Source of the DNA: Marinitoga hydrogenitolerans DSM 16785
GTDB lineage: Bacteria > Thermotogota > Thermotogae > Petrotogales > Petrotogaceae
Length of the DNA: 64,000 nt
Reading direction: 5' to 3'
NCBI RefSeq assembly: GCF_900129175.1
Contig: NZ_FQUI01000002.1
Location: forward strand, 1-64,000
Shown here: piece after piece, positions 1 to 64,000 of the stretch
How the letters are laid out: every line of letters begins with the position of its first letter
Position numbering within the stretch: the stretch's first letter is position 1
Made by a program: the position numbers and the translations under genes
The notes under the pieces: generated by a model
The model's database searches: none
What the model saw: the letters and a program-made list of their open reading frames with translations, nothing else
Told to the model about the DNA's origin: nothing

Positions 1-1344
1 TTACCAATATTTATCTCCTTTGAAAGTATAGGAAGTATAAAAACAGAAAGAGAATTTATAGAATATTTAAATAGGAAAGTCAAATTTTATTTAAAAGTAT
101 CCTATAATATTCAATATGAGAATAACAAAATAAAAAAAATAAATGAATTGGATGAATATATAATAGATTTATATGAAAAACAAAAGAAAGAAATAATATT
201 AATGATTGATGAATTTGAAAAATTGAATAATCAAGAATTAATGAATGAATTTTTACATACAATAAGAGAAATATATCATTCAAGGCAAGGATACAAACTC
301 AGAAGTGTAATATTAATAAGCATAGGATATCTAAGCGGAATATTAGAAGACAATGCTAGTCCATTCAACATAGCAGAACATTTGGAAGTGCCATACTTTA
401 CCAAAGAACAAGTATATGATTTACTTTCACAACACGAAAAAGAAACAGGACAAATTTTTGATGAAAAAGTAAAAGAATTAATATGGCATAACGCTGCAGG
501 ACAACCAGGATTAACAAATGGTCTTGCATATGATTTAGTAATGAAAAAAGCAAAAGGAGAAAAAATAATAACAGAAAAACATTTTGAAAAAACATTATAT
601 GATTATATGAGAGTATATATAGACAAAAACATATCAAATATAATAAACAAAGCAAAAAAAGAAAAAGAATTAATGATGAAAATATTATTTGAACCAAATA
701 ATGTGGAATTTAATATATATGATGAAAACATAAAATTCTTATATTTAAACGGAGTAATAGACAATTGTGAAGGTATATGCTGTGTAAAAGTTCCGTTGTA
801 TTATAAAGCATTATATGCAAGATTTAAACCACAAATAAATGGAGAAAAATCGCAAATGAAACCATTTGATGAAAGCATAAAAAAATATATAAACAAAGAT
901 GGAAGTCTGGATTTAAACAAATTGATGAAAAGATATATAGAATATATAAAATCAAGAGGAGCAGTAATGTTCAAAGGCAGAAACTATTACGAAGGTGTAT
1001 ATCAATACAATCTTGATCAATTTCTTAGTTTATATGTAGAAGCAGCAGATGGAAAAGTATATCCGGAAACACAAATAGGCGGAGGAAGAATAGATTTATT
1101 GATAAATTTAAACAACGAAGAATACTTAATAGAAATAAAAGCAAATATAGATGAAGATCAATATGAAAAATCAAAAAAACAAATAAAAGAGTATATAAAA
1201 AGAAAAGGGCTAAAAGAGGGATGGCTGGTTATTTATTCAGATACAATAAAAGATTTTGAATATATAACAGAAGAAGAAAATGGAATAAAATTAAATATTT
1301 GGTTTATAAAAACCAATTTTGAAAATCCTTCAAAAGCAAAATAA
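1..1344 (+). CDS. AAA-type ATPase with C-terminal PD-(D/E)XK nuclease domain (5' truncated)
   Basis: The frame is open from base 1 with no stop before the first Met at 148, so the gene starts outside the window and the Walker A loop is not visible. A Walker B-like strand (IILMIDEFE) lies at about 193-219. The C-terminal third carries a PD-(D/E)XK core: GGGRIDLLINL, a spacer, then YLIEIKA (D...E-x-K, about 1078-1143). This architecture matches multi-copy AAA/PD-(D/E)XK proteins common in Thermotogae, whose function is unknown; defence or mobile-element roles have been suggested for relatives. No partner gene is visible downstream, and cysK converges on it. I am confident of the domain pair but not of a role. 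Confidence 0.75.
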   Translation, partial: LPIFISFESIGSIKTEREFIEYLNRKVKFYLKVSYNIQYENNKIKKINELDEYIIDLYEKQKKEIILMIDEFEKLNNQELMNEFLHTIREIYHSRQGYKLRSVILISIGYLSGILEDNASPFNIAEHLEVPYFTKEQVYDLLSQHEKETGQIFDEKVKELIWHNAAGQPGLTNGLAYDLVMKKAKGEKIITEKHFEKTLYDYMRVYIDKNISNIINKAKKEKELMMKILFEPNNVEFNIYDENIKFLYLNGVIDNCEGICCVKVPLYYKALYARFKPQINGEKSQMKPFDESIKKYINKDGSLDLNKLMKRYIEYIKSRGAVMFKGRNYYEGVYQYNLDQFLSLYVEAADGKVYPETQIGGGRIDLLINLNNEEYLIEIKANIDEDQYEKSKKQIKEYIKRKGLKEGWLVIYSDTIKDFEYITEEENGIKLNIWFIKTNFENPSKAK

Positions 1345-1424
1345 AGCAATTCTAAATCTAACTTTTAAAAAAATATATTAATTTAAGAATTCTTAGAAAG
1401 TACAACATTAAAAATTTGTCATAC

Positions 1425-1456
1425 AAATAAAAATACCGGGTTTAAGAACCCGGCAT
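1425..1456 (-). terminator. Intrinsic terminator of cysK
   Basis: A perfect 7-bp stem (CCGGGTT 1436-1442 with AACCCGG 1447-1453) has a 4-base loop. On the minus strand it is followed by TATTTTTATTTG. It lies between two convergent genes and serves cysK best. Confidence 0.8.
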
Positions 1457-1470
1457 TTGTTTGGAAGTTT

Positions 1471-2358
1471 TTAAATCAAACTCAAATATTTATCTCCAGA
1501 ATCTGGTGCAACTGTTACTATCTTTTTTTCAGGAAATTTTTGTGCTAATTTAATTGCTGCCAAAATGTTTGCAGCAGCTGAAATCCCTACAAATAAACCT
1601 TCTTTCTTAGCTAAAATATCTTGCATTTCAAATGCCTCTTCATCTTGCATTGTGATTACCTCATCTAATATTGTTACATCTAAATTCTTTGGAATAAATC
1701 CTGCACCAATTCCTTGAATTTTATGTTTCCCGGGTTCTTTACCTGAAATAACAGCTGAATTTTCCGGCTCAACTGCAACTATTTTTATTTTATCTTTAAA
1801 AAATTTTTTCAAAACCTTTCCAACTCCAGTTATTGTTCCGCCAGTACCAACACCAGCTACAAAAATATCTAAATTATAATCCATTTGTTTTAGTATTTCT
1901 GGACCCGTGGTTAATTCATGAGCTAATATATTTGCAGGATTTTCAAATTGATTTGGCATAAAAGCATCTCTTTCCTTCACTATTTCAAATGCTTTTTCTA
2001 TAGATCCTTTCATACCTTTATCTGCAGGAGTTAGTATCAATTCAGCTCCATATTTTTCCAGAATTTTTCTTCTTTCAACGCTCATACTTTCTGGCATTGT
2101 TAATATTACCCTATAACCTTTATTTTTTCCAATTGCCGCTAAAGCGATTCCCGTATTACCACTTGTTGGTTCAACTATTATATTTTTTTCTTTGTTTAAT
2201 ACACCATCTATTTCTGCTTTTCTTATCATGAAATAAGCTGCCCTATCTTTTACACTACCTGTTATATTATTTTTTTCAAGTTTCACAAATACTTTGTTAG
2301 GTTTTACAATTTTTGAAAGTGTTATTATAGGTGTTCCACCAATTCCTCTATCAATCAT
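1471..2358 (-). CDS. cysK: Cysteine synthase (O-acetylserine sulfhydrylase)
   Basis: This PLP enzyme makes L-cysteine from O-acetylserine and sulfide in the cytoplasm. The 295-residue protein has the family landmarks in order: the PLP lysine in TGSVKDRAA (about residue 38), the substrate loop EPTSGNTGIALA, the phosphate-cradle glycine run GVGTGGTITG, and the C-terminal VAPDSGDKYLS. Length is slightly under the usual 300-310 because the N-terminus starts close to the fold. The start ATG has an upstream GGAGGGAGA ribosome site. It is monocistronic, with its own promoter upstream and terminator downstream. A near-palindrome (GATAAATTTTATC, 2394-2406) between promoter and start could be an operator, but its regulator is unknown. 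Confidence 0.93.
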   Translation of the reverse strand: MIDRGIGGTPIITLSKIVKPNKVFVKLEKNNITGSVKDRAAYFMIRKAEIDGVLNKEKNIIVEPTSGNTGIALAAIGKNKGYRVILTMPESMSVERRKILEKYGAELILTPADKGMKGSIEKAFEIVKERDAFMPNQFENPANILAHELTTGPEILKQMDYNLDIFVAGVGTGGTITGVGKVLKKFFKDKIKIVAVEPENSAVISGKEPGKHKIQGIGAGFIPKNLDVTILDEVITMQDEEAFEMQDILAKKEGLFVGISAAANILAAIKLAQKFPEKKIVTVAPDSGDKYLSLI

Positions 2359-2421
2359 TTTTCTCCCTCCTTAATGAAATTTATCACAAAATAAGATAAA
2401 TTTTATCCGAATTATATCTTT

Positions 2422-2450
2422 ATTATATCAAATACGATATAAAAAGTCAA
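2422..2450 (-). promoter_or_regulatory. Sigma-A-type promoter of cysK
   Basis: On the minus strand there is TTGACT (2450-2445), 17 bases, then TATAAT (2427-2422). This is an almost consensus promoter about 65 bases upstream of the cysK start. Confidence 0.75.
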
Positions 2451-2494
2451 GTTTTATTATCAAATTTTATAATACAGATATATTTTATTTATGC

Positions 2495-2500
2495 TATAAT
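2495..2500 (+). promoter_or_regulatory. Probable -10 box of the glpK operon
   Basis: TATAAT lies 36 bases before the glpK ATG. No convincing -35 box is seen 16-18 bases upstream, so the promoter may need an activator. Confidence 0.5.
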
Positions 2501-2535
2501 ATATTAAATAGTACTAATTGATAGGGGGGAATTTT

Positions 2536-4008
2536 ATGAATTATTATTTAGCTATTGATGAAGGAACAAGCAGTACAAGGACTTTGTTATTTGATGAGAA
2601 TTTTAATTTAATCGATTCATCTCAAAAAGAAATAAATATGATTTACCCAAAACCAGGATGGGTTGAACAAGATGCTGATGAATTATATTTTAAAACAGAA
2701 GAAACTATGATTGAAGTGGTTGAAAGAAATAATATCAGCTGGAATAATATTATTGGAATTGGAATTACCAATCAAAGAGAGACTATTGTTGCATGGGATA
2801 AAAATACAGGAACTCCTTTAACAAATGCTATAGTATGGCAATGCAGAAGAACTGATGAATTAATTAATAGATATCCTGCTGAATTTTGGAGTGAGGTAAA
2901 AAGAAAAACCGGATTGGTAAAAGACCCGTATTTCTCAGGTTCTAAAATCGTATGGATGATAGAAAATGTACCAGAAGTAAAAGAATCCTATAAAAACGGA
3001 AATTTGAAGGTTGGAACTATTGAATCCTGGTTGACATTTAAACTTACAGGACATCATGTTACTGATGTGTCAAATGCATCAAGAACGCAATTATTGAATA
3101 TACATACTCTTAATTGGGATGATGAGATTTTAAACACATTTGGAATTTCAAAAGATATTTTACCTGAAATTGTTGGTACTGCTATTGAAAAAGGTTTTGA
3201 AACAAAGTTCGGACCGAAAATTTACGGGATGATTGGCGACCAACAATCTGCATTATTTGGTCAAAGATCTTTTGAAATAGGTGATGCAAAATGCACTTAT
3301 GGTACTGGTGCTTTTGTTTTAATGAATTCTGGAGTTATTCCTCCTAAACCCCATCCCGGATTGTTAACATCTATTGGTTGGAAAATAGGAAATGAGGTGA
3401 TTTACTCTCTTGAAGGTAGTATTTTTACTGTTGGTGCGTTTTTTAAATGGTTAAAAGATATTGAAATAATTAATAATTATAATGAACTTGAAATATATTC
3501 AAAGGGTATAGATAATGCTGGAGTTTATATTGTTCCTGCATTAAGTGGTCTTGGTACTCCTTATTGGGATTCTGATGCCAGAGGTCTAATTATAGGATTA
3601 ACAAGAGCAACTAAAAAAGAAAATATTATTAGAGCCGCTTTAGAATCTGTGGCTTTTAGTGTAAGAGATGTTATAGATTCCATGCAAGAAGCAGTTTGGA
3701 CGAAAATAAAGAAAATGAATGTTGATGGTGGAGCTACTAAGAACAAGCTTTTAATGGAGATACAAAGTGATTTACTGAATGCAGAAATTTTTGTTCCTGA
3801 TTTTCAAGAGATCACAGCTTTAGGTGCAGCTTTTATGGCCGCTATTGGTTCAAAAAATCTTTCTATTAATGAAATAAAAAATTTGCAATTTTCAGGTATA
3901 AAGATAATGCCAAAAGATAATGAAATATTAGAAAAGAACTATTATATTTGGAAGGAGGCAGTATTAAGATCAAAAGGTTGGATAAAATCAACGAATATAA
4001 GTTATTAA
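2536..4008 (+). CDS. glpK: Glycerol kinase
   Basis: It phosphorylates glycerol to sn-glycerol 3-phosphate with ATP. The 490-residue FGGY-family protein shows the N-terminal ATPase fold motif DEGTSSTRTLLFD, GWVEQDA, the glycerol-contact motif TNQRET, YGTGAFVLMN, and the C-terminal DGGATKNKLLMEIQSDLL signature. The ATG at 2536 is chosen over the upstream TTG at 2518 because AGGGGGGA sits 7-8 bases before it. The 3' end overlaps tsaE, so the two are probably translationally coupled. No glycerol facilitator or glpD is nearby. The gene heads a housekeeping run (tsaE, ychF, queA), so co-location may reflect expression level rather than pathway. Confidence 0.95.
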   Translation: MNYYLAIDEGTSSTRTLLFDENFNLIDSSQKEINMIYPKPGWVEQDADELYFKTEETMIEVVERNNISWNNIIGIGITNQRETIVAWDKNTGTPLTNAIVWQCRRTDELINRYPAEFWSEVKRKTGLVKDPYFSGSKIVWMIENVPEVKESYKNGNLKVGTIESWLTFKLTGHHVTDVSNASRTQLLNIHTLNWDDEILNTFGISKDILPEIVGTAIEKGFETKFGPKIYGMIGDQQSALFGQRSFEIGDAKCTYGTGAFVLMNSGVIPPKPHPGLLTSIGWKIGNEVIYSLEGSIFTVGAFFKWLKDIEIINNYNELEIYSKGIDNAGVYIVPALSGLGTPYWDSDARGLIIGLTRATKKENIIRAALESVAFSVRDVIDSMQEAVWTKIKKMNVDGGATKNKLLMEIQSDLLNAEIFVPDFQEITALGAAFMAAIGSKNLSINEIKNLQFSGIKIMPKDNEILEKNYYIWKEAVLRSKGWIKSTNISY

Positions 4009-4439
4009 AAATTGCTCAAATAATATCAAAACACTCATTTCCTGGAATGAAAATATTACTGTATGGAGATTTAGGTACTGGAAAAACCACTTTTACAAAA
4101 GGGTTTATAAAAAATTTGTTAAAGGATGAAAATTTAACTGTTACTTCTCCAACATTTGCCCTGGTTAAGGTCTATGATAATTCTATCAAAATTTATCATG
4201 CTGATTTGTATAGATTATCAGATCCGGAAGAAATTCCATATATTGGATTGTTTGAAGATAATGATGGAATTTATTTAATTGAGTGGCCAGAACGTCTTGA
4301 ATACTATTTGCCCGAAGAACGCCTTGAAATTCATTTGTTTTATAACAATGATGATATAAATTTTAGAGATATTGAAATAATACCAGTTGGAAAAAAATAT
4401 ACAGATATATTCGAGAAATTAAAGGAGGAATTAAAATGA
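3963..4439 (+). CDS. tsaE: tRNA threonylcarbamoyladenosine biosynthesis ATPase TsaE
   Basis: TsaE is the ATPase that resets the TsaBDE complex making the t6A37 modification of ANN-decoding tRNAs. The protein has a P-loop GDLGTGKTTFTKG, the switch motif SPTFALVKVY, and the Walker B-like region YLIEWPERL, all typical of the about 150-residue family. The start is odd. The only strong ribosome site (AAGGAGG, 3951-3957) points to an ATT codon at 3963. In-frame TTG codons at 3948 (overlapping the Shine-Dalgarno) and 3978 are the alternatives. The start lies inside the 3' end of glpK and the stop overlaps the ychF start (ATGA). Confidence 0.88.
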   Translation: MKIKRLDKINEYKLLKIAQIISKHSFPGMKILLYGDLGTGKTTFTKGFIKNLLKDENLTVTSPTFALVKVYDNSIKIYHADLYRLSDPEEIPYIGLFEDNDGIYLIEWPERLEYYLPEERLEIHLFYNNDDINFRDIEIIPVGKKYTDIFEKLKEELK

Positions 4440-5515
4440 AAATCGGAATCTTAGGTTTACCTTTAACTGGAAAAACAACAATTTTTTCATTATTGACTAA
4501 TAAACCATATGATGGTAGTTATAAACAAGATGCTGAAGAGAGAGTAGCAAATGTTATGGATGAGAGATTAGAAAAATTAACCGTTATGTATAATCCCAAA
4601 AAAACCGTTCATGCTACTTTAAATTTTATTGATATTCCAAGTTATAATACTTCAGCTGATAGAAAAGAAAAAAATAGAATTTTACAGATGATTCAAACTG
4701 TCGACGCAATAATACTCGTTATTAGGGCATTTAAAAACGATTCAGTACCATTTCCTGAAGGTGCAGAGAATCCTGTTGATCAACTTGATACTTTAAAAAC
4801 TGAAATGATTATTAGGGATTTAGAAGTTGTTGAAAATCGGCTATCAAGACTTATAGAACAAAATAAAAAAAAGAAACCTACAAAAGAAGAAGAAAGACAG
4901 GTAAAAATTTTAGAAGAAATAAAACCAATATTGGAAGATGGAAAGTTTGCTTCTAAAGTTGAGTTAAGTGATGAAGATAAAAAATTAATAAGTTCTCTCG
5001 CTTTATTTACTTTAAAACCAATAATAGTTGTAGTAAATGTTGATGAAGACCAATTAATGGAAGAAAAATACCCAGAAAAAGAAGTGTTAGTTAATTCATG
5101 CAAAGAAGAAAATTTTGCATATATAGAAATTTGTGGAAGAACTGAAGCTGACTTGGTAGAACTTGATGATGATGAAAGAGAAGAATTTATGAAAGAACTT
5201 GGAATTGAAAGGCCCGGAATCGACAGACTTTCAAAAACTGTTTATGATCATTTAGGATTAATAACTTTCTTTACTGTTGGGGAAGATGAAGTAAGAGCAT
5301 GGACTATAAACCAAGGAACTACTATGAAAAAAGCTGCAGGAAAAATACATACTGATTTAGAAAAAGGATTCGTTAAAGCAGAAGTTATGCATTATGATGA
5401 TTTAATCAGATTAGGATCAGAAGAAGAAGTGAAAAAAGCTGGTCTTTGGAGATTAGCTGGAAAAGAAGAAATTGTAAAAGATGGTGATATATTAACTATT
5501 AGAGCGAATGCTTAA
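4436..5515 (+). CDS. ychF: YchF/OLA1-family GTP-dependent nucleic acid-binding protein
   Basis: This is an Obg-related P-loop NTPase of the YchF family, which binds ribosomes and in several members prefers ATP. The sequence opens with the P-loop GLPLTGKTT, has a DIPSYN switch II in place of the usual DxPG, a G4-like NVDE (the family's usual NxxE), a coiled-coil insertion rich in Lys/Glu at about residues 125-160, and a C-terminal TGS-like domain (FTVGEDEVRAWTI ... GDILTIRANA). At 359 residues it is full length. It overlaps tsaE by 4 bases and is followed 14 bases later by queA. The altered switch II is worth noting but the family assignment is secure. Confidence 0.88.
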   Translation: MKIGILGLPLTGKTTIFSLLTNKPYDGSYKQDAEERVANVMDERLEKLTVMYNPKKTVHATLNFIDIPSYNTSADRKEKNRILQMIQTVDAIILVIRAFKNDSVPFPEGAENPVDQLDTLKTEMIIRDLEVVENRLSRLIEQNKKKKPTKEEERQVKILEEIKPILEDGKFASKVELSDEDKKLISSLALFTLKPIIVVVNVDEDQLMEEKYPEKEVLVNSCKEENFAYIEICGRTEADLVELDDDEREEFMKELGIERPGIDRLSKTVYDHLGLITFFTVGEDEVRAWTINQGTTMKKAAGKIHTDLEKGFVKAEVMHYDDLIRLGSEEEVKKAGLWRLAGKEEIVKDGDILTIRANA

Positions 5516-5529
5516 AAATGGAGGGTAAT

Positions 5530-6564
5530 ATGAGAAAACCATTATATACCGTAAATGATTTTGATTATGAATTGCCAGAAGATTATATCGCACAAAAACC
5601 TGTTGAACCAAGAGATTCCTCTAAATTAATGGTTTTAAATAGAGACAAAAGAAGCATTGAACATAGAAAGTTTAGAGATATTGTTGATTATTTAACTCCT
5701 AACGATTTACTTGTAATTAACAATACTAAAGTTATTCCAGCAAGATTATACGGACAGAAAACAACAGGTGCAAACGTAGAAGTTTTATTATTAGAAAAAA
5801 CTCCTGAAGAAAATACCTGGAAAGCTCTTGTAAAACCAGGATCAAAATTGAAAAAAGGGGCTGAAATAAAATTTTCCGAGTATTTATACGCTAAAATAAT
5901 TCAACATAATTCTGATGGATCAAGAATAATACATTTTGTATCTAAAAAAGATGTATGGGAAGAAATTGAAAAAATAGGAAATATGCCTTTACCGCCATAC
6001 ATAAAAAATTATAATGGCCCTAAAGAACGTTATCAAACAACTTATGCTAAAAAGCAAGGTGCTGTGGCGGCTCCAACTGCAGGATTACATTTTACTAATG
6101 AGTTAATAGAAAAAATTAAAAACAAAGGAATAAAAATTGCTGAAGTAACATTACACGTTGGATTAGGTACATTTAGACCTGTAAAGGCTGATTCAATTGA
6201 GAAACACGAAATGCATGAAGAATACTATGAAGTTCCTAATGAAACAGTAAAAATAATTAATGAATATAAAAATAACAAAGGTAGAATAATTAGTGTAGGT
6301 ACTACAGTTGTAAGAACTTTGGAAACTATTGCCACTTTACCCAAACAAAAGGCTTATATGGGAACAACAAATATTTTTATATACCCGCCGTATGAATTCA
6401 AATTAATTGATGCTTTAATTACAAATTTTCATTTACCTAAATCAACATTATTAATGTTAGTATCCGCTTTTGGTGGATATGATTTCATAATGAATGCGTA
6501 TAAAACTGCTGTTAATGAAAGATATAGATTTTTTTCTTTTGGTGATTCCATGTTCATTTATTAA
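5530..6564 (+). CDS. queA: S-adenosylmethionine:tRNA ribosyltransferase-isomerase
   Basis: QueA transfers and isomerises the ribosyl moiety of SAM onto preQ1-modified tRNA to make epoxyqueuosine. The 344-residue protein carries the family signatures DFDYELPEDYIAQKP at the N-terminus, VINNTKVIPARLYG, AAPTAGLHFT, LHVGLGTFRPV, and the C-terminal LITNFHLPKSTLLMLVSAF. The ATG at 5530 is used rather than the one at 5518 because GGAGGG lies between them at proper spacing. It is part of the glpK-tsaE-ychF-queA run. No other queuosine gene is visible here. Confidence 0.95.
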   Translation: MRKPLYTVNDFDYELPEDYIAQKPVEPRDSSKLMVLNRDKRSIEHRKFRDIVDYLTPNDLLVINNTKVIPARLYGQKTTGANVEVLLLEKTPEENTWKALVKPGSKLKKGAEIKFSEYLYAKIIQHNSDGSRIIHFVSKKDVWEEIEKIGNMPLPPYIKNYNGPKERYQTTYAKKQGAVAAPTAGLHFTNELIEKIKNKGIKIAEVTLHVGLGTFRPVKADSIEKHEMHEEYYEVPNETVKIINEYKNNKGRIISVGTTVVRTLETIATLPKQKAYMGTTNIFIYPPYEFKLIDALITNFHLPKSTLLMLVSAFGGYDFIMNAYKTAVNERYRFFSFGDSMFIY

Positions 6565-6592
6565 TAATAATTATAAGAATCGGGGTGGTATT

Positions 6593-7468
6593 TTGACAAA
6601 CAAAAGTTTAGGTATATTATATATGTTAGTAACTGTAATTTTTTGGGGTATTTCATTCGTTGCAACAAAAGTAATTGTTCAAACTATTCCACCAATTACT
6701 GCAGCTTTTCTTAGATTTTTTATTTCTACTATTTTTCTTATGATTTTTATTAGAAAAGATATAAAATATTCAAAAAAAGAGCTAATTTATGTAATGCTCT
6801 CTGGTTTTTTTGGAGTTACTACATATTTTTTATTTGAAAATACTGCTTTGCAATATACCACCGCCACTAATGGTTCTTTAATAATATCTGCAACACCTAT
6901 AATGTATTTACTTTTTTCCGATATTATAAGAAAAACTTTTTCTCATAAAATTAGATATTTGGGTACATTTCTTGCTTTTTTGGGAGTTGCTTTTATTGTA
7001 TTAAATGGAAGATTTGTTTTGAAACTTAATCCTCTTGGAGATATATTAATGTTTGGAGCATCTTTTGCGTGGATTTTTTATACTATTTTTATTGAGAAAT
7101 TACATCATCATGATAATTTAATTATAACTAAAGACCTTAATTTTTATGGTATGCTGTTTTTCTTACCTTTTGTTTTTTTGGAATTAAAAAGTAATGGAAC
7201 ATGTCCTTTATTTGAATTATGGATTCAACCAAAAATAATAATTGCCTTTATTTTCTTAAGTGTTTTTTGTACAGCTTTAGGATATATATGGTGGAATAAG
7301 GCTATTAGGCTTGCAGGAGCAAAAACTGTTACAAATGGAATTTTCTTTATACCTATAGTAACTGTTATTGCTGATGCTATTTTATTAAAAAATTATCCTA
7401 ATCTTCTAACAATATTTGGTGCAATATTAGTTCTATTAGGAAACTATGTTGCAGAAATTAGAGACTAA
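6593..7468 (+). CDS. EamA/DMT-family membrane transporter
   Basis: This is a ten-helix drug/metabolite transporter superfamily protein of about 291 residues, made of two EamA repeats. The N-terminal helix motif VTVIFWGISFVATKVI and the later helix pair ending YIWWNKAIRLAGA are typical of this family, which exports amino acids, purines or metabolites. The start is the TTG at 6593, preceded by GGGGTGG. An upstream ATG at 6494 in the same frame lies inside queA and lacks a ribosome site. It is the last gene of the operon and runs into the terminator at 7597. The substrate cannot be told from sequence. Confidence 0.85.
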   Translation: MTNKSLGILYMLVTVIFWGISFVATKVIVQTIPPITAAFLRFFISTIFLMIFIRKDIKYSKKELIYVMLSGFFGVTTYFLFENTALQYTTATNGSLIISATPIMYLLFSDIIRKTFSHKIRYLGTFLAFLGVAFIVLNGRFVLKLNPLGDILMFGASFAWIFYTIFIEKLHHHDNLIITKDLNFYGMLFFLPFVFLELKSNGTCPLFELWIQPKIIIAFIFLSVFCTALGYIWWNKAIRLAGAKTVTNGIFFIPIVTVIADAILLKNYPNLLTIFGAILVLLGNYVAEIRD

Positions 7469-7596
7469 ATGTTTTTTTCTATAAAAAAAAGTATGTTCAG
7501 GATATTTTAAAAAATATCACCACTCACTTCCAGTGGGTATTAGGATTTTTAATTTAAGATTTTAGTAAAAACATATAAATATTTGTGAACAAATAT

Positions 7597-7638
7597 TAAA
7601 ATAGGCACACTCCGTTAAAATAGAGAGTGCCTATTTTA
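7597..7638. terminator. Bidirectional intrinsic terminator
   Basis: A 15-bp stem with one mismatch (7598-7612 with 7623-7637) is rich in AAAATAGGCAC on one arm and GTGCCTATTTT on the other, giving U-tracts in both directions. It separates the convergent EamA gene and alcohol dehydrogenase. The rest of 7469-7693 holds only small weak hairpins (for example 7501-7518). Confidence 0.8.
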
Positions 7639-7693
7639 ATTTTAGTAAAAATATCTAAACACACTTAAAAAGATTTTTATGGAATGTATTATA

Positions 7694-8866
7694 TTACATA
7701 TTATTAAAAGCTATATAATATATTTCTCTAATTTCTTCTTCTTCTAATTTTTTCAATTTTCCCATAGGACTACTTTGAACAGCATTTTCTACCAATCTTT
7801 CAATATCCTTTTCTGTCGCTCCGATTTCTTTTAAAGATACTGGTTGTCCTATTCTTTTATACCATTCTTTTAACACTCGAAGTCCTAAATCAGCGTCTAT
7901 AGCGGAATTTCCTGTATCAATATTAAATATTTCTTTTGCGAATCTATCAAACTTCTCAATATATTCATTTTTTACGTATTCTAGCCATGCTGGAAATATT
8001 ATAGCTAAACCTTCCCCATGAGCTATATCAAATAAAGCAGATACTGAATGTTCTAAAGCATGACTTGCCCAATCTCCACCATTAGAACCCGCTCGTAATA
8101 ATCCATTTAATGCTAGAGTTGCACTCCAAGCTAAATTCGCTCTTGCTTCATAATTTTTAGGATCTTTTAATAATTTTTCTGTACTAAATATGACAGTTCT
8201 AATTATTCCTTCAGCAATTTGATCTTGAATTTCAGTATCTTTAGTTCCATCAAAATAATATTCCATTACATGACTTATTGCATCTACTGCACCATTAACT
8301 GTTTGTTTTAACGGAAGAGAAAATTGAGCCGTAGGATCTATAATTGAAACTTTTGGATATAATTCTTTCGATGAAGTTGCCCATTTTTGTTTAGTTTCTT
8401 CTTTTGTTATTACAGAATTACCATTCATTTCAGAACCAGTTGCAGATATCGTCAAAACAGTAAACAGAGGTAATGCTTTTTTTATAAAGTATTTCCCAGA
8501 ATATGCATCCCAAATATCACCATCATAATAAAAACCACCTGCAATAGCTTTTGCTGAATCAATTACACTTCCTCCACCAACTGCGAGGATCCCTTCAACA
8601 TTATTTTTCTTTGCTACTTCTATTCCTTCATATACCTTTGAAAGCCTTGGATTTGGCTTTACACCAGAAACTTCTACCCATTCAATATTATTTTCTTTTA
8701 ATGATTTTAGAACCTTTTCATAAACACCATTGTTTTTTATTGAACCTCCACCATAATGTAACAAAACCTTCTTGATACCACATTTTTTAATTTCATCACC
8801 AATTTCATTTATAGTTTCTTTTCCAAAAATTAATTTCGTTGGATTATGAAAAACAAAATTCTTCAT
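7694..8866 (-). CDS. Iron-containing alcohol dehydrogenase (butanol dehydrogenase-like)
   Basis: This is a group III metal-dependent alcohol dehydrogenase that reduces aldehydes to alcohols with NAD(P)H during fermentation. The 390-residue protein has the GGGSVIDSAKAI nucleotide-binding motif and the family metal-ligand regions: VDAISHVMEYYFD, HALEHSVSALFDIAHGEGLAI. It most resembles the YqhD/BdhA branch annotated as NADPH-dependent butanol dehydrogenase in Thermotogae. It is monocistronic, with a GGGGGTGA ribosome site before the ATG. The physiological aldehyde is unknown. Confidence 0.9.
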   Translation of the reverse strand: MKNFVFHNPTKLIFGKETINEIGDEIKKCGIKKVLLHYGGGSIKNNGVYEKVLKSLKENNIEWVEVSGVKPNPRLSKVYEGIEVAKKNNVEGILAVGGGSVIDSAKAIAGGFYYDGDIWDAYSGKYFIKKALPLFTVLTISATGSEMNGNSVITKEETKQKWATSSKELYPKVSIIDPTAQFSLPLKQTVNGAVDAISHVMEYYFDGTKDTEIQDQIAEGIIRTVIFSTEKLLKDPKNYEARANLAWSATLALNGLLRAGSNGGDWASHALEHSVSALFDIAHGEGLAIIFPAWLEYVKNEYIEKFDRFAKEIFNIDTGNSAIDADLGLRVLKEWYKRIGQPVSLKEIGATEKDIERLVENAVQSSPMGKLKKLEEEEIREIYYIAFNNM

Positions 8867-8943
8867 ATAGTCACCCCCATAATATAATTTGCATTGCTAA
8901 TTATATTATATCACAAATTTTCTCACATTTAAAATTCCTATCC

Positions 8944-8995
8944 TTAACATTTCTTAATATTTATAAATATATAGAAAAACTAATAATTCTATAAT
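8944..8995 (+). promoter_or_regulatory. Candidate Pho-box and -10 of the pst operon
   Basis: TATAAT at 8990-8995 lies 36 bases before the pstS start and no good -35 is visible, as expected for an activator-dependent promoter. Upstream, TTAACA (8944-8949) and TTAATA (8954-8959) are spaced about one helical turn apart and resemble PhoB/PhoP half-sites. The match is weak. Confidence 0.4.
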
Positions 8996-9031
8996 AAAGA
9001 CGTCAAAATAAAATATAGGAGGTTGAAAATC

Positions 9032-9856
9032 ATGAAAAGAATTTTATTAGTTGGATTATTATTAAGTTTGTTAGTTTTATCTTTCTCTGAAAAATTAGTA
9101 ATTAAAGGGTCTAACACAATTTTTCCAGTTGCACAATTATGGATAGAAGAATTAAAAAAAATAAAACCTGATTTAGAAATTACTTTAGAAGGGGCTGGAT
9201 CATCTACAGGTATTGCTGCTTTATTTAATGGAACTACAGACATCGCAAATGCAAGTAGATTTTTAAAAAGTAAAGAAATTGAAAAAATGAATAAAGAAGG
9301 AAAATATTTCGCTCCAATAGTTATTGCTTATGATGGAATTGCTGTAATAGTAAATCCGAAATTAGGTATTGACAAAATATCTCTTGAAACCTTAAAAGGC
9401 ATATATACCGGCAAATTGAGAACATGGAATCAAGTGAGTCCTAATTTACCTAAAAAAAGAATAGTAATTTATTCAAGAAATACAGCTTCTGGGACATATG
9501 AAACCTTTGAAAAGAAAGTTTTAAACAAGGAAAGAATGGCACCAACAGTGAAGATGGTAGAATCTACACAATTTGAAATTGAACAAGTATCTAGAAACCC
9601 TTATGCTATTGCTTATGTTGGAGTAGGATATGTAACCGACAAGGTAAAAGTTTTAAAAGTTGAAGGAATAGAACCTACAAAATTAAATATTTTAAATTCA
9701 AAATATCCAATATCAAGACCATTATATATGTTTATAGATGTAACAAATGGTTGGCCAGAAAGTGGAGTAATAAAAGAATACATCACTTTCGGATTATCAA
9801 AAAAAGGACAAGAATTAGCTGAAAAAGCAGGTTATATTGCAGCATATGGATTCTAA
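9032..9856 (+). CDS. pstS: Phosphate ABC transporter, phosphate-binding protein
   Basis: This is the periplasmic receptor of the high-affinity phosphate importer. A signal peptide (MKRILLVGLLLSLLVLSFS) precedes the mature fold. Phosphate-binding segments typical of PstS are visible: IKGSNTIFPVAQ near the N-terminus, LEGAGSSTGIAAL, and SRNTASGTYETF. At 274 residues it matches the short Thermotogae/clostridial form. The start is the ATG at 9032, with AGGAGG 8 bases upstream. First gene of pstSCAB-phoU-phoB-phoR. Confidence 0.95.
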   Translation: MKRILLVGLLLSLLVLSFSEKLVIKGSNTIFPVAQLWIEELKKIKPDLEITLEGAGSSTGIAALFNGTTDIANASRFLKSKEIEKMNKEGKYFAPIVIAYDGIAVIVNPKLGIDKISLETLKGIYTGKLRTWNQVSPNLPKKRIVIYSRNTASGTYETFEKKVLNKERMAPTVKMVESTQFEIEQVSRNPYAIAYVGVGYVTDKVKVLKVEGIEPTKLNILNSKYPISRPLYMFIDVTNGWPESGVIKEYITFGLSKKGQELAEKAGYIAAYGF

Positions 9857-9871
9857 AAAGGAGTGTTTCTT

Positions 9872-10732
9872 TTGAGAGAATTAAAACATTTATTAAACTC
9901 TATAATAATAAAAACATTCGCTTTAACAGGTATAATTGCATTAATATTAATATTTGGATTTGTAATAAAAGAATCCATACCAGCTTTAGAAAAAGCTGGT
10001 ATGGAAATATTTACAAGCTTTGATTGGTATCCAACATTTGATCCACCATCTTTTGGAATTCTAACAATGCTTTTAAATTCTATTATATTAACTATTGTTT
10101 CTTCATTAATTGTTTTACCTCTTGGATATATTATAGCTTTTTTTATGTATGATTACGCAACTGAATTTGAAAAAAGAATGATAAAATCTTCTATTGATCT
10201 ATTATCTGGAGTTCCATCAGTAATTATAGGTATGTTTTTAATAATTTATATTTCTCCATGGATGTTAGAAATTGGTGCTTGGTCAGCAGAAAATATATTA
10301 TTAGCTTCTATTGGATTAACTATTCTTTCTTTACCCTATACAGCATCATTAATGGAAGAAGCTATGAGTTCAGTTGATATTAGTCTTAAAGAAGGGGCAT
10401 TAGCATTAGGGACTACAAGATTTATAGCTGGATTTAAAGTAGTTTCAAAAGCCGCTTTACCTGGTATCTTTAATGCCGCTATATTAACAATAAATAGAAT
10501 AATTGGTGAAACTATGGTTGTATTAATGGCTGCTGGAGGCGCAAATATGTTGCCCCTTTCTATATTTGATCCTGTAAGGCCCTTGACTGCAGCTATAGCT
10601 AGTGAAATGGGTGAAGTTGAAATTGGCAGCATTCATTACTCAGCATTATTTGCTTCTGGGCTTGTCCTTTTAACTATTTCTTTTATACTAACACTAATTT
10701 CAAAAAGGCTTTCAAGGAGATGGAGTAAATGA
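9872..10732 (+). CDS. pstC: Phosphate ABC transporter permease PstC
   Basis: One of the two membrane subunits of the Pst importer. The 286-residue protein has six predicted helices and the permease loop that contacts PstB (EGALALGTTRFIAGFKVVSKAALPGI). The start is taken as the TTG at 9872, because the GTG at 9863 overlaps the AAAGGAG ribosome site. It lies 15 bases after pstS and overlaps pstA by 4 bases (ATGA). Confidence 0.92.
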   Translation: MRELKHLLNSIIIKTFALTGIIALILIFGFVIKESIPALEKAGMEIFTSFDWYPTFDPPSFGILTMLLNSIILTIVSSLIVLPLGYIIAFFMYDYATEFEKRMIKSSIDLLSGVPSVIIGMFLIIYISPWMLEIGAWSAENILLASIGLTILSLPYTASLMEEAMSSVDISLKEGALALGTTRFIAGFKVVSKAALPGIFNAAILTINRIIGETMVVLMAAGGANMLPLSIFDPVRPLTAAIASEMGEVEIGSIHYSALFASGLVLLTISFILTLISKRLSRRWSK

Positions 10733-11553
10733 GAAAGGATAAAATAATTTCTTTTATTTTTAGATTAATAAGTTATATAACATTTTTTACTATTGTTTTT
10801 ATTTTTATTTTTATAATATTAGATGGAATAAAATATTTTTCTATAGATTTTTTTACACAGTTTCCTAAAAATATGATGACAGAAGGTGGGATATTTCCCG
10901 CTATTATAGGAACTTTCTATTTGTTATTTCTAACATTAATAATCTCTATTCCTTTTGGTGTAATAACTGGTATTTTTTTATCTGAGTATGGTAATAATAA
11001 AATCGGGAGTCTTTTAGATATAACTATTACTTCATTATCAGGGGTTCCTTCTATCGTTTATGGATTGTTTGGACTGGCATTATTTTCAATAACGATGGGA
11101 TTTAGGACATCCTTAATTTCCGGTGCTCTAACATTATCTGTAATGTCATTACCTATAATTTCTTCTGCAACTCGTGAAGCTTTAATGGCTATTCCAAATT
11201 CAATGAGAGAATCTGCATATGCATTAGGAGCTAATAAAACAGAAGTTATATATAAAGTCATTATACCATCTGCAAAATCTCGAATACTAACCGCTATATT
11301 GATCGGTGCTGGTAGAGTTATGGGAGAAACTGCCCCTGTATTATTAACTTCTGCTGTATTTTATTCAACACATATGCCTAAATCTATCAAAGATCCTATT
11401 ATGACATTACCAACACATATTTATAATATTGCAATGGCTTATGGCAATGATGCACAATGGATGGCTAAAGGTACCGCTTCTTTTTTAATGTTATTAGTAT
11501 TTGTAATATATTCAATTGCTTTTAGATTAAGGAGGAAATTAAATGAAAAATAA
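10729..11553 (+). CDS. pstA: Phosphate ABC transporter permease PstA
   Basis: This is the second Pst membrane subunit. At 274 residues it has six predicted helices and the coupling loop [23 protein letters not shown], followed by [17 protein letters not shown], a strongly conserved PstA segment. It overlaps pstC by 4 bases and pstB by 11, so the subunits are probably made in balanced amounts by coupled translation. Confidence 0.93.
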
Positions 11554-12322
11554 TGTTATTTTAAAAAAAGATGTTATAATAAAGATAAAGGAATTTAATG
11601 CATGGTATGATAAAAAACAAGCATTAAAAAATATAAATATCGATTTTAAAAGAAATAAGATAAGTGCAATTATCGGGCCTTCTGGCTGTGGAAAATCTAC
11701 GTTGTTAAGAAGCATAAATAGAATGAACGATGAAATTCCAAATTATAGAACCTCTGGTGAAATATTATATGAAGAAAAAAACATATATGATAAAGATTTA
11801 GATTTAACTATTTATAGAAAGAAAGTTGGTATGGTTTTTCAAAAACCAGTTCCATTTCCAATGTCAATATATGAAAATGTTGCTTTCGGATTAAAAATTC
11901 ATGGAATTAAAAATAAAAATAAAATTGATGAAATTGTAGAAAGATCTTTAAAACAAGCTGCTTTATGGGATGAAGTAAAAGATGAACTACACAAATCAGC
12001 AAACGCATTGTCTGGTGGTCAACAACAAAGATTAGTTATTGCAAGAGCTATTGCAGTTGACCCGGAAGTGATCTTGCTAGACGAACCAACATCCGCATTA
12101 GACCCAATTGCAACACAAAGAATAGAAAGATTACTTGAAGAGCTGGTTGAAAAATATACTATAATTATAGTAACACATAATCTTTCTCAAGCTATAAGAA
12201 TTTCTGATTATTTATATTTTATGTATCAAGGCGATTTAATAGAATCAGGATTAACTTCTGATATAATCAAATCACCTAAAAACCAATTAACTGAAGATTA
12301 CTTAAACGGAAGAATAGGATAA
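11543..12322 (+). CDS. pstB: Phosphate ABC transporter ATP-binding protein PstB
   Basis: This is the ATPase of the Pst importer. The 259-residue protein has Walker [20 protein letters not shown], the Q-loop [16 protein letters not shown], signature LSGGQQQR, Walker [14 protein letters not shown] and the H-loop IVTHNLSQA, all in the expected order. The RSINRMND extension after Walker A is characteristic of PstB rather than other importers. An AAGGAGG ribosome site lies inside the end of pstA. Confidence 0.96.
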
Positions 12323-12335
12323 TGGAGGTTATATT

Positions 12336-12998
12336 ATGCAAAATGTACATCATTTTGAAAATGAAGTTTTAATATTAAAAGCTGACATATCAAAAATGCT
12401 TTCTTTAATACTAGAATCATTTAATATGGCTATAAAATCTTTGGAAACTAACGATGCAGCTTTAGCTAAAAGAGTTATAGATTTAGATGATAAAATTGAT
12501 GATATTAATAGAAAAATTGAAGATGAAGTATACCAGATAATTGCAAGATATAACCCTTTAGCTAAAGAATTAAGATATATAATTACTATGATAAAATTTT
12601 CTAATAACCTTGAAAGAATTGGCGACCTTTCATGCAATATAGCACAAAAAGTGTTTGAATTTAAAGATAACAATATTTCAGCTTTACTAAATGAAGATAC
12701 ACTGAAAATGATAGGTTTTTCACTAGAGATGCTCAAAGAAGTATTTAAAGCGTTTAATGAGAGAAATGTTGAATTAGCAATTGAAATATGGAAAAAAGAT
12801 AATATAATTGATGATCTTGAAATTCAAATTAGAAAAGATATTTTAAATGATTTTAAAAATGGAAAATATGATGAAAAACTTATAATTCCTTATGTATTGA
12901 TAGCCCGAGATATTGAAAGAGTTTCTGATCAAGTTACTAATTTATGTGAAGAAATTGTTTATATTGAAAAAGGTGAAAAAATAACTAATTTCCTATAG
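12336..12998 (+). CDS. phoU: Phosphate transport regulator PhoU
   Basis: PhoU couples Pst transport to PhoR signalling and restrains phosphate uptake. The 220-residue helical protein consists of two three-helix repeats with the metal-site motifs (KFSNNLERIGDLSCNIAQ in the first and RDIERVSDQVTNLCEEIVY in the second). Both E(R)xxD clusters are present, so both repeats should bind metal. It sits 13 bases after pstB and 10 bases before phoB. Confidence 0.93.
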   Translation: MQNVHHFENEVLILKADISKMLSLILESFNMAIKSLETNDAALAKRVIDLDDKIDDINRKIEDEVYQIIARYNPLAKELRYIITMIKFSNNLERIGDLSCNIAQKVFEFKDNNISALLNEDTLKMIGFSLEMLKEVFKAFNERNVELAIEIWKKDNIIDDLEIQIRKDILNDFKNGKYDEKLIIPYVLIARDIERVSDQVTNLCEEIVYIEKGEKITNFL

Positions 12999-13008
12999 GA
13001 GGAAAAAT

Positions 13009-13686
13009 ATGGCTTCGATCTTAATTGTAGAAGATGATAAAGATATTAGAGATATTTTAAGAACCTATTTAGAAATAGAAAAATATATTATCTATGAAGT
13101 GGAATCTATTAATCAAATGAATGATTTTTTAAACAAAAACAATGTGGATATTATATTATTAGACGTAATGTTACCTGATGGTGAATCTATTGATATTTTA
13201 CCTTTCATAAGGGCAAAAAATAAAAATACTGGCATAATAATAATCTCTGCTAAAAATACTGATAGAGATAAAATATTTGGTATAGAAAATGGCGCAGATG
13301 ATTATATTACTAAACCTTTTAACCCCCGTGAAGTAATAGCTCGAGTAAGAGCGCTATTAAAAAGATTAAAGAATGAAGATGAAAAACTACAATTTGGAAA
13401 TTTAGAAATTTTTTCAGATAATTATACTGTAAAATATAAAGGAAAAATAATCGATTTAACAGCAAAAGAATTTGAAATATTATATTTATTAGCTAAAAAT
13501 CCAGAAAAGATATTTACAAGAAATGACATTATTGATAAAATATGGTATGGTGAGGATTTTATTACAGATAGAGTTATAGATGTTCATATAAGTATGATTA
13601 GATCTAAAATTGGAAAAAATTGGATAAAAACAATTAGGAATTTAGGGTATAAATTCAACAAATCTGCTGAAGTTATAGGTGAATAA
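13009..13686 (+). CDS. phoB: Response regulator PhoB/PhoP (OmpR family)
   Basis: This is the DNA-binding response regulator of the phosphate two-component system. The N-terminal receiver domain has the acidic pair EDDKD, the phosphoacceptor in ILLDVMLPDGE (about Asp51) and the conserved Lys in YITKPFNP. The C-terminal winged helix ends with the usual DVHISMIRSKIGKNWIKTIRNLGYKF. Its place directly after pstSCAB-phoU and before the kinase makes a PhoB/PhoP role likely. It probably autoregulates the operon through the sites near 8944. Confidence 0.9.
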   Translation: MASILIVEDDKDIRDILRTYLEIEKYIIYEVESINQMNDFLNKNNVDIILLDVMLPDGESIDILPFIRAKNKNTGIIIISAKNTDRDKIFGIENGADDYITKPFNPREVIARVRALLKRLKNEDEKLQFGNLEIFSDNYTVKYKGKIIDLTAKEFEILYLLAKNPEKIFTRNDIIDKIWYGEDFITDRVIDVHISMIRSKIGKNWIKTIRNLGYKFNKSAEVIGE

Positions 13687-13687
13687 A

Positions 13688-14641
13688 ATGGATAGAGCAC
13701 TCGATTATATTAATGAAATGATTATAAAGTTAAATAAAATGAAAATTGAAAAAGCCAATATTATGGCCAAATCTCATGGTTTCAAAAAAAATCATGAGAT
13801 TATTAGTGTTATGACATTTAATGAAATTGATCTATTTGTTAATAGCATTTTAGAAAGAAAAGACTTTTTTATCGAAACGACTATATATTTTTTCCAAGGA
13901 ACTAGTAAATTTTGCAAAATCAATTATCTAAGCAATGATGAAATTTTAATAATAGAAGATAAAACCGAAAAAGAATTATTAAAACAAGTGAAAGCTGATT
14001 TTATAACATCACTATCTCATGAATTGAGAACACCTCTTTCAGTAGCAAAAGGCAATATTTTTCTATTAGAAGACATAATAAGCGATTCTAGCACCTTAAA
14101 AATTATTAAAAAATCAAAAAACGCCTTAAGAAGAATAGAAAGAATATTAGACCAATTAACTTTACTTTCTATGGCAGAATTCGGGAGTTATATGATTAAA
14201 ACAGAAATATTTGATCCGGAAAATTTAATTGAAGAAGTTAGAAGTGATCTAGAAAATAAAATAAAAAATAAAAATATAAAAATAAATTTCAAATCAAATA
14301 TCAAGCATATAACAGGTGACCCTTTTATTATTTATACAATCATTAGAAATTTAGTTTCTAACTCTATAAAATATTCTCACAATGATTCCGAAATAAACAT
14401 TACAATAGACAAAGATAAAATAGTTGTAAAAGATAATGGTATTGGAATTAGAGATAATGAAAAAGCAAGAATTTTCGAAAGGTTTTATAGAGGTATTGAT
14501 GCAAAAAAGTATGCCAAAGGTTCTGGTTTAGGTCTTGCTATAGTCAAATATTTGTGTGAACTTGCAGGATATAAAATAGAGTTTGATTCGAAATGGATGA
14601 TTGGAACTACATTTACAATTTATTTAGAAAATAAGAATTGA
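13688..14641 (+). CDS. phoR: Sensor histidine kinase PhoR-like, soluble
   Basis: This is the kinase partner of the preceding response regulator. The protein (about 317 residues) has an N-terminal PAS-like sensor of about 100 residues, the dimerisation/phosphoacceptor H-box SLSHELRTPLS (His near residue 113), an N-box RNLVSNSIKYS, and G boxes VKDNGIGIRDNE and KGSGLGLAIVK. No transmembrane helix is visible, unlike canonical PhoR, so it must sense PhoU/Pst status from the cytoplasm. The ATG at 13688 is preferred to the GTG at 13679. It ends just before the strong terminator at 14679. Confidence 0.85.
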   Translation: MDRALDYINEMIIKLNKMKIEKANIMAKSHGFKKNHEIISVMTFNEIDLFVNSILERKDFFIETTIYFFQGTSKFCKINYLSNDEILIIEDKTEKELLKQVKADFITSLSHELRTPLSVAKGNIFLLEDIISDSSTLKIIKKSKNALRRIERILDQLTLLSMAEFGSYMIKTEIFDPENLIEEVRSDLENKIKNKNIKINFKSNIKHITGDPFIIYTIIRNLVSNSIKYSHNDSEINITIDKDKIVVKDNGIGIRDNEKARIFERFYRGIDAKKYAKGSGLGLAIVKYLCELAGYKIEFDSKWMIGTTFTIYLENKN

Positions 14642-14678
14642 GATTGTATTTTTACTTTTCTATTTTATTTTAAATATC

Positions 14679-14714
14679 AAAAACATAGCGATAATGTAAT
14701 ATCGCTATGTTTTT
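14679..14714. terminator. Bidirectional intrinsic terminator
   Basis: A perfect 14-bp stem (14679-14692 with 14701-14714, AAAAACATAGCGAT and its complement) has an 8-base loop and U-tracts in both directions. It ends the pho operon on the plus strand and the metS operon on the minus strand. Confidence 0.9.
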
Positions 14715-14723
14715 AATGATGTA

Positions 14724-14825
14724 CTATTTCTTATTTGCTTTTGCTGCTATATTAAGAGCCCAAGATAATCCACCAAACAAAACAACACCTGCAAATATCA
14801 TAAAAGCTATTGCACTTCCAGACAT
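14724..14825 (-). CDS. metS: MetS-like small subunit of NSS amino-acid importer (33 aa)
   Basis: This small gene encodes 33 residues: one hydrophobic helix (AIAFMIFAGVVLFGGLSWAL) followed by a short basic tail ending KANKK. It matches the MetS small-subunit family (methionine/alanine importer small subunit), first known from the MetPS transporter of Corynebacterium and usually encoded directly after an NSS transporter. Here it starts 10 bases after the NSS stop, with an AGGGGTGA ribosome site overlapping that stop. The adjacent large subunit is frameshifted, so this partner may be orphaned. A plus-strand ORF over the same bases is a shadow. Confidence 0.85.
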   Translation of the reverse strand: MSGSAIAFMIFAGVVLFGGLSWALNIAAKANKK

Positions 14826-14835
14826 ATTTTCACCC

Positions 14836-16351
14836 CTATTCTTCCTCAAAAGTAATTTTTGTTACTTTCTCATTATATTTTTCATCTCTTGAAGGTAATT
14901 TAGCAAATATAAAACCAATTATAGGAATAGCAATGAAAACTAAGAACCCTATAGTTAAAGCCCATGAAGGATATCCTCCATAAGGATTTTTTATTTCATC
15001 AAGAATATTTAATCCAAGAATAAAAATTAAAACAATAGGTATTATATATTTTAATGATATATCAAACCATTTCCCTATTTTAATTTCAGAAACTGAATTA
15101 ATATATTTTCTTAATTTATCTGCACCAAATAACCAACCGATAATAACTGATTCAAGAATACCAACAACTAAAAGTGCATATGTACCCATAAAATGATCAA
15201 TTATATCTAACCAATATAAACCTCCTTGGGTTGCAAACAATAATCCAAATATAAATCCTAAGATTGAGAATCCAATTAAAAAAGCTTTCTTATTAACTTT
15301 AAATTTATCACCAGCTGCTGCTTCAATAGCTTCAACTAACGAAAATGCGGAATCTATACCAAGAGTTAATAACATAACAAAAAATGCTAATCCAATTATT
15401 GACTGTACAATAATACCGCCTGGTATTAATGAAATTGCTTGTGGATATACAACAAATGCTAATCCAATGCCGCCACTAACAACCTCATCAACAGGAACAC
15501 TCATTTGTTGAGCCATATATCCTAAAACTGAAAATACAGCTATACCTGCTAAAAATGACGTTGCAGAATTCCCTAAAGCTGTTATAATCGCATTGTTAGC
15601 AACATCATTTTTCTTATCATTATAGCTACCATATGCAATCATTATACCAAATGCAACACTTAACGAAAAGAAAATTTGTCCAAAAGCATTTGCCCAAACC
15701 CTTGGATCAGCTAATTTAGCAAAATTTGGTTCAAATAAGAAATTTAAACCTGTTGCTGCGCCTGGTAAAGTTATACCCCTAATCCCCAACAATACTAATA
15801 ATACTATTGGTAGAGGTACTGTCCACATAACTGTTTTACCAACTGATTCGGTACCCTTCCTCAAAATCAAATAAATCCATAACCAAGATAATTAATAATC
15901 CTATAACAATTGGCCATCTTAATCCTCCAAGCTGTCCAGGTCCATCTGTTAATTTTAAAAAATCTCCAAAGAAAAATCCTTTAGGATCATCTTTCCAAGC
16001 TGTTCCTAAAGAAAAATATAAATAATTAAAAATCCAAGCCATTATAACATTATAATAAAATGTAATAATAGCACCTGTTAAAACAGCCCACCAACCTATG
16101 AATTCCGAACCTTTTGATATTTTCCCTAAAGCTTTTGGCGCACTACTTTGCAATCCTTGACCAATACCAAATTCTGCCATTAAAATTGGAATGCCTGCTA
16201 AAAATAAAGCAATAAAATAAGGAATGTAAAAAGCTCCTCCACCATTAGAATATGCCATATAAGGAAAACGCCATGCATTACCTAAACCTGCAGCTGAACC
16301 TATTGCTGCCAAAACAAAAGCCCATCTTGAGCCCCACTTTTGCCTCGCCAC
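14836..16351 (-). pseudogene. NSS-family sodium:amino-acid symporter, interrupted by a frameshift
   Basis: Two frames together make one LeuT-fold transporter of about 505 residues. The N-terminal part (16351 down to about 15870) starts with RWAFVLAAIGSAAGLGNAWRFPY, the sodium and substrate site of helix 1. The C-terminal part (about 15870 to 14836) continues from VGKTVMWTVPLP through IRGITLPGA and VWANAFGQIFFSLSVAFGIM (helix 6). The join lies at 15861-15871: one extra base (for example the G read from 15868) shifts ...VMDLF into a stop 12 codons later instead of ILRKGTESVGK. The start is GTG with GAAAGGGG upstream. MetS follows. This could be a genuine inactivation or a sequencing error. Substrate by family is methionine, alanine or a similar amino acid. 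Confidence 0.85.
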
Positions 16352-16475
16352 AAAAAAACACCCCTTTCTCGTAAAATTATTGTGATAAATCTTACTAAAA
16401 TCATTTTTTTATTACTTTTTAAATAATTGTATGACATTGGTATGAAATTTATTTCACTATTGTTAATCAAAGAAT

Positions 16476-16504
16476 ATAATACCATAAAATAATTAAAAAG
16501 TCAA
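16476..16504 (-). promoter_or_regulatory. Promoter of the NSS transporter operon
   Basis: On the minus strand there is TTGACT (16504-16499), 17 bases, then TATTAT (16481-16476), giving a leader of about 118 bases before the GTG start. The leader shows no riboswitch I can recognise. Confidence 0.65.
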
Positions 16505-16553
16505 TCTTTTTATTCGTAAGAAAAAAATAAATTATTTTTTACCGAATTTTGAT

Positions 16554-16582
16554 TTGACAAAATATTAAATTTATGGTATAAT
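16554..16582 (+). promoter_or_regulatory. Consensus promoter of the lysO operon
   Basis: TTGACA (16554-16559), 17 bases, TATAAT (16577-16582): a perfect sigma-A consensus and one of the strongest promoters in the window. Confidence 0.85.
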
Positions 16583-16587
16583 ATGAG

Positions 16588-16617
16588 TGGCAGCCTTGAA
16601 TTGGTTGCCATTTTTTT
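16588..16617 (+). terminator. Terminator-like hairpin at the transcription start of lysO
   Basis: An 8-bp stem (TGGCAGCC 16588-16595 with GGTTGCCA 16603-16610, one G-U) and a 7-base loop are followed by TTTTTTT. It begins at the predicted +1 of the consensus promoter, so most initiated transcripts could stop at about 30 nt before reaching the genes. See findings. Confidence 0.7.
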
Positions 16618-16649
16618 ATATAGATTTAAACTAAGGGGAGGGAAAATTA

Positions 16650-16922
16650 ATGCTATGGATTATTTTAATATCTTTCTTAACTGGTTTAATATTAGGAATG
16701 AAAGGTAAATTTATATTTATAAAAAAATTTAAACCTGTAACTATCATAACTGTTTTACTATTATTTTTTATGGGTTTTGAAATAGGATCTGATCAAAATC
16801 TAATATCCAAATTACCAGAAATAGGTTACTTGGCTCTTTTAATTGCAATATTTTCTATTTTAGGAAGTGTAATATTAACAACACTTTATGAAAAAATGTT
16901 TATAAGAAGTGATAAAAAATGA
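16650..16922 (+). CDS. LysO-type exporter, N-terminal subunit (DUF340-like)
   Basis: This 90-residue membrane protein has three hydrophobic helices. It corresponds to the N-terminal half of LysO (YbjE), the lysine exporter, which in many thermophiles is encoded as two genes. The motif FFMGFEIGSDQ parallels VVGIDIGSEEN in the second protein, reflecting the internal repeat of the family. The ATG has an AGGGGAGGG ribosome site and its stop overlaps the start of the second half. Lysine or another basic amino acid (or its toxic analogue) is the likely substrate by family. Confidence 0.75.
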   Translation: MLWIILISFLTGLILGMKGKFIFIKKFKPVTIITVLLLFFMGFEIGSDQNLISKLPEIGYLALLIAIFSILGSVILTTLYEKMFIRSDKK

Positions 16923-17491
16923 TTTTATTATTAAGTGCTGTAATTATCGGCATTATTAGCGGTTATCTTATTAGTTTTAATCTACCTTCAAATTTAATTA
17001 CAATTTTATTAATGAGTCTTGTTTTTGTAGTTGGTATTGATATTGGTTCAGAAGAAAACATCTTATTTAAAATAAAAAAGAGTATAAAAACTATTTTTAT
17101 TCAATCTTTTCTTTTAATTATGGGAAGTTTAATATTCGGAGGGTTTGTTTCATTTTTTTCTACTTTGTCTTTTAAAGAAGCAATGGGAGCTGCTGCAGGA
17201 TTTGGATGGTATTCTTTATCCGGAGTTATGATAAGCTCATTATATAGCCCTTTTCTGGGAGCAATTTCTTTTACTGCAAATGTTTTTAGAGAAATATTAG
17301 GCATTATTTTTATACCTTTGTACGCTAAATTTTCAGAGTTGGGCGCTATATCAATAGGTGGAGCTACAACAATGGATACATTGTTAGGAATAGTTGCAAA
17401 ATCAACAAAAAAAGAAAATACTTTAGTTGGATTTGGACAAGGTGTCATCGTTTCTATTGCAGTACCTATAATAATATCTTTGATTTTTTAA
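16919..17491 (+). CDS. LysO-type exporter, C-terminal subunit
   Basis: This 190-residue membrane protein is the second part of a split LysO exporter. It shows six or so hydrophobic segments, the motif GIDIGSEEN near the N-terminus, and the conserved GFGWYSLSG and GGATTMDTLLG segments of the DUF340/LysO family. It overlaps the preceding subunit by 4 bases (ATGA), indicating coupled synthesis of a two-part transporter. It ends at a bidirectional terminator shared with galK. Confidence 0.8.
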   Translation: MILLLSAVIIGIISGYLISFNLPSNLITILLMSLVFVVGIDIGSEENILFKIKKSIKTIFIQSFLLIMGSLIFGGFVSFFSTLSFKEAMGAAAGFGWYSLSGVMISSLYSPFLGAISFTANVFREILGIIFIPLYAKFSELGAISIGGATTMDTLLGIVAKSTKKENTLVGFGQGVIVSIAVPIIISLIF

Positions 17492-17492
17492 G

Positions 17493-17519
17493 ACAAATAA
17501 GCCTTATAGGCTTATTTGT
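17493..17519. terminator. Bidirectional intrinsic terminator
   Basis: A perfect 11-bp stem ACAAATAAGCC (17493-17503) with GGCTTATTTGT (17509-17519) has a 5-base loop. It separates the converging lysO and galactose operons. Confidence 0.85.
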
Positions 17520-17533
17520 TTATATAGAAAATT

Positions 17534-18595
17534 CTAAATATTCATATCCTCTTCGAAATATTCAACTCCATTAGAGGTTTTCACCTTAAAATAAGATAAG
17601 TCAATATTATATTTATTTTTATATTTAAATTTTAATTCATTAATTAACATTTCAAACTCATTACTTTTTGATAATACTAAGACCGAGCCACCAAATCCAC
17701 CACCTACAATCCTTGCACCCAAAACTTTATCTTTTAGAAAATCTACTATAAAATCTATTTCTTCGCAAGACACTTCATATAATTCTTTTAAACTTTTATG
17801 TGATTCAAAGAGATAATTTCCTATTAGTTCAATATTATTATTTTTTAAAGCCTCAATTGTTTTTAGAACGCGTTTATTTTCATCTAAAATATGTTTTACT
17901 CTATTAAATAATAGTCCATTTAAATTTTTTAAATCTTCATAAGCAACTTCTCTAAAACTATTTTTATTTAATTTATTTAAAGCCTTTTTACATTGGTTTC
18001 TTCTAGTATTATATTCAGAATTTCCTAATTTGTGTTTGATACCTGAATCTATTATATAGAAATTATAATCCTTTAAATCTAAAGGAATTAATTCATGTTT
18101 TTGTGTATATGTATCTATAAATAATGCATGGTTTATTTTAGCTAAAGCAATTGTAAATTGATCCATTATTCCGCAATTTAAACCAACAAAATTATTTTCT
18201 GCTTTCCATCCAATTAAAGCAAGGTCTTTTAATGATAAATTCAAATCTAAAATGTCATTTAATGCATAAGCTGCTGCTATTTCCAATGCTGCAGAACTCG
18301 ATAATCCTGCTCCAATGGGAAGATCTGAATCTATATAAAATTTAAACGGCGGAATTTTACCAGCTCTTTTTTCTAATTCCAGAATAACTCCAATAATATA
18401 GTCCGCCCAAGTATCAGTTTTCATCAAATTTTTTAAAGAAATTTCTTGATTAGAATTCTTTGAATGAAATAAATAAGTATCTGATTTTTTTATATCCAAA
18501 TATATATATTTATCAATAGCGAATGGTAATACATAACCATCATTGTAATCTGTATGTTCTCCAATAATATTAATACGACCTGGTGCCTTATACAT
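17534..18595 (-). CDS. galK: Galactokinase
   Basis: GalK phosphorylates D-galactose to galactose 1-phosphate at the entry to the Leloir pathway. The 353-residue GHMP kinase starts directly with the galactokinase signature GRINIIGEHTDYNDG. It has the ATP loop LPIGAGLSSSAALEIA, the catalytic-Asp region NCGIMDQF, and the C-terminal GARIVGGGFGGSVL. It is the last gene of the operon and overlaps galT by 8 bases. No galE is present in the window. Confidence 0.95.
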   Translation of the reverse strand: MYKAPGRINIIGEHTDYNDGYVLPFAIDKYIYLDIKKSDTYLFHSKNSNQEISLKNLMKTDTWADYIIGVILELEKRAGKIPPFKFYIDSDLPIGAGLSSSAALEIAAAYALNDILDLNLSLKDLALIGWKAENNFVGLNCGIMDQFTIALAKINHALFIDTYTQKHELIPLDLKDYNFYIIDSGIKHKLGNSEYNTRRNQCKKALNKLNKNSFREVAYEDLKNLNGLLFNRVKHILDENKRVLKTIEALKNNNIELIGNYLFESHKSLKELYEVSCEEIDFIVDFLKDKVLGARIVGGGFGGSVLVLSKSNEFEMLINELKFKYKNKYNIDLSYFKVKTSNGVEYFEEDMNI

Positions 18596-19550
18596 CTATA
18601 TCCACCTCAATTCCTCTTAGCTTTTTAGCAGCTTGCTCTGGTTCTACTGGATTTATAAATGCCCATGTGCCGCTTTCAACACTTGCAATCCATTTTATTA
18701 AATTTGGTCCTCTCATTGGTGAAATAAATTCAACATGAAAATGAAAATAATGTGTTGTTTTATCAATATTAAACGGCTTTTGAAAAAACATCATCATATA
18801 CGGGAAAGGCATGTTAAATAATCCATTATATTTGTTTGTTATTATTTTTAATATATATGCAAATTCTTTTTTCTCTTTATTTGATAATTCATAAATTGCC
18901 TCTACATGTCTTTTTGGATATACATGAATCTCGTAAGGATATCTAGCATAGAAAGGAACCAAAGCTATAAAATTTTCTGTTTGATAAACTATTCTTTCAT
19001 CATTTTTTTTTTCTTCTTTAACCACTTCACAAATAGCGCAAGTTCCCTTTTCTTTATACCATTTTTCCATAGACTGCATTTTAACTTTTATTCTGGGTGG
19101 CAAAAAGGGAAAAGCATATAATTGCCCGTGTGGATGTGGTAATGTTGCACCTACTTCCTTTCCTTTGTTTTCAAAAATAAAAACATATTTCACAAATTTA
19201 TATAAGGATAATTCTTTAGTTCTATCTGACCACATATTTATTAATTTTCTAATTTGTTTTAATGACATTTGAGACAATTCTGAATTATGCTTGTCTGTAT
19301 AAACAACAACTTCACAAATACCTTGTGATTTATCACGTATCAATACTCTACTATCTTTTTTAACTTCAGGAGCGTCTTTTTTTAAAGCTGGGAATCTATT
19401 TTCAAAACTTACTAAATCATATTCATCAGGTAACTCTAATATTCCCGGACAAATTGGACAGCTATTTTTAGGAAGATTAGGTCTTTTTTGCCGTGATGAG
19501 GATATCATTACCCATTCATCAGTAATAGGATTATATCTTCTTTCAAGCAT
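18588..19550 (-). CDS. galT: Galactose-1-phosphate uridylyltransferase
   Basis: GalT exchanges UDP between UDP-glucose and galactose 1-phosphate. The 320-residue protein begins RRYNPITDEWVMISSSRQKRP, has a CPICPG metal-binding motif and a second CAIC pair, and carries the histidine motif as HPHGQ. At the 3' side it has FHFHVEF. The start is the ATG at 19550, overlapping the end of the GH36 gene; three upstream codons in frame belong to that overlap. Operon context with galK supports the role. Confidence 0.93.
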   Translation of the reverse strand: MLERRYNPITDEWVMISSSRQKRPNLPKNSCPICPGILELPDEYDLVSFENRFPALKKDAPEVKKDSRVLIRDKSQGICEVVVYTDKHNSELSQMSLKQIRKLINMWSDRTKELSLYKFVKYVFIFENKGKEVGATLPHPHGQLYAFPFLPPRIKVKMQSMEKWYKEKGTCAICEVVKEEKKNDERIVYQTENFIALVPFYARYPYEIHVYPKRHVEAIYELSNKEKKEFAYILKIITNKYNGLFNMPFPYMMMFFQKPFNIDKTTHYFHFHVEFISPMRGPNLIKWIASVESGTWAFINPVEPEQAAKKLRGIEVDIDV

Positions 19551-21198
19551 TATTATCACTCTCTTCGTAATAATGAAATAACCTTTTATCTTTATTAATT
19601 ACAGTTTTTTTATTTAGTTTAGGATAATTTTCATCATAAGTAATATGATATTTCATTTTATTTAAGTTTATTTCCATCTTAATATTTCCCCATTTTACAT
19701 CATATGAATTTATATGAAATATATTATTATTCATAAATCCCCCTACATAAGATATATTATTTCTAAAGTCCAATAAATTATTAAAATTATTTCTTTTCAT
19801 CTCTTTTAAAAAAGTATTATTTTGGATGGATGTATTATTTAAAATAGCTAAAATGTATAAATACATTTCAATAATATTTTTATCAAGTTTCTTATTATCA
19901 ATATTCATATATTCCGACGCATTCCACCACCATTTTCCATTCATAAAATGCCTAGTAATAATATTATTAAAAATAAAATTTGAATTCAAATGTGTGAATT
20001 TTGAAAATTCTAAATTAGATATAGGTATAATATTAGTACTAATTTGCATTCCATCTACATATCCAATTGATGGCAAAAGTGGAGAACCACTTCCCAAAAG
20101 AAAATCTCCATTTGTTGCTTCTCTAATAATTTTCATTCCTATATTATATGCTTCTATTGGTGTTACATTTAAATATCTTTTCCCCGAAACAGCTCCAGAA
20201 AAAAGAAAATCGATTTTAAAATAATGAATTCCATATTCTTTCATTTTCTTAAAAATGTTATGTAAATATATTTGTACTTCGGGATGAGTTACATCAAGCG
20301 CATAAATGTTTTTTTCAAAATTAAAATATACTATTTTTGGATTTCCATCTTTATTTTTCACTAACCAATCTCTATGATTTTGAAAAATAGTTGATGTTTC
20401 AGAAACACTAAAAGGAGCTAACCAAAGTCCTGATTTATATCCATATTTTTTTATTTTTTCTACTATTCTATTAAAAGTTGGAAATGTTTTTTTTGGTATC
20501 CAATCACCTATATCCTCTTGCCATGAATTATCCAATTGAAAAATTTCATAATTATATTCTTTTAATAGTTCTAATTTTTTTATTACATCTTCCCAAGTTA
20601 ATTTTTCAAAATACTGATATTCTGAAAACCATTTCTTTGGATTCCATTTAAAGAATCTAGGCTTAAGCTCAAATTTCACATAATCAGCATAAATTTCTAA
20701 TAATTTTTCCAATTTTTTATTTTCTAAAATTATTAAAGGTTCCATATCTATATAATCATCTGAATATTTCCCAAAATATTCTAAACACGCTATTATTTTA
20801 TTATTCTTAATTTCAAAATACGGATGAGCAATTTTTGAAGACAAAAAGCCATATAATTTATTCTTTTTACCCAAAAAATAATCAGAAATAATATTTTTTT
20901 CTAAATACTCTGGCATAGGATGTATAATATATTTCATGTAGTTTTTCCATTCATCTGTTTTTTTTATTTTATAATTTAAAATATTTATTTTTTTTGTTAC
21001 TCCCCAACTTTGCCAATTATTGATTAATAACTCCTCTTCAACATTATCTTCAAATAATTCTATTTTATTTAAAAAACCTTTTATTTTCCCTCTAATGATA
21101 AATCCTTCAGGAATTTTTTCTACTTTGAATTTTATTGAATACCCTGTTTCTTTTATTTCTAAATAATCACCATCAAAAAAATTGTTTAAAATCTTCAT
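19543..21198 (-). CDS. galA: GH36 alpha-galactosidase-family protein with altered acid/base site
   Basis: The 551-residue protein aligns along its length with the T. maritima GH36 alpha-galactosidase. The region FQLDNSWQEDIGDW and the nucleophile segment YFKIDFLFSGAV (Asp330) are intact. The acid/base segment, VDGMRIGPD in the T. maritima enzyme as I recall it, reads VDGMQISTN here, so the acid/base Asp is Asn389 and the sugar-contacting Arg is Gln. A second sugar-site segment (NDPD-like) is also lost (WWWNASEY). It may have low or changed activity. Operon context (Leloir genes, ABC importer) suggests alpha-galactoside use. AGGAGG precedes the ATG. Confidence 0.82.
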   Translation of the reverse strand: MKILNNFFDGDYLEIKETGYSIKFKVEKIPEGFIIRGKIKGFLNKIELFEDNVEEELLINNWQSWGVTKKINILNYKIKKTDEWKNYMKYIIHPMPEYLEKNIISDYFLGKKNKLYGFLSSKIAHPYFEIKNNKIIACLEYFGKYSDDYIDMEPLIILENKKLEKLLEIYADYVKFELKPRFFKWNPKKWFSEYQYFEKLTWEDVIKKLELLKEYNYEIFQLDNSWQEDIGDWIPKKTFPTFNRIVEKIKKYGYKSGLWLAPFSVSETSTIFQNHRDWLVKNKDGNPKIVYFNFEKNIYALDVTHPEVQIYLHNIFKKMKEYGIHYFKIDFLFSGAVSGKRYLNVTPIEAYNIGMKIIREATNGDFLLGSGSPLLPSIGYVDGMQISTNIIPISNLEFSKFTHLNSNFIFNNIITRHFMNGKWWWNASEYMNIDNKKLDKNIIEMYLYILAILNNTSIQNNTFLKEMKRNNFNNLLDFRNNISYVGGFMNNNIFHINSYDVKWGNIKMEINLNKMKYHITYDENYPKLNKKTVINKDKRLFHYYEESDNNA

Positions 21199-21233
21199 GT
21201 AAATCCTCCTATGCCTTTTAAACTTTTTTATTT

Positions 21234-22052
21234 TTATCCTTTAACTGATCCTGCTAACAATCCTCTGATAAAATATTTCCCCAAAATTATATATACAATT
21301 AAAGTTGGTAAAGCAGCTATTAATGCGCCCGCCATTTGCACATTCCATTCTACCACTTGACTTCCTGCTAAATTAACAAGCGCTACTGTAATAGGTTGTT
21401 TTGAAGGATTATTTGTAACAGTTACCGCAAATAAGAATTCATTCCAAATATTCGTAAATTGCCATATAGCTACAACAACAAACCCAGGAATAGATATTGG
21501 TAATAATATTTTTGTATAGATATCATAAAGGTTAGCACCATCAATAGAAGCCGCTTCTATTAACTCATCTGGTACTTCTTCATAATAATTTTTAAACATC
21601 AATGTTGTTATTGGAATTCCATAAATAACATGAATTATAATCAAAGCATGAATTGTACCATATAATCCTATTTTTTGAAAAAATTGAATTAAAGGAAATA
21701 AAACACTTTGATATGGTATAAACATTCCAAACAATAGTAATGCAAAAACTAGATTTGAAAATTTAAATTTTAATTTTGATAAAGCAAAACCATTTATAGA
21801 TCCTAAAAACGATGAAATAACTGTAGCAGGTATTGTTAAATATAAACTATTTTTCATATTTGGAGATAGTTTTTTAAATGCAGTTAAAAAACCATCTAGC
21901 GAAAAATGTTTTGGGAAATCCCACATTGTAGCAATTGATATTTCACTTAAAGACTTAAAACTTGTTATTATTGTGACATAAAAAGGGATAATAAAAAACA
22001 AAGAAAATATTATTAAAATAGTATAATAAATAAATAATTTAGTTCTTGTCAT
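21234..22052 (-). CDS. Carbohydrate ABC transporter permease (MalG type)
   Basis: This is the membrane subunit of the alpha-galactoside/galactose importer. The 272-residue protein has six helices, the CUT1 coupling-loop motif EAASIDGANLYDIYTKILLPIS and a C-terminal RGLLAGSVKG typical of MalG-like subunits. It overlaps the upstream permease by 4 bases. No ATPase gene is in this operon, so it probably shares an MsmX/UgpC-type ATPase such as the one at 39702, as is common in Thermotogae and Firmicutes. Confidence 0.9.
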   Translation of the reverse strand: MTRTKLFIYYTILIIFSLFFIIPFYVTIITSFKSLSEISIATMWDFPKHFSLDGFLTAFKKLSPNMKNSLYLTIPATVISSFLGSINGFALSKLKFKFSNLVFALLLFGMFIPYQSVLFPLIQFFQKIGLYGTIHALIIIHVIYGIPITTLMFKNYYEEVPDELIEAASIDGANLYDIYTKILLPISIPGFVVVAIWQFTNIWNEFLFAVTVTNNPSKQPITVALVNLAGSQVVEWNVQMAGALIAALPTLIVYIILGKYFIRGLLAGSVKG

Positions 22053-22978
22053 GAATTCACATCCCTTCTAAGAGAAAAATATAAATAAGGGATTATAATG
22101 ACAGCTACCATTAATAACATAATTACTGAAATAGCTGATCCCATGGCATATTTATTAGATCTAAATGTTAATTCAAACATATAAATTGCTGGAACATCAG
22201 TAACATTATTTGGACCACTTCCAGTCATTGCATAAATTAAATCAAATATTTTTAAAGATATATGCCCTAATACAATCATTGCACTTAAAGTAATAGGCTT
22301 AAGCAAAGGCATTTTTATTTTCCAAAAAATATATCTATCATTTGCTCCATCAACTTTTGCAGCTTCTAATATTTCATAAGGTATAGCTTTTAATCCTGCT
22401 AAATACATTGCCATAATATACCCGGACATTTGCCATATTGCTGCTATAATTACCGGTATCAAAGCGAGATTAAAATTCCCAACACTTTCCGAACTTGTAT
22501 ACCATAACCATTGCAACTTTTCTAACCCAAAATTTTTTAATAGTAGATTGATTCCTTGCGGATCTTTTGGAATATTCCCAGGAGCAAAAATCCAACTCCA
22601 TACTGTTCCTGTCACAACAAAAGCTATTGCCATAGGAAATAAAAATAAATTTTGAAAAAAACGCGAGCCTTTAATACCTCTATCAATTAAATTAGCCAAA
22701 AACAATCCTAAAGCTATTGATCCTGTTATGAAAAATAACGTAAAGAATAACGTGTTCCATAAATCTGTTTGGAAACGTTGATCTGCAAAAATCCTTTGAT
22801 AATTTCTAAAACCAACAAACTTATATATACCTCTCAATAAACTACCAAAACTATTCCAATTTGAAAAAGATGTTCGGATAGTTAAAAATATAAAATAATA
22901 AACAAATATACCAATTAAAATAAGAGAAGGCAATATTATGTAAAAACCTATTTTTGATTTTCTTTTTTGAATACTCAT
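22049..22978 (-). CDS. Carbohydrate ABC transporter permease (MalF type)
   Basis: This is the partner permease of the preceding subunit. The protein has about 309 residues, six helices, and the coupling loop EAAKVDGANDRYIFWKIKMPLL. The ATG at 22978 follows AGGTGAT; an upstream in-frame start at 22993 lies inside the ribosome site. It comes after the stem-loop at 23002, which separates it from the binding-protein gene and probably keeps the permease less abundant. Confidence 0.9.
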   Translation of the reverse strand: MSIQKRKSKIGFYIILPSLILIGIFVYYFIFLTIRTSFSNWNSFGSLLRGIYKFVGFRNYQRIFADQRFQTDLWNTLFFTLFFITGSIALGLFLANLIDRGIKGSRFFQNLFLFPMAIAFVVTGTVWSWIFAPGNIPKDPQGINLLLKNFGLEKLQWLWYTSSESVGNFNLALIPVIIAAIWQMSGYIMAMYLAGLKAIPYEILEAAKVDGANDRYIFWKIKMPLLKPITLSAMIVLGHISLKIFDLIYAMTGSGPNNVTDVPAIYMFELTFRSNKYAMGSAISVIMLLMVAVIIIPYLYFSLRRDVNS

Positions 22979-23001
22979 ATAATCACCTACCATCTTAATA
23001 A

Positions 23002-23025
23002 TACCCGGTTCTTAAGAACCGGGTA
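23002..23025 (-). other. Stem-loop between binding-protein and permease genes
   Basis: This is a perfect 24-bp palindrome (TACCCGGTTCTT and its complement) with no U-tract, directly after the binding-protein stop. Such structures usually stabilise the upstream mRNA segment or cause partial termination, giving an excess of receptor over permease. Confidence 0.7.
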
Positions 23026-23031
23026 ATTAAT

Positions 23032-24279
23032 TTATTCTGTTAAATAACCTTCATCCTCTGCAGCCCACAAAATATCCCTTAATGTATTAGAAATATTCTT
23101 CTTCACTATGAATCTGTTTAAGGAATCATTCAATGTTGTAATAAATCCCTCTGGAGCAGCTGAACCATGAATTATTGATGGAACAACAGAAACTGTTGCA
23201 AAATCGTTCATTGACCATGTTAAATATACGTCATATTTAGATTTATCAGCATCAATTCTTGCAGGAATGGAACCCTTTATTGGATTAAATATATCTTGGG
23301 CTTCTTTGGTTGATATGAATTTTAACCATTTTAATGCATTTTCTCTATGTGGTGCATTTTTAGGTAGTCCAAATGTATCAGAAATAAACATAAATGCATC
23401 TGACGTTCCAGGAACAGCAAACCAACCAAAATCCACTCCAGGTTTCCAACCTAATGTTTTAAAATATCCTTCTTCCCAATCACCCATTACATTAAATAAT
23501 GCTTTCCCTTCAAATACAAGTCTTCCTGCATCTTGCCATGTAAGTGCGGAATGATCTCTATTGAAATATGGAATCATTTCTTCCAAAAGAACTAAAGACA
23601 TTTCCATTTCTGGAGAATCAAAAGAGGTTGTACCTTCAAATAATCCTTTATATCCTTCCGGACCAAACAAAGATAACATAATATTTTCAAATAAATGTGT
23701 TAATGTCCATTTGTTTTTATCTCCTAAAGCTAATGGAATATAACCAGCTTCTTGTGCTTTTTTCATCGCTGCAAAAAATTCAGACCAGGATTTAGGTTCT
23801 TTTGTTAAACCAAGTTTTTTAAATAATTTTTTGTTATAAAATACAACATTCCCTCTATGCACATTTACTGGTATTGAATAAACTTCACCTTGATAACTAA
23901 CAATCTTCATAACATCTTTTGGAAATTTATCATACACTCCCCATTCCCTTAAATACTCTGTTAATGGTTCCATTAATCCAGGTATGACATAAGTATCCGT
24001 TAATTCCATTCCAGCGTGCACTTGGAAAGAATCTGGTGGATTTCCCCCTAACATTCTTGTTTTTAATACCGCTTTTGCATTTGTTCCTGCTCCACCGGCT
24101 ACTGCAGCATTAATAATATTGATATTAGGATAGTATTGATTAAATTTTGCAAATAATGCTAACAAACCTTCTTCTTCTCCTCCGCCAGTCCACCAACTAA
24201 AAATTTCTAAATCGTTCGATGCTGCAAAGACACTTGAAATTACCAATAAAATTGTTAATACCAAAACTAACTTTTTCAT
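23032..24279 (-). CDS. Sugar ABC transporter substrate-binding protein
   Basis: This is the periplasmic receptor of a CUT1 importer. It has a signal peptide (MKKLVLVLTILLVISSVFA), then LEIFSWWTGGGEEEGL and RMLGGNPPDSFQVHAG, motifs shared with the Thermus-type glucose/galactose-binding proteins. It is full length at 415 residues. Operon context with galK, galT and a GH36 protein argues for galactose or an alpha-galactoside such as melibiose or raffinose. It lies 55 bases downstream of the LacI gene and is followed by a stem-loop. Confidence 0.87.
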   Translation of the reverse strand: MKKLVLVLTILLVISSVFAASNDLEIFSWWTGGGEEEGLLALFAKFNQYYPNINIINAAVAGGAGTNAKAVLKTRMLGGNPPDSFQVHAGMELTDTYVIPGLMEPLTEYLREWGVYDKFPKDVMKIVSYQGEVYSIPVNVHRGNVVFYNKKLFKKLGLTKEPKSWSEFFAAMKKAQEAGYIPLALGDKNKWTLTHLFENIMLSLFGPEGYKGLFEGTTSFDSPEMEMSLVLLEEMIPYFNRDHSALTWQDAGRLVFEGKALFNVMGDWEEGYFKTLGWKPGVDFGWFAVPGTSDAFMFISDTFGLPKNAPHRENALKWLKFISTKEAQDIFNPIKGSIPARIDADKSKYDVYLTWSMNDFATVSVVPSIIHGSAAPEGFITTLNDSLNRFIVKKNISNTLRDILWAAEDEGYLTE

Positions 24280-24333
24280 ATTTACACCCCCTGTATGATT
24301 AAGATGGAATTATGTTATTTATTTAAAATATAT

Positions 24334-25329
24334 TTAAGTTGTTTTTCTTTTTACTAATTCAACATCTAAAATAATTTTTGAAATTTCTTTCGATTTGTTG
24401 TTAATCTTATCTAATAGTATATGAAAAGCTCTATAACCTATTTCAAATTTAGGTATCCTTATAGTTGTTAAATCAATAATTGAAGAATATATAATATCAT
24501 CATATCCAATAACCATAACATCATCTGGAATTTTTATATTATTTTCTCTCAAAGCTTTAATTACACCATAAGCTAAAATATCATTAAAACAAAACATAGA
24601 ATCAAAAGAGATTTTTTCATCTATAAATTCAATAGTTTTTTTATAAGCTGCATTTACATCTTCATCAATTTCAAAAATTAGTTTTTTATTTATGGTTAAA
24701 TTAAATTCCTCAAATGCTTTTTTATAACCCAAAAACCTAGAATAAGATACAAAATTATGATTTTTCACACTTAAAAAAATAATATTTTTTCCACCATTCT
24801 CAATAAGATGTTTTGTAGCGAGATATCCTCCTTTTACATCATTTGCATAAATTTCATCTGCATCAATATTTTCAAAATGATCTCCAATAATAACATATGG
24901 AATATTTAAATTTATGATTTTTTTAAAATTATTTTTTCCTTTTCTAACAGGGCTTATTAAAATTCCATCTACTCTCTTCTCTGCCATTATTTTTAGAGAT
25001 TTTTTTTCTATTTCAAAATCATTTTCAACATCCATTAAAACTAAACTATAATCGTTTTCTTTCGTAGCTTTTTCTATACCTTTAAGCACTTCAACAAAAA
25101 AAGGATTTGTTATATCCTTAAATAAAACACCTATTGTTTTTGTTTTTTTATTACGCAAAGAGCTAGCTGTTATATTTTTTATATACCCCAATTCTTTTGC
25201 TATTTCTAATATTTTTTTTTTAGTTTTTATATTAATATCAGGTTTATTATTTAAAGCTCTTGAAACTGTATTAATTGAAACTCCTGCAATCTTTGCAATA
25301 TCTTTTATTGTAATATCATTTTTTTTCAC
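24334..25329 (-). CDS. LacI-family regulator of the galactose operon
   Basis: This is a DNA-binding repressor of about 331 residues. The N-terminal helix-turn-helix reads ITIKDIAKIAGVSINTVSRALNNKPDI, followed by a hinge (SSLRNKKTKTIGVLFKDITNPF) and a periplasmic-binding-protein-like effector domain. The start is taken as the GTG at 25329, 8 bases after GAGG; a GTG at 25338 lies within the ribosome site. It is the first gene of the operon running to galK, with a strong palindromic operator 23 bases upstream, so it almost certainly represses its own operon. Galactose or a galactoside is the probable inducer. Confidence 0.9.
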   Translation of the reverse strand: MKKNDITIKDIAKIAGVSINTVSRALNNKPDINIKTKKKILEIAKELGYIKNITASSLRNKKTKTIGVLFKDITNPFFVEVLKGIEKATKENDYSLVLMDVENDFEIEKKSLKIMAEKRVDGILISPVRKGKNNFKKIINLNIPYVIIGDHFENIDADEIYANDVKGGYLATKHLIENGGKNIIFLSVKNHNFVSYSRFLGYKKAFEEFNLTINKKLIFEIDEDVNAAYKKTIEFIDEKISFDSMFCFNDILAYGVIKALRENNIKIPDDVMVIGYDDIIYSSIIDLTTIRIPKFEIGYRAFHILLDKINNKSKEISKIILDVELVKRKTT

Positions 25330-25351
25330 ATATAACACCTCGAGATTTTAT

Positions 25352-25383
25352 TATCGGTAACGTTACCGATAACGTTACCGATA
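25352..25383. promoter_or_regulatory. LacI-type operator, perfect 20-bp palindrome plus overlapping second site
   Basis: TATCGGTAAC/GTTACCGATA (25352-25371) is a perfect palindrome. The 12-base unit ACGTTACCGATA is repeated in tandem at 25360-25371 and 25372-25383, creating a second overlapping, imperfect site. It lies directly in front of the galactose-operon LacI gene. Confidence 0.88.
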
Positions 25384-25527
25384 ATATTAAAACATATTTA
25401 ATATAAAAATCAAAAACTATTTATCTTTCATAAGGATTAATTAAAATATATGATAACTATTTATCGCTTTTTATTGATAAATATTAAACATTTTTGATTT
25501 AATATTTATATTTAATTCAAATTATGA

Positions 25528-25533
25528 TATAAT
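25528..25533 (+). promoter_or_regulatory. -10 box of azlCD
   Basis: TATAAT lies 29 bases before the azlC start, with an AT-rich upstream region and no clear -35. The segment between the LacI operator and this site (25384-25527) holds nothing else recognisable. Confidence 0.5.
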
Positions 25534-25561
25534 GAAGAAAAATCTTTGGGAGTGTTTTGAT

Positions 25562-26251
25562 ATGAAAGAATTTATCCGAGGATTAAAAGATGGAATCCCT
25601 ATTTCTGTAGGATATATTACAATAGCTATTGCTTTTGGAATTTTAGTAAAAACATATAATTATCCATCATATGTTGGATGGCTTATGTCACTAACTGTAT
25701 TCGCTGGTGCTAGCCAATTTGTTGCTATTGAAATACTAAAAAATGCATCTATTTTCGAAATTATTATAACAACTTTTTTTCTTAATTTAAGACATATTTT
25801 AATGTCTTCTACTATAGCTACAAAAGCTGAAAAAAATAAATATATATATTTTCTTTCTTTTGGTATTACCGATGAAACATTTTCAATAGCATATTTTAAT
25901 AACAAGAATAAAATTTCTTTTAATTATCTTTTTGGATTAATTTTAATATCTTATTTGGGATGGAATCTCGGTACAGTAATAGGTTTACTTTTTTCATCGA
26001 CTTTTAATTCGAATTTAAAAAATAGTATGAGTATATCATTATATGCCATGTTTTTAAGTATTTTAATCCCGAATATTAAAAAATCATATTATGAATTTTT
26101 AAGCGTTATAATTTCTATTATTATTTATATAATTATAAGAAATTATCTCCCAAAATATTTTAGTATAATTATTGTATCAATTGTCATATCTTTTATTTTT
26201 GCTTATTTTGAAAAAAACAAATTTAATATTGGTGATGATAATAATGAATGA
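25562..26251 (+). CDS. azlC: AzlC-family branched-chain amino-acid exporter, large subunit
   Basis: This 229-residue membrane protein of the AzlC/BrnF family exports branched-chain amino acids or their analogues together with AzlD. It begins FIRGLKDGIPISVGYITIAIAFG and contains VFAGASQFVAIEIL and FFLNLRHILMSS, strong family signatures. The ATG at 25562 has TGGGAG upstream. An in-frame ATG at 25532 overlaps the -10 box and can be discarded. Its end overlaps azlD. Confidence 0.93.
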   Translation: MKEFIRGLKDGIPISVGYITIAIAFGILVKTYNYPSYVGWLMSLTVFAGASQFVAIEILKNASIFEIIITTFFLNLRHILMSSTIATKAEKNKYIYFLSFGITDETFSIAYFNNKNKISFNYLFGLILISYLGWNLGTVIGLLFSSTFNSNLKNSMSISLYAMFLSILIPNIKKSYYEFLSVIISIIIYIIIRNYLPKYFSIIIVSIVISFIFAYFEKNKFNIGDDNNE

Positions 26252-26537
26252 TTATATTATTATAATTTTATTAATGAGTATTGTTACATTAGTTCCAAGA
26301 ATCCTTCCTTTTTTTATTTCCGAAAAATTAACGTCTAATTCTTTTTTAAAAAGATTTTTCAAGTATATTCCTTATTCGATTTTAGGAATGTTAATAATTC
26401 CTGATATTTTTTATTCCACGGGAAATGTTGTTTCTGGTATTATTGGTTTTATCACCGCATTTATACTATCTTTTTTAAAGATGAACTCAATAATTGTAAT
26501 CTTTTTCACAGTCTTAATTGTTTATCTTATTCAATAA
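26244..26537 (+). CDS. azlD: AzlD-family branched-chain amino-acid exporter, small subunit
   Basis: This is the small membrane partner of AzlC, about 97 residues with four hydrophobic segments and the family motif TLVPRILPFFI near the N-terminus. The ATG at 26244 is preferred (GGTGAT about 8 bases upstream), giving an 8-base overlap with azlC; an ATG at 26235 is possible. It ends before the shared terminator at 26554. Confidence 0.9.
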   Translation: MNDYIIIILLMSIVTLVPRILPFFISEKLTSNSFLKRFFKYIPYSILGMLIIPDIFYSTGNVVSGIIGFITAFILSFLKMNSIIVIFFTVLIVYLIQ

Positions 26538-26553
26538 TATTAATTAAATAATA

Positions 26554-26586
26554 AAAAAGCCTTTCAAAAATGCTGAAAGGCTTTTT
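26554..26586. terminator. Bidirectional intrinsic terminator
   Basis: A perfect 13-bp stem AAAAAGCCTTTCA (26554-26566) with TGAAAGGCTTTTT (26574-26586) has a 7-base loop and a U-tract on each side. It separates azlCD from the converging GH130-like gene. Confidence 0.9.
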
Positions 26587-26597
26587 CACTTTGACTT

Positions 26598-27626
26598 TTA
26601 TATTATCCTAATGTTTTCCATTACGTCTTTTAATGTTGTAACAAATATACCTATTGCATAATCTGAAATACCTCCTACCCAAATTATATAATCTCCATAT
26701 TTTATAAGACCATCTCCAAAAATAACAAAAGCTCTATCCCCATAATTTTCAATCATTCCTTCTGGGTATAATAAATAATCACTTATTCCAAGTAAATTCC
26801 CTTCTTCATCAACTATAGCAAATCCATTTTTATACGACAAATCTTCTTTTAAGACAGCATGCCAACCAACTAAATAATTATTACCTACCTTTATTGCATT
26901 CGTTGACCATCCAACTTTTGTTTCCCATGATTCTGCTGCCATAATTGGTTCTAACGAGTCTGGTAATACCCTCATTTTTTTTAAATCCGCTGTTCCTTTC
27001 CAACATAAAAATGTGTTGTCTATTTCTAATCTAGTAAGTATTGATGCAATATCTCCTTTTATATCTAAAAATGCACTATCTTTCATTGTGGGAGGATAAA
27101 ATATTTCTTTATCATTTGAAATTTTAAAAAATGATTTATTTAAAATTTCTAAATTATGATCTAATTTCGAAAATGCTAAAACATCTCTCCTCTTTTCATT
27201 GTGATCAACATATCCCTTACCTGTATATAACATAAGATATTCTCCGTTATATTTTATAACTCTTGCATCTTCGCTTCCAAGAAATTCCCATAAATATTCT
27301 GGATATAAAATCACACTGGCATCAATTTCATTCTTAACAATATTATTTAAGATATTTTCTATATTTAATTCAAAAAAACCTACACTCGACGTATAGTTAT
27401 AATAATCAAATATTAATCTTGGAAAAATTTTTAATTTCTTATCTTCTAACACCGCTCCAGGATTGAAAATAGCTATAGGCCTTCTCTGATAATTTTTAAT
27501 TCTTAAATTATCAGGATAAATATAATATCGTTTAAAAAAAATGTTTTTGGTAATGTTTTTTCTTATAGATCTTTTTTTCTCTAAAAAATTTTTGTTTTTT
27601 TCATATAACACATTTTTAATTTCCAT
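26598..27626 (-). CDS. GH130-type (PH1107-related) mannoside phosphorylase/hydrolase
   Basis: This is a distant member of the GH130 five-bladed propeller family, which attacks beta-1,4 or beta-1,2 mannosides. Visible landmarks are IAIFNPGAVLEDKKL, YTSSVG, GSEDARVIKYNGEYLMLYTG (the ED-R catalytic segment) and AESWETKVGWSTNAIKVGNNYLVGWH. The protein has 342 residues from the ATG at 27626, which follows AAGGAGG; an upstream in-frame start would run through the operator. It is the sole gene transcribed divergently from the inositol operon and shares its operator, so inositol-linked mannosides are a plausible substrate. Sequence alone does not decide phosphorylase versus hydrolase. Confidence 0.75.
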   Translation of the reverse strand: MEIKNVLYEKNKNFLEKKRSIRKNITKNIFFKRYYIYPDNLRIKNYQRRPIAIFNPGAVLEDKKLKIFPRLIFDYYNYTSSVGFFELNIENILNNIVKNEIDASVILYPEYLWEFLGSEDARVIKYNGEYLMLYTGKGYVDHNEKRRDVLAFSKLDHNLEILNKSFFKISNDKEIFYPPTMKDSAFLDIKGDIASILTRLEIDNTFLCWKGTADLKKMRVLPDSLEPIMAAESWETKVGWSTNAIKVGNNYLVGWHAVLKEDLSYKNGFAIVDEEGNLLGISDYLLYPEGMIENYGDRAFVIFGDGLIKYGDYIIWVGGISDYAIGIFVTTLKDVMENIRII

Positions 27627-27640
27627 AAAGATTTCCTCCT

Positions 27641-27654
27641 TGTAAGCGTTTTCA
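27641..27654. promoter_or_regulatory. LacI-type operator before the GH130-like gene
   Basis: TGTAAGCGTTTTCA lies between the ribosome site and a TATACT -10 box (27675-27670, minus). The 20 bases 27641-27660 are repeated exactly at 27923-27942. The position overlaps the start of the transcript, so binding would block it. Confidence 0.85.
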
Positions 27655-27697
27655 AAAAAACCTATAAAAAGTATAACATTTTTTCTCGTCTTCAAAA

Positions 27698-27736
27698 AAG
27701 TTCTTTTAATTCGATTAAACCTGAATAAAAGAACTT
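27698..27736 (-). other. Inverted repeat with U-tract between divergent genes
   Basis: A perfect 11-bp inverted repeat (AAGTTCTTTTA 27698-27708 with TAAAAGAACTT 27726-27736) has a 17-base loop. Read on the minus strand it is followed by TTTTTTGAAG, which overlaps the likely -35 of the GH130-like gene. It could terminate upstream antisense transcripts. The rest of 27627-27946 contains promoters and the two operators only. Confidence 0.5.
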
Positions 27737-27922
27737 AATTTCCATTATTAGCAAAATACTTAATATTTATCAAATTTTCAAAAATCTTAAAAAATAGAAA
27801 GTTTTGATTTTTATACTTAAATAATAATAATATTGTATAATAACTAATAAACCAGTAAGATGACACCTAAAACAATTTGAAATTTTTATTAATAATTTAT
27901 ATAATCAATATGTATAGAAAAA

Positions 27923-27936
27923 TGTAAGCGTTTTCA
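27923..27936. promoter_or_regulatory. LacI-type operator before the inositol operon
   Basis: TGTAAGCGTTTTCA is identical to 27641-27654 and lies 10 bases before the regulator gene, downstream of a TATAAT at 27836-27841. The two identical sites 282 bases apart bracket the divergent promoters and could permit looping. Confidence 0.85.
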
Positions 27937-27946
27937 AAAAAAAGGG

Positions 27947-28930
27947 GTGATCGAAATAATTACGACTAAAGATATTGCTAAAATTGCGAATGTTTCTATA
28001 GCAACTGTTTCAAGAGTTTTAAACAATAATCCTAATGTTTCTGAAAAAACAAGAAAAAAAGTGATAATGGCAATTGAATCTTTAGGATATGAACCTAATC
28101 TATTCGCAAAAAATTTGGCTAAAAAAAACAAATGGAATATTGCGATAGGCTGTACAGAAGAAGTTTTTGAGGGTTTTAAAGATTCTAAAAATAATTTTTA
28201 CCTTCCAATCATGTCTGGTATTAAAGAATATTTTTCTAAAATAAAAGCTGAAATATTTATTTTTTCAATTGAAGATAAAAAATTAAATATATCTTTTAAT
28301 GATGTTGATGGATTTTTGTTAGTTGGTGGTGGTTTAAAAAAAGAAGATATCGAATTTTTTTTAAAATATAAGAAACCTGTTGTTGTTGTTGATGAATATG
28401 TTTGGGGACTTGACGTTGATAGTATAGTAAGTAATGGATTTTTGGGAACATATAATATAGTAAGATTTTTTCTAGAAAAAGGATATAAAAAAATTGTTTA
28501 TTTCCATTTTAAAGAAAAACATTATAGCTTTGAACAACGAAAATTAGGTTATGAAAAAGCTTTGCTTGAAAAAGATTTGATACCAAAAATATATTCATTT
28601 CAAGACATAACCGATTTAAAAAATTTAACCAAAAATGTAATGAAAGAAAAACCTGAAATCATTGTAACAAGCAAGGATTTATGCGCAATTGAAATAATGA
28701 ATATTTTAAATGAAAACAAATACAAAATACCTGACGATGTTGGAGTTATAGGATTTGATGATCTGAAAATTTCAGAAGATTTTCAGCTTACAACTGTTAG
28801 AGTCCCAAGAGAAGAAATGGGCAATTTAGCAGCTGGAAGATTATTTGATCTAGTAAATGGTGTTAATCCTCATCCTATAGTAATTTCACTTTTCACAAAA
28901 CCAATAATACGAAAAAGCGTAAAAATTTAA
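27947..28930 (+). CDS. LacI-family regulator of the inositol operon
   Basis: This repressor has about 327 residues, with the helix-turn-helix TTKDIAKIANVSIATVSRVLNNNPNVS and a sugar-binding-type effector domain ending PIIRKSVKI. It heads the operon, with the GAPDH-like gene 18 bases downstream, and has an operator just upstream shared with the divergent GH130-like gene. It is related to the regulator at 46191 (shared IVSNGF, RGYKK/KGYKK and HP..SLFT segments), and both control GH130 genes. The GTG at 27947 is within the GGGGTG ribosome site. AUA (27956) or AUU (27959) codons, at better spacing and at the usual LacI N-terminus, are possible starts. Confidence 0.88.
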   Translation: MIEIITTKDIAKIANVSIATVSRVLNNNPNVSEKTRKKVIMAIESLGYEPNLFAKNLAKKNKWNIAIGCTEEVFEGFKDSKNNFYLPIMSGIKEYFSKIKAEIFIFSIEDKKLNISFNDVDGFLLVGGGLKKEDIEFFLKYKKPVVVVDEYVWGLDVDSIVSNGFLGTYNIVRFFLEKGYKKIVYFHFKEKHYSFEQRKLGYEKALLEKDLIPKIYSFQDITDLKNLTKNVMKEKPEIIVTSKDLCAIEIMNILNENKYKIPDDVGVIGFDDLKISEDFQLTTVRVPREEMGNLAAGRLFDLVNGVNPHPIVISLFTKPIIRKSVKI

Positions 28931-28948
28931 AAAAAGGAGTTGATGAGC

Positions 28949-29974
28949 ATGGTAAAAGTTGGTGTGGTTGGTTATGGTACTATCGGGCAAAGATTAGCTG
29001 ACGGTGTTGCTTTACAAAAAGATATGGAATTAATAGGAATTGCTGATGTTGCTCCCACATTACCTGTATTGGCTTTAAAAGAAAAAGGAATGCCTTATAA
29101 TTTTTATTTAGCTCTTTCAGAAAATAAAGAAAAGTTAGAAAAATTTGGTATTCCAATTTCTGGCAATTTGGAAGATTTGATAAAAAAATGTGACATAATT
29201 TTAGATGCTACAAATGCTGGAATTGGAGCAAAAAATAAAAAATTATATGAAAAATATGGTAAAAAAGCTATTTTTCAAGGGGGAGAGAAAACTGAAATTG
29301 CTGATGTATTTTTTCACGGTTATGCAAATTTCGAAAAAGGTTTGGGAAAACAATTTTTAAAACTTACCTCTTGTAACACAACCGGATTAATAAGAACCGT
29401 TGATGCGTTAGATAGAGAAATAGGAATTGATAATGTAATAATAACAATTGTTAGAAGGGTTGCTGATCCAGGAGATTATCATAGAGGACTCACAAATGCT
29501 CTTAAAGTTGACAAAGTTCCAAATCATCAAGCTGTAGATTTAATGCTTGTTATGCCTCACGTAAAAGCTACAGGAACATTAGTACATACTCCTGTTACAC
29601 ATGGCCATTTTATTACAGTTGCTGCTAAGCCTAAAAAAACTGTTACTAAAGAAGCTGTTGTAGAAATATTTAAAAAACACCCTCGAATTAGAGTTGTTAA
29701 AATTGAAGATGGATTCTTAGGTAATGCATCTATTTTTAAATTTGGTAGAGATCTTGGACATCCAAGAGGTGATTTATATGAAGTGTTTACATGGGAAGAA
29801 ACTATAACTGTATTTGATGACAGAATAATATATTCAATTCATATTCCTCAAGAATCTGTTACTATTCCAGAAACAATAGACGGTATTAGAGCAGCAATGA
29901 AAATGCAATTAGATAGATTAGAAGCAGTAAGCTTAACTAATAAATACTTAAATATAAAAAATATAAATTATTAG
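28949..29974 (+). CDS. gap: Archaeal-type (type II) glyceraldehyde-3-phosphate dehydrogenase paralogue
   Basis: This is a 341-residue phosphorylating aldehyde dehydrogenase of the archaeal GAPDH class. Visible features are the dinucleotide fold GVVGYGTIGQRLADGV, the catalytic SCNTTGLIRT (Cys142), RRVADPGDY, and the C-terminal IPQESVTIPETIDGIRA. Bacterial glycolysis normally uses the unrelated-looking class I enzyme. The archaeal GPxNAIxP segment reads GLTNALKV here, hinting at a changed substrate site. In this inositol operon I infer oxidation of D-malate semialdehyde, a structural analogue of glyceraldehyde 3-phosphate, to an acyl phosphate. Ordinary GAPDH activity remains possible. The ATG at 28949 follows AAAGGAG. 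Confidence 0.88.
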   Translation: MVKVGVVGYGTIGQRLADGVALQKDMELIGIADVAPTLPVLALKEKGMPYNFYLALSENKEKLEKFGIPISGNLEDLIKKCDIILDATNAGIGAKNKKLYEKYGKKAIFQGGEKTEIADVFFHGYANFEKGLGKQFLKLTSCNTTGLIRTVDALDREIGIDNVIITIVRRVADPGDYHRGLTNALKVDKVPNHQAVDLMLVMPHVKATGTLVHTPVTHGHFITVAAKPKKTVTKEAVVEIFKKHPRIRVVKIEDGFLGNASIFKFGRDLGHPRGDLYEVFTWEETITVFDDRIIYSIHIPQESVTIPETIDGIRAAMKMQLDRLEAVSLTNKYLNIKNINY

Positions 29975-29980
29975 TATCTT

Positions 29981-30009
29981 TTATATGGTGACTTTTAGTC
30001 ACCATATAA
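29981..30009 (+). other. Stem-loop between the GAPDH-like and PGK-like genes
   Basis: A perfect 13-bp stem (TTATATGGTGACT 29981-29993 with AGTCACCATATAA 29997-30009) and a 3-base loop have no U-tract after them. It sits in the only sizeable gap of the operon and may set RNA processing or relative expression of the genes on either side. Confidence 0.65.
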
Positions 30010-30059
30010 ACTTAATAATCATGAGAAACAATTATTTAAAAAACATGTGAGGTGATAAC

Positions 30060-31322
30060 ATGAAGGATCTTAAAATAAATACTTTAGATGATTTTGACTT
30101 TTACGATAAGACTGTTATTTTAAGAGTCGATATCAATTCACCACTTGACCCAAAAACGAAAAAAATTGTAAACGAAAATAGGATCAATAAGGTTGTACCT
30201 ACAATCAAAGAATTATTAAATAAAGGTGCAAAATTAGCTATAATAGCTCATCAAGGTGATTCGCTTGATTATTTCAATCTAATCCCACTTGAAGAACATG
30301 CGAAAAAGCTTTCAGAAAAAATTGGTGCGGAAATTAAATATATTGATGATGTTGCGGGTCCTGCTGCTCAAAATTTAATAAAAAATTTAAAAAAGGGTGA
30401 AGCAATACTTCTCGGAAATCTCAGATATTTAAGTGAAGAAATTTCTACCTTTGAAGATACTGTTAAATTAAGCCCTAAAGAAATGCTAAATACATTTTTA
30501 ATTCGTCATTTGGCACCTCTTGGAGATATTTATGTAAATGAAGCTTTTTCTGCCGCACATAGAAATGCTCCTTCAATGGTTGCATTTGAAGAGCTTTTAC
30601 CTACAGCTGGTGGTAGATTGTTAATTTCTGAAATAAATGCCTTATCAACTGTAATGAAAAATCCTCAAAAACCATCTATCTTTGTTTTAGGAGGATTAAA
30701 AGTCTCAGATGCTTTTGGAATGATGAAACAAGTATTAGAAAATGGCACTGCTGATAAGATTTTAACTTGTGGTGTAACTGGAATTATCATGCATATGTCT
30801 CTAGGCAAATCTTTTGGTAAAAAACAAGAAAAATTTATATATGATCGTTCTTTAAATAAATTTTTTGAACCTGCTAAAGAATTTATGAAAAAGTGGGGAG
30901 ATAAATTTATTAATCCAATTGATTTTGCTTATGAAAATAACGGAAAAAGAATAGAAGTAAGTCTAGATGATTTGCCTGTTAACGATGCACTATTCCTAGA
31001 TATTGGCACAAAAACAATTGAATTATTTAAGAAAGAAATAAATAACGCAAAAACTATATTTGTCAATGGGCCTGCTGGAGCTTATGATCAAAATAAAAAT
31101 TTTGAAAAAGGAACATATGAAATATGGAATGCAATTGCTGATTCAAATGCTTACTCTGTAATAGGTGGTGGCGACTCTGTAAGCGCTGCCCATAAATTGG
31201 TAAAAGATGCTGAAAAGAAATTTAGCTATATTTGCACTGCCGGAGGAGCTATGGTTAGATTTTTATCCGGAAAAGAATTGCCGCTCATAAAAGCGTTAAA
31301 AAAGGCATATAGAAAGAGGTGA
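30060..31322 (+). CDS. pgk: Archaeal-type phosphoglycerate kinase paralogue with altered phosphate site
   Basis: This 420-residue acyl-phosphate kinase has the archaeal PGK lay-out: LRVDINSPLDP at the N-terminus, GNLRYLSEE, YVNEAFSAAHRNAPSMV, VLGGLKVSDA, FVNGPAGAYD and the C-terminal GGGDSVSAA. Of the basic residues that grip 3-phosphoglycerate, R41, H64, R122 and R168 are kept. The Arg of the HxGRP loop is replaced: the loop reads HQGDSLD, with Asp67. In the 3-phosphoglycerate complex this region helps bind the substrate phosphate. That fits a substrate carrying a carboxylate or lacking the phosphate. I infer D-malyl phosphate to D-malate with ATP formation. A GAGGTGAT ribosome site precedes the ATG. 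Confidence 0.88.
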   Translation: MKDLKINTLDDFDFYDKTVILRVDINSPLDPKTKKIVNENRINKVVPTIKELLNKGAKLAIIAHQGDSLDYFNLIPLEEHAKKLSEKIGAEIKYIDDVAGPAAQNLIKNLKKGEAILLGNLRYLSEEISTFEDTVKLSPKEMLNTFLIRHLAPLGDIYVNEAFSAAHRNAPSMVAFEELLPTAGGRLLISEINALSTVMKNPQKPSIFVLGGLKVSDAFGMMKQVLENGTADKILTCGVTGIIMHMSLGKSFGKKQEKFIYDRSLNKFFEPAKEFMKKWGDKFINPIDFAYENNGKRIEVSLDDLPVNDALFLDIGTKTIELFKKEINNAKTIFVNGPAGAYDQNKNFEKGTYEIWNAIADSNAYSVIGGGDSVSAAHKLVKDAEKKFSYICTAGGAMVRFLSGKELPLIKALKKAYRKR

Positions 31323-31327
31323 TTTTT

Positions 31328-32401
31328 ATGAAAAAGTATAAAATAGCTGTAATACCAGGTGATGGTGTTGGTGTTGAAGTTATAAATGAGGGATTGAAAA
31401 TTCTTAATACTATAAAAGAAATACACGGAGGTATAGATTTTGAATTTAAAACATTTCCGTGGAGTTGTGAATATTATTTGAAAACTGGAAAAATGATGCC
31501 TAAAGATGGAATAAAAATTTTAAGTGATTTTGAGGCTATATATTTGGGTGCTGTTGGATTTCCTGGTGTTCCAGATCACATTTCATTATGGGGATTATTA
31601 TTGCCTATAAGAAAGGAATTCGACCAATATGTTAATCTAAGACCAGTTAAATTATTAAAAGGAATTAAGGGTCCTTTAAGAACTGAAAAAATTGATTTTG
31701 TTGTTGTAAGAGAAAATGTAGAAGGAGAATATTCCGGAACAGGAGGACGATTATACCAAGGTACTGAAAACGAAGTTGCTATTCAAACTGCAGTTTTCAC
31801 CAGAAAAGGAACAGAAAGAGTTATGAGATATGCTTTTGAATTAGCAATGAAAAGAAATAAAAATTTAATTTCTACAACAAAATCAAATGCTTTGAATTAT
31901 GGAATGGTTTTTTGGGATGACATTTTTAATAATTTAAAAAACGATTATCCTGAAGTCGAAACTCGCACTATGCATGTTGATGCTTTATCTGGATATTTTC
32001 TACTACATCCTGAAAATATAGATGTAGTTGTTGCTTCTAATTTGTTTGGGGATATATTAACAGATTTAGGATCAGCAATGCAAGGTAGTATAGGAATCGC
32101 TCCTGGAGCAAATATTAATCCTGAAAAAAAATACCCATCGATGTTTGAGCCTGTTCATGGATCAGCTCCTGATGTCGCTGGAAAAGGAATTGCAAACCCT
32201 ATAGGTGCCATTTGGACAGCGAGTATGATGTTAGATCACCTTGGGGAAACAGATTCTGCTAAATTAATCATGAAAGCACTAGAAAAAGTAACTGAAGAAG
32301 GTATATATCTCACAAAAGATGTGGGCGGAAATTCTAAAACTCATGAAGTTGGAGATGCTGTTAATAACAAAATAAAAGAATTAGCAAAGAACAGTTGGTG
32401 A
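31328..32401 (+). CDS. dmlA: D-malate/tartrate dehydrogenase (decarboxylating), DmlA/TtuC family
   Basis: This 357-residue beta-decarboxylating dehydrogenase belongs to the isopropylmalate/isocitrate dehydrogenase superfamily. The segment VPDHISLWGLLLPIRKEFDQ and YVNLRPVKLL are diagnostic of the tartrate/D-malate branch, as in E. coli DmlA. The metal and NAD segments VVRENVEGEYS, ASNLFGDILTDLG and EPVHGSAPDVAGK are intact. DmlA-type enzymes convert D-malate to pyruvate, CO2 and NADH. No tartrate or malate uptake gene is nearby, so D-malate is probably generated inside the inositol pathway. The ATG at 31328 follows AGAGGTGA. Confidence 0.85.
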   Translation: MKKYKIAVIPGDGVGVEVINEGLKILNTIKEIHGGIDFEFKTFPWSCEYYLKTGKMMPKDGIKILSDFEAIYLGAVGFPGVPDHISLWGLLLPIRKEFDQYVNLRPVKLLKGIKGPLRTEKIDFVVVRENVEGEYSGTGGRLYQGTENEVAIQTAVFTRKGTERVMRYAFELAMKRNKNLISTTKSNALNYGMVFWDDIFNNLKNDYPEVETRTMHVDALSGYFLLHPENIDVVVASNLFGDILTDLGSAMQGSIGIAPGANINPEKKYPSMFEPVHGSAPDVAGKGIANPIGAIWTASMMLDHLGETDSAKLIMKALEKVTEEGIYLTKDVGGNSKTHEVGDAVNNKIKELAKNSW

Positions 32402-32405
32402 GAAA

Positions 32406-33257
32406 ATGCTTACAAAAGATGAATTAAAAAAAATTAAAAAGTTTGCAATCCAAATACGCATAGAAACATTAAAGGAAATCGGAAATTTAGGATTTGGACA
32501 TTTACCAGGTGCTATGTCTATTGTAGAATTATTAGCTGTTTTATATAGTAAAGTTCTTAAAATTGACCCAAAAAAAACAGATTGGAATGAAAGAGATTGG
32601 TTTATTTTATCTAAAGGTCATGCTGGTCCATCTCTATATGCAACTTTAGCGATAAAAGGATATTTCCCTAAAGAATGGTTATTAACTTTGAATAAAGGTG
32701 GAACATTATTACCAAGCCATACAGATAAAAACTTAACCCCGGGAATTGATATGACAACAGGTTCATTAGGCCAAGGAATGTCTACAGCTCTTGGTGTAGC
32801 TTTAGGTTTTAAACTCTCAAAAAAAGATAATTATGTATATGTTGTGTTAGGAGATGGCGAGTCTCAAGAAGGGCAAGTTTGGGAAGGCGCTTTATATGGA
32901 GGAAATTTAAAGTTAGATAATTTAACTGTATTTATTGACTATAACAAACAACAATTAGATGGATATACAAAAGATATAAACGATTTAGGAGATTTAAGAA
33001 AGAAATGGGAAGATTTTGGTTGGTATGCTATTGAAGTCGATGGACATAATATTGAGGATATATATAATGCTGTAGTAGAGGCTAAAAAAATCAAAAATAA
33101 AAGTTCTGTAATAATTTTGAATACGGTTAAAGGAAAAGGTGTTTCATTTTTAGAAGGCAAAGTTGCACATCATGTAAAAGTAAAACAAACTGAAATTGAA
33201 AAAGCGATAAAAATCCTTGAGAAAGAACTAGAAAGCCTTGAAGAAGGTGATTTGTAA
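32406..33257 (+). CDS. Split transketolase, N-terminal (thiamine diphosphate-binding) subunit
   Basis: This 283-residue protein is the ThDP pyrophosphate-binding half of a transketolase. It has LSKGHAGPSLYATLA, the ThDP motif GDGESQEGQVWEGALYGG ... NLTVFIDYN, and TTGSLGQGMSTALGVALG. Split transketolases in catabolic operons usually act on special ketose substrates (for example apulose-4-phosphate or sulfofructose). Here it lies between the dehydrogenase and iolB. I infer it takes the two-carbon unit from 2-deoxy-5-keto-D-gluconate, whose hydroxyls have the 3S,4R arrangement transketolase needs. It overlaps the C-terminal subunit by one base. Confidence 0.9.
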   Translation: MLTKDELKKIKKFAIQIRIETLKEIGNLGFGHLPGAMSIVELLAVLYSKVLKIDPKKTDWNERDWFILSKGHAGPSLYATLAIKGYFPKEWLLTLNKGGTLLPSHTDKNLTPGIDMTTGSLGQGMSTALGVALGFKLSKKDNYVYVVLGDGESQEGQVWEGALYGGNLKLDNLTVFIDYNKQQLDGYTKDINDLGDLRKKWEDFGWYAIEVDGHNIEDIYNAVVEAKKIKNKSSVIILNTVKGKGVSFLEGKVAHHVKVKQTEIEKAIKILEKELESLEEGDL

Positions 33258-34222
33258 TGGATGTTAAGATATCTAAAGATAATAATGTGGATACTAGAAT
33301 GATGAGAGATGCTTATATAGATAAGCTAATTGAATTAGCAAAAAATGATGAAAAAATAGTTCTTTTAGATGCTGATTTGATGAGTTCTAATGGTACCATA
33401 AAATTTTCAAAAATATTCCCGGAAAGAACATTTAATGTTGGTGTTCAAGAAGCAAATATGGTAGGAATAGCTGCTGGATTAGCGGCAACAGGGAAAATAT
33501 CTTTTGCACATACATTTACATCTTTTATGTCACGAAGAGCTCTTGATCAAGTATATATGTCAGTAGCATATGCAAAATTAAATGTTAAATTGGTTGCTAC
33601 AGATCCTGGAATAACTGCTGCATATAACGGCGGGACACATATGGCTTTACAAGATTTTGCTGTTATGTTATCAATACCTACAATGTATGTTGTAGAACCT
33701 ACTGATTGTGTTATGATCGAAAACTTAGTTGAACAAATAACTTATACAAAAGCTCCCTTTTATGTAAGACTATTAAGAAAAAATCCTATTAAAATATATG
33801 AAAATTGTAGTAAATTTAAGTTAGGAAAAGGCGTTATACTTATGGATGGAAATGATGCAACCATTATAGCAAGTGGAATTATGGTTAGTGAAAGTTTAAA
33901 AGCTGCTGAATTATTAAAAAAAGAAAATATTAATGTACGTGTTATAGACATGTTTACATTAAAACCTATTGATGAGAAATTAATTATTGAAAGTGCCAAA
34001 AAAACTGGTGCGATTATAACAGCTGAAAACCATACAATCATTAATGGGTTGGGAATGTCAGTAGCAAAAGTAGTTTCCGAAAATTATCCTGTTCCTATAG
34101 AGATGATTGGCATAAATGATGAATTTGGTGAAGTGGGCGATGTTGAATATTTGAAAAAAAGATTCAAATTGACATCAGAAGATATTGTAAAAAAAGTTAA
34201 AAAAGCTTTAAAAAGAAAATAA
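33257..34222 (+). CDS. Split transketolase, C-terminal (pyrimidine-binding) subunit
   Basis: This 321-residue partner of the preceding subunit carries the pyrimidine-binding domain (GVQEANMVGIAAGLAATGKISFAHTF, with the catalytic Glu in QEANM) and the C-terminal transketolase domain (VRVIDMFTLKPIDEKLI). It starts one base before the end of the N-terminal subunit, so the two are certainly made together. The pair should form an alpha2beta2 enzyme. Its donor in this context is the proposed deoxyketogluconate, with glyceraldehyde 3-phosphate or ribose 5-phosphate as acceptor. Confidence 0.9.
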   Translation: MDVKISKDNNVDTRMMRDAYIDKLIELAKNDEKIVLLDADLMSSNGTIKFSKIFPERTFNVGVQEANMVGIAAGLAATGKISFAHTFTSFMSRRALDQVYMSVAYAKLNVKLVATDPGITAAYNGGTHMALQDFAVMLSIPTMYVVEPTDCVMIENLVEQITYTKAPFYVRLLRKNPIKIYENCSKFKLGKGVILMDGNDATIIASGIMVSESLKAAELLKKENINVRVIDMFTLKPIDEKLIIESAKKTGAIITAENHTIINGLGMSVAKVVSENYPVPIEMIGINDEFGEVGDVEYLKKRFKLTSEDIVKKVKKALKRK

Positions 34223-34234
34223 GGGGGGATTTTT

Positions 34235-35026
34235 TTGATAATAAAAAAAGAAAAAGAATTTAAAAAAGGATATAATTCTATAACTTCCGAAGATGATAAA
34301 CAAAATAACACTATGATGGACTTCGGAATAATAATACTGAAAGATAGCGATGTATATATAAATTCTGAAAAAAAAGAAAGAGTTTTTTTAATAATGAATG
34401 GAGAAGTTTTATGTGAATATGATGAAATTTCATTTACAATAACAAGAAATTCTTTATTTGATGAATCTCCATATGTTTTGCATATTCCTAATAATATAAA
34501 TATAAAGTTAATTGCAAAAAAAGAAGCTGAGATCTGCTATGTTGCAACAAAAAATGATGTTATTTTTCAAAGCAAATTATATAATCCCAAAGATGTACGT
34601 TCTGAATATCGTGGAAAAGGTACTATGAAAGAAACATCAACCAGAATTGTTAGGACTGTTTTTGATAAATCTAACGCTCCACAATCAAATTTGGTCATAG
34701 GTGAAGTCATAAATTATCCTGGTAAATGGTCGAGCTACCCTCCACATCATCATCCTCAACCTGAAATTTATCATTATAGATTTTTACCAAAACAAGGATT
34801 CGGAATATCAATCTTAGGAGATGATGCATATAAAATATATGATGGAGATACTGTATTGATATTAGATGATAAAGTACATCCTCAAGTTTCAGCACCTGGT
34901 TATGCAATGTATTATATATGGGCCATAAGACATTTAGAAAATAACCCATATATTACTCCAACTTTTGATAAAGAACATTTATGGGTAATGGAGAAAAATG
35001 CTTCCATTTGGCCAGAGGAGGAATGA
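34235..35026 (+). CDS. iolB: 5-deoxy-glucuronate isomerase
   Basis: IolB isomerises 5-deoxy-D-glucuronate to 2-deoxy-5-keto-D-gluconate. The 263-residue bicupin has the metal-binding run PPHHHPQPEIYHYRF and the C-terminal VHPQVSAPGYAMYYIWAIRH seen in IolB. The start is a TTG at 34235 after GGGGGGA. The neighbouring iolD, iolE and iolG place it firmly in inositol catabolism. Confidence 0.93.
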   Translation: MIIKKEKEFKKGYNSITSEDDKQNNTMMDFGIIILKDSDVYINSEKKERVFLIMNGEVLCEYDEISFTITRNSLFDESPYVLHIPNNINIKLIAKKEAEICYVATKNDVIFQSKLYNPKDVRSEYRGKGTMKETSTRIVRTVFDKSNAPQSNLVIGEVINYPGKWSSYPPHHHPQPEIYHYRFLPKQGFGISILGDDAYKIYDGDTVLILDDKVHPQVSAPGYAMYYIWAIRHLENNPYITPTFDKEHLWVMEKNASIWPEEE

Positions 35027-35028
35027 TT

Positions 35029-36903
35029 ATGAAAAAACTAAAATTAACAATGGCACAAGCTTTATTAAAATTTTTAGATAATCAATATGTGGAATTTGAT
35101 GGAAAAGAATACAAATTTATAAAAGGAATTTTTGGTATTTTCGGACATGGAAATGTATTAGGAATTGCAGAAGCTTTAGAAAACATGAAAGATTTGTCAT
35201 TAAAATTTTATCAGGGTCATAATGAACAAGGAATGGTTCATGCAGCAACTGCTTACGCGAAACAAAAAAACAGATTAGAAATTTTTGCCTGTACTAGTTC
35301 CATAGGACCTGGAGCGCTAAATATGGTAACAGCTGCAGCAACTGCTACTGTAAATAAAATACCAGTATTATTGTTACCTGGAGATATTTTCGCTTCAAGA
35401 CAACCTGATCCTGTATTACAGCAATTAGAAATGCCTAATAATTATAAAATGGTTGCTAATGATGCATTCAAATCTGTAAGTAAATATTGGGATAGAATAG
35501 AAAGACCTGAACAATTGATGTCAGCAGTAATAAATGCTATGCGTGTTTTAACGGATCCTGTTGAAACTGGAGCTGTTACATTAGCCTTACCCCAAGATGT
35601 ACAAGGAGAAGTATATGAATATACATATGATTTTTTCAGAAAAAGAGTATGGATAATTGAAAGAAGAACTCCCAACTATGAAAGTTTGAAAAAAGCGGCT
35701 AATCTTATATCAAATAAGAAAAAACCGTTAATCATTGCAGGTGGCGGTGTCCATTATTCATTTGCATATGATGAATTAAAAGAATTTGCTGAAACATTTA
35801 ATATTCCAATTGGGTTTACTCAAGCTGGAAAAGGTGCATTAGTATGGGATCATCCGTTAAATATGGGTGGAATAGGTACAACAGGAACATTAGCAGCGAA
35901 TAAATTAGCAAAAGAAGCTGATTTGATAATAGCAATTGGAACAAGATTGATGGATTTCACTACCGCTTCTAAAACACAATTTCAAAATAAAAATGTGGAA
36001 TTTTTGAATATTAACATTTCAAGATTTGACGGCATAAAATTAGATTCAACATTACTTTTATCAGATGCTAAATTGGCATTAAAAGAATTAAAAAAAGAAC
36101 TTGAAAAAAGAGAATACAAATCCGGATATACTCAAAAGTATATTTCTTCATTAAAAAATAAATGGAATGAAGAAGTTAATAAATTATATTCTTTAAATTC
36201 TAAAAAAGGTATTGTTCAAACAAGAGCTTTAGGGTTAATTAACGAATTGTTTAATGAAAATGATATTATAGTTGGAGCTGCTGGAAGTTTACCTGGAGAT
36301 TTACATAAACTTTGGAGATGCAAAGGTATTAAAACTTATCATCTTGAATATGGTTTTTCTTGCATGGGTTATGAGGTTGCCGGAACTTACGGGGTAAAAC
36401 TAGCTGAACCTAAAAAAGAAATTTGGACTATGATCAGTGATGGTAGTTATATAATGTTGCATTCCGAACTTGTGTCTTCAATCCAAGAAGGAAAAAAGAT
36501 TAATATTATCATGTTTGATAATGGAGGATTCCAATCTATAAACTCTCTACAAAAAGGTCATGGAAGCGAAAAAGGATTTGGGAACGAATTAAGATATAGA
36601 AATTCAAAAACTGATAAACTAGATGGAGAATATATGAAAATTGATTTTGCCAAAAATGCTGAAAGTTATGGAGCAAAAGCTTTTTATGTTGACACCATTG
36701 AAAAATTAGAAGATGCTTTAAAAAAAGCACGAGAATCGGAAATTAGTACTCTTATTCATATAAAAATTATACCTGGAACTCAATCTTCAGGATATGAAAC
36801 TTTTTGGAGAGTTGGTATTGCTCATCATTCTCAAAACCCTAAAGTTATTGAAAAGCAAAAGGATCATGATGAATACTTACAAAAATATGCAAAAGATTAT
36901 TGA
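35029..36903 (+). CDS. iolD: 3D-(3,5/4)-trihydroxycyclohexane-1,2-dione hydrolase (ThDP-dependent)
   Basis: IolD opens the inositol-derived ring diketone to 5-deoxy-glucuronate. The 624-residue ThDP enzyme of the acetolactate-synthase fold starts LTMAQALLKFLDNQY. It has GIFGHGNVLGIAEAL, the catalytic Glu in YQGHNEQGMVHAA, IGPGALNMVTAAATA and the ThDP motif SDGSYIMLHSEL ... NIIMFDNGGF. The ATG at 35029 is chosen because GAGGAGG lies 8 bases upstream. It begins 2 bases after the iolB stop. Confidence 0.95.
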   Translation: MKKLKLTMAQALLKFLDNQYVEFDGKEYKFIKGIFGIFGHGNVLGIAEALENMKDLSLKFYQGHNEQGMVHAATAYAKQKNRLEIFACTSSIGPGALNMVTAAATATVNKIPVLLLPGDIFASRQPDPVLQQLEMPNNYKMVANDAFKSVSKYWDRIERPEQLMSAVINAMRVLTDPVETGAVTLALPQDVQGEVYEYTYDFFRKRVWIIERRTPNYESLKKAANLISNKKKPLIIAGGGVHYSFAYDELKEFAETFNIPIGFTQAGKGALVWDHPLNMGGIGTTGTLAANKLAKEADLIIAIGTRLMDFTTASKTQFQNKNVEFLNINISRFDGIKLDSTLLLSDAKLALKELKKELEKREYKSGYTQKYISSLKNKWNEEVNKLYSLNSKKGIVQTRALGLINELFNENDIIVGAAGSLPGDLHKLWRCKGIKTYHLEYGFSCMGYEVAGTYGVKLAEPKKEIWTMISDGSYIMLHSELVSSIQEGKKINIIMFDNGGFQSINSLQKGHGSEKGFGNELRYRNSKTDKLDGEYMKIDFAKNAESYGAKAFYVDTIEKLEDALKKARESEISTLIHIKIIPGTQSSGYETFWRVGIAHHSQNPKVIEKQKDHDEYLQKYAKDY

Positions 36904-36917
36904 TAGGAGGAATTTTT

Positions 36918-37814
36918 ATGTTAAAAAAAGATGATATTAAAATTGGCATCGCCCCAATTGCATGGACAAATGATGATATGCCAGAACTTGGTGGAGATAT
37001 ATCATTTGAACAGTGTATAGATGAAATGCAAAAAGCTGGCTATGAAGGTACTGAAATCGGAAATAAATATCCCAAAGATCCAATAAAATTAAAGTCAGAG
37101 TTAGAAAAAAGAAATTTAAAAGTAGCCAGTCAATGGTTTAGCACATTTTTTACTGTTGATAAATTTGATAAAACAATTGAAGATTTTAAAAAACATATGA
37201 ATTTTCTAAAAGCTGTTGGTGCTGAAGTTATCGTCGTTGCCGAATGCGGAAAATCCATTCATGGCAATATAAATATACCTTTACACAAAAACAAACCTGT
37301 CTTTAATGATGAAGAATGGAATAAACTCGCTAAAGGTTTAAATATTCTCGGCAATTTAGCAAAAGAAAAAAATATGAAAATAGTATATCATCATCATATG
37401 GGAACTGGAGTTCAAACCTATGAAGAAATTATTAAATTAATGGAATTAACAGATCCAACAAAAGTTTTTTTATTACTTGATACAGGTCATATTGTATTTT
37501 CAAATGGAGATCCACTTAAATTAATAGAAAAATATCCTGATAGAATTAAACACATTCATTTAAAAGATTTAAGAAAAGATATATTAGAAAAAACTTATAA
37601 AGAAGATTTGAGTTTTTTAAACGCAGTTAAAGAAGGTGTATTTACTGTTCCTGGTGATGGTATGATTGATTTCAAACCTATTTTTAATAGTTTAAATAAA
37701 ATAGATTATAAAGGATGGTTAATAGTTGAAGCTGAACAAGATCCAAAAAAAGCACCACCATTAAAATTTGCTTTAAAAGCACGAAACTATATTAAAAATC
37801 TAATAGGATTTTGA
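36918..37814 (+). CDS. iolE: 2-keto-myo-inositol dehydratase
   Basis: IolE removes water from 2-keto-myo-inositol to form the cyclohexane-dione. The 298-residue xylose-isomerase-type TIM barrel begins KIGIAPIAWTNDDMPELGG, a hallmark of IolE. It contains the metal-site segments YHHHMGTGVQ, LLDTGHIVFS and HIHLKD, and ends with WLIVEAEQDPKKAPP. The ATG at 36918 has ATAGGAGG upstream. It sits between iolD and iolG. Confidence 0.95.
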   Translation: MLKKDDIKIGIAPIAWTNDDMPELGGDISFEQCIDEMQKAGYEGTEIGNKYPKDPIKLKSELEKRNLKVASQWFSTFFTVDKFDKTIEDFKKHMNFLKAVGAEVIVVAECGKSIHGNINIPLHKNKPVFNDEEWNKLAKGLNILGNLAKEKNMKIVYHHHMGTGVQTYEEIIKLMELTDPTKVFLLLDTGHIVFSNGDPLKLIEKYPDRIKHIHLKDLRKDILEKTYKEDLSFLNAVKEGVFTVPGDGMIDFKPIFNSLNKIDYKGWLIVEAEQDPKKAPPLKFALKARNYIKNLIGF

Positions 37815-37823
37815 GGTGATATT

Positions 37824-38837
37824 ATGGATAAAAAACTTAAAATTGGTGTAATTGGAGCAGGAAGGATTGGTAAAATTCATGCAAGGAATATTGCCAAATT
37901 AAATAATGTTGAATTAATAAGTATTGCTGATATTAATGTTGAAGCAGCCAAAGATTTAGCAATAAAAGTTGGTGCAAAAAAATATTTTTCTGATTTCCTA
38001 AAAGTGATAAACGATGATGAAATTGATGCTGTTGTTATTTGCTCGCCAACTAATACTCATGCAAAGCTAATAATAGAAAGTGCAAAAGCTGGAAAAGATA
38101 TATTTTGCGAAAAACCTATAGACTTTGATATAGAAGTTATCAAAAAAGCTTTGGAAGTTGTTAAAGAATGTGGAGTGAAATTACAATTGGGCTTTAATAG
38201 AAGATTTGATCATAATTTTAAAAAAATCAAAGAATTAATACAAAATGATGAGTTAGGAAAACCTCATATTATAAAAATTACATCTAGAGATCCAAAAGCA
38301 CCCCCTCCTGAATATGTAAAAACTTCTGGAGGAATTTTCATGGATATGACCATACATGATTTTGATATGGCAAGATATCTTGCTAATTCGGAAGTAGAAG
38401 AGGTTTTTGCTGTGGGTAATGTTTTAATAAATCCAGAATTTGAAGAATTACATGATTTTGATACTGCTGTTATAACATTAAAATTTAAAAACAATGCCGT
38501 ATGTCTAATAGATAATAGTAGAGAAACTTCATATGGTTATGATCAGAGAATTGAATATTTTGGAATTAAAGGATGTGCTATTGCTCAAAATGATAAACCT
38601 ACCAATACTATAATATTAAACGAAAAAGGGGTTTTATCTGATAAACCTTTATACTTTTTTTTAGAAAGATATATGAAATCATTTGAAGAAGAAATAAAAG
38701 AGTTTGTTAATTCTGTATTAAACGGTAAAAATGTTCCTGTTTCTGGAGAGGATGGTTTAAAAGCCACTTTAATCGCTAAAGCTGCTTTAATTTCCGCAAG
38801 AGAAAACCGCCCTGTAAAAATGGAAGAACTTTTATAA
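37824..38837 (+). CDS. iolG: myo-Inositol 2-dehydrogenase
   Basis: IolG oxidises myo-inositol to 2-keto-myo-inositol with NAD. The 337-residue GFO/IDH/MocA protein shows the Rossmann motif GVIGAGRIGKIHARN, the catalytic Lys in FCEKPID, and the conserved GGIFMDMTIHDFDMARYL with Asp/His catalytic residues. It is last in the operon, just before a strong terminator. The family also contains other inositol dehydrogenases (scyllo-inositol, D-chiro-inositol), so stereoisomer preference is open. Confidence 0.92.
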   Translation: MDKKLKIGVIGAGRIGKIHARNIAKLNNVELISIADINVEAAKDLAIKVGAKKYFSDFLKVINDDEIDAVVICSPTNTHAKLIIESAKAGKDIFCEKPIDFDIEVIKKALEVVKECGVKLQLGFNRRFDHNFKKIKELIQNDELGKPHIIKITSRDPKAPPPEYVKTSGGIFMDMTIHDFDMARYLANSEVEEVFAVGNVLINPEFEELHDFDTAVITLKFKNNAVCLIDNSRETSYGYDQRIEYFGIKGCAIAQNDKPTNTIILNEKGVLSDKPLYFFLERYMKSFEEEIKEFVNSVLNGKNVPVSGEDGLKATLIAKAALISARENRPVKMEELL

Positions 38838-38850
38838 GAAGAAATTTTAT

Positions 38851-38885
38851 AAAAAGATGGCGAGAAAATTTCTCGCCATCTTTTT
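38851..38885 (+). terminator. Strong intrinsic terminator of the inositol operon
   Basis: A 17-base perfect inverted repeat (AAAAAGATGGCGAGAAA 38851-38867 with its complement 38869-38885) ends in TTTTT. It closes the lacI-gap-pgk-dmlA-tkt-iolBDEG operon. Confidence 0.93.
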
Positions 38886-38978
38886 GTTAATCAGAATCTA
38901 AAGGGAGGATTACTTAAATATAAGATGACATGCTTTTATTTATATTGAAAAATAAATCTACTTCAAAAAATTAAGAAT

Positions 38979-39692
38979 TTATTCATCAACTTCCTTCAAT
39001 AATTTAAGAAGTGATGGATAATGTGTGGTGATTCCATCCACATTCATACGAATCATTTTTTTCATATCTTCTTTTCTATCTACAGTCCAAACTTGAACAA
39101 ATAATCCATTTAAATGTGCATTATAAACAAGGTTTTCATTACATAATTTATAATTTATATTAATTCCAATTGCTCCAGTTTTAATTGCAATCTTTATTAA
39201 TGTTTTATTAAAAATACTAATATCTTCTTTGGTTAAATATTCAAATTCTTGAGAATTCAAAAAAATAGCATAATTATCATCCAATTCTCTTAACTTCATA
39301 ACCCACGATGAACTACAACCACTAAAAATTATTTTTTCTGTGTAATTTAATTTTTTTAATAAAGTAATTACTGGCTCTATAACATCCTCACTTTTTAAAT
39401 CAAGGTTAAGATGTATCTTCATATTTATATCTTTTAAAACCTCTTCTAATGAAATAACTCCATTTTTTCTTAAAATGTTATTTATAACATTTGATGTTTT
39501 TTCAAAATGCCCAGAATTTTTATAAATAAATGGGTCATGTGATAAAACCAACACTTTATCTTTACTCATATCAATATCAACTTCAATAATATCTGCACTG
39601 GAATTAATTGCTGAATATATATGTTCAAAAGAATTATCTTCTGTATCATTACAACCAGAATGAGCTGTTATTAATGGCTTTAATGCTTTCAT
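38979..39692 (-). CDS. Glycerophosphodiester phosphodiesterase-family protein, divergent active site
   Basis: This 237-residue GDPD-fold TIM barrel lacks a signal peptide, so it acts inside the cell on an imported substrate. The two catalytic His (His11 in TAHSGC, His52 in LSHDP) and the metal ligands Glu37/Asp39 (IIEVDI) are kept. The usual HRG reads HSG, and the PENT metal-ligand motif reads EDNS, with Asp for Glu. The C-terminal VQVWTVDRKEDM and GITTHYP match the family. It is the last gene of an ABC operon beside the inositol operon, so glycerophosphoinositol or di-myo-inositol phosphate are candidate substrates. This is inference. Confidence 0.8.
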   Translation of the reverse strand: MKALKPLITAHSGCNDTEDNSFEHIYSAINSSADIIEVDIDMSKDKVLVLSHDPFIYKNSGHFEKTSNVINNILRKNGVISLEEVLKDINMKIHLNLDLKSEDVIEPVITLLKKLNYTEKIIFSGCSSSWVMKLRELDDNYAIFLNSQEFEYLTKEDISIFNKTLIKIAIKTGAIGININYKLCNENLVYNAHLNGLFVQVWTVDRKEDMKKMIRMNVDGITTHYPSLLKLLKEVDE

Positions 39693-39701
39693 ATATTCCT
39701 C

Positions 39702-40802
39702 CTAAAAAAGAAGATTTTCTCCTGTGTTTTTATCAAAAAGATGAAAATTAGTATCTGGAAATTTTAAATATATATCATCATCTATTTTTAATTCATACTT
39801 TTCATCACTGATTATTTTAAAAATATTGTTTCCTAATTTGATATTATATATAATTTCCCTTCCTAAAGGTTCAAGGATATATACCTTTGATTTAAAAGAA
39901 TTTCCTTCTTCTTTCTTAAACCTTATTTTAATATCTTCTGGTCTCAATCCCATCAAAACATTTTTCTCACTTATTTTATTTATTTTTTCTTTTATTTCCT
40001 TATTAACTATTTTTATCTTAATATCATCTTCAATTTTAATATAAACATCCTCACCTAATTTTATAATTTCAACATCTATTATATTCATTGACGGAGTACC
40101 AACAAATCTTGCTACAAATATGTTTTTTGGTTGATTATATATTTTATCCGGAATATCAAATTGCATCAACTTACCTTTATTAAATACAGCAATTCTATCA
40201 GCCATTGTCATTGCTTCAATCTGATCATGAGTAACATAAACAGAAGTTATTCCTAAATCATGTTGCAACTTTTTGATTTCTGCACGCATATAAGCTCTTA
40301 ATGCAGCATCTAAATTAGATAAAGGTTCATCAAATAATAAAATTTTAGGTTTTTTTACAAGAGCTCTAGCAATTGCAACTCTTTGCTGTTGTCCTCCTGA
40401 AATTTGATTAGGTTTTCTATCTAGTAATTTACCAATATCAAGATTTTTAGTTACATCTTTTACTTTCTTATCTATTTCATTTTTATCCATTTTTTTTGCT
40501 TGAAGTGGGAATGCAATGTTTTCATATAATGTCATATGAGGATATAATGCATAACTTTGAAAGACCATACCGATTTCTCTATCTTTCGGAGGAACTTCAT
40601 TTACAACTTGATTGTCAAATAAAATTTCTCCTCCTGTTGGCTTATATATTCCTGCTAACATTAACAATGTTGTAGTTTTACCACATCCAGATGGCCCTAA
40701 AAACACTACGAATTCTCCATCATTTATTTTTAATGAAACATCATCTACAGCTTTAACATTTCCAAAATGCTTTTTTAAATTTTTTAATTCAATTGTTGCC
40801 AT
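39702..40802 (-). CDS. Carbohydrate ABC transporter ATPase (UgpC/MsmK/MalK type)
   Basis: This 366-residue importer ATPase has Walker A GPSGCGKTTTLLMLAG, Q-loop VFQSYALYPHMTLYENI, signature ISGGQQQRVAIARAL, Walker B ILLFDEPLSNLDAALR and the H-loop YVTHDQIEAM. A C-terminal TOBE-type regulatory domain (MGLRPEDIKIRF) follows. It is the only CUT1-type ATPase in the window and may also energise the ATPase-less importers at 21234, 48438 and 63339. The ATG at 40802 is preceded by GAGTGAT; nine extra upstream bases in frame are discarded. Confidence 0.93.
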   Translation of the reverse strand: MATIELKNLKKHFGNVKAVDDVSLKINDGEFVVFLGPSGCGKTTTLLMLAGIYKPTGGEILFDNQVVNEVPPKDREIGMVFQSYALYPHMTLYENIAFPLQAKKMDKNEIDKKVKDVTKNLDIGKLLDRKPNQISGGQQQRVAIARALVKKPKILLFDEPLSNLDAALRAYMRAEIKKLQHDLGITSVYVTHDQIEAMTMADRIAVFNKGKLMQFDIPDKIYNQPKNIFVARFVGTPSMNIIDVEIIKLGEDVYIKIEDDIKIKIVNKEIKEKINKISEKNVLMGLRPEDIKIRFKKEEGNSFKSKVYILEPLGREIIYNIKLGNNIFKIISDEKYELKIDDDIYLKFPDTNFHLFDKNTGENLLF

Positions 40803-40814
40803 AAATATCACTCC

Positions 40815-41681
40815 TTAACCTTTAGTACCCGTTATATTAACTTCTAAAAGATATTTGTTTGTAAGTAAAAAGAATATTAATGTTGGTATTATGTAAAATA
40901 AAGAAATGGATGTTAATAAACCATAATCTACAAATCTGAAATCTCCAATTATTCCTTTTATATATCTTGACAAAGTCCAGGTTTGTTGGTTTAAAATAAA
41001 TGTATTTATAAAAACAAACTCTGACCATCCAGAAAGAAATCCAAAAATCGCAGCAACTGCAATACCTGGTTTAACTAAAGGTAAAATTATTTTCCTAAAA
41101 ACTTGTATTCTGCTATAACCATCAACCAAACCTGCCCATTCTATTTCCCATGGAAGTTGATCATAAAAACCTTTCATAATCCACGAGCCCCATGGTATTT
41201 CTAAAGCAGCCTTTAATAAAATGACTCCCCATAAAGTATTGATTAAATTTAGCGTATTCAATACATAATAAATAGCAACCAAAAGAGAAACTGCAGGAAA
41301 TGAATGCAATACAAGAATACTTTTTAAAATAGGAACTCTACCCTTAAATTTAAACCTTGAAAGTGCATATCCAGCAAAACTCGATACAAAAACTTCAAAT
41401 GCCATTACAAGAAAAGCTACAATAAAAGTATTAAAAGTTACAGACCAAATATTAGGGTATCCTTTAACAGATTCCCATAAAAACCTCCAATGCTCTAATG
41501 TGAATTCAGTAGGAATTATTCCATATTTCATTCCTTTCGAAAAAGAACTTAATATAAGCCATAAATAACTCAAAATTATTGGAAGACTAATAGTTATTAA
41601 AATAAAATAAACTATTATGCGTATTATTTTTTCTTTTTTCCTTTGAAAAAAAGTTATTTTATATTTTTTATCACTCATCAT
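40815..41681 (-). CDS. Carbohydrate ABC transporter permease (MalG type), probable inositol-compound importer
   Basis: This 288-residue membrane subunit has six helices. Its CUT1 coupling loop, EWAGLVDGYSRIQVFRKIILPLV, departs somewhat from the usual EAAxxDGA. The C-terminus ends LEVNITGTKG. It overlaps its partner permease by 4 bases. It belongs to the operon of a DeoR regulator, TM0415-like kinase and GDPD protein, suggesting an inositol-containing substrate. Confidence 0.88.
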   Translation of the reverse strand: MMSDKKYKITFFQRKKEKIIRIIVYFILITISLPIILSYLWLILSSFSKGMKYGIIPTEFTLEHWRFLWESVKGYPNIWSVTFNTFIVAFLVMAFEVFVSSFAGYALSRFKFKGRVPILKSILVLHSFPAVSLLVAIYYVLNTLNLINTLWGVILLKAALEIPWGSWIMKGFYDQLPWEIEWAGLVDGYSRIQVFRKIILPLVKPGIAVAAIFGFLSGWSEFVFINTFILNQQTWTLSRYIKGIIGDFRFVDYGLLTSISLFYIIPTLIFFLLTNKYLLEVNITGTKG

Positions 41682-42598
41682 GAATCAACCTCTATTCTAG
41701 GATCTTCCATCATATTTTCAAATTTAAAGATTTTCAAATAAATTAATGAAGCCACAAATCCTAATACTACTAAAACTAAAGACAATGCCGCACCATAACC
41801 AAATCTAAAATTTTCAAATGCTGTATGATATGTATATAATGCCCATACTTCTGTGGAAAACACAGGACCTCCATCAGTTAATATTAGAATATATTCAAAT
41901 GATGTTAAAAGTGACAATGTTTGATATGCTGTTGTAAAAAGAATTTGCCATTTTAAAATAGGTAAAATTACCTTTCTAACTGTAAAAAACCATCCTCCAC
42001 CATCAACTTTTGCAGCATAAATATAATCGCGTGGTATTGATTTTATTGCTGAAGTAAATAAAATCATCCCAAAAGAAGCTCCAACAAACCCATTTGCAAA
42101 TATAATAATTAACATTGGGTGAGCACTCAAAAAGTTTATTGGCTCTTTCCCAAAAGCTTCTGTCCTTATACCATTTATCATACCAAACTTTGTTGGGTCA
42201 AATATCCATAACCATAACAATGAATAAACTACAGAAGGGGTTAATCTCGGCAACATCCATAACAATCTAAAAACCAACCCTCCATTTTCATCAATAGAAG
42301 TTGTTAATAATGATAAAACTAATGCCAACCCTACATTAAAAAAGGTTAATGTTAAAAGCACATATGTAAATGTATTTTTTATAACTATTGGAACTAAAAA
42401 ATCAGAAAACATATCTTTAAAGTTAGTGAATCCATGAAAATCCCAATTAAAAGAATAATCCATATCAGTGAAAGATAGAATAAAAGTTAATATTGCTGGT
42501 ATAACAAAAAATACTATTACAAGTAATATACCAGGAAATAAAAAGAAAAAGAGCGATAACTTTGTACCTTTTTTATAATTTTTTTTAGAAATATTCAT
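41678..42598 (-). CDS. Carbohydrate ABC transporter permease (MalF type)
   Basis: This is the partner permease, 306 residues, with six or seven hydrophobic segments and a coupling loop reading YAAKVDGGGWFFTVRKVILPIL. It lies after a stem-loop that separates it from the binding-protein gene. Together with the gene at 40815 it forms the membrane channel of the importer. Confidence 0.9.
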   Translation of the reverse strand: MNISKKNYKKGTKLSLFFFLFPGILLVIVFFVIPAILTFILSFTDMDYSFNWDFHGFTNFKDMFSDFLVPIVIKNTFTYVLLTLTFFNVGLALVLSLLTTSIDENGGLVFRLLWMLPRLTPSVVYSLLWLWIFDPTKFGMINGIRTEAFGKEPINFLSAHPMLIIIFANGFVGASFGMILFTSAIKSIPRDYIYAAKVDGGGWFFTVRKVILPILKWQILFTTAYQTLSLLTSFEYILILTDGGPVFSTEVWALYTYHTAFENFRFGYGAALSLVLVVLGFVASLIYLKIFKFENMMEDPRIEVDS

Positions 42599-42623
42599 TA
42601 TATCACGACCCCTTTACTTTAAA

Positions 42624-42650
42624 TACTCTCTCTCCTAAAGAGAGAGAGTA
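42624..42650 (-). other. Stem-loop between binding-protein and permease genes
   Basis: A perfect 11-bp stem (TACTCTCTCTC with GAGAGAGAGTA) and 5-base loop start 6 bases after the binding-protein stop. It has the same position as the unrelated stem-loop at 23002 in the galactose operon and probably the same role in favouring receptor expression. Confidence 0.7.
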
Positions 42651-42656
42651 ATAAAA

Positions 42657-44009
42657 TTACTTTTTAATAATAACATCATCTTTCAATCTTGATTTCAAAG
42701 TCATTTCAACAAATCTAATTGCTTGATCTGGTGTAAATCTTCCTGCTTCTAAAGCTGTAATTGCATCAAAAATAGCTTTATTATATTCATCAAATCTATC
42801 ATTATTTGGTATAAATGATGTATATGGTAATAAAGCAGTTACTTTTTTCGTAAATTCATCTTTTGCATAGTATTGATTACTCATTTCTTCAAATCTTATA
42901 GCTAAATGTCCGCTATCTATAGCATGTTTAGCATTTAAATCTGCTGCTGAAGCTAATGTTATCAATAATGTTGCTAATTCTGGATATTTGGATCTTGAAG
43001 TAACCATGTATACAACTGGATGTGATAAAGTGTTTCCAGGTTTTCCTTTATAAGCACTTGGTGTTAATGAAAAAGCAAATTTTTCTTTTATATCTTCATT
43101 TGTATATCCAAACATTTTTTTCCATTCTGCAACATTCCATGTGCCTCCCATATGGAATAATACATTACCTTCAGGACCAGCAAAAGAACTATGAACCGAA
43201 TTCCAAGGTGTTCCGATTAAAGTTTTTGGTGTAATTTTATATTTGTTTGATATATCATAGAAGAACTGGAATGCTTTTCTCATATTTACTTCATCAAAAA
43301 CTAATTTATTAGTAGCTTGATCATATATTTGTGCTCCAAAAGATGTAAAAATTTGGAAATAATCTATACCTTTTGAAGGTCTATGCCATAATCCCCATTT
43401 TACAACACCCATTTCAATACCTTCTTGAGCAATTCTAACTAAATCGTATAATGTATATTCTCCTGTATTAAATTTATTCATCATATCATCTATTTGAGCA
43501 TCTGTATAACCCATTTCTCGCAATTTATCTCTTCTAGCATATAGTGGTCTTGCTTCTGTATCTTGAGGAATTCCATAAATCTTACCTTTAAACTTTGTTG
43601 ATTCCCATAAAGAAGGAATTATATCATACAATCCTAAATCCCAAAATTTTTGAACATAAGAGTCTATAGGTATTATATATTTTGCTGCTGCCCACATTCC
43701 AATATCATCATGCCCACTGGTTATAATATCTATTTGTTGCTTTCCAGATTGAAATGCTATCAATGCTCTTTGTTTGTATGATCCCCAATCAGTTGAATCA
43801 AAAGATACTTCTAAATCTATTCTTATATCAGAACCTGCCGTTTCAAGCATCTTATTTAATCTCTCTGCTGCTTTTTCTAAATTAACTTTTCTATTAATCG
43901 ACGGATCATCTGGTCCTACTGTCCATGCTACCATTTTTATGGTTTTAACACTAAACATCATGGTACTAACAATCATCAAAACTACCAATAAAACACTAAG
44001 TTTTTTCAT
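42657..44009 (-). CDS. Sugar ABC transporter substrate-binding protein, probable inositol-compound receptor
   Basis: This 450-residue periplasmic receptor has a signal peptide (MKKLSVLLVVLMIVSTMMFS) and the mature start VKTIKMVAWTVGPDDPSINRK. Typical CUT1 receptor segments follow (GKIYGIPQDTEARPLYARRD, FHMGGTWNVAEWKK). Binding specificity cannot be read from sequence. The kinase encoded just upstream is of the TM0415 type, found with inositol genes in T. maritima, which suggests inositol or an inositol phosphodiester. It lies 28 bases after the kinase gene. Confidence 0.85.
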   Translation of the reverse strand: MKKLSVLLVVLMIVSTMMFSVKTIKMVAWTVGPDDPSINRKVNLEKAAERLNKMLETAGSDIRIDLEVSFDSTDWGSYKQRALIAFQSGKQQIDIITSGHDDIGMWAAAKYIIPIDSYVQKFWDLGLYDIIPSLWESTKFKGKIYGIPQDTEARPLYARRDKLREMGYTDAQIDDMMNKFNTGEYTLYDLVRIAQEGIEMGVVKWGLWHRPSKGIDYFQIFTSFGAQIYDQATNKLVFDEVNMRKAFQFFYDISNKYKITPKTLIGTPWNSVHSSFAGPEGNVLFHMGGTWNVAEWKKMFGYTNEDIKEKFAFSLTPSAYKGKPGNTLSHPVVYMVTSRSKYPELATLLITLASAADLNAKHAIDSGHLAIRFEEMSNQYYAKDEFTKKVTALLPYTSFIPNNDRFDEYNKAIFDAITALEAGRFTPDQAIRFVEMTLKSRLKDDVIIKK

Positions 44010-44037
44010 ACCAATCCCTCCTGAAATGATTTATTTT

Positions 44038-44883
44038 CTAACCTCTATAAGGCCCTTTATATTGCATTTTTTTTGTTGTAATTTCAGCAGCAAATTTTAA
44101 TGCGTTATTATAATTCATCTTTTCTCTTGCTACCAAATAAGCAGCTACACATGTATCTCCTCTTCCAGTTCTTCCTTCCATTTTATAATTACCAAAAAAA
44201 GCTTCATAAATTGAATTGTTAACCATTAAAAAAATTCCTTTATTATGTGTTAAAATTATTTCTTTAACTCCATAATCCTTTATCATATTTAAAGCTCTTT
44301 TAGGATCTTTTTCTTTTGTTAATATGTAGGCTTCTTTTATATCTACCTTAAAAATATCAACTAGAGGTAAATACTTATTTTTTAAACTCCAATCAGAATA
44401 ATTCATTTTACCGTCTTCATTAACATTTCTTAAAAAACCTTGGGCATCAAGACCTAAAACTTCCGTCTTCTTCCTAATCACTGGAATTAAATCTTCAGAA
44501 AATTCACCATGCCATAATGGGGAAATATGTATAATTTTATTATTTAGATTTTCAAAATCTTTTATAGTAAAAGAATCTGCTTTTGATAACATTCGACTTA
44601 CTCTATGATCTGGATCTCCTGATGGATAAATATTTTCTATGGAAGTTGATTTTTTTGAATATATCCACTTAACTTTCACTTGATTTTTTTCTAAATCAGA
44701 GAATAACTGTTTATCTTTTTCAGAAACCTTAGTTATCACATTTACTTCATCATTTAACGTGGCTGCTGCAATAGACCCAAAAAATACCCCACCCCCTGGA
44801 ATTTTTGTCTTATTTATTATTTTTGAATTCTCCATAACAATATTAATATCTTTAGATACATGACCAATAAATGTAATTGACAT
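44038..44883 (-). CDS. PfkB-family kinase, TM0415-like (probable inositol kinase)
   Basis: This 281-residue ribokinase-fold kinase begins ITFIGHVSKDINIVMEN and contains HISPLWHGEFSEDLIP and LGLDAQGFLR. It ends with the catalytic GRTGRGDTC and MQYKGPYRG. These segments closely match what I recall of T. maritima TM0415 (structure 1VK4), a PfkB protein encoded within the T. maritima inositol locus. Inositol kinases of archaea and plants share the GRGD variant of the usual GAGD. It is less like IolC (deoxyketogluconokinase). The ATG at 44883 has AGGAGG upstream. Confidence 0.8.
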   Translation of the reverse strand: MSITFIGHVSKDINIVMENSKIINKTKIPGGGVFFGSIAAATLNDEVNVITKVSEKDKQLFSDLEKNQVKVKWIYSKKSTSIENIYPSGDPDHRVSRMLSKADSFTIKDFENLNNKIIHISPLWHGEFSEDLIPVIRKKTEVLGLDAQGFLRNVNEDGKMNYSDWSLKNKYLPLVDIFKVDIKEAYILTKEKDPKRALNMIKDYGVKEIILTHNKGIFLMVNNSIYEAFFGNYKMEGRTGRGDTCVAAYLVAREKMNYNNALKFAAEITTKKMQYKGPYRG

Positions 44884-44903
44884 ATAAAAACCTCCTAAAC
44901 AAA

Positions 44904-45668
44904 TTAAACGCAATCAATATGTATTTTACTTTTCTCAAAAAAATTAGAAAATTTAATAGGGATTTTTTTATCGGTTATAATTCCTGTAATTTCAAAAAAG
45001 CTAGAAAAAGAAACGAATGATTTTTTGAAAAATTTTGATGAATCAGTTACAATAAACTTTTTTTCTGATGCTTGTATAATAGCCTTTTTTAGTTCAGCCT
45101 CTAGAAAATTAGCAACCATAAAACCCTTTTCGTAAGATATTCCTGTTGTCCCAAGAAAAGCTATGTCTAAATTCAAATCTTCAAGAAATTTTATTGACCA
45201 TGGACCAACTATAGAAAAACTATTTTTCCTAATAGTGCCTCCTAATAATATTATTTCATAATGACTTTCAATTAATTTCTCCGCAATATAAATATTATTA
45301 GTGATTATCGTAACACCATTTATAGGTTTTTGTTTTAGTAAATCTGCAATATAATAATTTGTACTACTACTATCCAGAGCAATAGTATCATCTTCCTGTA
45401 TATAAGAGTAAGCTTTTTTAGCAATTTCTTTTTTTTCAAAACTCATCTGTTTTATTTTACTTAAAAAATTCCATTCTACCTTTGCATGATCTGGTAAAAT
45501 GGCTCCTCCATGAGTTCTAATCACTTTCCCTAATTCTTCTAAATATGATAAATCTTTTCTTATAGTTACAGCACTCACATTTAAAAATTTAGATAATTCA
45601 TTTACGGATGCTTTCCCTTTGTTTTTTATAAAAGTCAATATTTTCTTTTGTCTTTCTTCAGCAAACAT
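44904..45668 (-). CDS. DeoR-family transcriptional regulator
   Basis: This 254-residue repressor heads the kinase/ABC/GDPD operon. The N-terminal winged helix reads RQKKILTFIKNKGKASVNELSKFLNVSAVTIRKDLSYLEE, and the C-terminal sugar-phosphate-sensing domain has LDSSSTNYYIADLL and LGGTIRKNSFSIVG. DeoR proteins usually sense the phosphorylated intermediate of their pathway, which fits control by the product of the adjacent kinase. Bacterial IolR belongs to the same family. Repeats at 45804-45860 are candidate binding sites. Confidence 0.9.
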   Translation of the reverse strand: MFAEERQKKILTFIKNKGKASVNELSKFLNVSAVTIRKDLSYLEELGKVIRTHGGAILPDHAKVEWNFLSKIKQMSFEKKEIAKKAYSYIQEDDTIALDSSSTNYYIADLLKQKPINGVTIITNNIYIAEKLIESHYEIILLGGTIRKNSFSIVGPWSIKFLEDLNLDIAFLGTTGISYEKGFMVANFLEAELKKAIIQASEKKFIVTDSSKFFKKSFVSFSSFFEITGIITDKKIPIKFSNFFEKSKIHIDCV

Positions 45669-45803
45669 AAAATCATCCTTTCTCTAAATTACTGTACATA
45701 TATTAACAATATTATTTTAATACTTTATTTATTTTTTTCAAAATCTCTTAATATATATTTATATTCACTTACGAATAGTTATGTTTAATTATTACTTTAT
45801 TTT

Positions 45804-45860
45804 GTTTGTTTTCTAAATATCGTAATATTTGAAATTAAACGAAAATAAACGAAATTAATA
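45804..45860. promoter_or_regulatory. Candidate DeoR operator: 10-bp direct repeats
   Basis: GAAATTAAAC (45831), GAAAATAAAC (45841) and GAAATTAATA (45851) follow one another at exactly one helical turn. A fourth copy lies inverted at 45804-45813 (GTTTGTTTTC). Tandem direct repeats are the usual form of DeoR/IolR sites. They sit 136-192 bases upstream of the DeoR gene in the 522-base intergenic region 45669-46190, which otherwise shows only AT-rich sequence and the sites listed next. Confidence 0.6.
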
Positions 45861-45910
45861 AATAATTTTTTTTTCAAATTCATATTTGTATAATATTGAA
45901 TTTGAAAATG

Positions 45911-45924
45911 GAAAATCGCTTACA
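45911..45924. promoter_or_regulatory. Possible additional LacI-type half-conserved operator
   Basis: GAAAATCGCTTACA matches 11 of 14 positions of TGAAAACGCTTACA, the operator of the inositol LacI, and shares CGCTTAC with the operator at 46158. It could bring the DeoR/ABC operon under either LacI protein. Confidence 0.4.
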
Positions 45925-46157
45925 TTTATTAAATTTTTATTGTTTTCATATTGATTAAATACTTAATTTCAATTTATTATTATCTCTTATAAGAATTATG
46001 AACAATAATATTTATCTATTCTATTTTTAAAATTCTTTAAAAAATTATAAAAAAAGTAAATTTAATTGTATTATATATAATAATACATGATATTCTAACA
46101 TTATCAAATATTTTAGCATTTTTTTATTAATAATTTTTATGTTATTATTTTAACTAA

Positions 46158-46171
46158 GGTAAGCGCTTACC
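46158..46171. promoter_or_regulatory. LacI-type palindromic operator
   Basis: GGTAAGCGCTTACC is a perfect 14-bp palindrome 19 bases before the LacI gene at 46191, in a position for autoregulation of the mannoside operon. Confidence 0.85.
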
Positions 46172-46190
46172 ATACTAATGAGGTGATAAA

Positions 46191-47180
46191 ATGACAAGTA
46201 TTGATGATGTTGCTAAATTAGCAGGCGTTTCAACAGCAACTGTTTCAAGAGTTATCAATAATAAAGGAAAATATTCAGAAAAAACAAAATTAAAAGTTTT
46301 AAAAGCTGTTGAAGAATTAAATTATAAACCTTCAACTCAAGCTCGTCATTTAGCTAAATTCAGAAAAGGCTTCAACATATGTGTTTTATATAGTGAAAGA
46401 ATTAAAAAACACTTAATTTCAGAGAAAAATGAATTTATACAAAAAAGCTTTTATTCTATAGTCTTAAAAGGTATTGCAGACGGAGCTCAAGAAAATAAAG
46501 TAAAAATGGATACTCTGACTTTCAATGAATTTATTAAAAAAAATACTAAATATGATGGAATTCTTATTTTAGGTTCTGATAAAATACCTAATAACATTTT
46601 AGAATGTAATATCCCAATAGTTTTTATTGATAATTATATTGTTGGAAAAAAAACAAACTCTATAGTTTCAAATGGATTCGATGGAACATACTATACTATT
46701 GATAAAATGATCAAAAGAGGATATAAAAAAATTTTTCATATTCATGGTTCTTTGATGTTTTATGGATTCCGTCGAAGATTTGAAGGTTATGAATTAGCAA
46801 TGAAAAATAATAATTTATTTCCAATAACTTATGAAATAAAAGAAGAGGAAGAATCAATAAATTATGTTATGAGCATGATAATGCCTAAAAAACCAGAAAT
46901 AATTTTTGCTTCTAATGATTCGATAGCTATAATGATATTAAAATATTTAAAAAATAATAATATAAAAGTACCAGATGAAGTCCAATTAATAGGATTTGAT
47001 GATGTTATAGATGCAACATTAGTTAATCCACCTCTTTCAACAATTAAAGTTTTCAAATATGAAATGGGAAATGTTGCTTTAGAAAGACTTATAGAACTTA
47101 TCAATGGAAAAAATTTACATCCTTATGTAACTTCTTTATTCACTGAATTTATAGAAAGAAAAACTACAAAGGGGGTATAA
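46191..47180 (+). CDS. LacI-family regulator of the mannoside ABC/GH130 operon
   Basis: This 329-residue repressor has the helix-turn-helix SIDDVAKLAGVSTATVSRVINNKGKYS and an effector domain ending ELINGKNLHPYVTSLFTEFIERKT. It heads an operon with binding protein, two permeases and a GH130 enzyme, and has a perfect palindromic operator directly upstream. It is a paralogue of the inositol-operon regulator at 27947. GAGGTGAT precedes the ATG. Confidence 0.9.
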   Translation: MTSIDDVAKLAGVSTATVSRVINNKGKYSEKTKLKVLKAVEELNYKPSTQARHLAKFRKGFNICVLYSERIKKHLISEKNEFIQKSFYSIVLKGIADGAQENKVKMDTLTFNEFIKKNTKYDGILILGSDKIPNNILECNIPIVFIDNYIVGKKTNSIVSNGFDGTYYTIDKMIKRGYKKIFHIHGSLMFYGFRRRFEGYELAMKNNNLFPITYEIKEEEESINYVMSMIMPKKPEIIFASNDSIAIMILKYLKNNNIKVPDEVQLIGFDDVIDATLVNPPLSTIKVFKYEMGNVALERLIELINGKNLHPYVTSLFTEFIERKTTKGV

Positions 47181-47182
47181 AA

Positions 47183-48433
47183 ATGAAAAAAGTATTTCTT
47201 ATTTTATTTGTTTTATTGTTAACATTTTCATTTGCTAAAATAAAAATAGTATTTTGGACAGCTCCTAATCCTGATGTTGAAACATTTTGGAAACAAGTTG
47301 TTGCTGAATATGAACAATTATATCCAGATATTGATATTGAATGGACAACAATTCCAGCAGTTGGTAGTTCCGAAGAAGCTATTTTAAATGCAATTGCTGC
47401 AGGTGAAGCACCAGATATATGTACAAATATTTTTTCAGGATTTGCCGCACAATTAATAGAACTTGACCAGTTAGTTGATTTAAGTAAGTTACCTGGTTTT
47501 GATGGATTATTAAAGAAAAGAAACATGGAAAATATTATAAAAGGTTGGGAATTCAATGGAAAATCATATGTTTTTCCAATATACACTAATCCTATACTTG
47601 TATGGTGGAGAAAAGACATATTAGAAAAATATGGTTGGAAAATACCACCTAGAACATACTCAGACGTCTATGAATTTGCAAAACAATTCTCTATCCCTAA
47701 TAAAAAATATGCGATGAAATTATATGCTGGAAAAAACTGGTGGGATAGATGGTTCGACTATATTAGTTATTATTATGCCGCTAGTGATGGAAAGCCCTAT
47801 ATTGATACGAAAAATAATAAAGCTATTTTTGATAATGATGCGGGTTTAGACGTAGCAAAATTCTTTGAAACAATGTTCAAAAATCGTTGGTCTGCTGTAG
47901 ACTTAGGTAAAGATCCTTTCTTCACCGGTTCAGTTGCTGGTGGTCTAAAAGGCCCTTGGACATTATCATATGCTCAAATACACTATCCAGATATTATAAA
48001 AGATATAATTATCACTCCTCCATTAGTACCTGATAATTATCCAAAAGATAAATCTATTCATACATTTGCTGATACCAAAGGGTTAGTTATATTCAAAAGT
48101 TCAAAACATCAAAAGGAAGCCTGGGAATTTGTAAAATGGGTCTTTTCACATTCTGAATATGATAAACTATGGATAGAATTAACAAAACAACCCCCGGCAA
48201 GAGAAGATTTACTTACAAATGATTTATTTGCTAAGTTCTTTGAAAAAAATCCTTTAGTTGCAAAGTATGCTGAATATGTTGGTTATGCTGTTCCACCTGC
48301 ATTAACTTCTAAAACTGTTGAAGTTCAAGACGAAATGGGAGTTAGTTTACTTGAACCTATTATATATGGAAAAACCAATGCAGAAAGAGCTATAAAAAAT
48401 GCAGTAAAGAATATAAATAGGCTATTATGGTGA
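47183..48433 (+). CDS. Sugar ABC transporter substrate-binding protein (mannoside operon)
   Basis: This 416-residue periplasmic receptor has the signal peptide MKKVFLILFVLLLTFSFA, then KIKIVFWTAPNPDVETFW and DIEWTTIPAVGSSEEAIL. The AGEAPDICTN segment is typical of CUT1 receptors. The gene begins 2 bases after the regulator stop. The operon GH130 enzyme points to a beta-mannoside ligand, such as a mannobiose or mannosyl-glycan fragment, which is inference from context. Confidence 0.88.
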   Translation: MKKVFLILFVLLLTFSFAKIKIVFWTAPNPDVETFWKQVVAEYEQLYPDIDIEWTTIPAVGSSEEAILNAIAAGEAPDICTNIFSGFAAQLIELDQLVDLSKLPGFDGLLKKRNMENIIKGWEFNGKSYVFPIYTNPILVWWRKDILEKYGWKIPPRTYSDVYEFAKQFSIPNKKYAMKLYAGKNWWDRWFDYISYYYAASDGKPYIDTKNNKAIFDNDAGLDVAKFFETMFKNRWSAVDLGKDPFFTGSVAGGLKGPWTLSYAQIHYPDIIKDIIITPPLVPDNYPKDKSIHTFADTKGLVIFKSSKHQKEAWEFVKWVFSHSEYDKLWIELTKQPPAREDLLTNDLFAKFFEKNPLVAKYAEYVGYAVPPALTSKTVEVQDEMGVSLLEPIIYGKTNAERAIKNAVKNINRLLW

Positions 48434-48437
48434 TCAT

Positions 48438-49316
48438 ATGAGTATGAATTTAAGAAAAAAGGAAGCCCGAAAGGGTTTCCTTATCTCCTCTACGTATTTA
48501 ATTTATTCTGCTATTTTTTGGATTTATCCGTTCTTTTGGTTGATAATATTGGCTTTTTCAAGATGGAGATATGTTGGATCTCCAAAATTTTCTGGCTTTA
48601 GAAATTTTTTAAGAGTATTATATGATCCAATTTTTTGGAAAGCTTTCTTTAATGTAATAAATTTCATGGCATATTATATTCCAATGGTACTATTTTTTTC
48701 GTTTTTATTTGCAATAGCATTGAATAAATTAAAATATGGAAAAACATTTGTAGCTTTATCCTTTTTAATTGCAAATATATCATCTGGTGTTGCTTATTCA
48801 ATAGTTTTTTCAAAAATATTTTCAGAAAATGGACCTTTGAATCAATTTATATATAATTTATTTGGAATAACAATTCCATGGTTTACAAGCCCACAATTAG
48901 CAATGTTTTCAATTTCCTTGATGGTTGTTTGGAAATTTATAGGATATTATGGATTAATAATATATGCTGGTATAGTAAGTATCCCAAAAAGTATATATGA
49001 AGCCGCAGAATTAGATGGTGCTAATAAATATGTAAAATTTTTCAAAATAACATTACCATTATTAAATCCTTCTATAATTATGGTTTTAGTTTTTGCAATT
49101 TCTCTTTCTTTTGGAATTTTTACCGAACCTTATATGATTACAGGAGGAGGTCCAATGAGAAGCACTTTAATGCCTATGATGGTAATGTATATATCCGCTT
49201 TTCAAAAAATGGATCCAACGTATGCTGCTACTATGACTATTTTTATAGCTACAGCTAGTTTTAGTATAATATGGATTACTCGAAAAATATTTGAAAGAGA
49301 AGTGGAATTTGTATGA
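48438..49316 (+). CDS. Carbohydrate ABC transporter permease (MalF type)
   Basis: This 292-residue membrane subunit has six helices and the coupling loop EAAELDGANKYVKFFKITLPLL. It also has GGGPMRSTLMPMMVMY, typical of MalF-like permeases. It follows the receptor gene by 4 bases and overlaps the next permease by 4. No ATPase is encoded here; sharing of the ATPase at 39702 is likely. Confidence 0.9.
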   Translation: MSMNLRKKEARKGFLISSTYLIYSAIFWIYPFFWLIILAFSRWRYVGSPKFSGFRNFLRVLYDPIFWKAFFNVINFMAYYIPMVLFFSFLFAIALNKLKYGKTFVALSFLIANISSGVAYSIVFSKIFSENGPLNQFIYNLFGITIPWFTSPQLAMFSISLMVVWKFIGYYGLIIYAGIVSIPKSIYEAAELDGANKYVKFFKITLPLLNPSIIMVLVFAISLSFGIFTEPYMITGGGPMRSTLMPMMVMYISAFQKMDPTYAATMTIFIATASFSIIWITRKIFEREVEFV

Positions 49317-50131
49317 AAAAAATAAATTCTATTATATTTCATATAATAATGTTTGGTTTATCATTGCTGTGGTTATATCCTTACACATGGCTTTTTATGT
49401 CATCTTTTAAACCATCATCTGAAATATATACAAGATTTTGGCCCACCCATTTTACTTTAGAACATTTTAGATTTATACTAAAAAGTTCTGAACGAATGGA
49501 CAGACCTTTTATTAAAGCTTTTTTTAATAGTTTATTTGTTTCTAGTTCTGTCACAATCTTAGTCGTATTAACATCAATCATAATTTCATATGCTTTAGCT
49601 AAAATTCAATTTAAAGGAAGAGAGAAAATTTTTAATTTTTTGATTTTTCAAATGGTTTTCCCAAGTTTTATGTTCACTATTCCTCTTTATATTTTAATGC
49701 GAAATCTTGGTATGATAAACACTTATTCAGCTTTAATTATACCTTTCTTAATGAGTGCATGGGGGATTTTTATGATTACTCAAAGTTATAGAAGTACCCC
49801 AAATGATTTTATAGAAGCTGCTAAAATGGATGGTGCTAGTGATTTATGGATAATTTTTAAAGTTATGGTTCCTCTAAATAAATCTGCTGTTTCATTTGTT
49901 TCATTATTTACATTTATAGGAACATGGGATAATTTTATGTGGCCATTAATTGTAATGAAAGATTATAACAAAATGCCATTATCTGTATTATTAGCTAGTT
50001 TTAATCATGAGTATGGCGCTCGAATTGGACCTATATTAGCAGGTTCAGTTATACAAACAATTCCTATGGTTATTTTATTTTTGATATTTAGAAAATATTT
50101 CTTACAAGGAATTTCAATAACATTAAAGTGA
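49313..50131 (+). CDS. Carbohydrate ABC transporter permease (MalG type)
   Basis: This 272-residue partner permease has six helices. Its coupling loop EAAKMDGASDLWIIFKVMVPLN and C-terminal KYFLQGISITLK are typical of MalG-like subunits. The start overlaps the previous gene by 4 bases, and its end precedes the GH130 start by 11 bases. Confidence 0.9.
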   Translation: MKKINSIIFHIIMFGLSLLWLYPYTWLFMSSFKPSSEIYTRFWPTHFTLEHFRFILKSSERMDRPFIKAFFNSLFVSSSVTILVVLTSIIISYALAKIQFKGREKIFNFLIFQMVFPSFMFTIPLYILMRNLGMINTYSALIIPFLMSAWGIFMITQSYRSTPNDFIEAAKMDGASDLWIIFKVMVPLNKSAVSFVSLFTFIGTWDNFMWPLIVMKDYNKMPLSVLLASFNHEYGARIGPILAGSVIQTIPMVILFLIFRKYFLQGISITLK

Positions 50132-50142
50132 GGTGTTACTTT

Positions 50143-51027
50143 TTGAAATTAAAATTAAAAAGGCATCCTTTAAATCCTTTGTTTTCACCAAACCCACATC
50201 ACCTATGGGAATCAAGATTTGTATTTAATCCTGCAGTAGTGTATGATGGAGAATTGTTTCATATGCTTTACAGAGCTCAAGGTGAAGATATGGTATCAAG
50301 AATAGGATATGCTGTTAGTACAGATGGCATTCATTTTAACAGACTGGAAAAACCTGTATTTGAACCTGATGATATTAGTGAAATGTATGGTGTTGAAGAT
50401 CCAAGATTAACCCATATTAATGGAAAATATTATATGTGTTATACAGCATATTCCCCCACTAATATAAGTGTTGCTTTAGCATCAACAACAAATTTCTTTA
50501 ATTGGGAAAGACATGGAATTGTTTTGCCAGAATCTCCTAATAAAGATGCAGCTATTTTACCAGAAAAAATTAATGGAAAATATGTTATGTTTCATAGATT
50601 AGAACCCGATATTTGGCTAGCATTTTCTGATGATCTAATTCATTGGGATAATTATGTAAGTATAGCAAAACCAAGAGAAGGCTACTGGGATAATTTAAAA
50701 ATAGGCATTGCAGGCCCTCCATTAAAAACAGAATTTGGATGGTTATTACTTTATCATGGAGTTCAAAAAGCACCAAGACTTATATATAGATTGGGATTCA
50801 TGTTATTAGATTTAAATGACCCAAGAAAGGTTTTAAAAAGAACAGAAAAACCTATATTAGAACCAGAAGAACCTTGGGAAAAATTTGGTGGTGTTCCTAT
50901 GGTTGTCTTTTCCGATGCAATGGTGGAATATAAAGATCAATATTATATTTATTACGGAGCTGCGGACAATTATATTGCTTTAGCCACTATAACAAAAGAA
51001 GAAGTTTATAAATGGATTAAAGAATAG
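50143..51027 (+). CDS. GH130 beta-mannoside phosphorylase
   Basis: GH130 enzymes split beta-mannosides with phosphate to give mannose 1-phosphate. The 294-residue protein shows the propeller landmarks HPLNPLFSPNPHHLWESRFVFN, VFNPAVVYDGELFHMLYRAQG, the catalytic segment GVEDPRLTHINGKYYMCYTAY, and KIGIAGPPLKTEFGWLLLYHGV. It is compact, as in the short bacterial subfamilies. The start is the TTG at 50143 after GAGGTG; the GTG at 50128 is inside that ribosome site. It closes an importer operon, so its oligosaccharide substrate is imported whole. The exact linkage cannot be told here. Confidence 0.88.
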   Translation: MKLKLKRHPLNPLFSPNPHHLWESRFVFNPAVVYDGELFHMLYRAQGEDMVSRIGYAVSTDGIHFNRLEKPVFEPDDISEMYGVEDPRLTHINGKYYMCYTAYSPTNISVALASTTNFFNWERHGIVLPESPNKDAAILPEKINGKYVMFHRLEPDIWLAFSDDLIHWDNYVSIAKPREGYWDNLKIGIAGPPLKTEFGWLLLYHGVQKAPRLIYRLGFMLLDLNDPRKVLKRTEKPILEPEEPWEKFGGVPMVVFSDAMVEYKDQYYIYYGAADNYIALATITKEEVYKWIKE

Positions 51028-51051
51028 GATAGGGAAATTCCCTATCCTATT
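51023..51051. terminator. Bidirectional terminator overlapping two stop codons
   Basis: A 14-bp perfect inverted repeat AATAGGATAGGGAA (51023-51036) with its complement (51038-51051) contains the stop of the GH130 gene and the stop of ribE. On the plus strand it is followed by ATATTTTTA. Confidence 0.8.
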
Positions 51052-51599
51052 ATATTTTTAGTATATCGTGCAATTACATCAACTTCATAATTAACAAGGT
51101 CGTTAATTTTTAAATATCGAAGATTGGTGTTTTTAAACGTATGTTCAATAACTTGAATATCAAAAGAGTTTAAATCTTTTTTAGCAATGGTTAAGCTAAT
51201 TCCATTTAAAGTAATTGATGCTTTTTCTACAATAGCCCATTTTTCTTTTGGAATTTGAAATTTCATCCAATATGTGTTTGAAAATTTATATAATCTCAAA
51301 AATTTTATCATTCCATCAACATGTCCTAAAACAATATGTCCTCCAAGAAAATCTGATAATCGTAAAGCTCTTTCGATATTCACCATTTTATTGTTATAAT
51401 ATCTTAAATTAGTTTTACTTATTGTTTCTTCTCCGACAGAAAAAAACAACTTATTATTTTCTATTTTTTCTACAGTTAAACACACACCATTTATTGCAAT
51501 ACTTTCACCTATTTTTATATCTTTAAAGATATTTTCTATAATTATTTTTTTATTTTTAAAGTAAATTTTTTCAACTTTCTGAACTATTCCCGTAAACAT
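51042..51599 (-). CDS. ribE: Riboflavin synthase, alpha chain
   Basis: This enzyme dismutates two 6,7-dimethyl-8-ribityllumazine molecules to riboflavin. The 185-residue protein begins with the signature MFTGIVQKVEKI and has two lumazine-binding repeats (SIAINGVCLTVEKI and KASITLNGISLTIAKK). GHVDGMIKF lies at the repeat junction. The ATG at 51599 overlaps ribD by 16 bases and follows GGGAG. It is last in the riboflavin operon. Confidence 0.94.
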   Translation of the reverse strand: MFTGIVQKVEKIYFKNKKIIIENIFKDIKIGESIAINGVCLTVEKIENNKLFFSVGEETISKTNLRYYNNKMVNIERALRLSDFLGGHIVLGHVDGMIKFLRLYKFSNTYWMKFQIPKEKWAIVEKASITLNGISLTIAKKDLNSFDIQVIEHTFKNTNLRYLKINDLVNYEVDVIARYTKNIIG

Positions 51600-52645
51600 G
51601 CTTCCAACTCCCAATATACATTATCATCTATACTTTTAACTTTTTTACATTTAAATTTAATAGATTCTCTAATACTATTTATTGTTATATTTCTAAATGG
51701 AGAAACTCCATTTACAATAATTTTAGGAGAATAAAACACATGCATTTTGTCTACTAGATTTAATTTTAAAAAAGATGATAAAACAGTTGCTCCACCTTCA
51801 ACTAAAATACTATCTATATTTTTTTGATATAAAATTTTTATAATCTCTTTTATATTAATTTCATTAATTATTTCTGTGTTTTTTATAGAATCTTTTATAA
51901 TTTTTTTTGTGAAAATAATATTTCTGCCTTTTTCATCAAATATATTTAATTTTTTATTTTCAAATACTCCTTTTTCATCAAGGATGATTCTTATAGGATT
52001 TCGACCATTTTTCAATCTACAAGTTAGTTTGGGGTTGTCTTTTATCAATGTATTCGAACCTACTAATATTGATGAATAATAATTTCTAAGTTTATGAACA
52101 AATTTTCTGGATTTTTCATTAGAAATCCATTTTGAATCATATTTTTTTGTGGCTATAAAGCCATCTAAGGTCATAGCAAATTTTAATGCTATATATGGCC
52201 TCTTTTTAGTTATATAAGTAATAAAAATTTCATTTAATTCTTTTATTTGCTTTTCTAATATTCCATATTGAACTTTTATTCCATTATTTCTTAATATTTT
52301 TATACCATTTCCGTTAACTAAAGGATTAGGGTCCAACATTCCTATATAAACTTCTTTAAATCCTTCTTTTACTAATCTATATGCACATGGCGGTGTTTTT
52401 CCAAAATGAGAACATGGTTCTAATGTTACATACATCGTAGCCCCTTTTATATCATTATTATTCTTTTTAGCATTATCTATTGCCATTATTTCCGCATGAC
52501 GACCACCAAAAAATTCATGATAACCTTTGGAAATAATTTTACCGTCTTTTACAATCACAGCTCCCACTAATGGATTTGGATTAACTTTTCCTATTCCTTT
52601 TTTAGCTTCTTTTATAGCTAAATTCATAAAATATTCATGATTCAT
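51584..52645 (-). CDS. ribD: Bifunctional diaminohydroxyphosphoribosylaminopyrimidine deaminase / reductase
   Basis: RibD carries out the deamination and reduction steps of riboflavin synthesis. The 353-residue protein has an N-terminal zinc deaminase domain (GGRHAEIMAIDNA and VTLEPCSHFGKTPPC). The C-terminal DHFR-like reductase domain has RPYIALKFAMTLDGFIA and ILVEGGATVLSSFL. It lies 4 bases after ribH and overlaps ribE. Confidence 0.95.
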   Translation of the reverse strand: MNHEYFMNLAIKEAKKGIGKVNPNPLVGAVIVKDGKIISKGYHEFFGGRHAEIMAIDNAKKNNNDIKGATMYVTLEPCSHFGKTPPCAYRLVKEGFKEVYIGMLDPNPLVNGNGIKILRNNGIKVQYGILEKQIKELNEIFITYITKKRPYIALKFAMTLDGFIATKKYDSKWISNEKSRKFVHKLRNYYSSILVGSNTLIKDNPKLTCRLKNGRNPIRIILDEKGVFENKKLNIFDEKGRNIIFTKKIIKDSIKNTEIINEINIKEIIKILYQKNIDSILVEGGATVLSSFLKLNLVDKMHVFYSPKIIVNGVSPFRNITINSIRESIKFKCKKVKSIDDNVYWELEACLRE

Positions 52646-52649
52646 ACAA

Positions 52650-53114
52650 TCACTCTCTCAATATTTTATTTAAATTAGCCATTTCTAATGCTGCCATTGC
52701 AGCTTCAAACCCTTTGTTTCCTGCTTTAGCACCAGATCTGTCCATGCTTTGTTCCAAACTGTCACTTGTAACAATACCAAAAGTAATTGGAATTTCTGCT
52801 TCTAAATTTATTTGAGCTATTCCTTTTGAAACTTCATTTGCAACAACCTCAAAATGATATGTTTCCCCTCTTATTACAACACCTAATGCAATAACACCAT
52901 CATACCCTTTTTTAATAATATTTTTTACAACAAAAGGAATTTCAAATGCTCCTGGTACTTTAAAAATTTCTATGTTTTTTTCACTAACATTATGCCTTTT
53001 TAAAGCATCTAATGCTCCTTCTAATAACTTTTCAGAAAAGAAAGAATTAAACCTTGAAACTACTATACCAAACCTTAAACTTTCTCCATCAAAAATACCT
53101 TCATAAACTTTCAT
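52650..53114 (-). CDS. ribH: 6,7-Dimethyl-8-ribityllumazine synthase
   Basis: RibH condenses the pyrimidine intermediate with 3,4-dihydroxybutanone 4-phosphate. The 154-residue protein has VVSRFNSFFSEKLLEGALDAL, the substrate loop KVPGAFEIPFVVK, GVVIRGETYHFEVVANE with the catalytic His, and the phosphate-binding GAKAGNKGFEAA. AGGAGG lies just upstream of the ATG. Confidence 0.96.
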   Translation of the reverse strand: MKVYEGIFDGESLRFGIVVSRFNSFFSEKLLEGALDALKRHNVSEKNIEIFKVPGAFEIPFVVKNIIKKGYDGVIALGVVIRGETYHFEVVANEVSKGIAQINLEAEIPITFGIVTSDSLEQSMDRSGAKAGNKGFEAAMAALEMANLNKILRE

Positions 53115-53126
53115 TAAAAAAGCCTC

Positions 53127-54299
53127 CTATAATTTTATTTTGTGATTCATTTTAGTTTTTTTTATTTTTAAATAATAGTTATTTTCCTTTGTTATTTCTC
53201 CATTATGAAACTCTTCTCTTATTACATTTATCCCATATTTTTTCAATTGATAAACTTTATCGGGATTATTAGTCATTAAAATAATGTTTTTTATATCTAA
53301 AGATTTTAAAATTTGTGCTGCAATTGCATAATTTCTATTGTCAATAGGCATACCTATTTCTAAATTAGCTTCCACTGTGTCTAACCCTTTATCCTGTAAT
53401 TCATAAGCTCTTATTTTATTTGTAATACCTATATCTCTTCCTTCTTGTCTTAAATAAATTATTAATCCATCACCTATATTATTTATTTTTTGCATAGCTA
53501 AATGTAATTGACTACCACAATCACATTTTTTTGAAGATAAAACATCTCCTGTCACACATTCAGAATGTATTCTTACATGTAAAGGTTCTTTCTTTAAATC
53601 TCCTTTATATATAGCAAAATGCTCTTTGTTATCAAAATTGTTTTCAAAGCCTATAATTTTAAAATTTCCATACTTTGTAGGTAGTTTTGCTTCTGCAACA
53701 GGCTTTACATATAATTGTTTTTTTATTGCTTCAACATAAATTTCTTCCACATTAATCAATGGTATATTATATTTAGATGAAATGGATTTTATATATTCAT
53801 AATTATGTGAATCACCATTTTTATCTAATATCTCAATAAGAACAGAAAAAGGTTTATATCCCAAAAATTTCATTAATTCTACAGAAGTTTCAGTATGTCC
53901 TTTTCTATTATTAATACCAATACTACCCAATAATTGTATATGTCCTGGATATTTAAACTCTGATATATTTTTTCCCGTCGCTATTTTTTTAATTGTAATA
54001 GCTCTATCTTTTGTAGATATACCTGTATTTGTACTAATATAATCAACAGTAATGAAATAATTCGTTTTAAGCGTATCAAGATTATTAGTAGGAAGCTTAA
54101 AAAATCCTTGACTTAATAGATAATCTTCCTCTGATGCTAAACATAATAATCCTTTTCCTTTTTTAACAAAAAAATTTATTATTTCTTCATTTACCATTTC
54201 TGCTGGAAAAACAAAGTCTGCTTCGACCTCTTTTTTTTCATCCCAAATAATTATTGGTTTATTCAATTCAAAAGATTTGATAATATTTTTTATATTCAT
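53127..54299 (-). CDS. ribBA: RibBA: 3,4-dihydroxybutanone-4-phosphate synthase / GTP cyclohydrolase II
   Basis: This protein feeds both branches of riboflavin synthesis. Residues 1 to about 200 form the RibB domain and about 200-390 the GTP cyclohydrolase II domain. The latter is well conserved: VRIHSECVTGDVLSSKKCDCGSQL with the zinc cysteines, then LRQEGRDIGITNK. The RibB domain is divergent: the usual DDEDRENEGD active-site loop reads WDEKKEVEAD. TGIS, PGHIQLLG and KGHTETSVEL remain. The start is the ATG at 54299 after GGAGGG. The same frame is open for 47 more codons through the riboswitch leader, which is an artefact. Confidence 0.92.
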   Translation of the reverse strand: MNIKNIIKSFELNKPIIIWDEKKEVEADFVFPAEMVNEEIINFFVKKGKGLLCLASEEDYLLSQGFFKLPTNNLDTLKTNYFITVDYISTNTGISTKDRAITIKKIATGKNISEFKYPGHIQLLGSIGINNRKGHTETSVELMKFLGYKPFSVLIEILDKNGDSHNYEYIKSISSKYNIPLINVEEIYVEAIKKQLYVKPVAEAKLPTKYGNFKIIGFENNFDNKEHFAIYKGDLKKEPLHVRIHSECVTGDVLSSKKCDCGSQLHLAMQKINNIGDGLIIYLRQEGRDIGITNKIRAYELQDKGLDTVEANLEIGMPIDNRNYAIAAQILKSLDIKNIILMTNNPDKVYQLKKYGINVIREEFHNGEITKENNYYLKIKKTKMNHKIKL

Positions 54300-54320
54300 A
54301 ATATCCCTCCTAATAATAAA

Positions 54321-54346
54321 ATTGCCCTGGATTTCTCCAGGGCAAT
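54321..54346 (-). terminator. Riboswitch-controlled terminator hairpin
   Basis: An 11-bp perfect stem (ATTGCCCTGGA with TCCAGGGCAAT on the minus strand) is closed by a GAAA tetraloop and followed by TTTTATTATT. It ends 10-20 bases before the ribBA ribosome site and is the likely expression platform of the FMN riboswitch. Confidence 0.8.
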
Positions 54347-54430
54347 AATTCCAATAAAAGTATATGATGAATATAGCAAATAACAAAATCATAAAAAATA
54401 TAAAAACTATTATCATATAGCCTTTAATTT

Positions 54431-54552
54431 CTCCTCCCATCCAGACTTTAACTGTCGGCTCCGGAATTACACCGGATCAACCTCAACTAAACAATTAAGG
54501 TTCGCGGGCTTTAACCGCCGGTCGGGAATTTCACCCTGCCCCGGAGAATATT
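54431..54552 (-). promoter_or_regulatory. FMN riboswitch (RFN element)
   Basis: The minus strand contains the conserved RFN blocks in order: CCGGGGCAGGGTGAAATTCC, CGACCGGCGGTTAAAGCCCGCG, a variable stem, then GGAGCCGACAGTTAAAGTC and GGATGGGAGGAGA. It sits about 130 bases upstream of ribBA and controls the riboflavin operon through the downstream terminator. Confidence 0.96.
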
Positions 54553-54564
54553 CAATTTTATGCT

Positions 54565-54593
54565 ATTATAACATACTATCAAAAAAAAAGCAA
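54565..54593 (-). promoter_or_regulatory. Promoter of the riboflavin operon
   Basis: On the minus strand, TTGCTT (54593-54588), 17 bases, TATAAT (54570-54565) starts the riboswitch leader. The -35 box lies inside the terminator of the upstream gene. Confidence 0.75.
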
Positions 54594-54612
54594 CCTCATA
54601 TGAGATTGCTTA
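54581..54612 (-). terminator. Intrinsic terminator of the LPP20-like gene
   Basis: The minus strand reads AGCAATCTCA-TA-TGAGGTTGCT, a 10-bp stem with one G-U pair, followed by eight U residues. It separates the upstream gene from the riboflavin operon. Confidence 0.85.
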
Positions 54613-54630
54613 ATATATTCATATCTGATT

Positions 54631-55296
54631 TTACTTTATTGGTGTATTTTTAAATGCTTCTTCTAAGACTTTATTTAAATTTTCATAGAATTCTTTTCCC
54701 TGTTCTCCTAATTGTTCAATTAAATAAGATTGTTGTTGTAATAAGGAAAATGCAGTTTTAGGATTATACACTAAAACAGAATGATATTCAATCCTTCCCG
54801 CTTTCATTACATAATATTTAGCTACAACTTCAGCACCAGTTTGAATAGTTTTAGCAAAATTCGAACTAACATTTTTAAATACATTATTTGTTACAGATAT
54901 TACCTTATCATTGTCTGTTCCAGTAGTTGTATTTTGTAATACTCCCTGAGCTCTTTGTTGAAAATTAGTCACAACAGAATTCAAATATCTTGATAATTGT
55001 TCTCGTGCATCTTGTTCTGCTTGATTATACATTACTGAACCCATACCAGGAGCTCCCTCAGCTATTCCATCAAAATACAACAAAAATCCTTCTTTTTTAA
55101 GCTGTTTTAACTCAGAACCTTTACCTGCTTTTTTAAACTCAATAACTGCTTCTTTAGGAATTTCTGCAATTTTCACACCATCAATATCAAGCGGTTTAAA
55201 AGGATACGTTAAAGTGTGATATAAAAAAATTCCTCCAAGTAATAAAGCTAATACTCCTAATCCTACTCCAGTCCATAATACAACATTATTATCCAT
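54631..55296 (-). CDS. Membrane-anchored LPP20-like protein of unknown function
   Basis: This 221-residue protein has a single N-terminal transmembrane helix (VLWTGVGLGVLALLLGGIFLYH) and an extracytoplasmic domain. The middle region (NQAEQDAREQLSRYLNSVVTNFQQ) is the amphipathic helix typical of LPP20-like proteins, where a residue run AxxDAR-L is followed by a beta sheet (AKYYVMKAGRIEYHSVLVY). Such proteins associate with the envelope and flagella in some bacteria, but no role is known here. It is monocistronic with its own terminator, and has GGAGGGGAT upstream of the ATG. Confidence 0.65.
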   Translation of the reverse strand: MDNNVVLWTGVGLGVLALLLGGIFLYHTLTYPFKPLDIDGVKIAEIPKEAVIEFKKAGKGSELKQLKKEGFLLYFDGIAEGAPGMGSVMYNQAEQDAREQLSRYLNSVVTNFQQRAQGVLQNTTTGTDNDKVISVTNNVFKNVSSNFAKTIQTGAEVVAKYYVMKAGRIEYHSVLVYNPKTAFSLLQQQSYLIEQLGEQGKEFYENLNKVLEEAFKNTPIK

Positions 55297-55448
55297 ATAA
55301 TCCCCTCCTTCAAAATTTCATTGTCTAAATTATACATTTTATATTAAAATTATATCATAAATCACAAAAATTTCAATTAATAAATATTGATTTTTAAAAT
55401 TTTTTCATATATAATAATTCGTAAAGCTAAATAATGAGAGGTGATTAA

Positions 55449-56588
55449 ATGGATAAAAAATTAAAAAAATATTTTTTTGCAAATTCTATATTAGCATATT
55501 CTTTTATAACAATATTGATTTCTCCAATGTTTGCAAACAAATTAGGTTTAAGTATATATGATGCTGGTTTAATATTCTCCACAGTTTATGGGGTTCAAGC
55601 GATTTTAACTTTTTTGCTTGGGCATTATTTTGAAAAAAAATCTCCAAATTACGGTCTTGCTTTAGGAAGAACTCTTTTTGCTTTAGGTAATATTGTATTA
55701 GCTTATGCTTTTAATTCGTTCTTATATTTACTTGCACAAATATTAATTGGGAGTTTTGAAATTTTTTCCCCATTATTAAGCATGTATGAAAGAGCTATTA
55801 TTCCCCCCAAGCAAAGAGAAAGATTTTATAAATATCTCTTAATTATTTCAGAAGGGATTAAAGTTATTTTATTTTTACCTTTATTATTTTTTATTAACTA
55901 TAATAACACTTCATTAAGTTTTTACAGGAATGTTTTTATTTCCGTATTCATTTTAAATATATTTTATACATTTTTTATTTTGAAAATTTTACCTTTTGTA
56001 AAAAGCGGAAGCGATCTTCACAAAGAACATATTGAAATCCACAAACCTAATTTAAGAAAATATTTAACCGTTTTAATAAACCAAATAATATTTTTCGCAA
56101 ATTTTGGTTTCGGCAGTTATTTAATAATCTCCTATTATATTAAAGAAACTTTAAATGGTGATTCAAAAATTATGATAATTTATGAAATAATTTTTTCTGT
56201 TACTATTTTAACTTCACTTGTATGGAGAAAATTTATAAAACTTGATAACAAAAATAGATTAATTTTAGGAACTTTTATAATGGCGTTTTTTTATTTTGCT
56301 CTTTTATTCAAAGGATGGATTACTTTTTATCTGTCACATGTTATTTTAGGTACGGGATTTGTTCTTTGGTTCTCTGCCAAAGAGCCTTTAAAACAAGAAT
56401 ATGCCCCCATTAATTTTGGAAGATGGGAAGGTTTGTTTAATGGTTTAAATCTTTTTTCAAAAATTTTCACACCTGCTTTGGCTGGATATATCGCCTATAA
56501 GTACTCATATAACACCGTTTTTATTATTTCATTTGTTGTTCTTTTAATAAATTCATTAATTACCTATATCGGATTAAATAAAACTTAA
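55449..56588 (+). CDS. Major facilitator superfamily transporter
   Basis: This 379-residue membrane protein has about eleven hydrophobic helices. The N-terminal helix pair and the loop GHYFEKKSPNYGLALGRTLFALG match the MFS loop 2-3 signature region (G-x-x-x-D/E-R-x-G-R-R variant). The substrate is unknown. It ends just before a small promoter driving the next gene on the same strand. GAGAGGTGAT precedes the ATG. Confidence 0.8.
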   Translation: MDKKLKKYFFANSILAYSFITILISPMFANKLGLSIYDAGLIFSTVYGVQAILTFLLGHYFEKKSPNYGLALGRTLFALGNIVLAYAFNSFLYLLAQILIGSFEIFSPLLSMYERAIIPPKQRERFYKYLLIISEGIKVILFLPLLFFINYNNTSLSFYRNVFISVFILNIFYTFFILKILPFVKSGSDLHKEHIEIHKPNLRKYLTVLINQIIFFANFGFGSYLIISYYIKETLNGDSKIMIIYEIIFSVTILTSLVWRKFIKLDNKNRLILGTFIMAFFYFALLFKGWITFYLSHVILGTGFVLWFSAKEPLKQEYAPINFGRWEGLFNGLNLFSKIFTPALAGYIAYKYSYNTVFIISFVVLLINSLITYIGLNKT

Positions 56589-56605
56589 TTGAATTACTCC
56601 GCCTT

Positions 56606-56633
56606 TTGCAATTATTGTAAAATAGAGTATAAT
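56606..56633 (+). promoter_or_regulatory. Promoter of the exported-protein gene
   Basis: TTGCAA (56606-56611), 16 bases, TATAAT (56628-56633). The leader to the ATG at 56652 is only about 12 bases and consists mostly of the GGAGGTGAT ribosome site. Confidence 0.7.
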
Positions 56634-56651
56634 ATAAGCGGAGGTGATATT

Positions 56652-57308
56652 ATGAATAAAATTTTAATCTTTTTTTTCATCTTTTTTCTATTTATATTTT
56701 CTTTTTCTGAAAAAATTACATTTGAAAATTTCGATACTTTTTATGAAAATAATAAAATCGCATGGGATTATGATATTTCATACGAAGGTTCAATATTATA
56801 TTATCTTAATTTCAAAAATTTAGAAATTCCTCAAGATTTGGTTTTTATAACAGAATATAAAAGTGTTTTAATCTCTGGAACAAAAAAAGGATACACTTAT
56901 AAGCTAAAAGTCACTGCTAAAAATATTGATAGAGAATTTTTAGGTAAAAGTGATGAGGCGACTTTAATAATTTATGATAATGATGAAGAACCTTTAAGAA
57001 TTATCGGCACAAAAATAATTAAAAATGATGATGAAAAAATCATCCATTTCATTTTAAGAAATGTTTCTCAAAAAATTATTACAAGCTTTGAAATGAGATA
57101 TTGGGGACTTGATATATTAGGAAATCCAATCAGAATAAATAGACGCTCTTTTTTAAAACATGAAGAAAAAAACATAGAAATTCTACCATTTGAATTTTAT
57201 GATGTTTATATAACAATAGAAAACAAACCCGCTCTTAGATTTGCAAAGGGAGATATATGGGAAATAACATTTAACGATGAATCATTTTGGAAAAAAATAA
57301 TAGAATGA
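56652..57308 (+). CDS. Exported protein of unknown function
   Basis: I do not recognise this 218-residue protein. It has a clear signal peptide (a very hydrophobic run after MNKILIFF, ending FSFSEK) and a mature part rich in alternating beta-type segments (RIIGTKIIKNDDEKIIHFILRN, DVYITIENKPALRF), suggesting one or two immunoglobulin-like beta domains of periplasmic type. The start is the ATG at 56652 next to GGAGGTGAT; the longer frame upstream overlaps the promoter. It has its own promoter and is probably monocistronic. Confidence 0.65.
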   Translation: MNKILIFFFIFFLFIFSFSEKITFENFDTFYENNKIAWDYDISYEGSILYYLNFKNLEIPQDLVFITEYKSVLISGTKKGYTYKLKVTAKNIDREFLGKSDEATLIIYDNDEEPLRIIGTKIIKNDDEKIIHFILRNVSQKIITSFEMRYWGLDILGNPIRINRRSFLKHEEKNIEILPFEFYDVYITIENKPALRFAKGDIWEITFNDESFWKKIIE

Positions 57309-57337
57309 AAAGCTGTTTTCCAAAAAATTATATATTA

Positions 57338-58498
57338 CTAAAAACATAAAGATTCTACAAATTTCATATATTCTTTTTGCTTTTTTTGGTATTCTTCAAA
57401 TCTATTTATCTTTGAATATTTATCAAAATAATCAAAAATTTCTTTTTCTAATATTGTAACATCATATTTAGACTTTAACTCCGAAAGTATTTCTTTAACT
57501 TTCGACTTAAAATCTTCGTACCCTATCATTTCATATAGGTATATCGAATATTTTTTCAAATCTTCAAATTTAAGTTTATTTTGCCCCTTAATCATCAACC
57601 ACTCTAAAATAAATCTTTTTAAATTTTTTTCAACATAAAAAATAAAATCTTTACTTGGAACATATGGTGGTTCATGAATAATAGTAATATCCTTTTCCGG
57701 GCAATAATATGTTTTAAATATAGGATCTTTTGGCTTTATTCCTGCATACTCATTTCCATTTTCATATATTAATCGTGATGCTAATAATAATGCAAAATCT
57801 TCTCCACGGGGTATTTCTAAAGGGTAAAACATTTTTTGAGCAAATTCTTTTCGTATTATCATATTACCGCCAAAACCAAATATAGCTTCTTTTAAATCAT
57901 TAGTTTTAGATAATCTAATAATATCTTTATCCATAGATTCATTTTTTCTCCAACTTTTTAAAATATCTTTTCCTAAAATTCTTATTGTTTCATTTTTTTC
58001 ATATGGGGCAGTGATCAAATATTTATCAGGATTTTTTGTCAAAATTTCTTTAGCTTTTATAATATAATTTTTTCTTAATAATTCATCATCATCTATTTGT
58101 ATAATAATATCTTCATTATTCATAGTAGGGAATATAAAACCAAGATTCCTTATTTCAGAATATCCTTTTGTTGAAAAGAAATTTGAGTTGTATTTTTCTC
58201 TGTACTTTTTTATGTCTGTATTTGTATATAAATAATATTTAAATTTCAATTTTTTTAATATTTTTTCTGTTTTTTCTTTGATTTCATCATCGTGAGAAGT
58301 ATTTTCATGTGCTGCTATTGAAAAAATATAAACATTTAATTCATCATTTTCATCCATATTTAAATTATTAATGCTTTTTATTGTTTTATACAATGTATTT
58401 TTTTGTTCAAATTCATTTAATGGTGTTGGATGATCAAAGTTATCTACAAGATTTTCATTAACTCTTATATAAGTATTTATAACGATAGCAAATTTCAT
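57338..58498 (-). CDS. GT2-like glycosyltransferase
   Basis: This 386-residue protein begins FAIVINTYIRVNEN, the GT-A type N-terminal strand. It has a clear DxD-like metal motif (IIIQIDDDELLR) and a C-terminal acceptor-site segment (PRGEDFALLLASRLIY, the ED pair of family 2). It is a nucleotide-sugar transferase by fold. Its neighbours degrade mannose glycans (GH130, GH38), so it is odd in this position and may rebuild a mannosyl compound. It is the last gene of the operon. Confidence 0.65.
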   Translation of the reverse strand: MKFAIVINTYIRVNENLVDNFDHPTPLNEFEQKNTLYKTIKSINNLNMDENDELNVYIFSIAAHENTSHDDEIKEKTEKILKKLKFKYYLYTNTDIKKYREKYNSNFFSTKGYSEIRNLGFIFPTMNNEDIIIQIDDDELLRKNYIIKAKEILTKNPDKYLITAPYEKNETIRILGKDILKSWRKNESMDKDIIRLSKTNDLKEAIFGFGGNMIIRKEFAQKMFYPLEIPRGEDFALLLASRLIYENGNEYAGIKPKDPIFKTYYCPEKDITIIHEPPYVPSKDFIFYVEKNLKRFILEWLMIKGQNKLKFEDLKKYSIYLYEMIGYEDFKSKVKEILSELKSKYDVTILEKEIFDYFDKYSKINRFEEYQKKQKEYMKFVESLCF

Positions 58499-58551
58499 AA
58501 ATATCCCTCTTTCTATATAATTTTAGTTATATTAGTTTTCTGTTATAAATA

Positions 58552-60135
58552 TTAGGAACTTAATATATCCATTAATTTTGCAGATGCAACTCCGATTACT
58601 TTATCACCTCCGTCATAATAAAATAAAAGTTCATCTTTATCTTTTATTATTTCATTTGAATCTTTATTTTTCATAGTTATTCCATTAGTAAATACAACAT
58701 TTGGTGCCCAACCATATAATTCATAATCTTCTTCTGGTAAAAATATAGGTTTCTTTGAACGATAAAGGATTTCTGATGGATTGTTTGGATTTAGTAAAGC
58801 TACACCTAACATATAACTCCTTCTGCCTTTATTAATTCCAACTCCGTGATAAATCAATAATAATCCATGTACAGTTCGCAAAATCTGTCCCGCACCTATT
58901 CTTTCTGAATCCCATTTGTTTTTTCTAGTTTTCAAAATATCCACAAAATCATTATTCCATATTTCTTCAATTTTATTTGAATAACTAATAGCAATATTTT
59001 TTTTTTTAGATATCATTGGTCTGCGTAATAATGCATGTTTACCATTTATCTTTTCTGGAAATAAGACGGCATTTCTATCATAAGTATTAGGAAACAAAAG
59101 TCCATGTTTTGTCCATTTGTTTTTAATTTCGTTTTTCGAAATATCTTTTAGATTAATAAAATCTTTTATATCAATAGAAGCTAATGCAATTTGAGTTTTA
59201 TCAGAATAGGCCGTATAAGTCATATAAATCTTTTTATTTATTATTGTTAGACGAGGATCTTCTACACCACCTCTTTCACGTTTCCTTTCATTTAATTTTT
59301 CGTTTTTTGGTATTTCATATTCTGTAGTAGGAATGAAAATTGGAAAATCTAATCTCCCGTCAATATCTAAACCGTTTTTGCTCCATGCTAAACCAAATCT
59401 AGAAATATGATCATTTCCAAAAGCTCTATAAACTATGTAATGTATGCCGTCTATTCTAAGTGCAGCTGGATTATAAACCAATTTTGATTCCCAGTCGTTT
59501 TTTGGAATTGGTGATAATATTGGATTTTTTTCATATCTTTTTAAAATACTATTTTTTTCAAATAAATCTTTTACGGGTATATTAAATAAAACTTTACGAA
59601 AGTCATAACTAGTACCATTAATATAATCCCTTTTAAATTTTGATAATGAGATTATATCATCAAAAAGCATTTCTTCTCCATCTATAATAAATTTTTTACT
59701 ATTTAAATCTTCCCATTTTTTTAAAACTAATCTTACTTTTTTTATTATTTCATTTTTTAAAATAATTAAATCTAAAATCATTTCATCTTTTTTTGCTGAA
59801 ACTTTTTTATCATTTAATTGTTCAACTAAATAAAACAAACTATTTGGATTAGCATCAATCTTTCCAATTATTGAATCAATAACTATAGCTCCTTTTTTTA
59901 TCTTACCTTTTAAAATCTTTGAGTTACCTAAAACTGCTGCTCCGGACTCTATTACAACATCTTTCCCTAATTCTGCATGCTGATCTATTAATACTCCATC
60001 TTTTAAAATTATATCAAATTTTTTTCTTAATCTTTCATCAAAAAACATCTTTTTTATTATTTTAGGTAATAAATGAATATCTTTATAGTTAGGTATTAAA
60101 TTAGTAAATTTAGATAAATATAATTGATTCACCAT
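58552..60135 (-). CDS. GH130-family enzyme with N-terminal hexapeptide-like extension
   Basis: The 527-residue protein has a C-terminal GH130 propeller from about residue 205: ILKRYEKNPILSPIPKNDWESKLVYN, HYIVYRAFGNDHISRFG, catalytic GGVEDPRLTIINKKIYMTYTAY, and ERIGAGQILRTVHGLLLIYHGV. Residues 1-200 are not part of a normal GH130. About 55-90 (AELGKDVVIESGAAVLGN, then KIKKGAIVIDSIIG) look like left-handed parallel beta-helix turns, followed by a coiled helix region. The enzyme should phosphorolyse beta-mannosides, possibly Man-GlcNAc cores left by the neighbouring alpha-mannosidase. The ATG at 60135 follows AGGTGGG. Confidence 0.8.
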   Translation of the reverse strand: MVNQLYLSKFTNLIPNYKDIHLLPKIIKKMFFDERLRKKFDIILKDGVLIDQHAELGKDVVIESGAAVLGNSKILKGKIKKGAIVIDSIIGKIDANPNSLFYLVEQLNDKKVSAKKDEMILDLIILKNEIIKKVRLVLKKWEDLNSKKFIIDGEEMLFDDIISLSKFKRDYINGTSYDFRKVLFNIPVKDLFEKNSILKRYEKNPILSPIPKNDWESKLVYNPAALRIDGIHYIVYRAFGNDHISRFGLAWSKNGLDIDGRLDFPIFIPTTEYEIPKNEKLNERKRERGGVEDPRLTIINKKIYMTYTAYSDKTQIALASIDIKDFINLKDISKNEIKNKWTKHGLLFPNTYDRNAVLFPEKINGKHALLRRPMISKKKNIAISYSNKIEEIWNNDFVDILKTRKNKWDSERIGAGQILRTVHGLLLIYHGVGINKGRRSYMLGVALLNPNNPSEILYRSKKPIFLPEEDYELYGWAPNVVFTNGITMKNKDSNEIIKDKDELLFYYDGGDKVIGVASAKLMDILSS

Positions 60136-60173
60136 TTCCCACCTTTCAATTCTGATAATTATCAAATTTTTAA

Positions 60174-63100
60174 CTAATCTTTGCTTCCAATATTTTTAGA
60201 GCTTTTATATTTTTGATAATAATACTCATAAATATATTCATATACACGTTTATTAACTCTAGCGTTATTTAGTAAATATCCCAATTCTCTCAATTCTGAT
60301 TTAATTTTTTTTATCAGATGAAGAAAATCTTCTGTATTTCTTTTATATGTTTCAAGATATTTTTTTTGAGATAAAATTACAGATATTTTAGCTTCCAAAA
60401 AAGCCCTTTCATAAGACATTATTTCATTTTTAATTTTATGATATTCATATTGTATCTCTATAAATTTATCAGAATTCTTCATATTCCTTAATTTGTTTTC
60501 AAGCTTTTTTGCTAATTTTTTAGCTTCTTCTAATTTTTTTTCTATAATCTTCATTCTTTTTTGTTCGCTTTCTATATCTTCTTTTAATATTAAAGGCACA
60601 CTTTCGTATAATTGAAAATCTTTATCAATATTTAATTCAAAATCTCTATTAATTATTTTAAAATAAAAAGAATTCATATTTTTATTCTTTATAATATTCT
60701 TCATATCAAAATCTAATTTAAAAGTTACTATTTCTTTTGGTTCTACTTTAAAAGAAATCTCGTTATTGCTGATAATTTCTACTTTTCCAATATTATCTTC
60801 ATATAAATTTGTTATATAAGCATTTTTGATTTTAAAAATAGTTGAAATTTTTCCAGAGACTTTTTTATCAAGCGTGTTAAATAATCTAATAATTATTCCA
60901 TCATTTTTTTCTGCAATTTTTAAAGAAGATAGCTGTAATGAATTATTTTCAGATATTAACTCAAAAAAATTATTTTCATCTTTTAATATTCCAATATGAT
61001 TATCAGTTTTGACAATTAATGGTTCTATGTTGAACTCAAGGCTTTTATAATATGACATACCATCAACATGAGAACCTTTATGAGGATAAATAGCATATTC
61101 AAATTCCATTTTTCTTAAACATTGAGCATCTGGTGTAAATATTATCGGACCTGCATCTCCTATTCTTGTTAATAAATCATTTCTTGCTAACCATCCTACA
61201 GCTCTAAAAAGAGTTAGCGCTATAGTATTTTTTTCAGGTAAAATTTCATATTCAGTCAAACCTTTATTTAAAACAGAAATTCCCTTTTCTCCATCATTTA
61301 TATCAACAAAATATTGTTGATTAAATGTTGTTATTGGTTTATTTTCTCTAGCACCAATGATTATTCTTTTTACATTATCCGGTATCAAAGTATCATCAAA
61401 CTTTTTTTGTTTAATGCTTCTTTTCATTATATCAAATTGAGAACCGGCAAAAGAATGCTTTGAATTCAATTCTGTAGGAAATAAAATTCTCAAACGATGA
61501 TCTTTAACAGTATTTTTTATTTCTGTTTTAATCTTTATTACAGGAGAATTTGATTCTACAATAACCCAATGAATAATTGGCATTTCCCTTAATATTTTAG
61601 TTCTTGTCTTTCTATCTTCTGTTAATGATTCAGGTAAAAGCAAACTCAAACTAATTTTAACAACAACCTTAAGAGGGCCTTTTTCAATAAATTCTATCTT
61701 AGCTTTATTTTTATTATTTGTAATAATTACATCTTTTTCGGGATAAGAATAATTGTATTCATCACCAGCATCTGCCTCATCAATTACAGTACATAAATTA
61801 TTATACGTATAATTATTTATTTTATCTGTTAAATCTAATGTACCATTAGAATTTAGAATAACTTTCAAATATTTATTCTCTATTATATTCTTTTTCGTGA
61901 CCACTTTATCATAATTCAAATATTTTATCTTTGAATTTTTATCTTTTCTTTTGAGATAAATTGTTTTGTATCCCATTGCTGGAATTTCATTTAGCAAAAT
62001 AAATATTTTGCCATCTTTTCCTTTTTGAAAGGGTATATAATTATTATGTGAATCCAAAATATAAAAGTTTTTTTCATCTGTTTTTAAAGTAATAATTTTA
62101 TTTTGTAATTTATAAGGCATATTATTAAAAATAATATAAGGATCTTCTTCTAAAGATGTATCGATATACGAAACTATTTGTTTTAATGAATTCATAGAAA
62201 CTTCTTTTGATAAAGAGTACGATTGTTCAAATCTTTTTTCCATATCTATATGAACATCATCAATACTAACACCACAAATACTATCATGCGGATGATTCTT
62301 CAATAACATCTTCCAGCTATTTTCAATTTTTTCTTTTTCATACATACCAGTAAACAACCAATTGATAGTTGAGAAAGGTTCTGTGTACTTTTCTAACTCA
62401 ATTTGACATCTATGATTTAACAATTTTAGATACATTCGCGAAGAAAGAACACCAGGAAATACAGAAATAAATCTTCCACTATAAAGTGCTCCTTTTAATA
62501 CTTTTAATTTAGGAGAATATTTTTTAATTTCTTCTATATACTCTTCAGGAGTACTTTGTTTGACTTTTATATTTGAAAATTCTGTATTTCTTAATACAGG
62601 AAAAAAATTATCTGGTTTCATTTCCTGATCATATCCATTCATTAATAATACATTCGGCGTAGTTGCAAAAGGATATATTTTTTTTACTTCATTTTCGATT
62701 CTCTCTTTAAAAATTTCTTTGTATTCGCCTAATCTCATAGCATTTCTGTAACTACTTAAAAGATAAACCGATAATATCTGACTTCCATCCGGACTTTCCC
62801 ATAAAAACTCGGAATTAATATCAGTTGGTTCCATCTCAATGCCACGCCATAAAAAAAGACCCTTAATATCAAATTTTTTATGTATTTGTACCGCTTGAGA
62901 AATTTGACCAAAATTATCTAACAACCATCCTACTTTCATAACATTTCCATATTCTTCTGAAATTTGATGCCCAATTAATAAATTTCTTACTAAAGCTTCT
63001 CCGCTTGTAAGCTGCCAATCTGGTTGCAAATAATATGGTCCTATAAATAATCTTTTTTGTTGTACATACTTTTTTAATTTTTCTTTGTATGAAGTAACAT

Positions 63101-63311
63101 CCATATTCTTCTCCGCTAATTGTTGAAGATAATCTTCTATTATCAATGTTTGACCATCTAAAATAAAACGATATGTCTTTTCTTTTTCCAATAAAGCAAA
63201 CAGAGAATCAAGAAAAGGAATTAACCATTCATTTGTATATTCACTATTTAAAAACCATTCACGATCCCAATGTGTGTGTGAAATAATATGCGCATATATT
63301 GTTGATATCAC
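60174..63311 (-). CDS. GH38 alpha-mannosidase
   Basis: This 1045-residue retaining exo-alpha-mannosidase has the zinc motif SHTHWDREW (His12, His14, Asp16) and the nucleophile segment WLLDNFGQISQAVQIHKK (Asp132). It also has LWRGIE and KNHPHDSICGVSIDDVH, all GH38 hallmarks. A long coiled coil (about residues 930-1035, rich in KK/EE) forms an unusual C-terminal tail. The start is a GTG at 63311, preceded by GGAGG at 8 bases. It lies between an ABC permease and a GH130 gene, suggesting removal of alpha-mannose from an imported glycan. No signal peptide is seen, so it is cytoplasmic. Confidence 0.92.
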   Translation of the reverse strand: MISTIYAHIISHTHWDREWFLNSEYTNEWLIPFLDSLFALLEKEKTYRFILDGQTLIIEDYLQQLAEKNMDVTSYKEKLKKYVQQKRLFIGPYYLQPDWQLTSGEALVRNLLIGHQISEEYGNVMKVGWLLDNFGQISQAVQIHKKFDIKGLFLWRGIEMEPTDINSEFLWESPDGSQILSVYLLSSYRNAMRLGEYKEIFKERIENEVKKIYPFATTPNVLLMNGYDQEMKPDNFFPVLRNTEFSNIKVKQSTPEEYIEEIKKYSPKLKVLKGALYSGRFISVFPGVLSSRMYLKLLNHRCQIELEKYTEPFSTINWLFTGMYEKEKIENSWKMLLKNHPHDSICGVSIDDVHIDMEKRFEQSYSLSKEVSMNSLKQIVSYIDTSLEEDPYIIFNNMPYKLQNKIITLKTDEKNFYILDSHNNYIPFQKGKDGKIFILLNEIPAMGYKTIYLKRKDKNSKIKYLNYDKVVTKKNIIENKYLKVILNSNGTLDLTDKINNYTYNNLCTVIDEADAGDEYNYSYPEKDVIITNNKNKAKIEFIEKGPLKVVVKISLSLLLPESLTEDRKTRTKILREMPIIHWVIVESNSPVIKIKTEIKNTVKDHRLRILFPTELNSKHSFAGSQFDIMKRSIKQKKFDDTLIPDNVKRIIIGARENKPITTFNQQYFVDINDGEKGISVLNKGLTEYEILPEKNTIALTLFRAVGWLARNDLLTRIGDAGPIIFTPDAQCLRKMEFEYAIYPHKGSHVDGMSYYKSLEFNIEPLIVKTDNHIGILKDENNFFELISENNSLQLSSLKIAEKNDGIIIRLFNTLDKKVSGKISTIFKIKNAYITNLYEDNIGKVEIISNNEISFKVEPKEIVTFKLDFDMKNIIKNKNMNSFYFKIINRDFELNIDKDFQLYESVPLILKEDIESEQKRMKIIEKKLEEAKKLAKKLENKLRNMKNSDKFIEIQYEYHKIKNEIMSYERAFLEAKISVILSQKKYLETYKRNTEDFLHLIKKIKSELRELGYLLNNARVNKRVYEYIYEYYYQKYKSSKNIGSKD

Positions 63312-63338
63312 TCAAAAAACCTCCTCGTACAAATTTTT

Positions 63339-64000
63339 TTATTCTTTAACCGCACCAGCTGTTAAAGCGCTTACAATAAATTTTTGTAATAAAATAAATA
63401 ATATTACTGTTGGAAGGGTTGCTATAATACTTGCTGTTGCTGTCAAGTGTATAGTTATAGCCTCGCCACCAGCTTGATAGTTATATATACCTAACGATAT
63501 TGGGAATAATTTTCTTGTACTCAACAATATAAAAGGTATAATAAATTGCCCCCAACTTGATATTGCATTAAAAATTACTGCTGTTGAAATTCCTGGAGTA
63601 ACAAGTGGAAGTATTATTTTAAAAAGCAATTGCCAATCAGTGCATCCATCAATTTTTGCAGCTTCATCTATACTTACAGGAATACTATCTATTGTTCCTT
63701 TTAATAACCAAACTGTAAATGGAATTTGTATCGCAATATATACTAAAATAACACCTAAATGTGTATCCAATAATTGTAATTTATTAAAATAATTATATAA
63801 AGGAATAGCTATTATCAATGGAGATATCATTTGAAAAAGTAATATTGAAAATAGAATTACTTTTTTAAATTTAAACCTATATCTTGAAAAAGCAAAAGCT
63901 CCAGGAATACTAACCACCAAGGTTCCTAAAACTGTAAATATTGTTATTTTAAATGAATTATATAAGTAAAAAACAATATTTTTATCTCTTAATATTTTTG
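63339..64000 (-). CDS. Carbohydrate ABC transporter permease (MalG type), start beyond window
   Basis: The frame continues to the last base of the window without a stop (adding KNIVFYLYNSFKITIFTVLG before the first listed Met-like codon), so the N-terminus is missing. Visible are SIPGAFAFSRYRF, the coupling loop DEAAKIDGCTDWQLLFKIILPLV, and the C-terminal KFIVSALTAGAVKE, typical of MalG-like subunits. It precedes the alpha-mannosidase and GH130 genes and probably imports their mannose-glycan substrate. The other transporter genes must lie beyond position 64000. Confidence 0.88.
   Translation of the reverse strand, partial: KILRDKNIVFYLYNSFKITIFTVLGTLVVSIPGAFAFSRYRFKFKKVILFSILLFQMISPLIIAIPLYNYFNKLQLLDTHLGVILVYIAIQIPFTVWLLKGTIDSIPVSIDEAAKIDGCTDWQLLFKIILPLVTPGISTAVIFNAISSWGQFIIPFILLSTRKLFPISLGIYNYQAGGEAITIHLTATASIIATLPTVILFILLQKFIVSALTAGAVKE

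Follow-up and report, generated by a model that had tools for sequence, protein, structure and literature searches.

The window analyzed here, a stretch of 64,000 nucleotides from Marinitoga hydrogenitolerans DSM 16785 (contig NZ_FQUI01000002.1, positions 1 to 64,000), contains an inositol operon that very likely encodes a transketolase-type pathway, with the LacI-family protein encoded at 27947 as the repressor acting at two identical sites, one ahead of this operon and the other ahead of a divergent GH130 gene. Breakdown of inositol via a transketolase is probably a new route, recurrent across several phyla.

The operon is located on the plus strand and starts with the LacI-family regulator (27947..28930), which has both the HTH and the sugar-binding domain (PF00356 and PF13377) and is 51–52% identical to regulators found in two more distant relatives, G039 and G041. 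It is followed by a type II (archaeal-type) GAPDH (28940..29974; PRK04207, 405 bits, family cut-off 185) that has the catalytic Cys within an SCNTTG motif kept in 95% or more of 81 sequences, and for which we propose a function as phosphorylating D-malate semialdehyde dehydrogenase. Next come a PGK-like kinase (30060..31322; PF00162, 352.6 bits), the proposed D-malyl phosphate kinase, and a tartrate/D-malate dehydrogenase (decarboxylating) (31319..32401; TIGR02089, 571 bits, over the NCBIfam TTC cut-off of 470; best PDB match 3flk). A transketolase is split into an N-terminal half (32406..33257; PF00456) and a C-terminal half (33257..34222; PF02779 and PF02780). The remaining genes encode a probable IolB, 5-deoxy-glucuronate isomerase (34235..35026; PF04962, 191 bits, over the Pfam cut-off, although under that of TIGR04378, 106.6 vs 205 bits), IolD (34981..36903; TIGR04377, 914 bits, cut-off 715), IolE, inosose dehydratase (36900..37814; TIGR04379, 430 bits, cut-off 290), and IolG, inositol 2-dehydrogenase (37824..38837; TIGR04380, 469 bits, cut-off 355), the last three all over their NCBIfam cut-offs. 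The preliminary description of this DNA had called the cluster an inositol operon, which holds as far as IolD, IolE, and IolG are concerned and probably for IolB, but it is not the textbook operon: an extra enzyme set is present, no iolC over the cut-off was found in the genome (best 145 bits vs 300), and profile searches of the operon genes found no aldolase.

In comparison with the Bacillus-type pathway (IolG-E-D-B-C-J-A), the first four enzymes, with IolB as a probable assignment, are present and adjacent in the window, but IolC is missing and the apparent transketolase cut would lead to D-malate semialdehyde and not to malonate semialdehyde. We infer this chemistry, as well as the repression, from gene content, stereochemistry, and co-occurrence. 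IolG, IolE, IolD, and IolB would convert myo-inositol into 2-deoxy-5-keto-D-gluconate (DKG), the same as in the known pathway, and the split transketolase would then shift carbons 5 and 6 of DKG to an aldose phosphate, in place of the phosphorylation by IolC and the aldol cleavage by IolJ. DKG minus two carbons would give D-malate semialdehyde, i.e., (R)-3-hydroxy-4-oxobutanoate, which can be regarded as an isostere of D-glyceraldehyde 3-phosphate where CH2-COO- replaces the phosphate ester arm. From there, the type II GAPDH would form D-malyl phosphate, the PGK-like kinase would yield D-malate plus ATP, and the D-malate dehydrogenase would convert D-malate to pyruvate and CO2, a step for which relatives devoid of this enzyme would use a malate racemase instead, often together with a malic enzyme. 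By our own reasoning, DKG read from C6 is a ketose with the D-threo configuration needed by transketolase, and the stereochemistry predicts D- and not L-malate; the operon carries a dehydrogenase of the D-malate/tartrate type. If true, this route would gain one ATP, whereas the known one spends one.

The active site of the PGK-like kinase was compared among 77 PGK-like proteins. The position equivalent to Arg65, which we take to be a phosphate-binding residue of PGK (numbering and role alike), is occupied by Asp in 52 of them, Ser in 20, Gly in 4, and Asn in 1, and the positions of His62, Arg122, Arg170, and Arg38 are kept in 77/77. The source genome has a separate canonical PGK elsewhere, with Arg at the Arg65 position, and the archaeal PGK 2cun has Lys there in the alignment. 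The PGK-like proteins lack the full 3-phosphate binding set of phosphoglycerate kinase.

A single scan with the GAPDH protein as query, run on named genomes, provided 80 loci, in which neighbors absent from the window were grouped by clustering. A PGK-like gene was near GAPDH in 78 of these loci, both transketolase halves in 41, and at least one of IolB, IolD, or IolE in 36. A LarA-type gene appeared in 44 loci and a malic-enzyme-like gene in 24. All 44 LarA-type genes match malate-racemase models (E <= 1e-130; 42 of Mar2 type and two of Mar1 type), some of them scoring under the curated cut-off (L004, 493 vs 500), and the 23 malic-enzyme-like genes scanned all match malic enzyme domains. Malate racemase is present in 28 of the 36 iol-bearing loci and D-malate dehydrogenase in three, with both in none and neither in five, these five all having cut flanks; restricted to the 22 iol loci with full flanks, the figures are 20, two, zero, and zero. 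The two enzymes are not strictly exclusive, since in G039 they are found together. The iol genes were out of reach in the other 44 GAPDH loci, 32 of them with cut flanks. Eight loci (L028, L066, L071, L015, L045, L052, L068, and L069) have GAPDH-II and the PGK-like gene with no iol genes within reach, and some iol-less loci of this kind adjoin pyruvate-dehydrogenase-like genes. Given that 44/80 loci show no iol genes and 4/16 GAPDH-bearing genomes of the class described below no iolD, the GAPDH/PGK-like module may serve other sugars too. The cluster was found in Clostridia, Thermotogota, Spirochaetes, Chloroflexi, and others, including gut bacteria, and the D-malate route deduced here appears to recur in many anaerobic bacteria.

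As controls, 13 iolC-type loci (L166–L178, from 12 Clostridia-class genomes) gave no match to racemase, malic enzyme, GAPDH-II, PGK-like, or transketolase-half genes, and no D-malate dehydrogenase was found in them. At the whole-genome level we used 391 genomes from the class of Caloramator (G111), with iolD in 28, iolC over the cut-off in 13, and type II GAPDH in 16. The 28 iolD genomes comprise 12 with GAPDH, 12 with iolC (11 over the cut-off, and G195 slightly short of it), none with both, and four with neither (p = 7e-5, or 3e-4 with the strict iolC count). Co-occurrence of iolD and GAPDH is marked, with GAPDH in 12/28 genomes with iolD vs 4/363 without (p = 2e-12). Among the 38 distinct genomes bearing the GAPDH-iol cluster, iolC is also present in four. 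All four iolD genomes that lack iolC and GAPDH alike have a transaldolase-family gene (PF00923) near iolB, iolD, iolE, and iolG (L179:6913-7986, L180:7077-8150, L181:7865-8953, and L182:9425-10498), of which no relative was found near the other iol loci compared. An aldehyde dehydrogenase domain is present in both clusters scanned, L179 and L181. This is probably a third way of cutting DKG, of transaldolase type, and suggests that a three-carbon unit is removed and malonate semialdehyde left.

Regarding regulation, the two stretches said in the preliminary description to be identical are indeed so, with the same letters throughout, TGTAAGCGTTTTCAAAAAAA, i.e., TGTAAGCGTTTTCA followed by AAAAAA. 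Copy 1 (27641..27660) is upstream of the GH130 gene and was delimited by letter identity and copy counts, and copy 2 (27923..27942) is upstream of the LacI gene and the inositol operon, with the placement of the motif in G039 as additional evidence; as features both are given without strand. Since the genome is AT-rich and an A-run accounts for about six of the 20 bases, it is the 14-mer TGTAAGCGTTTTCA that carries the information. The window has exactly two copies of it, and when up to two mismatches are allowed there are five matches vs 0.69 expected, a number reached in 0/100 shuffles. The genome scan for further copies that the same description had proposed returned only these two, either exact or with up to one mismatch, in 2,312,367 bases, and the reversed control pattern had no matches in the whole genome. 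The copies start at 27641 and 27923, 282 bp apart, in the gap that divides the divergent GH130 (minus strand) and LacI (plus strand, 27947) genes; both read in plus orientation, so that they do not mirror each other with respect to the two genes. Of the promoter-like matches, the best (TTGAAA-17-TATAAT, 27877-27905, 11/12) ends ahead of the plus-strand copy, which begins 17 bp after it and is directly ahead of the LacI ribosome-binding site. Because no promoter-like match adjoins the copy on the GH130 side, we infer rather than observe the blocking of GH130. LacI bound at both operators would repress its own operon together with the divergent GH130 gene, and an inositol-derived inducer would lift the repression. 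DNA looping between the two operators was considered and set aside, the 327-aa regulator being, we assume, too short to hold the tetramerisation helix.

The other 20 genomes of the family have no exact copy of the 14-mer, and no clear homologue of type II GAPDH, the marker gene of the operon, was found in them; the motif does not recur there because the other members do not have the operon, and therefore more distant relatives were used for the link between GH130 and inositol. In G039, TGTAAGCGATTACA appears twice, 128 bp apart, before the LacI gene, with the same placement directly ahead of the ribosome-binding site as copy 2. G041 has one motif pair before the GAPDH/inositol operon (127 bp apart) and a second one before a LacI-transporter-kinase-GH130 operon (114 bp apart), and L004 another before GAPDH (127 bp apart), so that the operator pair is conserved upstream of orthologous operons in the three of them with a spacing of 114–128 bp. 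No such operator was seen in L003, the closest GAPDH relative. Of the five near-matches in G041, four lie in the two upstream gaps concerned, which cover 1.7% of the stretch (p = 4e-7). With a matrix derived solely from G039 and G041, the window sites come second and third in the window, but the same score was reached by 5/30 random windows and the scan was rejected as proof of the sites for that reason. The pairs kept before orthologous operons support the proposal that these are LacI-type operators, and their conservation agrees with the predicted binding of LacI to both sites.

The GH130-like glycoside phosphorylase/hydrolase gene (26598..27626, minus strand) encodes 342 aa from a probable ATG at 27626 that is closely preceded by GGAGG; alignments to full-length homologues begin at residue 3 to 19. 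Judged by its profile (PF04041, 241.5 bits, cut-off 26) and by the conserved ED.R, whose Asp we take to be the catalytic residue, the protein clearly belongs to GH130, though as a remote member. The positions of ED.R, KDS, and GWH are conserved within its clade, where ED.R and KDS are retained alongside two blocks particular to the clade, GWSTN and GWH.V.K.DL.Y.NG. The beta-1,2-mannobiose phosphorylases 7fip and 9fj8 are weakly similar and share ED.R, but the window protein belongs to a separate clade far under the NCBIfam cut-offs (47.9 bits vs 450 for the beta-1,2-mannobiose phosphorylase equivalog).

The tie between this gene and the inositol operon, already put forward in the preliminary description, is borne out by the shared operators and by gene linkage in G039 and G041. 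In G039, a single minus-strand run includes LacI, GAPDH, PGK-like, malate racemase, the transketolase halves, and D-malate dehydrogenase, then IolB, IolD, IolE, IolG, a binding protein, two permeases, and an ATPase, and finally a TIM-barrel protein, a PfkB kinase, a DUF6454 protein, and GH130 as the last gene. In G041, a LacI gene heads a second operon beside the inositol one, with transporter, kinase, and GH130 genes and a few others between the last two. Among 103 Thermotogota genomes, the type II GAPDH marker is present in five, GH130 in 22, and both in four, i.e., GH130 is enriched in genomes with the marker (4/5 vs 18/98, p = 0.007). The two genes are on separate contigs in G035 (L003), and the Thermotogota homologue search found no GH130 in G042 (L004). 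GH130 is part of the inositol gene set in Thermotogota. Known GH130 enzymes act on beta-mannosides. Mannosyl-di-myo-inositol phosphate is named among hyperthermophile solutes, and related solutes in Thermotogales are cited, in a review (PMC1224877). On these two grounds, a mannosyl-inositol substrate for GH130 is a reasonable guess.

Downstream of the inositol operon there is a convergent DeoR-PfkB-transporter-GDPD set (38979-45668, minus strand). It consists of a glycerophosphodiester phosphodiesterase-like gene (38979..39692; PF03009, 81.7 bits), a probable partner, an ABC transporter with ATPase, two permeases, and binding protein (39702..44009; homologues of 66–78% in the inositol/GH130 operons of G039 and G041), a PfkB-family kinase (44038..44913; PF00294, 35.8 bits), with homologues in the same operons, and a DeoR-family regulator (44904..45668), a 55% homologue of which adjoins GH130 in G087. 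Because its transporter and kinase sit in the inositol/GH130 operons of the relatives, the set probably feeds the inositol pathway, possibly with a phosphodiester as the substrate. Ahead of the DeoR operon, at 45911, there is a weak half-site (matrix score 6.3), which was set aside. There is about an even chance, in our estimation, that a wider picture holds, with three interchangeable cuts of DKG (IolC/IolJ, transketolase with ATP gain, and transaldolase to malonate semialdehyde) in parallel to those that sulfoglycolysis uses on its own sugar, a role for Mar2 in the second, and the Thermotogota GH130 and transporter scavenging mannosyl-inositol heat solutes.

The GAPDH, PGK, and transketolase could also be duplicated glycolytic and pentose-phosphate enzymes that handle the triose phosphate from an IolC/IolJ cleavage encoded elsewhere, these families normally doing such work and dihydroxyacetone phosphate being the product of the standard cleavage. 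The same product is reported for inositol cleavage in Anaerostipes (PMC8355322). We consider this highly unlikely, as the genome has no iolC over the cut-off and a canonical PGK of its own, iolC and GAPDH never overlap among the 28 iolD genomes, the phosphate-binding Arg is lost in the PGK-like proteins, and the malate racemase or D-malate dehydrogenase would be left without a role.

Where regulation is concerned, the shared site fits the broad LacI/CcpA-type operator consensus and a related palindrome, GGTAAGCGCTTACC, precedes a second LacI gene, so it might be a general cre-like operator of another regulator, such as the LacI at 24334 or 46191; yet the genome has only two copies within one mismatch and the motif follows the orthologous regulator in another family, which makes such an operator very unlikely. 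A stronger contender, although still less probable than a link through inositol, is that the operators are genuine but the GH130 substrate is a beta-mannoside with no relation to inositol, co-regulation being due only to the shared biomass source of both substrates. It would agree with the 22/103 Thermotogota genomes that have GH130 homologues, mostly without the inositol operon, and with the presence of GH130 in 0/80 named GAPDH loci, but in G039 the GH130 gene closes an inositol operon that includes the same transporter and kinase, and in G041 it is in one operon with that transporter set. Membership of GH130 in the LacI-controlled inositol set is the reading that we retain.

Other solutions for the cleavage step have been described. 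The GapMind paper presents an IolC-DUF2090 variant with another aldolase (PMC9007349), which, unlike the window route, keeps the IolC kinase and the phosphorylated intermediate. The Anaerostipes inositol-to-propionate pathway is likewise an anaerobic inositol fermentation but works with IolC and IolJ (PMC8355322). In sulfo-TK and sulfo-TAL sulfoglycolysis, transketolase or transaldolase cleaves a ketose that bears a charge at one end (PMC11659671), the same cutting logic on another substrate, to which the window route adds a GAPDH/PGK pair that would make ATP. The paper on the malate racemase Mar2/LarAH6, the type found in 42/44 racemase-bearing loci, leaves its in vivo role open, and the words inositol and transketolase are absent from its accessible text (PMC7583248), as from that of a later malate racemase paper (PMC11770544). 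A survey of 193,757 genomes has iolC among the core genes defining inositol users, with no occurrence of "transketolase" in the text available (PMC9430895), and in the corresponding part of another article the only transketolase mentioned is that of the ordinary pentose phosphate pathway (PMC12130570). We found no report of a transketolase or transaldolase inositol route in open-licence PubMed Central, a collection outside which preprints fall and a subscription paper may exist. Because the large survey treats iolC as a core gene, bacteria with the GAPDH-iol cluster could be overlooked or taken as broken. The proposed route would also offer a probable function for malate racemase, a bacterial type II GAPDH, and the PGK-like family, otherwise glycolytic-looking, and, if true, the nickel-dependent Mar2 gets a cellular role.

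Two other occurrences of GH130 deserve mention. A second LacI-led operon in the window (46158-51027) comprises the LacI gene at 46191, preceded by the palindrome at 46158, a binding protein, two permeases, and a second GH130 gene at 50128, whose product is near the beta-1,2-mannobiose phosphorylases (360 bits, cut-off 450). Besides, the clade of the first GH130 is also found outside any obvious sugar operon in seven genomes of one Thermotogota genus (G090–G096, loci L130–L136), and in six of them it adjoins a gene that, from its sequence, we take to be peroxiredoxin-like.

Follow-up and report, generated by a model that had tools for sequence, protein, structure and literature searches.

A putative transketolase and D-malate route for myo-inositol catabolism encoded by an operon of Marinitoga hydrogenitolerans

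Introduction

The canonical myo-inositol pathway, that of Bacillus subtilis (iolABCDEFGHIJ), leads through IolG, IolE, IolD and IolB to 2-deoxy-5-keto-D-gluconate (deoxyketogluconate), which is then processed by a kinase and an aldolase by way of malonate semialdehyde. Thermotoga maritima, which belongs to the same phylum as Marinitoga, reportedly possesses the pathway IolG-IolM-IolN-IolO, attributed to Rodionova and colleagues (2013), which likewise begins with inositol dehydrogenase and in which IolM and IolN are said to open the ring and IolO to epimerise. In a large survey of genomes for inositol use, clusters were counted on the basis of iolB, iolC, iolD and iolE, with all four deemed essential, and a missing fourth gene was read as an incomplete genome, an assembly error or a frameshift (PMC9430895).

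Three further systems are of relevance. SqwGH is a transketolase encoded by two genes which cleaves the sulfo-sugar 6-deoxy-6-sulfofructose, an acidic, unphosphorylated ketose, and hands the two-carbon unit to glyceraldehyde 3-phosphate; its pathway consists of two cycles with the isomerase SqwI and has no GAPDH, PGK or malate branch (PMC13219744). An engineered Escherichia coli transketolase, TktA R358I/H461S/R520Q, acts on 5-ketogluconate, a 2-hydroxy analogue of deoxyketogluconate, and splits it between C4 and C5; the enzyme serves production and is not part of a natural catabolic operon, and for a natural transketolase making tartaric semialdehyde there are older suggestions only (PMC12016104). 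The nickel malate racemase Mar2 (LarAH6 family) had its in vivo role left open by its discoverers, whose paper does not mention inositol (PMC7583248).

Here we describe an operon of Marinitoga hydrogenitolerans DSM 16785, located in a stretch of 64,000 nucleotides (the window) at the start of contig NZ_FQUI01000002.1, whose products probably make up a full, non-canonical route for myo-inositol catabolism via transketolase and D-malate, judging from its gene content and protein sequences.

Operon layout and regulation

Ten adjacent genes on the forward strand (27947-38837), with intergenic gaps of -4 to 85 bp, form a tight operon in the order given in Table 1. The initial annotation had recognised nine of these genes, and the family models match IolG, IolE, IolD and IolB together with the split transketolase, type II GAPDH, PGK and DmlA-type dehydrogenase beside them; however, the start it gave, 28949, is too late, as the operon begins with the LacI gene about 1 kb earlier. 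The IolB call is by Pfam only, the protein scoring 107 bits with TIGR04378, below the NCBI cut-off of 205. The start of IolD lies inside an ORF called at 34981.

Table 1. Features of the operon and its surroundings (window coordinates)
Feature	Position	Strand	Evidence or remark
LacI-type palindromic operator TGTAAGCGTTTTCA, copy 1	27641..27654	+	exact; GH130 side of divergent region
LacI-type palindromic operator, copy 2	27923..27936	+	exact; just upstream of LacI gene
LacI-family regulator, first operon gene	27947..28930	+	PF00356/PF13377
Type II (archaeal-type) GAPDH paralogue	28943..29974	+	TIGR01546 311 bits, cut-off 233
PGK paralogue (archaeal-like)	30060..31322	+	PF00162 353 bits
TtuC/DmlA-type D-malate dehydrogenase (decarboxylating)	31319..32401	+	TIGR02089 571 bits, cut-off 470
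Transketolase N-terminal (thiamine diphosphate) subunit	32406..33257	+	PF00456 164 bits
Transketolase C-terminal subunit	33257..34222	+	PF02779/PF02780
IolB-like 5-deoxy-glucuronate isomerase	34235..35026	+	PF04962 191 bits (above cut-off)
IolD, trihydroxycyclohexane-dione hydrolase	~35023..36903	+	TIGR04377 914 bits, cut-off 715
IolE, inosose dehydratase	36900..37814	+	TIGR04379 430 bits, cut-off 290
IolG, inositol 2-dehydrogenase, last operon gene	37824..38837	+	TIGR04380 469 bits, cut-off 355
PfkB gene	44038..44913		

The two operator copies are the only ones in the whole 2.31 Mb genome when up to one mismatch is allowed, and both lie beside this operon. A related locus (L033) has a similar pair of palindromes (TGTAAGCGATTACA, TGTAATCGCTTACA) upstream of a LacI gene in the same position, the product of which is 52% identical to the LacI of the window.

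Missing and duplicated genes

Compared with the canonical pathway, the operon lacks IolC and IolA. Absence of both had been claimed at the outset, and profile searches of the whole genome bear this out, with the best kinase at 145 bits (IolC cut-off 300) and the best IolA candidate at 129 bits (cut-off 448.5); neither gene occurs elsewhere in the genome. As IolC is absent, IolJ would have no substrate. The locus also differs from the Thermotoga maritima pathway, in that its dehydratase matches IolE (430 bits) and not IolO, the only candidate in the operon for an IolO-type epimerase scoring 41 bits against a cut-off of 300.

The genome was also predicted to hold separate housekeeping gap and pgk genes. 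Both were found, a canonical GAPDH-I (C26:10396, 457 bits) and, adjoining it, a canonical PGK (C26:11470, 560 bits), and there is a full-length transketolase at C9:14463. The operon copies of these three enzymes are therefore extra.

GAPDH and PGK paralogues

The operon-type GAPDHs share family and catalytic residues with the type II GAPDHs of glycolysis and gluconeogenesis, retaining the catalytic SCNTTG motif and the RR-ADP motif. They differ from these in being bacterial, in lying in inositol operons and in their altered substrate pocket and NAD-type site: the conserved cofactor and substrate residues of archaeal GAPDH are not retained in the 79 copies compared, where K33 is replaced by D (79/79), HHGPD by HQAxD, GP by GL and TTLMH by TPVTH, all essentially invariant. 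The paralogue is proposed to be an NAD-dependent phosphorylating D-malate-semialdehyde dehydrogenase.

The PGK had been labelled archaeal, a fair description given that its nearest solved relative is that of Pyrococcus (2cun, 272 bits), followed by that of Thermotoga (1vpe, 211 bits). Family and catalytic residues are again held in common with the archaeal enzymes of central metabolism, while substrate residues are changed. The operon-type PGKs form one clade (support 100/98), apart from the canonical PGKs, and keep the nucleotide-site Lys and other basic substrate residues. Arg65, which we take from established structures to be a contact to the 3-phosphate, is lost in all 76 operon-type copies (Asp in 64, Ser in 12), whereas 19 of 20 canonical copies have Arg or Lys at this position. 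However, Asp65 is seen in one canonical-looking PGK as well (G106, L154), and the loss of Arg65 is therefore no proof of a new substrate. A role as D-malyl-phosphate:ADP phosphotransferase, making ATP, is proposed for the paralogue.

Split transketolase

The transketolase possesses two domains, the thiamine site, the catalytic residues His26/66/100/261/473 and Glu411 (E. coli numbering). Among its relatives, His26/66/100/261 are retained in 47 of 47 N subunits, while all 48 C subunits have H461 replaced by D and D469 by N, with R520 and E411 retained; the alignment columns of R358 and S385 were unreliable and were left out. By comparison, the full-length transketolases of four Thermotogota genomes have H at 461 and D at 469. 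As a point against the proposed route, a few split transketolases not located in such operons are likewise of the D461/N469 type. Position 461 is one of those altered in TktA for better cleavage of 5-ketogluconate.

We propose that the split enzyme is a deoxyketogluconate transketolase, for which a Gluconobacter precedent had been cited. The documented case of cleavage to tartaric semialdehyde is the engineered E. coli TktA expressed in Gluconobacter, the natural enzyme being the subject of older suggestions (PMC12016104).

D-malate dehydrogenase, malate racemase and malic enzyme

TtuC/DmlA proteins score 571 and 521 bits with TIGR02089 (cut-off 470), and the closest solved relative of the one in the window is tartrate dehydrogenase/decarboxylase 3flk. 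Relatives of the operon without a DmlA-type gene usually have a nickel malate racemase (LarA), often together with malic enzyme. The family assignment and this pattern of replacement suggest that racemase and malic enzyme are another enzyme pair for the same step from D-malate to pyruvate.

The LarA proteins are best explained by NF052593, the LarAH6 model to which Mar2 belongs (9/9 in one comparison). Its cut-off of 500 bits is exceeded in sampled Clostridia isolates; several Clostridia and Chloroflexota copies score 551-601 bits and the Kosmotoga-like G019 507, with two further Kosmotoga-like genomes, G021 and G022, at 498 and 493, loci L040 and L106 at 492 and 491, and the Spirochaetota at 380-390. 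LarC was found in all eight non-Thermotogota LarA genomes examined. LarC and LarE are absent from G019, G021 and G022, though LarA is present. Lacking the cofactor genes, G021 and G022 leave the racemase step unexplained, which counts against the reading offered here.

Distribution of the module

A survey of gene co-occurrence in other genomes, as the initial annotation had suggested, found the same module in some 80 loci of Bacillota, Chloroflexota, Spirochaetota, Thermotogota and others; isolates of Carboxydocella and Caloramator are among the carriers. Because the same set recurs across phyla, the gene set of the operon is not due to chance. Of 47 loci with IolD, 38 carry TtuC or a malate racemase and the transketolase is present in 35, contig ends notwithstanding; the nine with neither TtuC nor LarA nearby include several at contig ends. 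Several Spirochaetota loci have no split transketolase beside the module and, like these nine, speak against the proposed route. Where IolD does not lie beside the GAPDH gene (26 genomes), it is found elsewhere in 19. IolD and the special PGK go together in the Thermotogota (p about 7e-8 over 103 genomes): IolD is present in six, five of which have this PGK, and in the sixth the contig ends inside TtuC of the same operon.

Proposed route and alternative explanations

By standard chemistry, and from their family membership, IolG, IolE, IolD and IolB would make deoxyketogluconate. The split transketolase would cleave this between C4 and C5, replacing phosphorylation by IolC and splitting by IolJ, and would release D-malate semialdehyde. 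The two-carbon unit would pass to a sugar phosphate; glyceraldehyde 3-phosphate is the likeliest acceptor and would give xylulose 5-phosphate. D-malate semialdehyde, NAD and phosphate would be converted to D-malyl phosphate by the GAPDH paralogue, from which the PGK paralogue would form D-malate and ATP by phosphate transfer to ADP. TtuC/DmlA would then yield pyruvate, CO2 and NADH, and in many relatives nickel malate racemase, often with malic enzyme, may reach pyruvate via L-malate. On this route the C3-C4 bond of deoxyketogluconate would survive in pyruvate and C5-C6 would enter sugar phosphates; the canonical pathway splits C3-C4, and pyruvate receives C4-C6. The proposed route, put forward in the initial annotation with the DmlA-type enzyme as its last step, is supported by the malate enzymes in relatives and by the residue changes that set the PGK, GAPDH and transketolase subfamilies apart at their substrate positions.

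The GAPDH, PGK and transketolase do belong to glycolytic families, and a phosphofructokinase gene adjoins six Clostridia copies of the module, so they could be ordinary extra isozymes that drive inositol-derived triose and pentose phosphates into glycolysis and the pentose phosphate pathway, with an unrelated, unseen enzyme using deoxyketogluconate. This is very unlikely, and was rejected as the main reading: canonical copies are already present, the operon copies branch separately and differ at their substrate sites, the usual route would be without IolC, and the repeated presence of a malate racemase, malic enzyme or D-malate dehydrogenase would be left unexplained. Under the transketolase route, the phosphofructokinase neighbour fits a return of carbon through hexose phosphate. 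A phosphoketolase was also considered for the further metabolism of the two-carbon unit and is unsupported, a 749-aa neighbour protein in three loci having no Pfam match.

It is very unlikely that a kinase other than IolC and an aldolase process deoxyketogluconate while the GAPDH-PGK-malate genes serve another, co-regulated acid. Candidate kinases do exist, as most module genomes have several PfkB kinases scoring below the IolC cut-off (IolC itself exceeds it in two of 23 and not in the other 21), a PfkB gene lies in the window (Table 1) and FGGY kinases adjoin four Bacillota copies. However, the module does not include any kinase or aldolase that recurs from phylum to phylum, IolA, which would be needed for malonate semialdehyde, is absent as well, and the GAPDH-PGK module tracks IolD genome-wide. 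Most improbable is that the transketolase step is right but no ATP is made, with a non-phosphorylating GAPDH paralogue or an otherwise employed PGK; several substitutions lie near an active site that could have lost phosphate binding, but PGK accompanies GAPDH in 75 of 82 loci and both keep the motifs and residues noted above.

Significance

No paper describing the transketolase and D-malate route was found in the open-licence literature, although a subscription paper could exist. On the strength of these comparisons, the module probably represents a widespread anaerobic inositol pathway with two new activities derived from GAPDH and PGK, a specialised transketolase, ATP formation at the level of malate and a role for the racemase. 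If so, it would take the place of the lower half of the textbook pathway in many anaerobes that live in the gut, the rumen, sediments and hot environments, with a saving of the ATP that IolC consumes and a gain of one ATP at malate. The GAPDH and PGK families would acquire two new reactions and, since a glycolytic role is routinely assigned to their members, many genomes would be misinterpreted. The route would also provide nickel malate racemases with a role that can be tested, their cellular purpose having been termed an important remaining question (PMC7583248), and would explain why many anaerobes keep this enzyme.

Operon structure and missing canonical steps

The M. hydrogenitolerans genome (2.31 Mb, 100% complete, 87 contigs, phylum Thermotogota) carries its inositol genes in a ten-gene head-to-tail array whose intergenic distances range from -4 to 85 bases. 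A whole-genome search allowing up to one mismatch found the LacI-type palindromes preceding this array nowhere else, so the operator is apparently not common to other genes of the genome. Whole-genome profile searches found neither IolC (best candidate 145 bits, cut-off 300) nor IolA (129 bits, cut-off 448.5), two enzymes that the initial annotation had noted as missing from the operon; both models work, since some control genomes exceed the cut-offs (IolC 3/14, IolA 5/14). The separate housekeeping gap and pgk genes that the annotation had proposed to look for are present as an adjoining canonical pair, and there is also a full-length transketolase elsewhere in the genome, making the operon copies additional. 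Judged by their residues, the operon GAPDH, PGK and transketolase appear to be specialised.

Flanking genes include a GH130-family phosphorylase, which shares the divergent region and one operator copy with the operon, and, convergent to the operon, genes for a glycerophosphodiester phosphodiesterase and an ABC transporter of the sugar/glycerophosphodiester type, possibly for import of an inositol-containing phosphodiester.

Locations of the operon and related features (C26 and C9, contigs of this genome; G, relative genomes; L, loci)
Feature	Location	Strand or genome	Details
GH130-family phosphorylase	26598-27695	- strand	
LacI-type palindromes	27641 and 27923		Identical pair
Inositol operon	27947-38837		LacI regulator, type II GAPDH, PGK, TtuC/DmlA-type dehydrogenase, two transketolase halves, IolB-like, IolD, IolE, IolG
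Phosphodiesterase and transporter	38979-44009	- strand	
Canonical GAPDH	C26:10396		
Canonical PGK	C26:11470		
Full-length transketolase	C9:14463		
LarA, putative nickel malate racemase	L033 7769-9034	G019	
LarA, putative nickel malate racemase	L034 7275-8528	G021	
LarA, putative nickel malate racemase	L036 8910-10172	G022	
Split transketolase outside the inositol module	C61:50160 (L172)	G108	DPG...NGGTH
Split transketolase outside the inositol module	C20:75717 (L183)	G116	DPG...NGGTH

Proposed route through D-malate

The upper inositol enzymes of the operon would generate 2-deoxy-5-keto-D-gluconate (deoxyketogluconate), which the initial annotation proposed to be cleaved by transketolase, with matching stereochemistry at each step. 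This match held when re-derived. Viewed from C6, the hydroxyls of deoxyketogluconate are D-threo, as in a transketolase donor. C4-C5 cleavage would leave a four-carbon malate semialdehyde that shares the D configuration of glyceraldehyde 3-phosphate; oxidation of this aldehyde would give D-malate, the substrate of DmlA/TtuC. The two-carbon unit would be accepted by glyceraldehyde 3-phosphate. We infer this acceptor, each lower reaction and an ATP yield; the genes, their presence or absence in genomes, their association and their residues are observed. Six Clostridia loci (L045, L055, L056, L069, L075, L095) have a phosphofructokinase-family gene of one cluster (c14) close to the module, consistent with the two-carbon unit being returned via hexose phosphates.

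The strongest support for the transketolase/D-malate scheme, not available to the initial annotation, comes from relatives, where other enzymes would serve the malate branch. The Kosmotoga-like operons of G021 and G022 are without TtuC and have a LarA-family gene between PGK and transketolase, with malic enzyme after a second IolG, while G019 has both LarA and TtuC. Genomes thus probably differ in the enzymes leading from D-malate to pyruvate, either directly or via L-malate. The best-matching model for the LarA proteins of the module is LarAH6, a nickel-dependent malate racemase (cut-off 500), with scores of 507, 498 and 493 bits in Thermotogota, 551-601 in most Clostridia and Chloroflexota copies sampled and 380-390 in Spirochaetota. 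The racemase catalytic residues are intact in G019, G021 and G022. LarC and LarE make the nickel racemase cofactor; neither was found in these three genomes despite the racemase gene, which counts against the fit, and LarC occurs in 8/8 non-Thermotogota racemase genomes tested. Nickel malate racemases have been characterised in vitro with their cellular role left open (PMC7583248, PMC11770544).

Altered active sites

The operon PGKs form a single clade (100/98) separate from the canonical PGKs. At the position of Arg65, one of the basic residues holding the 3-phosphate of 3-phosphoglycerate, they have Asp (64/76) or Ser (12/76), with the rest of the basic patch and the Lys of the nucleotide site retained. 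Arg or Lys stands at this position in 19/20 canonical PGKs from these genomes. One canonical-looking PGK also has Asp65, which does not fit. All 79 operon GAPDHs have Asp for archaeal K33, which would fit use of NAD rather than NADP, and several uniformly replaced pocket motifs, with the catalytic SCNTTG and RR-ADP motifs unchanged.

The 48 operon C subunits compared carry Asp where E. coli transketolase has His461 and Asn where it has Asp469; R520, E411 and His473 are retained, as are the four His of the N subunit. Of the three substitutions in a TktA variant that is more active towards 5-ketogluconate, one is H461S (PMC12016104); this substrate is the analogue of deoxyketogluconate with a hydroxyl at C2. 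The 461D/469N type also occurs in a few split transketolases outside the module, which does not fit. The split transketolases with the DPG...NGGTH signature at L172 and L183 are perhaps other sugar-acid or sulfo-sugar transketolases.

Distribution of the module

Surveyed for co-occurrence across genomes, the module recurs. The operon-type PGK is present in 5/103 Thermotogota genomes including this one (74-76% identical), and IolD in six: these five and G014, whose operon of this type is truncated within TtuC by a contig end. The chance that all five PGK genomes fall among the six with IolD is p about 7e-8, relatedness ignored. Scanning 85,000 species genomes for the GAPDH gave at least 127 relatives, from which 80 loci (64-83% identity) were taken, spanning Bacillota, Chloroflexota, Spirochaetota, Poribacteria, Atribacterota and others. 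Among 82 distinct loci, many cut by contig ends, PGK is found in 75, malate racemase or TtuC in 54, transketolase and IolD in 47 each, and malic enzyme in 20. No split transketolase was found near the module in several Spirochaetota loci, which counts against the scheme. IolC exceeds the cut-off in only 2/23 module genomes.

Some loci have GAPDH and PGK without inositol genes nearby, which also fits poorly. For 26 genomes whose GAPDH locus is without IolD, it is encoded elsewhere in 19 and was found nowhere in seven, some of them fragmentary. Gut Clostridia have such separate GAPDH-PGK copies (L063, L065, L074, L078, L085, L088, L099, L108), several followed by FAD-dependent proteins, with IolD elsewhere in each of these genomes. 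The sole contig labelled as archaeal (Jingweiarchaeum, L047), whose PGK groups with a Poribacteria copy, probably reflects a binning error or transfer.

Relation to known inositol catabolism

The upper half of the pathway is already known. No paper joining transketolase, malate and inositol breakdown was found in the open-access literature, and the lower half, including two or more of its enzyme activities, is undescribed as far as can be told. The operon probably encodes a variant of inositol catabolism, and the case for new enzyme functions is strong.

Follow-up and report, generated by a model that had tools for sequence, protein, structure and literature searches.

A phosphoglycerate kinase paralogue in an inositol operon of Marinitoga hydrogenitolerans as a probable D-malyl-phosphate kinase of a proposed transketolase pathway

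A paralogue of phosphoglycerate kinase (PGK) encoded by Marinitoga hydrogenitolerans DSM 16785 very probably acts as an ATP-forming D-malate acyl-phosphate kinase in a pathway of inositol breakdown that needs no IolC kinase. The gene lies in the window, by which we mean the whole stretch of DNA that was analysed (64,000 nucleotides of contig NZ_FQUI01000002.1). We also consider it probable, more broadly, that anaerobic bacteria possess a natural transketolase route for inositol in which a GAPDH and a PGK of new specificity gain ATP by way of D-malyl phosphate, and that this pair of enzymes is in addition a portable module for malate semialdehyde. Sequences, gene order, conservation and co-occurrence are what has been observed, while every reaction and the structural meaning of the aspartate at position 67 of the paralogue (Asp67) are inferred.

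Results

The PGK paralogue is encoded by the third of ten same-strand genes (27947-38837) which are separated by gaps of no more than 85 bp, with several overlaps. The features of this operon are as follows.

27947..28930, + strand: LacI-family regulator, gene 1 of the operon and a probable local repressor (LacI/RbsR-like matches; 9 bp before the GAPDH gene)
28940..29974, + strand: type II (archaeal-type) GAPDH paralogue, proposed NAD-dependent phosphorylating D-malate semialdehyde dehydrogenase (NF003251, 405 bits; TIGR01546, 311 bits)
30060..31322, + strand: PGK paralogue, proposed D-malyl-phosphate kinase (ATP-forming), 420 aa (PF00162)
30249..30269, + strand: HQGDSLD loop of the PGK paralogue (codons 64-70), with Asp67 replacing the phosphate-binding Arg (alignments)
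31319..32401, + strand: tartrate/D-malate dehydrogenase (TTC/DmlA family), proposed to convert D-malate to pyruvate and CO2 (TIGR02089, 571 bits, cut-off 470)
32406..33257, + strand: transketolase N-terminal subunit (transketolase models, best 253 bits)
33257..34222, + strand: transketolase C-terminal subunit, with Asp116 for the substrate-site His (closest solved structure the split transketolase 6yaj)
34235..35026, + strand: IolB-like 5-deoxyglucuronate isomerase (TIGR04378, 106.6 bits, cut-off 205; PF04962 KduI/IolB, 191 bits, over the cut-off)
34981..36903, + strand: IolD, trihydroxycyclohexanedione hydrolase (TIGR04377, 914 bits, cut-off 715; the true start is probably a little downstream of 34981)
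36900..37814, + strand: IolE, inosose dehydratase (TIGR04379, 430 bits, cut-off 290)
37824..38837, + strand: IolG, inositol 2-dehydrogenase (TIGR04380, 469 bits, cut-off 355)

This compact operon holds the exact gene set that the proposed pathway needs. By established inositol chemistry IolG, IolE, IolD and IolB would convert myo-inositol to 5-deoxy-D-fructuronate (DKG; HOOC-CH2-CHOH-CHOH-CO-CH2OH). The split transketolase would cut DKG between the ketone and the adjacent CHOH and pass the two-carbon ketol to glyceraldehyde 3-phosphate, giving xylulose 5-phosphate and leaving HOOC-CH2-CHOH-CHO, that is (R)-3-hydroxy-4-oxobutanoate or D-malate semialdehyde, which is D at the hydroxyl carbon. 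The type II GAPDH paralogue is proposed to convert this aldehyde, with NAD+ and phosphate, to D-malyl 1-phosphate, a putative intermediate equivalent to 1,3-bisphosphoglycerate with a carboxylate for the distal phosphate; the PGK paralogue would then transfer the acyl phosphate to ADP, yielding D-malate and ATP. D-malate would proceed to pyruvate, either via the TTC enzyme or via a malate racemase and malic enzyme. Within the operon, to which this observation is limited, neither the IolJ aldolase nor the IolA dehydrogenase was present. Convergent to the operon lies a minus-strand cluster (38979-45668) of a glycerophosphodiesterase-like gene, a Ugp/MalK-type ABC transporter, a PfkB kinase and a DeoR regulator, which might import a glycerophosphodiester, possibly of inositol.

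The PGK paralogue matches PF00162 with 352 bits (cut-off 27). Its predicted structure (pLDDT 91), which was used for the fold only and without docking, has P. horikoshii PGK as best PDB match (2cun, TM 0.87), the model being less sure in the substrate loops (pLDDT 75 and 65). The substrate loop reads AHQGDSLDYFN, and alignments with archaeal and bacterial PGKs put D67 where HLGRP or HQGRPG have their Arg and where the Pyrococcus enzyme has Lys (HQGKP). The first-pass annotation, which had proposed from the sequence alone that an HQGDSLD loop carries Asp67 in the place of Arg while the other basic residues are retained, is borne out on both counts: R41, H64, R122 and R168 are kept, and likewise H167, K214 and the GGGDS region. 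The four nearest relatives, which belong to the same phylum and share 74-76% identity, read HQGDTLD, and the next matches are ordinary PGKs at approximately 40%.

Relatives were gathered by scanning 84,980 species, each represented by a single genome, which returned 63 loci; the HQGDSLD loop was not part of the peptide patterns used to collect them. In a tree of 107 PGKs, which took in archaeal PGKs (mostly from one archaeal phylum) and bacterial ones from the phylum to which the window belongs, the paralogues formed a single clade of 56 members (support 1.0), to which the archaeal PGKs were closest (support 0.79). The residue-67 column of this clade holds D in 50 members, G in four and S in two, and that of the other 51 PGKs holds R in 49 and K in two. 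As all 56 clade members are non-basic at this position and all 51 others basic, and the clade has full support, the loss of the Arg is not due to chance. A sister subclade (L070, L071, L074, L075, L076 and L086) was seen to carry Gly or Ser for the Asp (HQGGDLEY, HQGSDIEY).

Twenty positions are specific to the Asp-bearing clade, 16 of them in the N-terminal, substrate-binding half and none basic. Loop 67-74, position 119 close to R122, an insertion spanning 129-137 and positions 169 and 173 account for most of them. Compared to archaeal-type PGK (P. horikoshii, 2cun), the paralogue has the same fold, the nucleotide-side motifs, the catalytic Arg41 and the larger part of the basic patch in common, but its clade is without a basic residue in the HxGRP loop and is set apart by loop 67-74, position 119 and the insertion. 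Provision of the missing Arg by a neighbouring residue had been named beforehand as an outcome that would refute the idea of a changed substrate. A replacement basic residue in the HQGDSLD loop was sought in the clade alignment and none was found; basic positions specific to the clade are limited to K34, K136 (in the insertion after the R122 loop) and R400, and it cannot be ruled out that K136 may partially substitute for the Arg.

In pig PGK the residues Arg65, Arg122 and Arg170 contact the 3-phosphate, and in human PGK Arg65 and Arg170 pair with an Asp of the C-domain upon domain closure (PMC7729029). Because of this pairing of Arg65 the change could instead concern domain closure. It should also be said that the loss of the Arg alone does not exclude 3-phosphoglycerate, since only one of the four side chains that contact the phosphate has gone; with H64, R122 and R168 kept, its binding could still be possible. 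A smaller and less charged distal group would fit the loss of Arg65 (human numbering), and the proposed chemistry fits an enzyme which keeps the acyl-phosphate end and alters the distal site.

An alternative is that the GAPDH and PGK paralogues are spare, archaea-derived glycolytic enzymes that boost lower glycolysis on inositol, the Arg having been lost without any change of substrate. We regard this as very unlikely. Both proteins do exceed the cut-offs of the GAPDH and PGK families, most PGK active-site residues are kept, and a structure is available for an R65Q mutant of the yeast enzyme (1qpg). The genome, however, which is 100% complete, already has a gap-pgk-tpi cluster of its own: it contains two PGK genes, the paralogue being one, and the second (560 bits, contig C26), which adjoins a type I GAPDH and TIM (triosephosphate isomerase), is the normal glycolytic gene. 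Arg loss in 56/56 paralogues and 0/51 other PGKs, and the crowding of clade-specific changes into the substrate loops, also speak against an unchanged substrate, which would moreover leave the linked D-malate and malate-racemase genes and the missing IolC unexplained.

Annotation based on scores would name both enzymes glycolytic, the PGK paralogue passing the Pfam PGK cut-off and the GAPDH paralogue that of the type II NCBIfam model. The latter protein reaches 311 bits with TIGR01546 (cut-off 232.9) and is also over the cut-off of NF003251 with 405 bits, and it keeps the SCNTTG motif with the catalytic Cys and the RR..DP motif. Against four solved archaeal enzymes it shows 40 clade-specific columns, some near the catalytic Cys/His, and the HH(G/A) motif and PTTLMH segment of these four enzymes become HQA and HTPVTHGH. 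The replacement of Lys36 by Asp suggests a preference for NAD+ over NADP+, a functional reading which is inferred. The substrate-site His is changed to Asp in every one of the 38 linked transketolases that belong to the main type. The His replaced by Asp116 is presumably a sugar-phosphate ligand in the solved transketolases, and on sequence grounds its exchange parallels the distal-site change of the PGK paralogue. The linked transketolases of L071 and L074 have Tyr where the others carry Asp.

The distribution of the genes was addressed in 55 paralogue loci, spread over Thermotogota, Bacillota, Chloroflexota, Spirochaetota and others. The GAPDH paralogue adjoins the PGK paralogue in 52 of these; two of the remaining three begin at a contig end, and in L054 the GAPDH was found by tblastn. 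A transketolase pair is present in 38/55 loci and transketolase or iol genes in 42/55. At 13 loci, several of them shortened by contig ends, the stretch contains the GAPDH-PGK pair but neither transketolase nor iol genes. No relative of the PGK paralogue was identified in the viral contigs searched.

Profile searches found no IolC kinase over the cut-off in any of 103 Thermotogota genomes; as a control, the search passed in 3 of 14 genomes. The best match in the window genome reached 145 bits (cut-off 300), and this candidate for an IolC-like kinase elsewhere in the genome was rejected, since it is probably a PfkB kinase of a general kind. The IolC matches did not include the PfkB gene at 44038-44913. 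IolD was over its cut-off in six of the 103 Thermotogota genomes and the PGK paralogue is present in five of these six and in no other; in the sixth the contig ends inside the TTC gene. Such co-occurrence would have a chance of 7e-8 if genomes were independent, a figure which is overstated owing to kinship. Among 20 further genomes IolC passed in only three, two of which (L045 and L050) contain the GAPDH-PGK core without iol genes.

Several loci place the core in other company. In L044 and L045 (approximately 7600-11240), without transketolase or iol genes, it adjoins a class III aminotransferase (GABA-transaminase-like) and a PrdR-like regulator, and these loci could make malate semialdehyde from 4-amino-3-hydroxybutyrate. 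In L086 (Acetobacterium bakii) and L049 (Clostridium magnum) the core occurs with a dehydrogenase complex of the 2-oxoacid/acetoin type (E1 alpha, E1 beta, E2 and E3) and a 3-hydroxyacyl-CoA-dehydrogenase-like gene, to which L086 adds molybdenum hydroxylase subunits. The clusters of L048 and L050 have no IolD, IolE or transketolase; the neighbours of the core there are malic enzyme, a 2-hydroxyacid dehydrogenase and genes resembling IolB and an Asp/Glu racemase. The presence of the core beside other genes supports malate semialdehyde as the substrate and not an exclusive link to inositol, and suggests that the GAPDH-PGK core serves as a module that handles malate semialdehyde of several different origins.

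Loci such as L044 and L045, with the class III aminotransferase, and L049 and L086, with the dehydrogenase complex, might also be taken to mean that the operon merely joins two independent modules, one in which inositol is broken down in the classical way by a kinase and an aldolase that escaped recognition, the other a D-malate module for a different substrate, for instance a product of carnitine or 4-amino-3-hydroxybutyrate; indeed carnitine breakdown runs through malic semialdehyde and D-malate (PMC11353897). We give this very little credence: transketolase or iol genes accompany the core in more than three quarters of the loci (42/55), IolC is absent from 103/103 Thermotogota genomes, and the rare IolC genes elsewhere (3/20) fall, in two cases of three, to L045 and L050, where the core is without iol genes.

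The linked genes for the last step of the proposed pathway, from D-malate to pyruvate, are of two kinds. Most loci have no D-malate dehydrogenase; a LarA-family gene is found instead in 39 loci, and malic enzyme in 20. The best NCBIfam match of the LarA-family member of L025 is NF052593 (LarAH6 malate racemase; 493 bits, cut-off 500), the next family reaching 380. Malate racemase activity has been demonstrated for an enzyme of the LarAH6 group; what it does in vivo was left open by that study (PMC7583248). Whole-genome searches found TTC without a close racemase in the window genome, L026/G015, L046/G112 and L067/G169, and a racemase without TTC in G021 and others; only G019 has both, so that the two are nearly exclusive across the genomes checked. 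In two cluster genomes (G117 and G167) these searches detected neither TTC nor a close malate racemase. The existence of two unrelated solutions, in one and the same kind of cluster, for turning D-malate into pyruvate points to a preceding step that yields D-malate. That the pair acts on some other transketolase-derived acyl phosphate, for example one made from tartrate semialdehyde (tartaryl phosphate) or from erythrose 4-phosphate (4-phosphoerythronyl phosphate), is hardly credible, for although the TTC enzymes carry the name of tartrate dehydrogenases and erythrose 4-phosphate is a usual transketolase product, IolE and IolD would give a deoxy compound leading to malate and not to tartrate, the racemase homologues match the malate group, often with malic enzyme, and erythrose 4-phosphate retains a distal phosphate, which is a misfit with the Arg loss.

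Discussion

The first-pass annotation had interpreted the missing Arg as the mark of a substrate without a phosphate at its distal end, such as D-malyl phosphate. This idea has gained support: the GAPDH and D-malate/tartrate dehydrogenase genes flank the PGK paralogue, iolB, iolD, iolE, iolG and the split transketolase belong to the same operon, a malate racemase homologue replaces the D-malate dehydrogenase in most relatives, and IolC is missing. The case for D-malyl phosphate is supported by the whole cluster and does not rest on the Arg loss alone, the kinase activity itself being inferred. Neither inositol breakdown by a transketolase nor a natural malyl phosphate was found reported in the open-access literature, subscription papers and bioRxiv being outside the scope of the search.

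PGK is a textbook example of an enzyme with a single task, and a widespread PGK clade whose substrate site has changed would amount to a natural experiment on how specificity is set. If the proposal is true, the pathway would account for the way in which organisms that lack IolC degrade inositol, with an ATP-making step replacing an ATP-spending one in anaerobes, and natural enzymes would be on offer for malyl phosphate chemistry, which until now has been reached by engineering. The GAPDH, PGK and transketolase paralogues look ordinary by score, and the pathway may for this reason be missed in many genomes. It would also provide an in vivo role for malate racemases, which was left open (PMC7583248).

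The proposed route shares parts with four known systems, each of which differs from it in other parts. The classical myo-inositol pathway of Bacillus consists of IolG, E, D, B, C, J and A; IolG, IolE, IolD and an IolB-like isomerase are common to both, whereas the Marinitoga operon is without IolC, and transketolase, GAPDH, PGK and D-malate dehydrogenase replace the kinase, the aldolase and the malonate semialdehyde dehydrogenase. In the synthetic malyl-phosphate pathway, whose authors in 2017 called malyl phosphate and malate semialdehyde unreported (PMC5481828), the two named compounds and malate recur, but that pathway is engineered, runs in the reducing direction and makes L-malate 4-phosphate, of other regiochemistry, by a mutant aspartate kinase. 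The degradation of L-carnitine in Acinetobacter leads from malic semialdehyde through D-malate to pyruvate, with a D-malate dehydrogenase (PMC11353897); these steps are the same as those proposed here, but the carnitine route begins with a monooxygenase and uses a non-phosphorylating aldehyde dehydrogenase, with no ATP. Finally, the SqwGH transketolase of sulfoglycolysis takes the ketol from an acidic ketose that carries no phosphate and passes it to glyceraldehyde 3-phosphate, so that xylulose 5-phosphate is formed (PMC11659671). The ketol transfer in this sulfoquinovose pathway is the same as the one we propose, with the difference that here the substrate would be a carboxylate and not a sulfonate, and that the leftover aldehyde, which there is isomerised and cut again, would here be oxidised with a gain of ATP.
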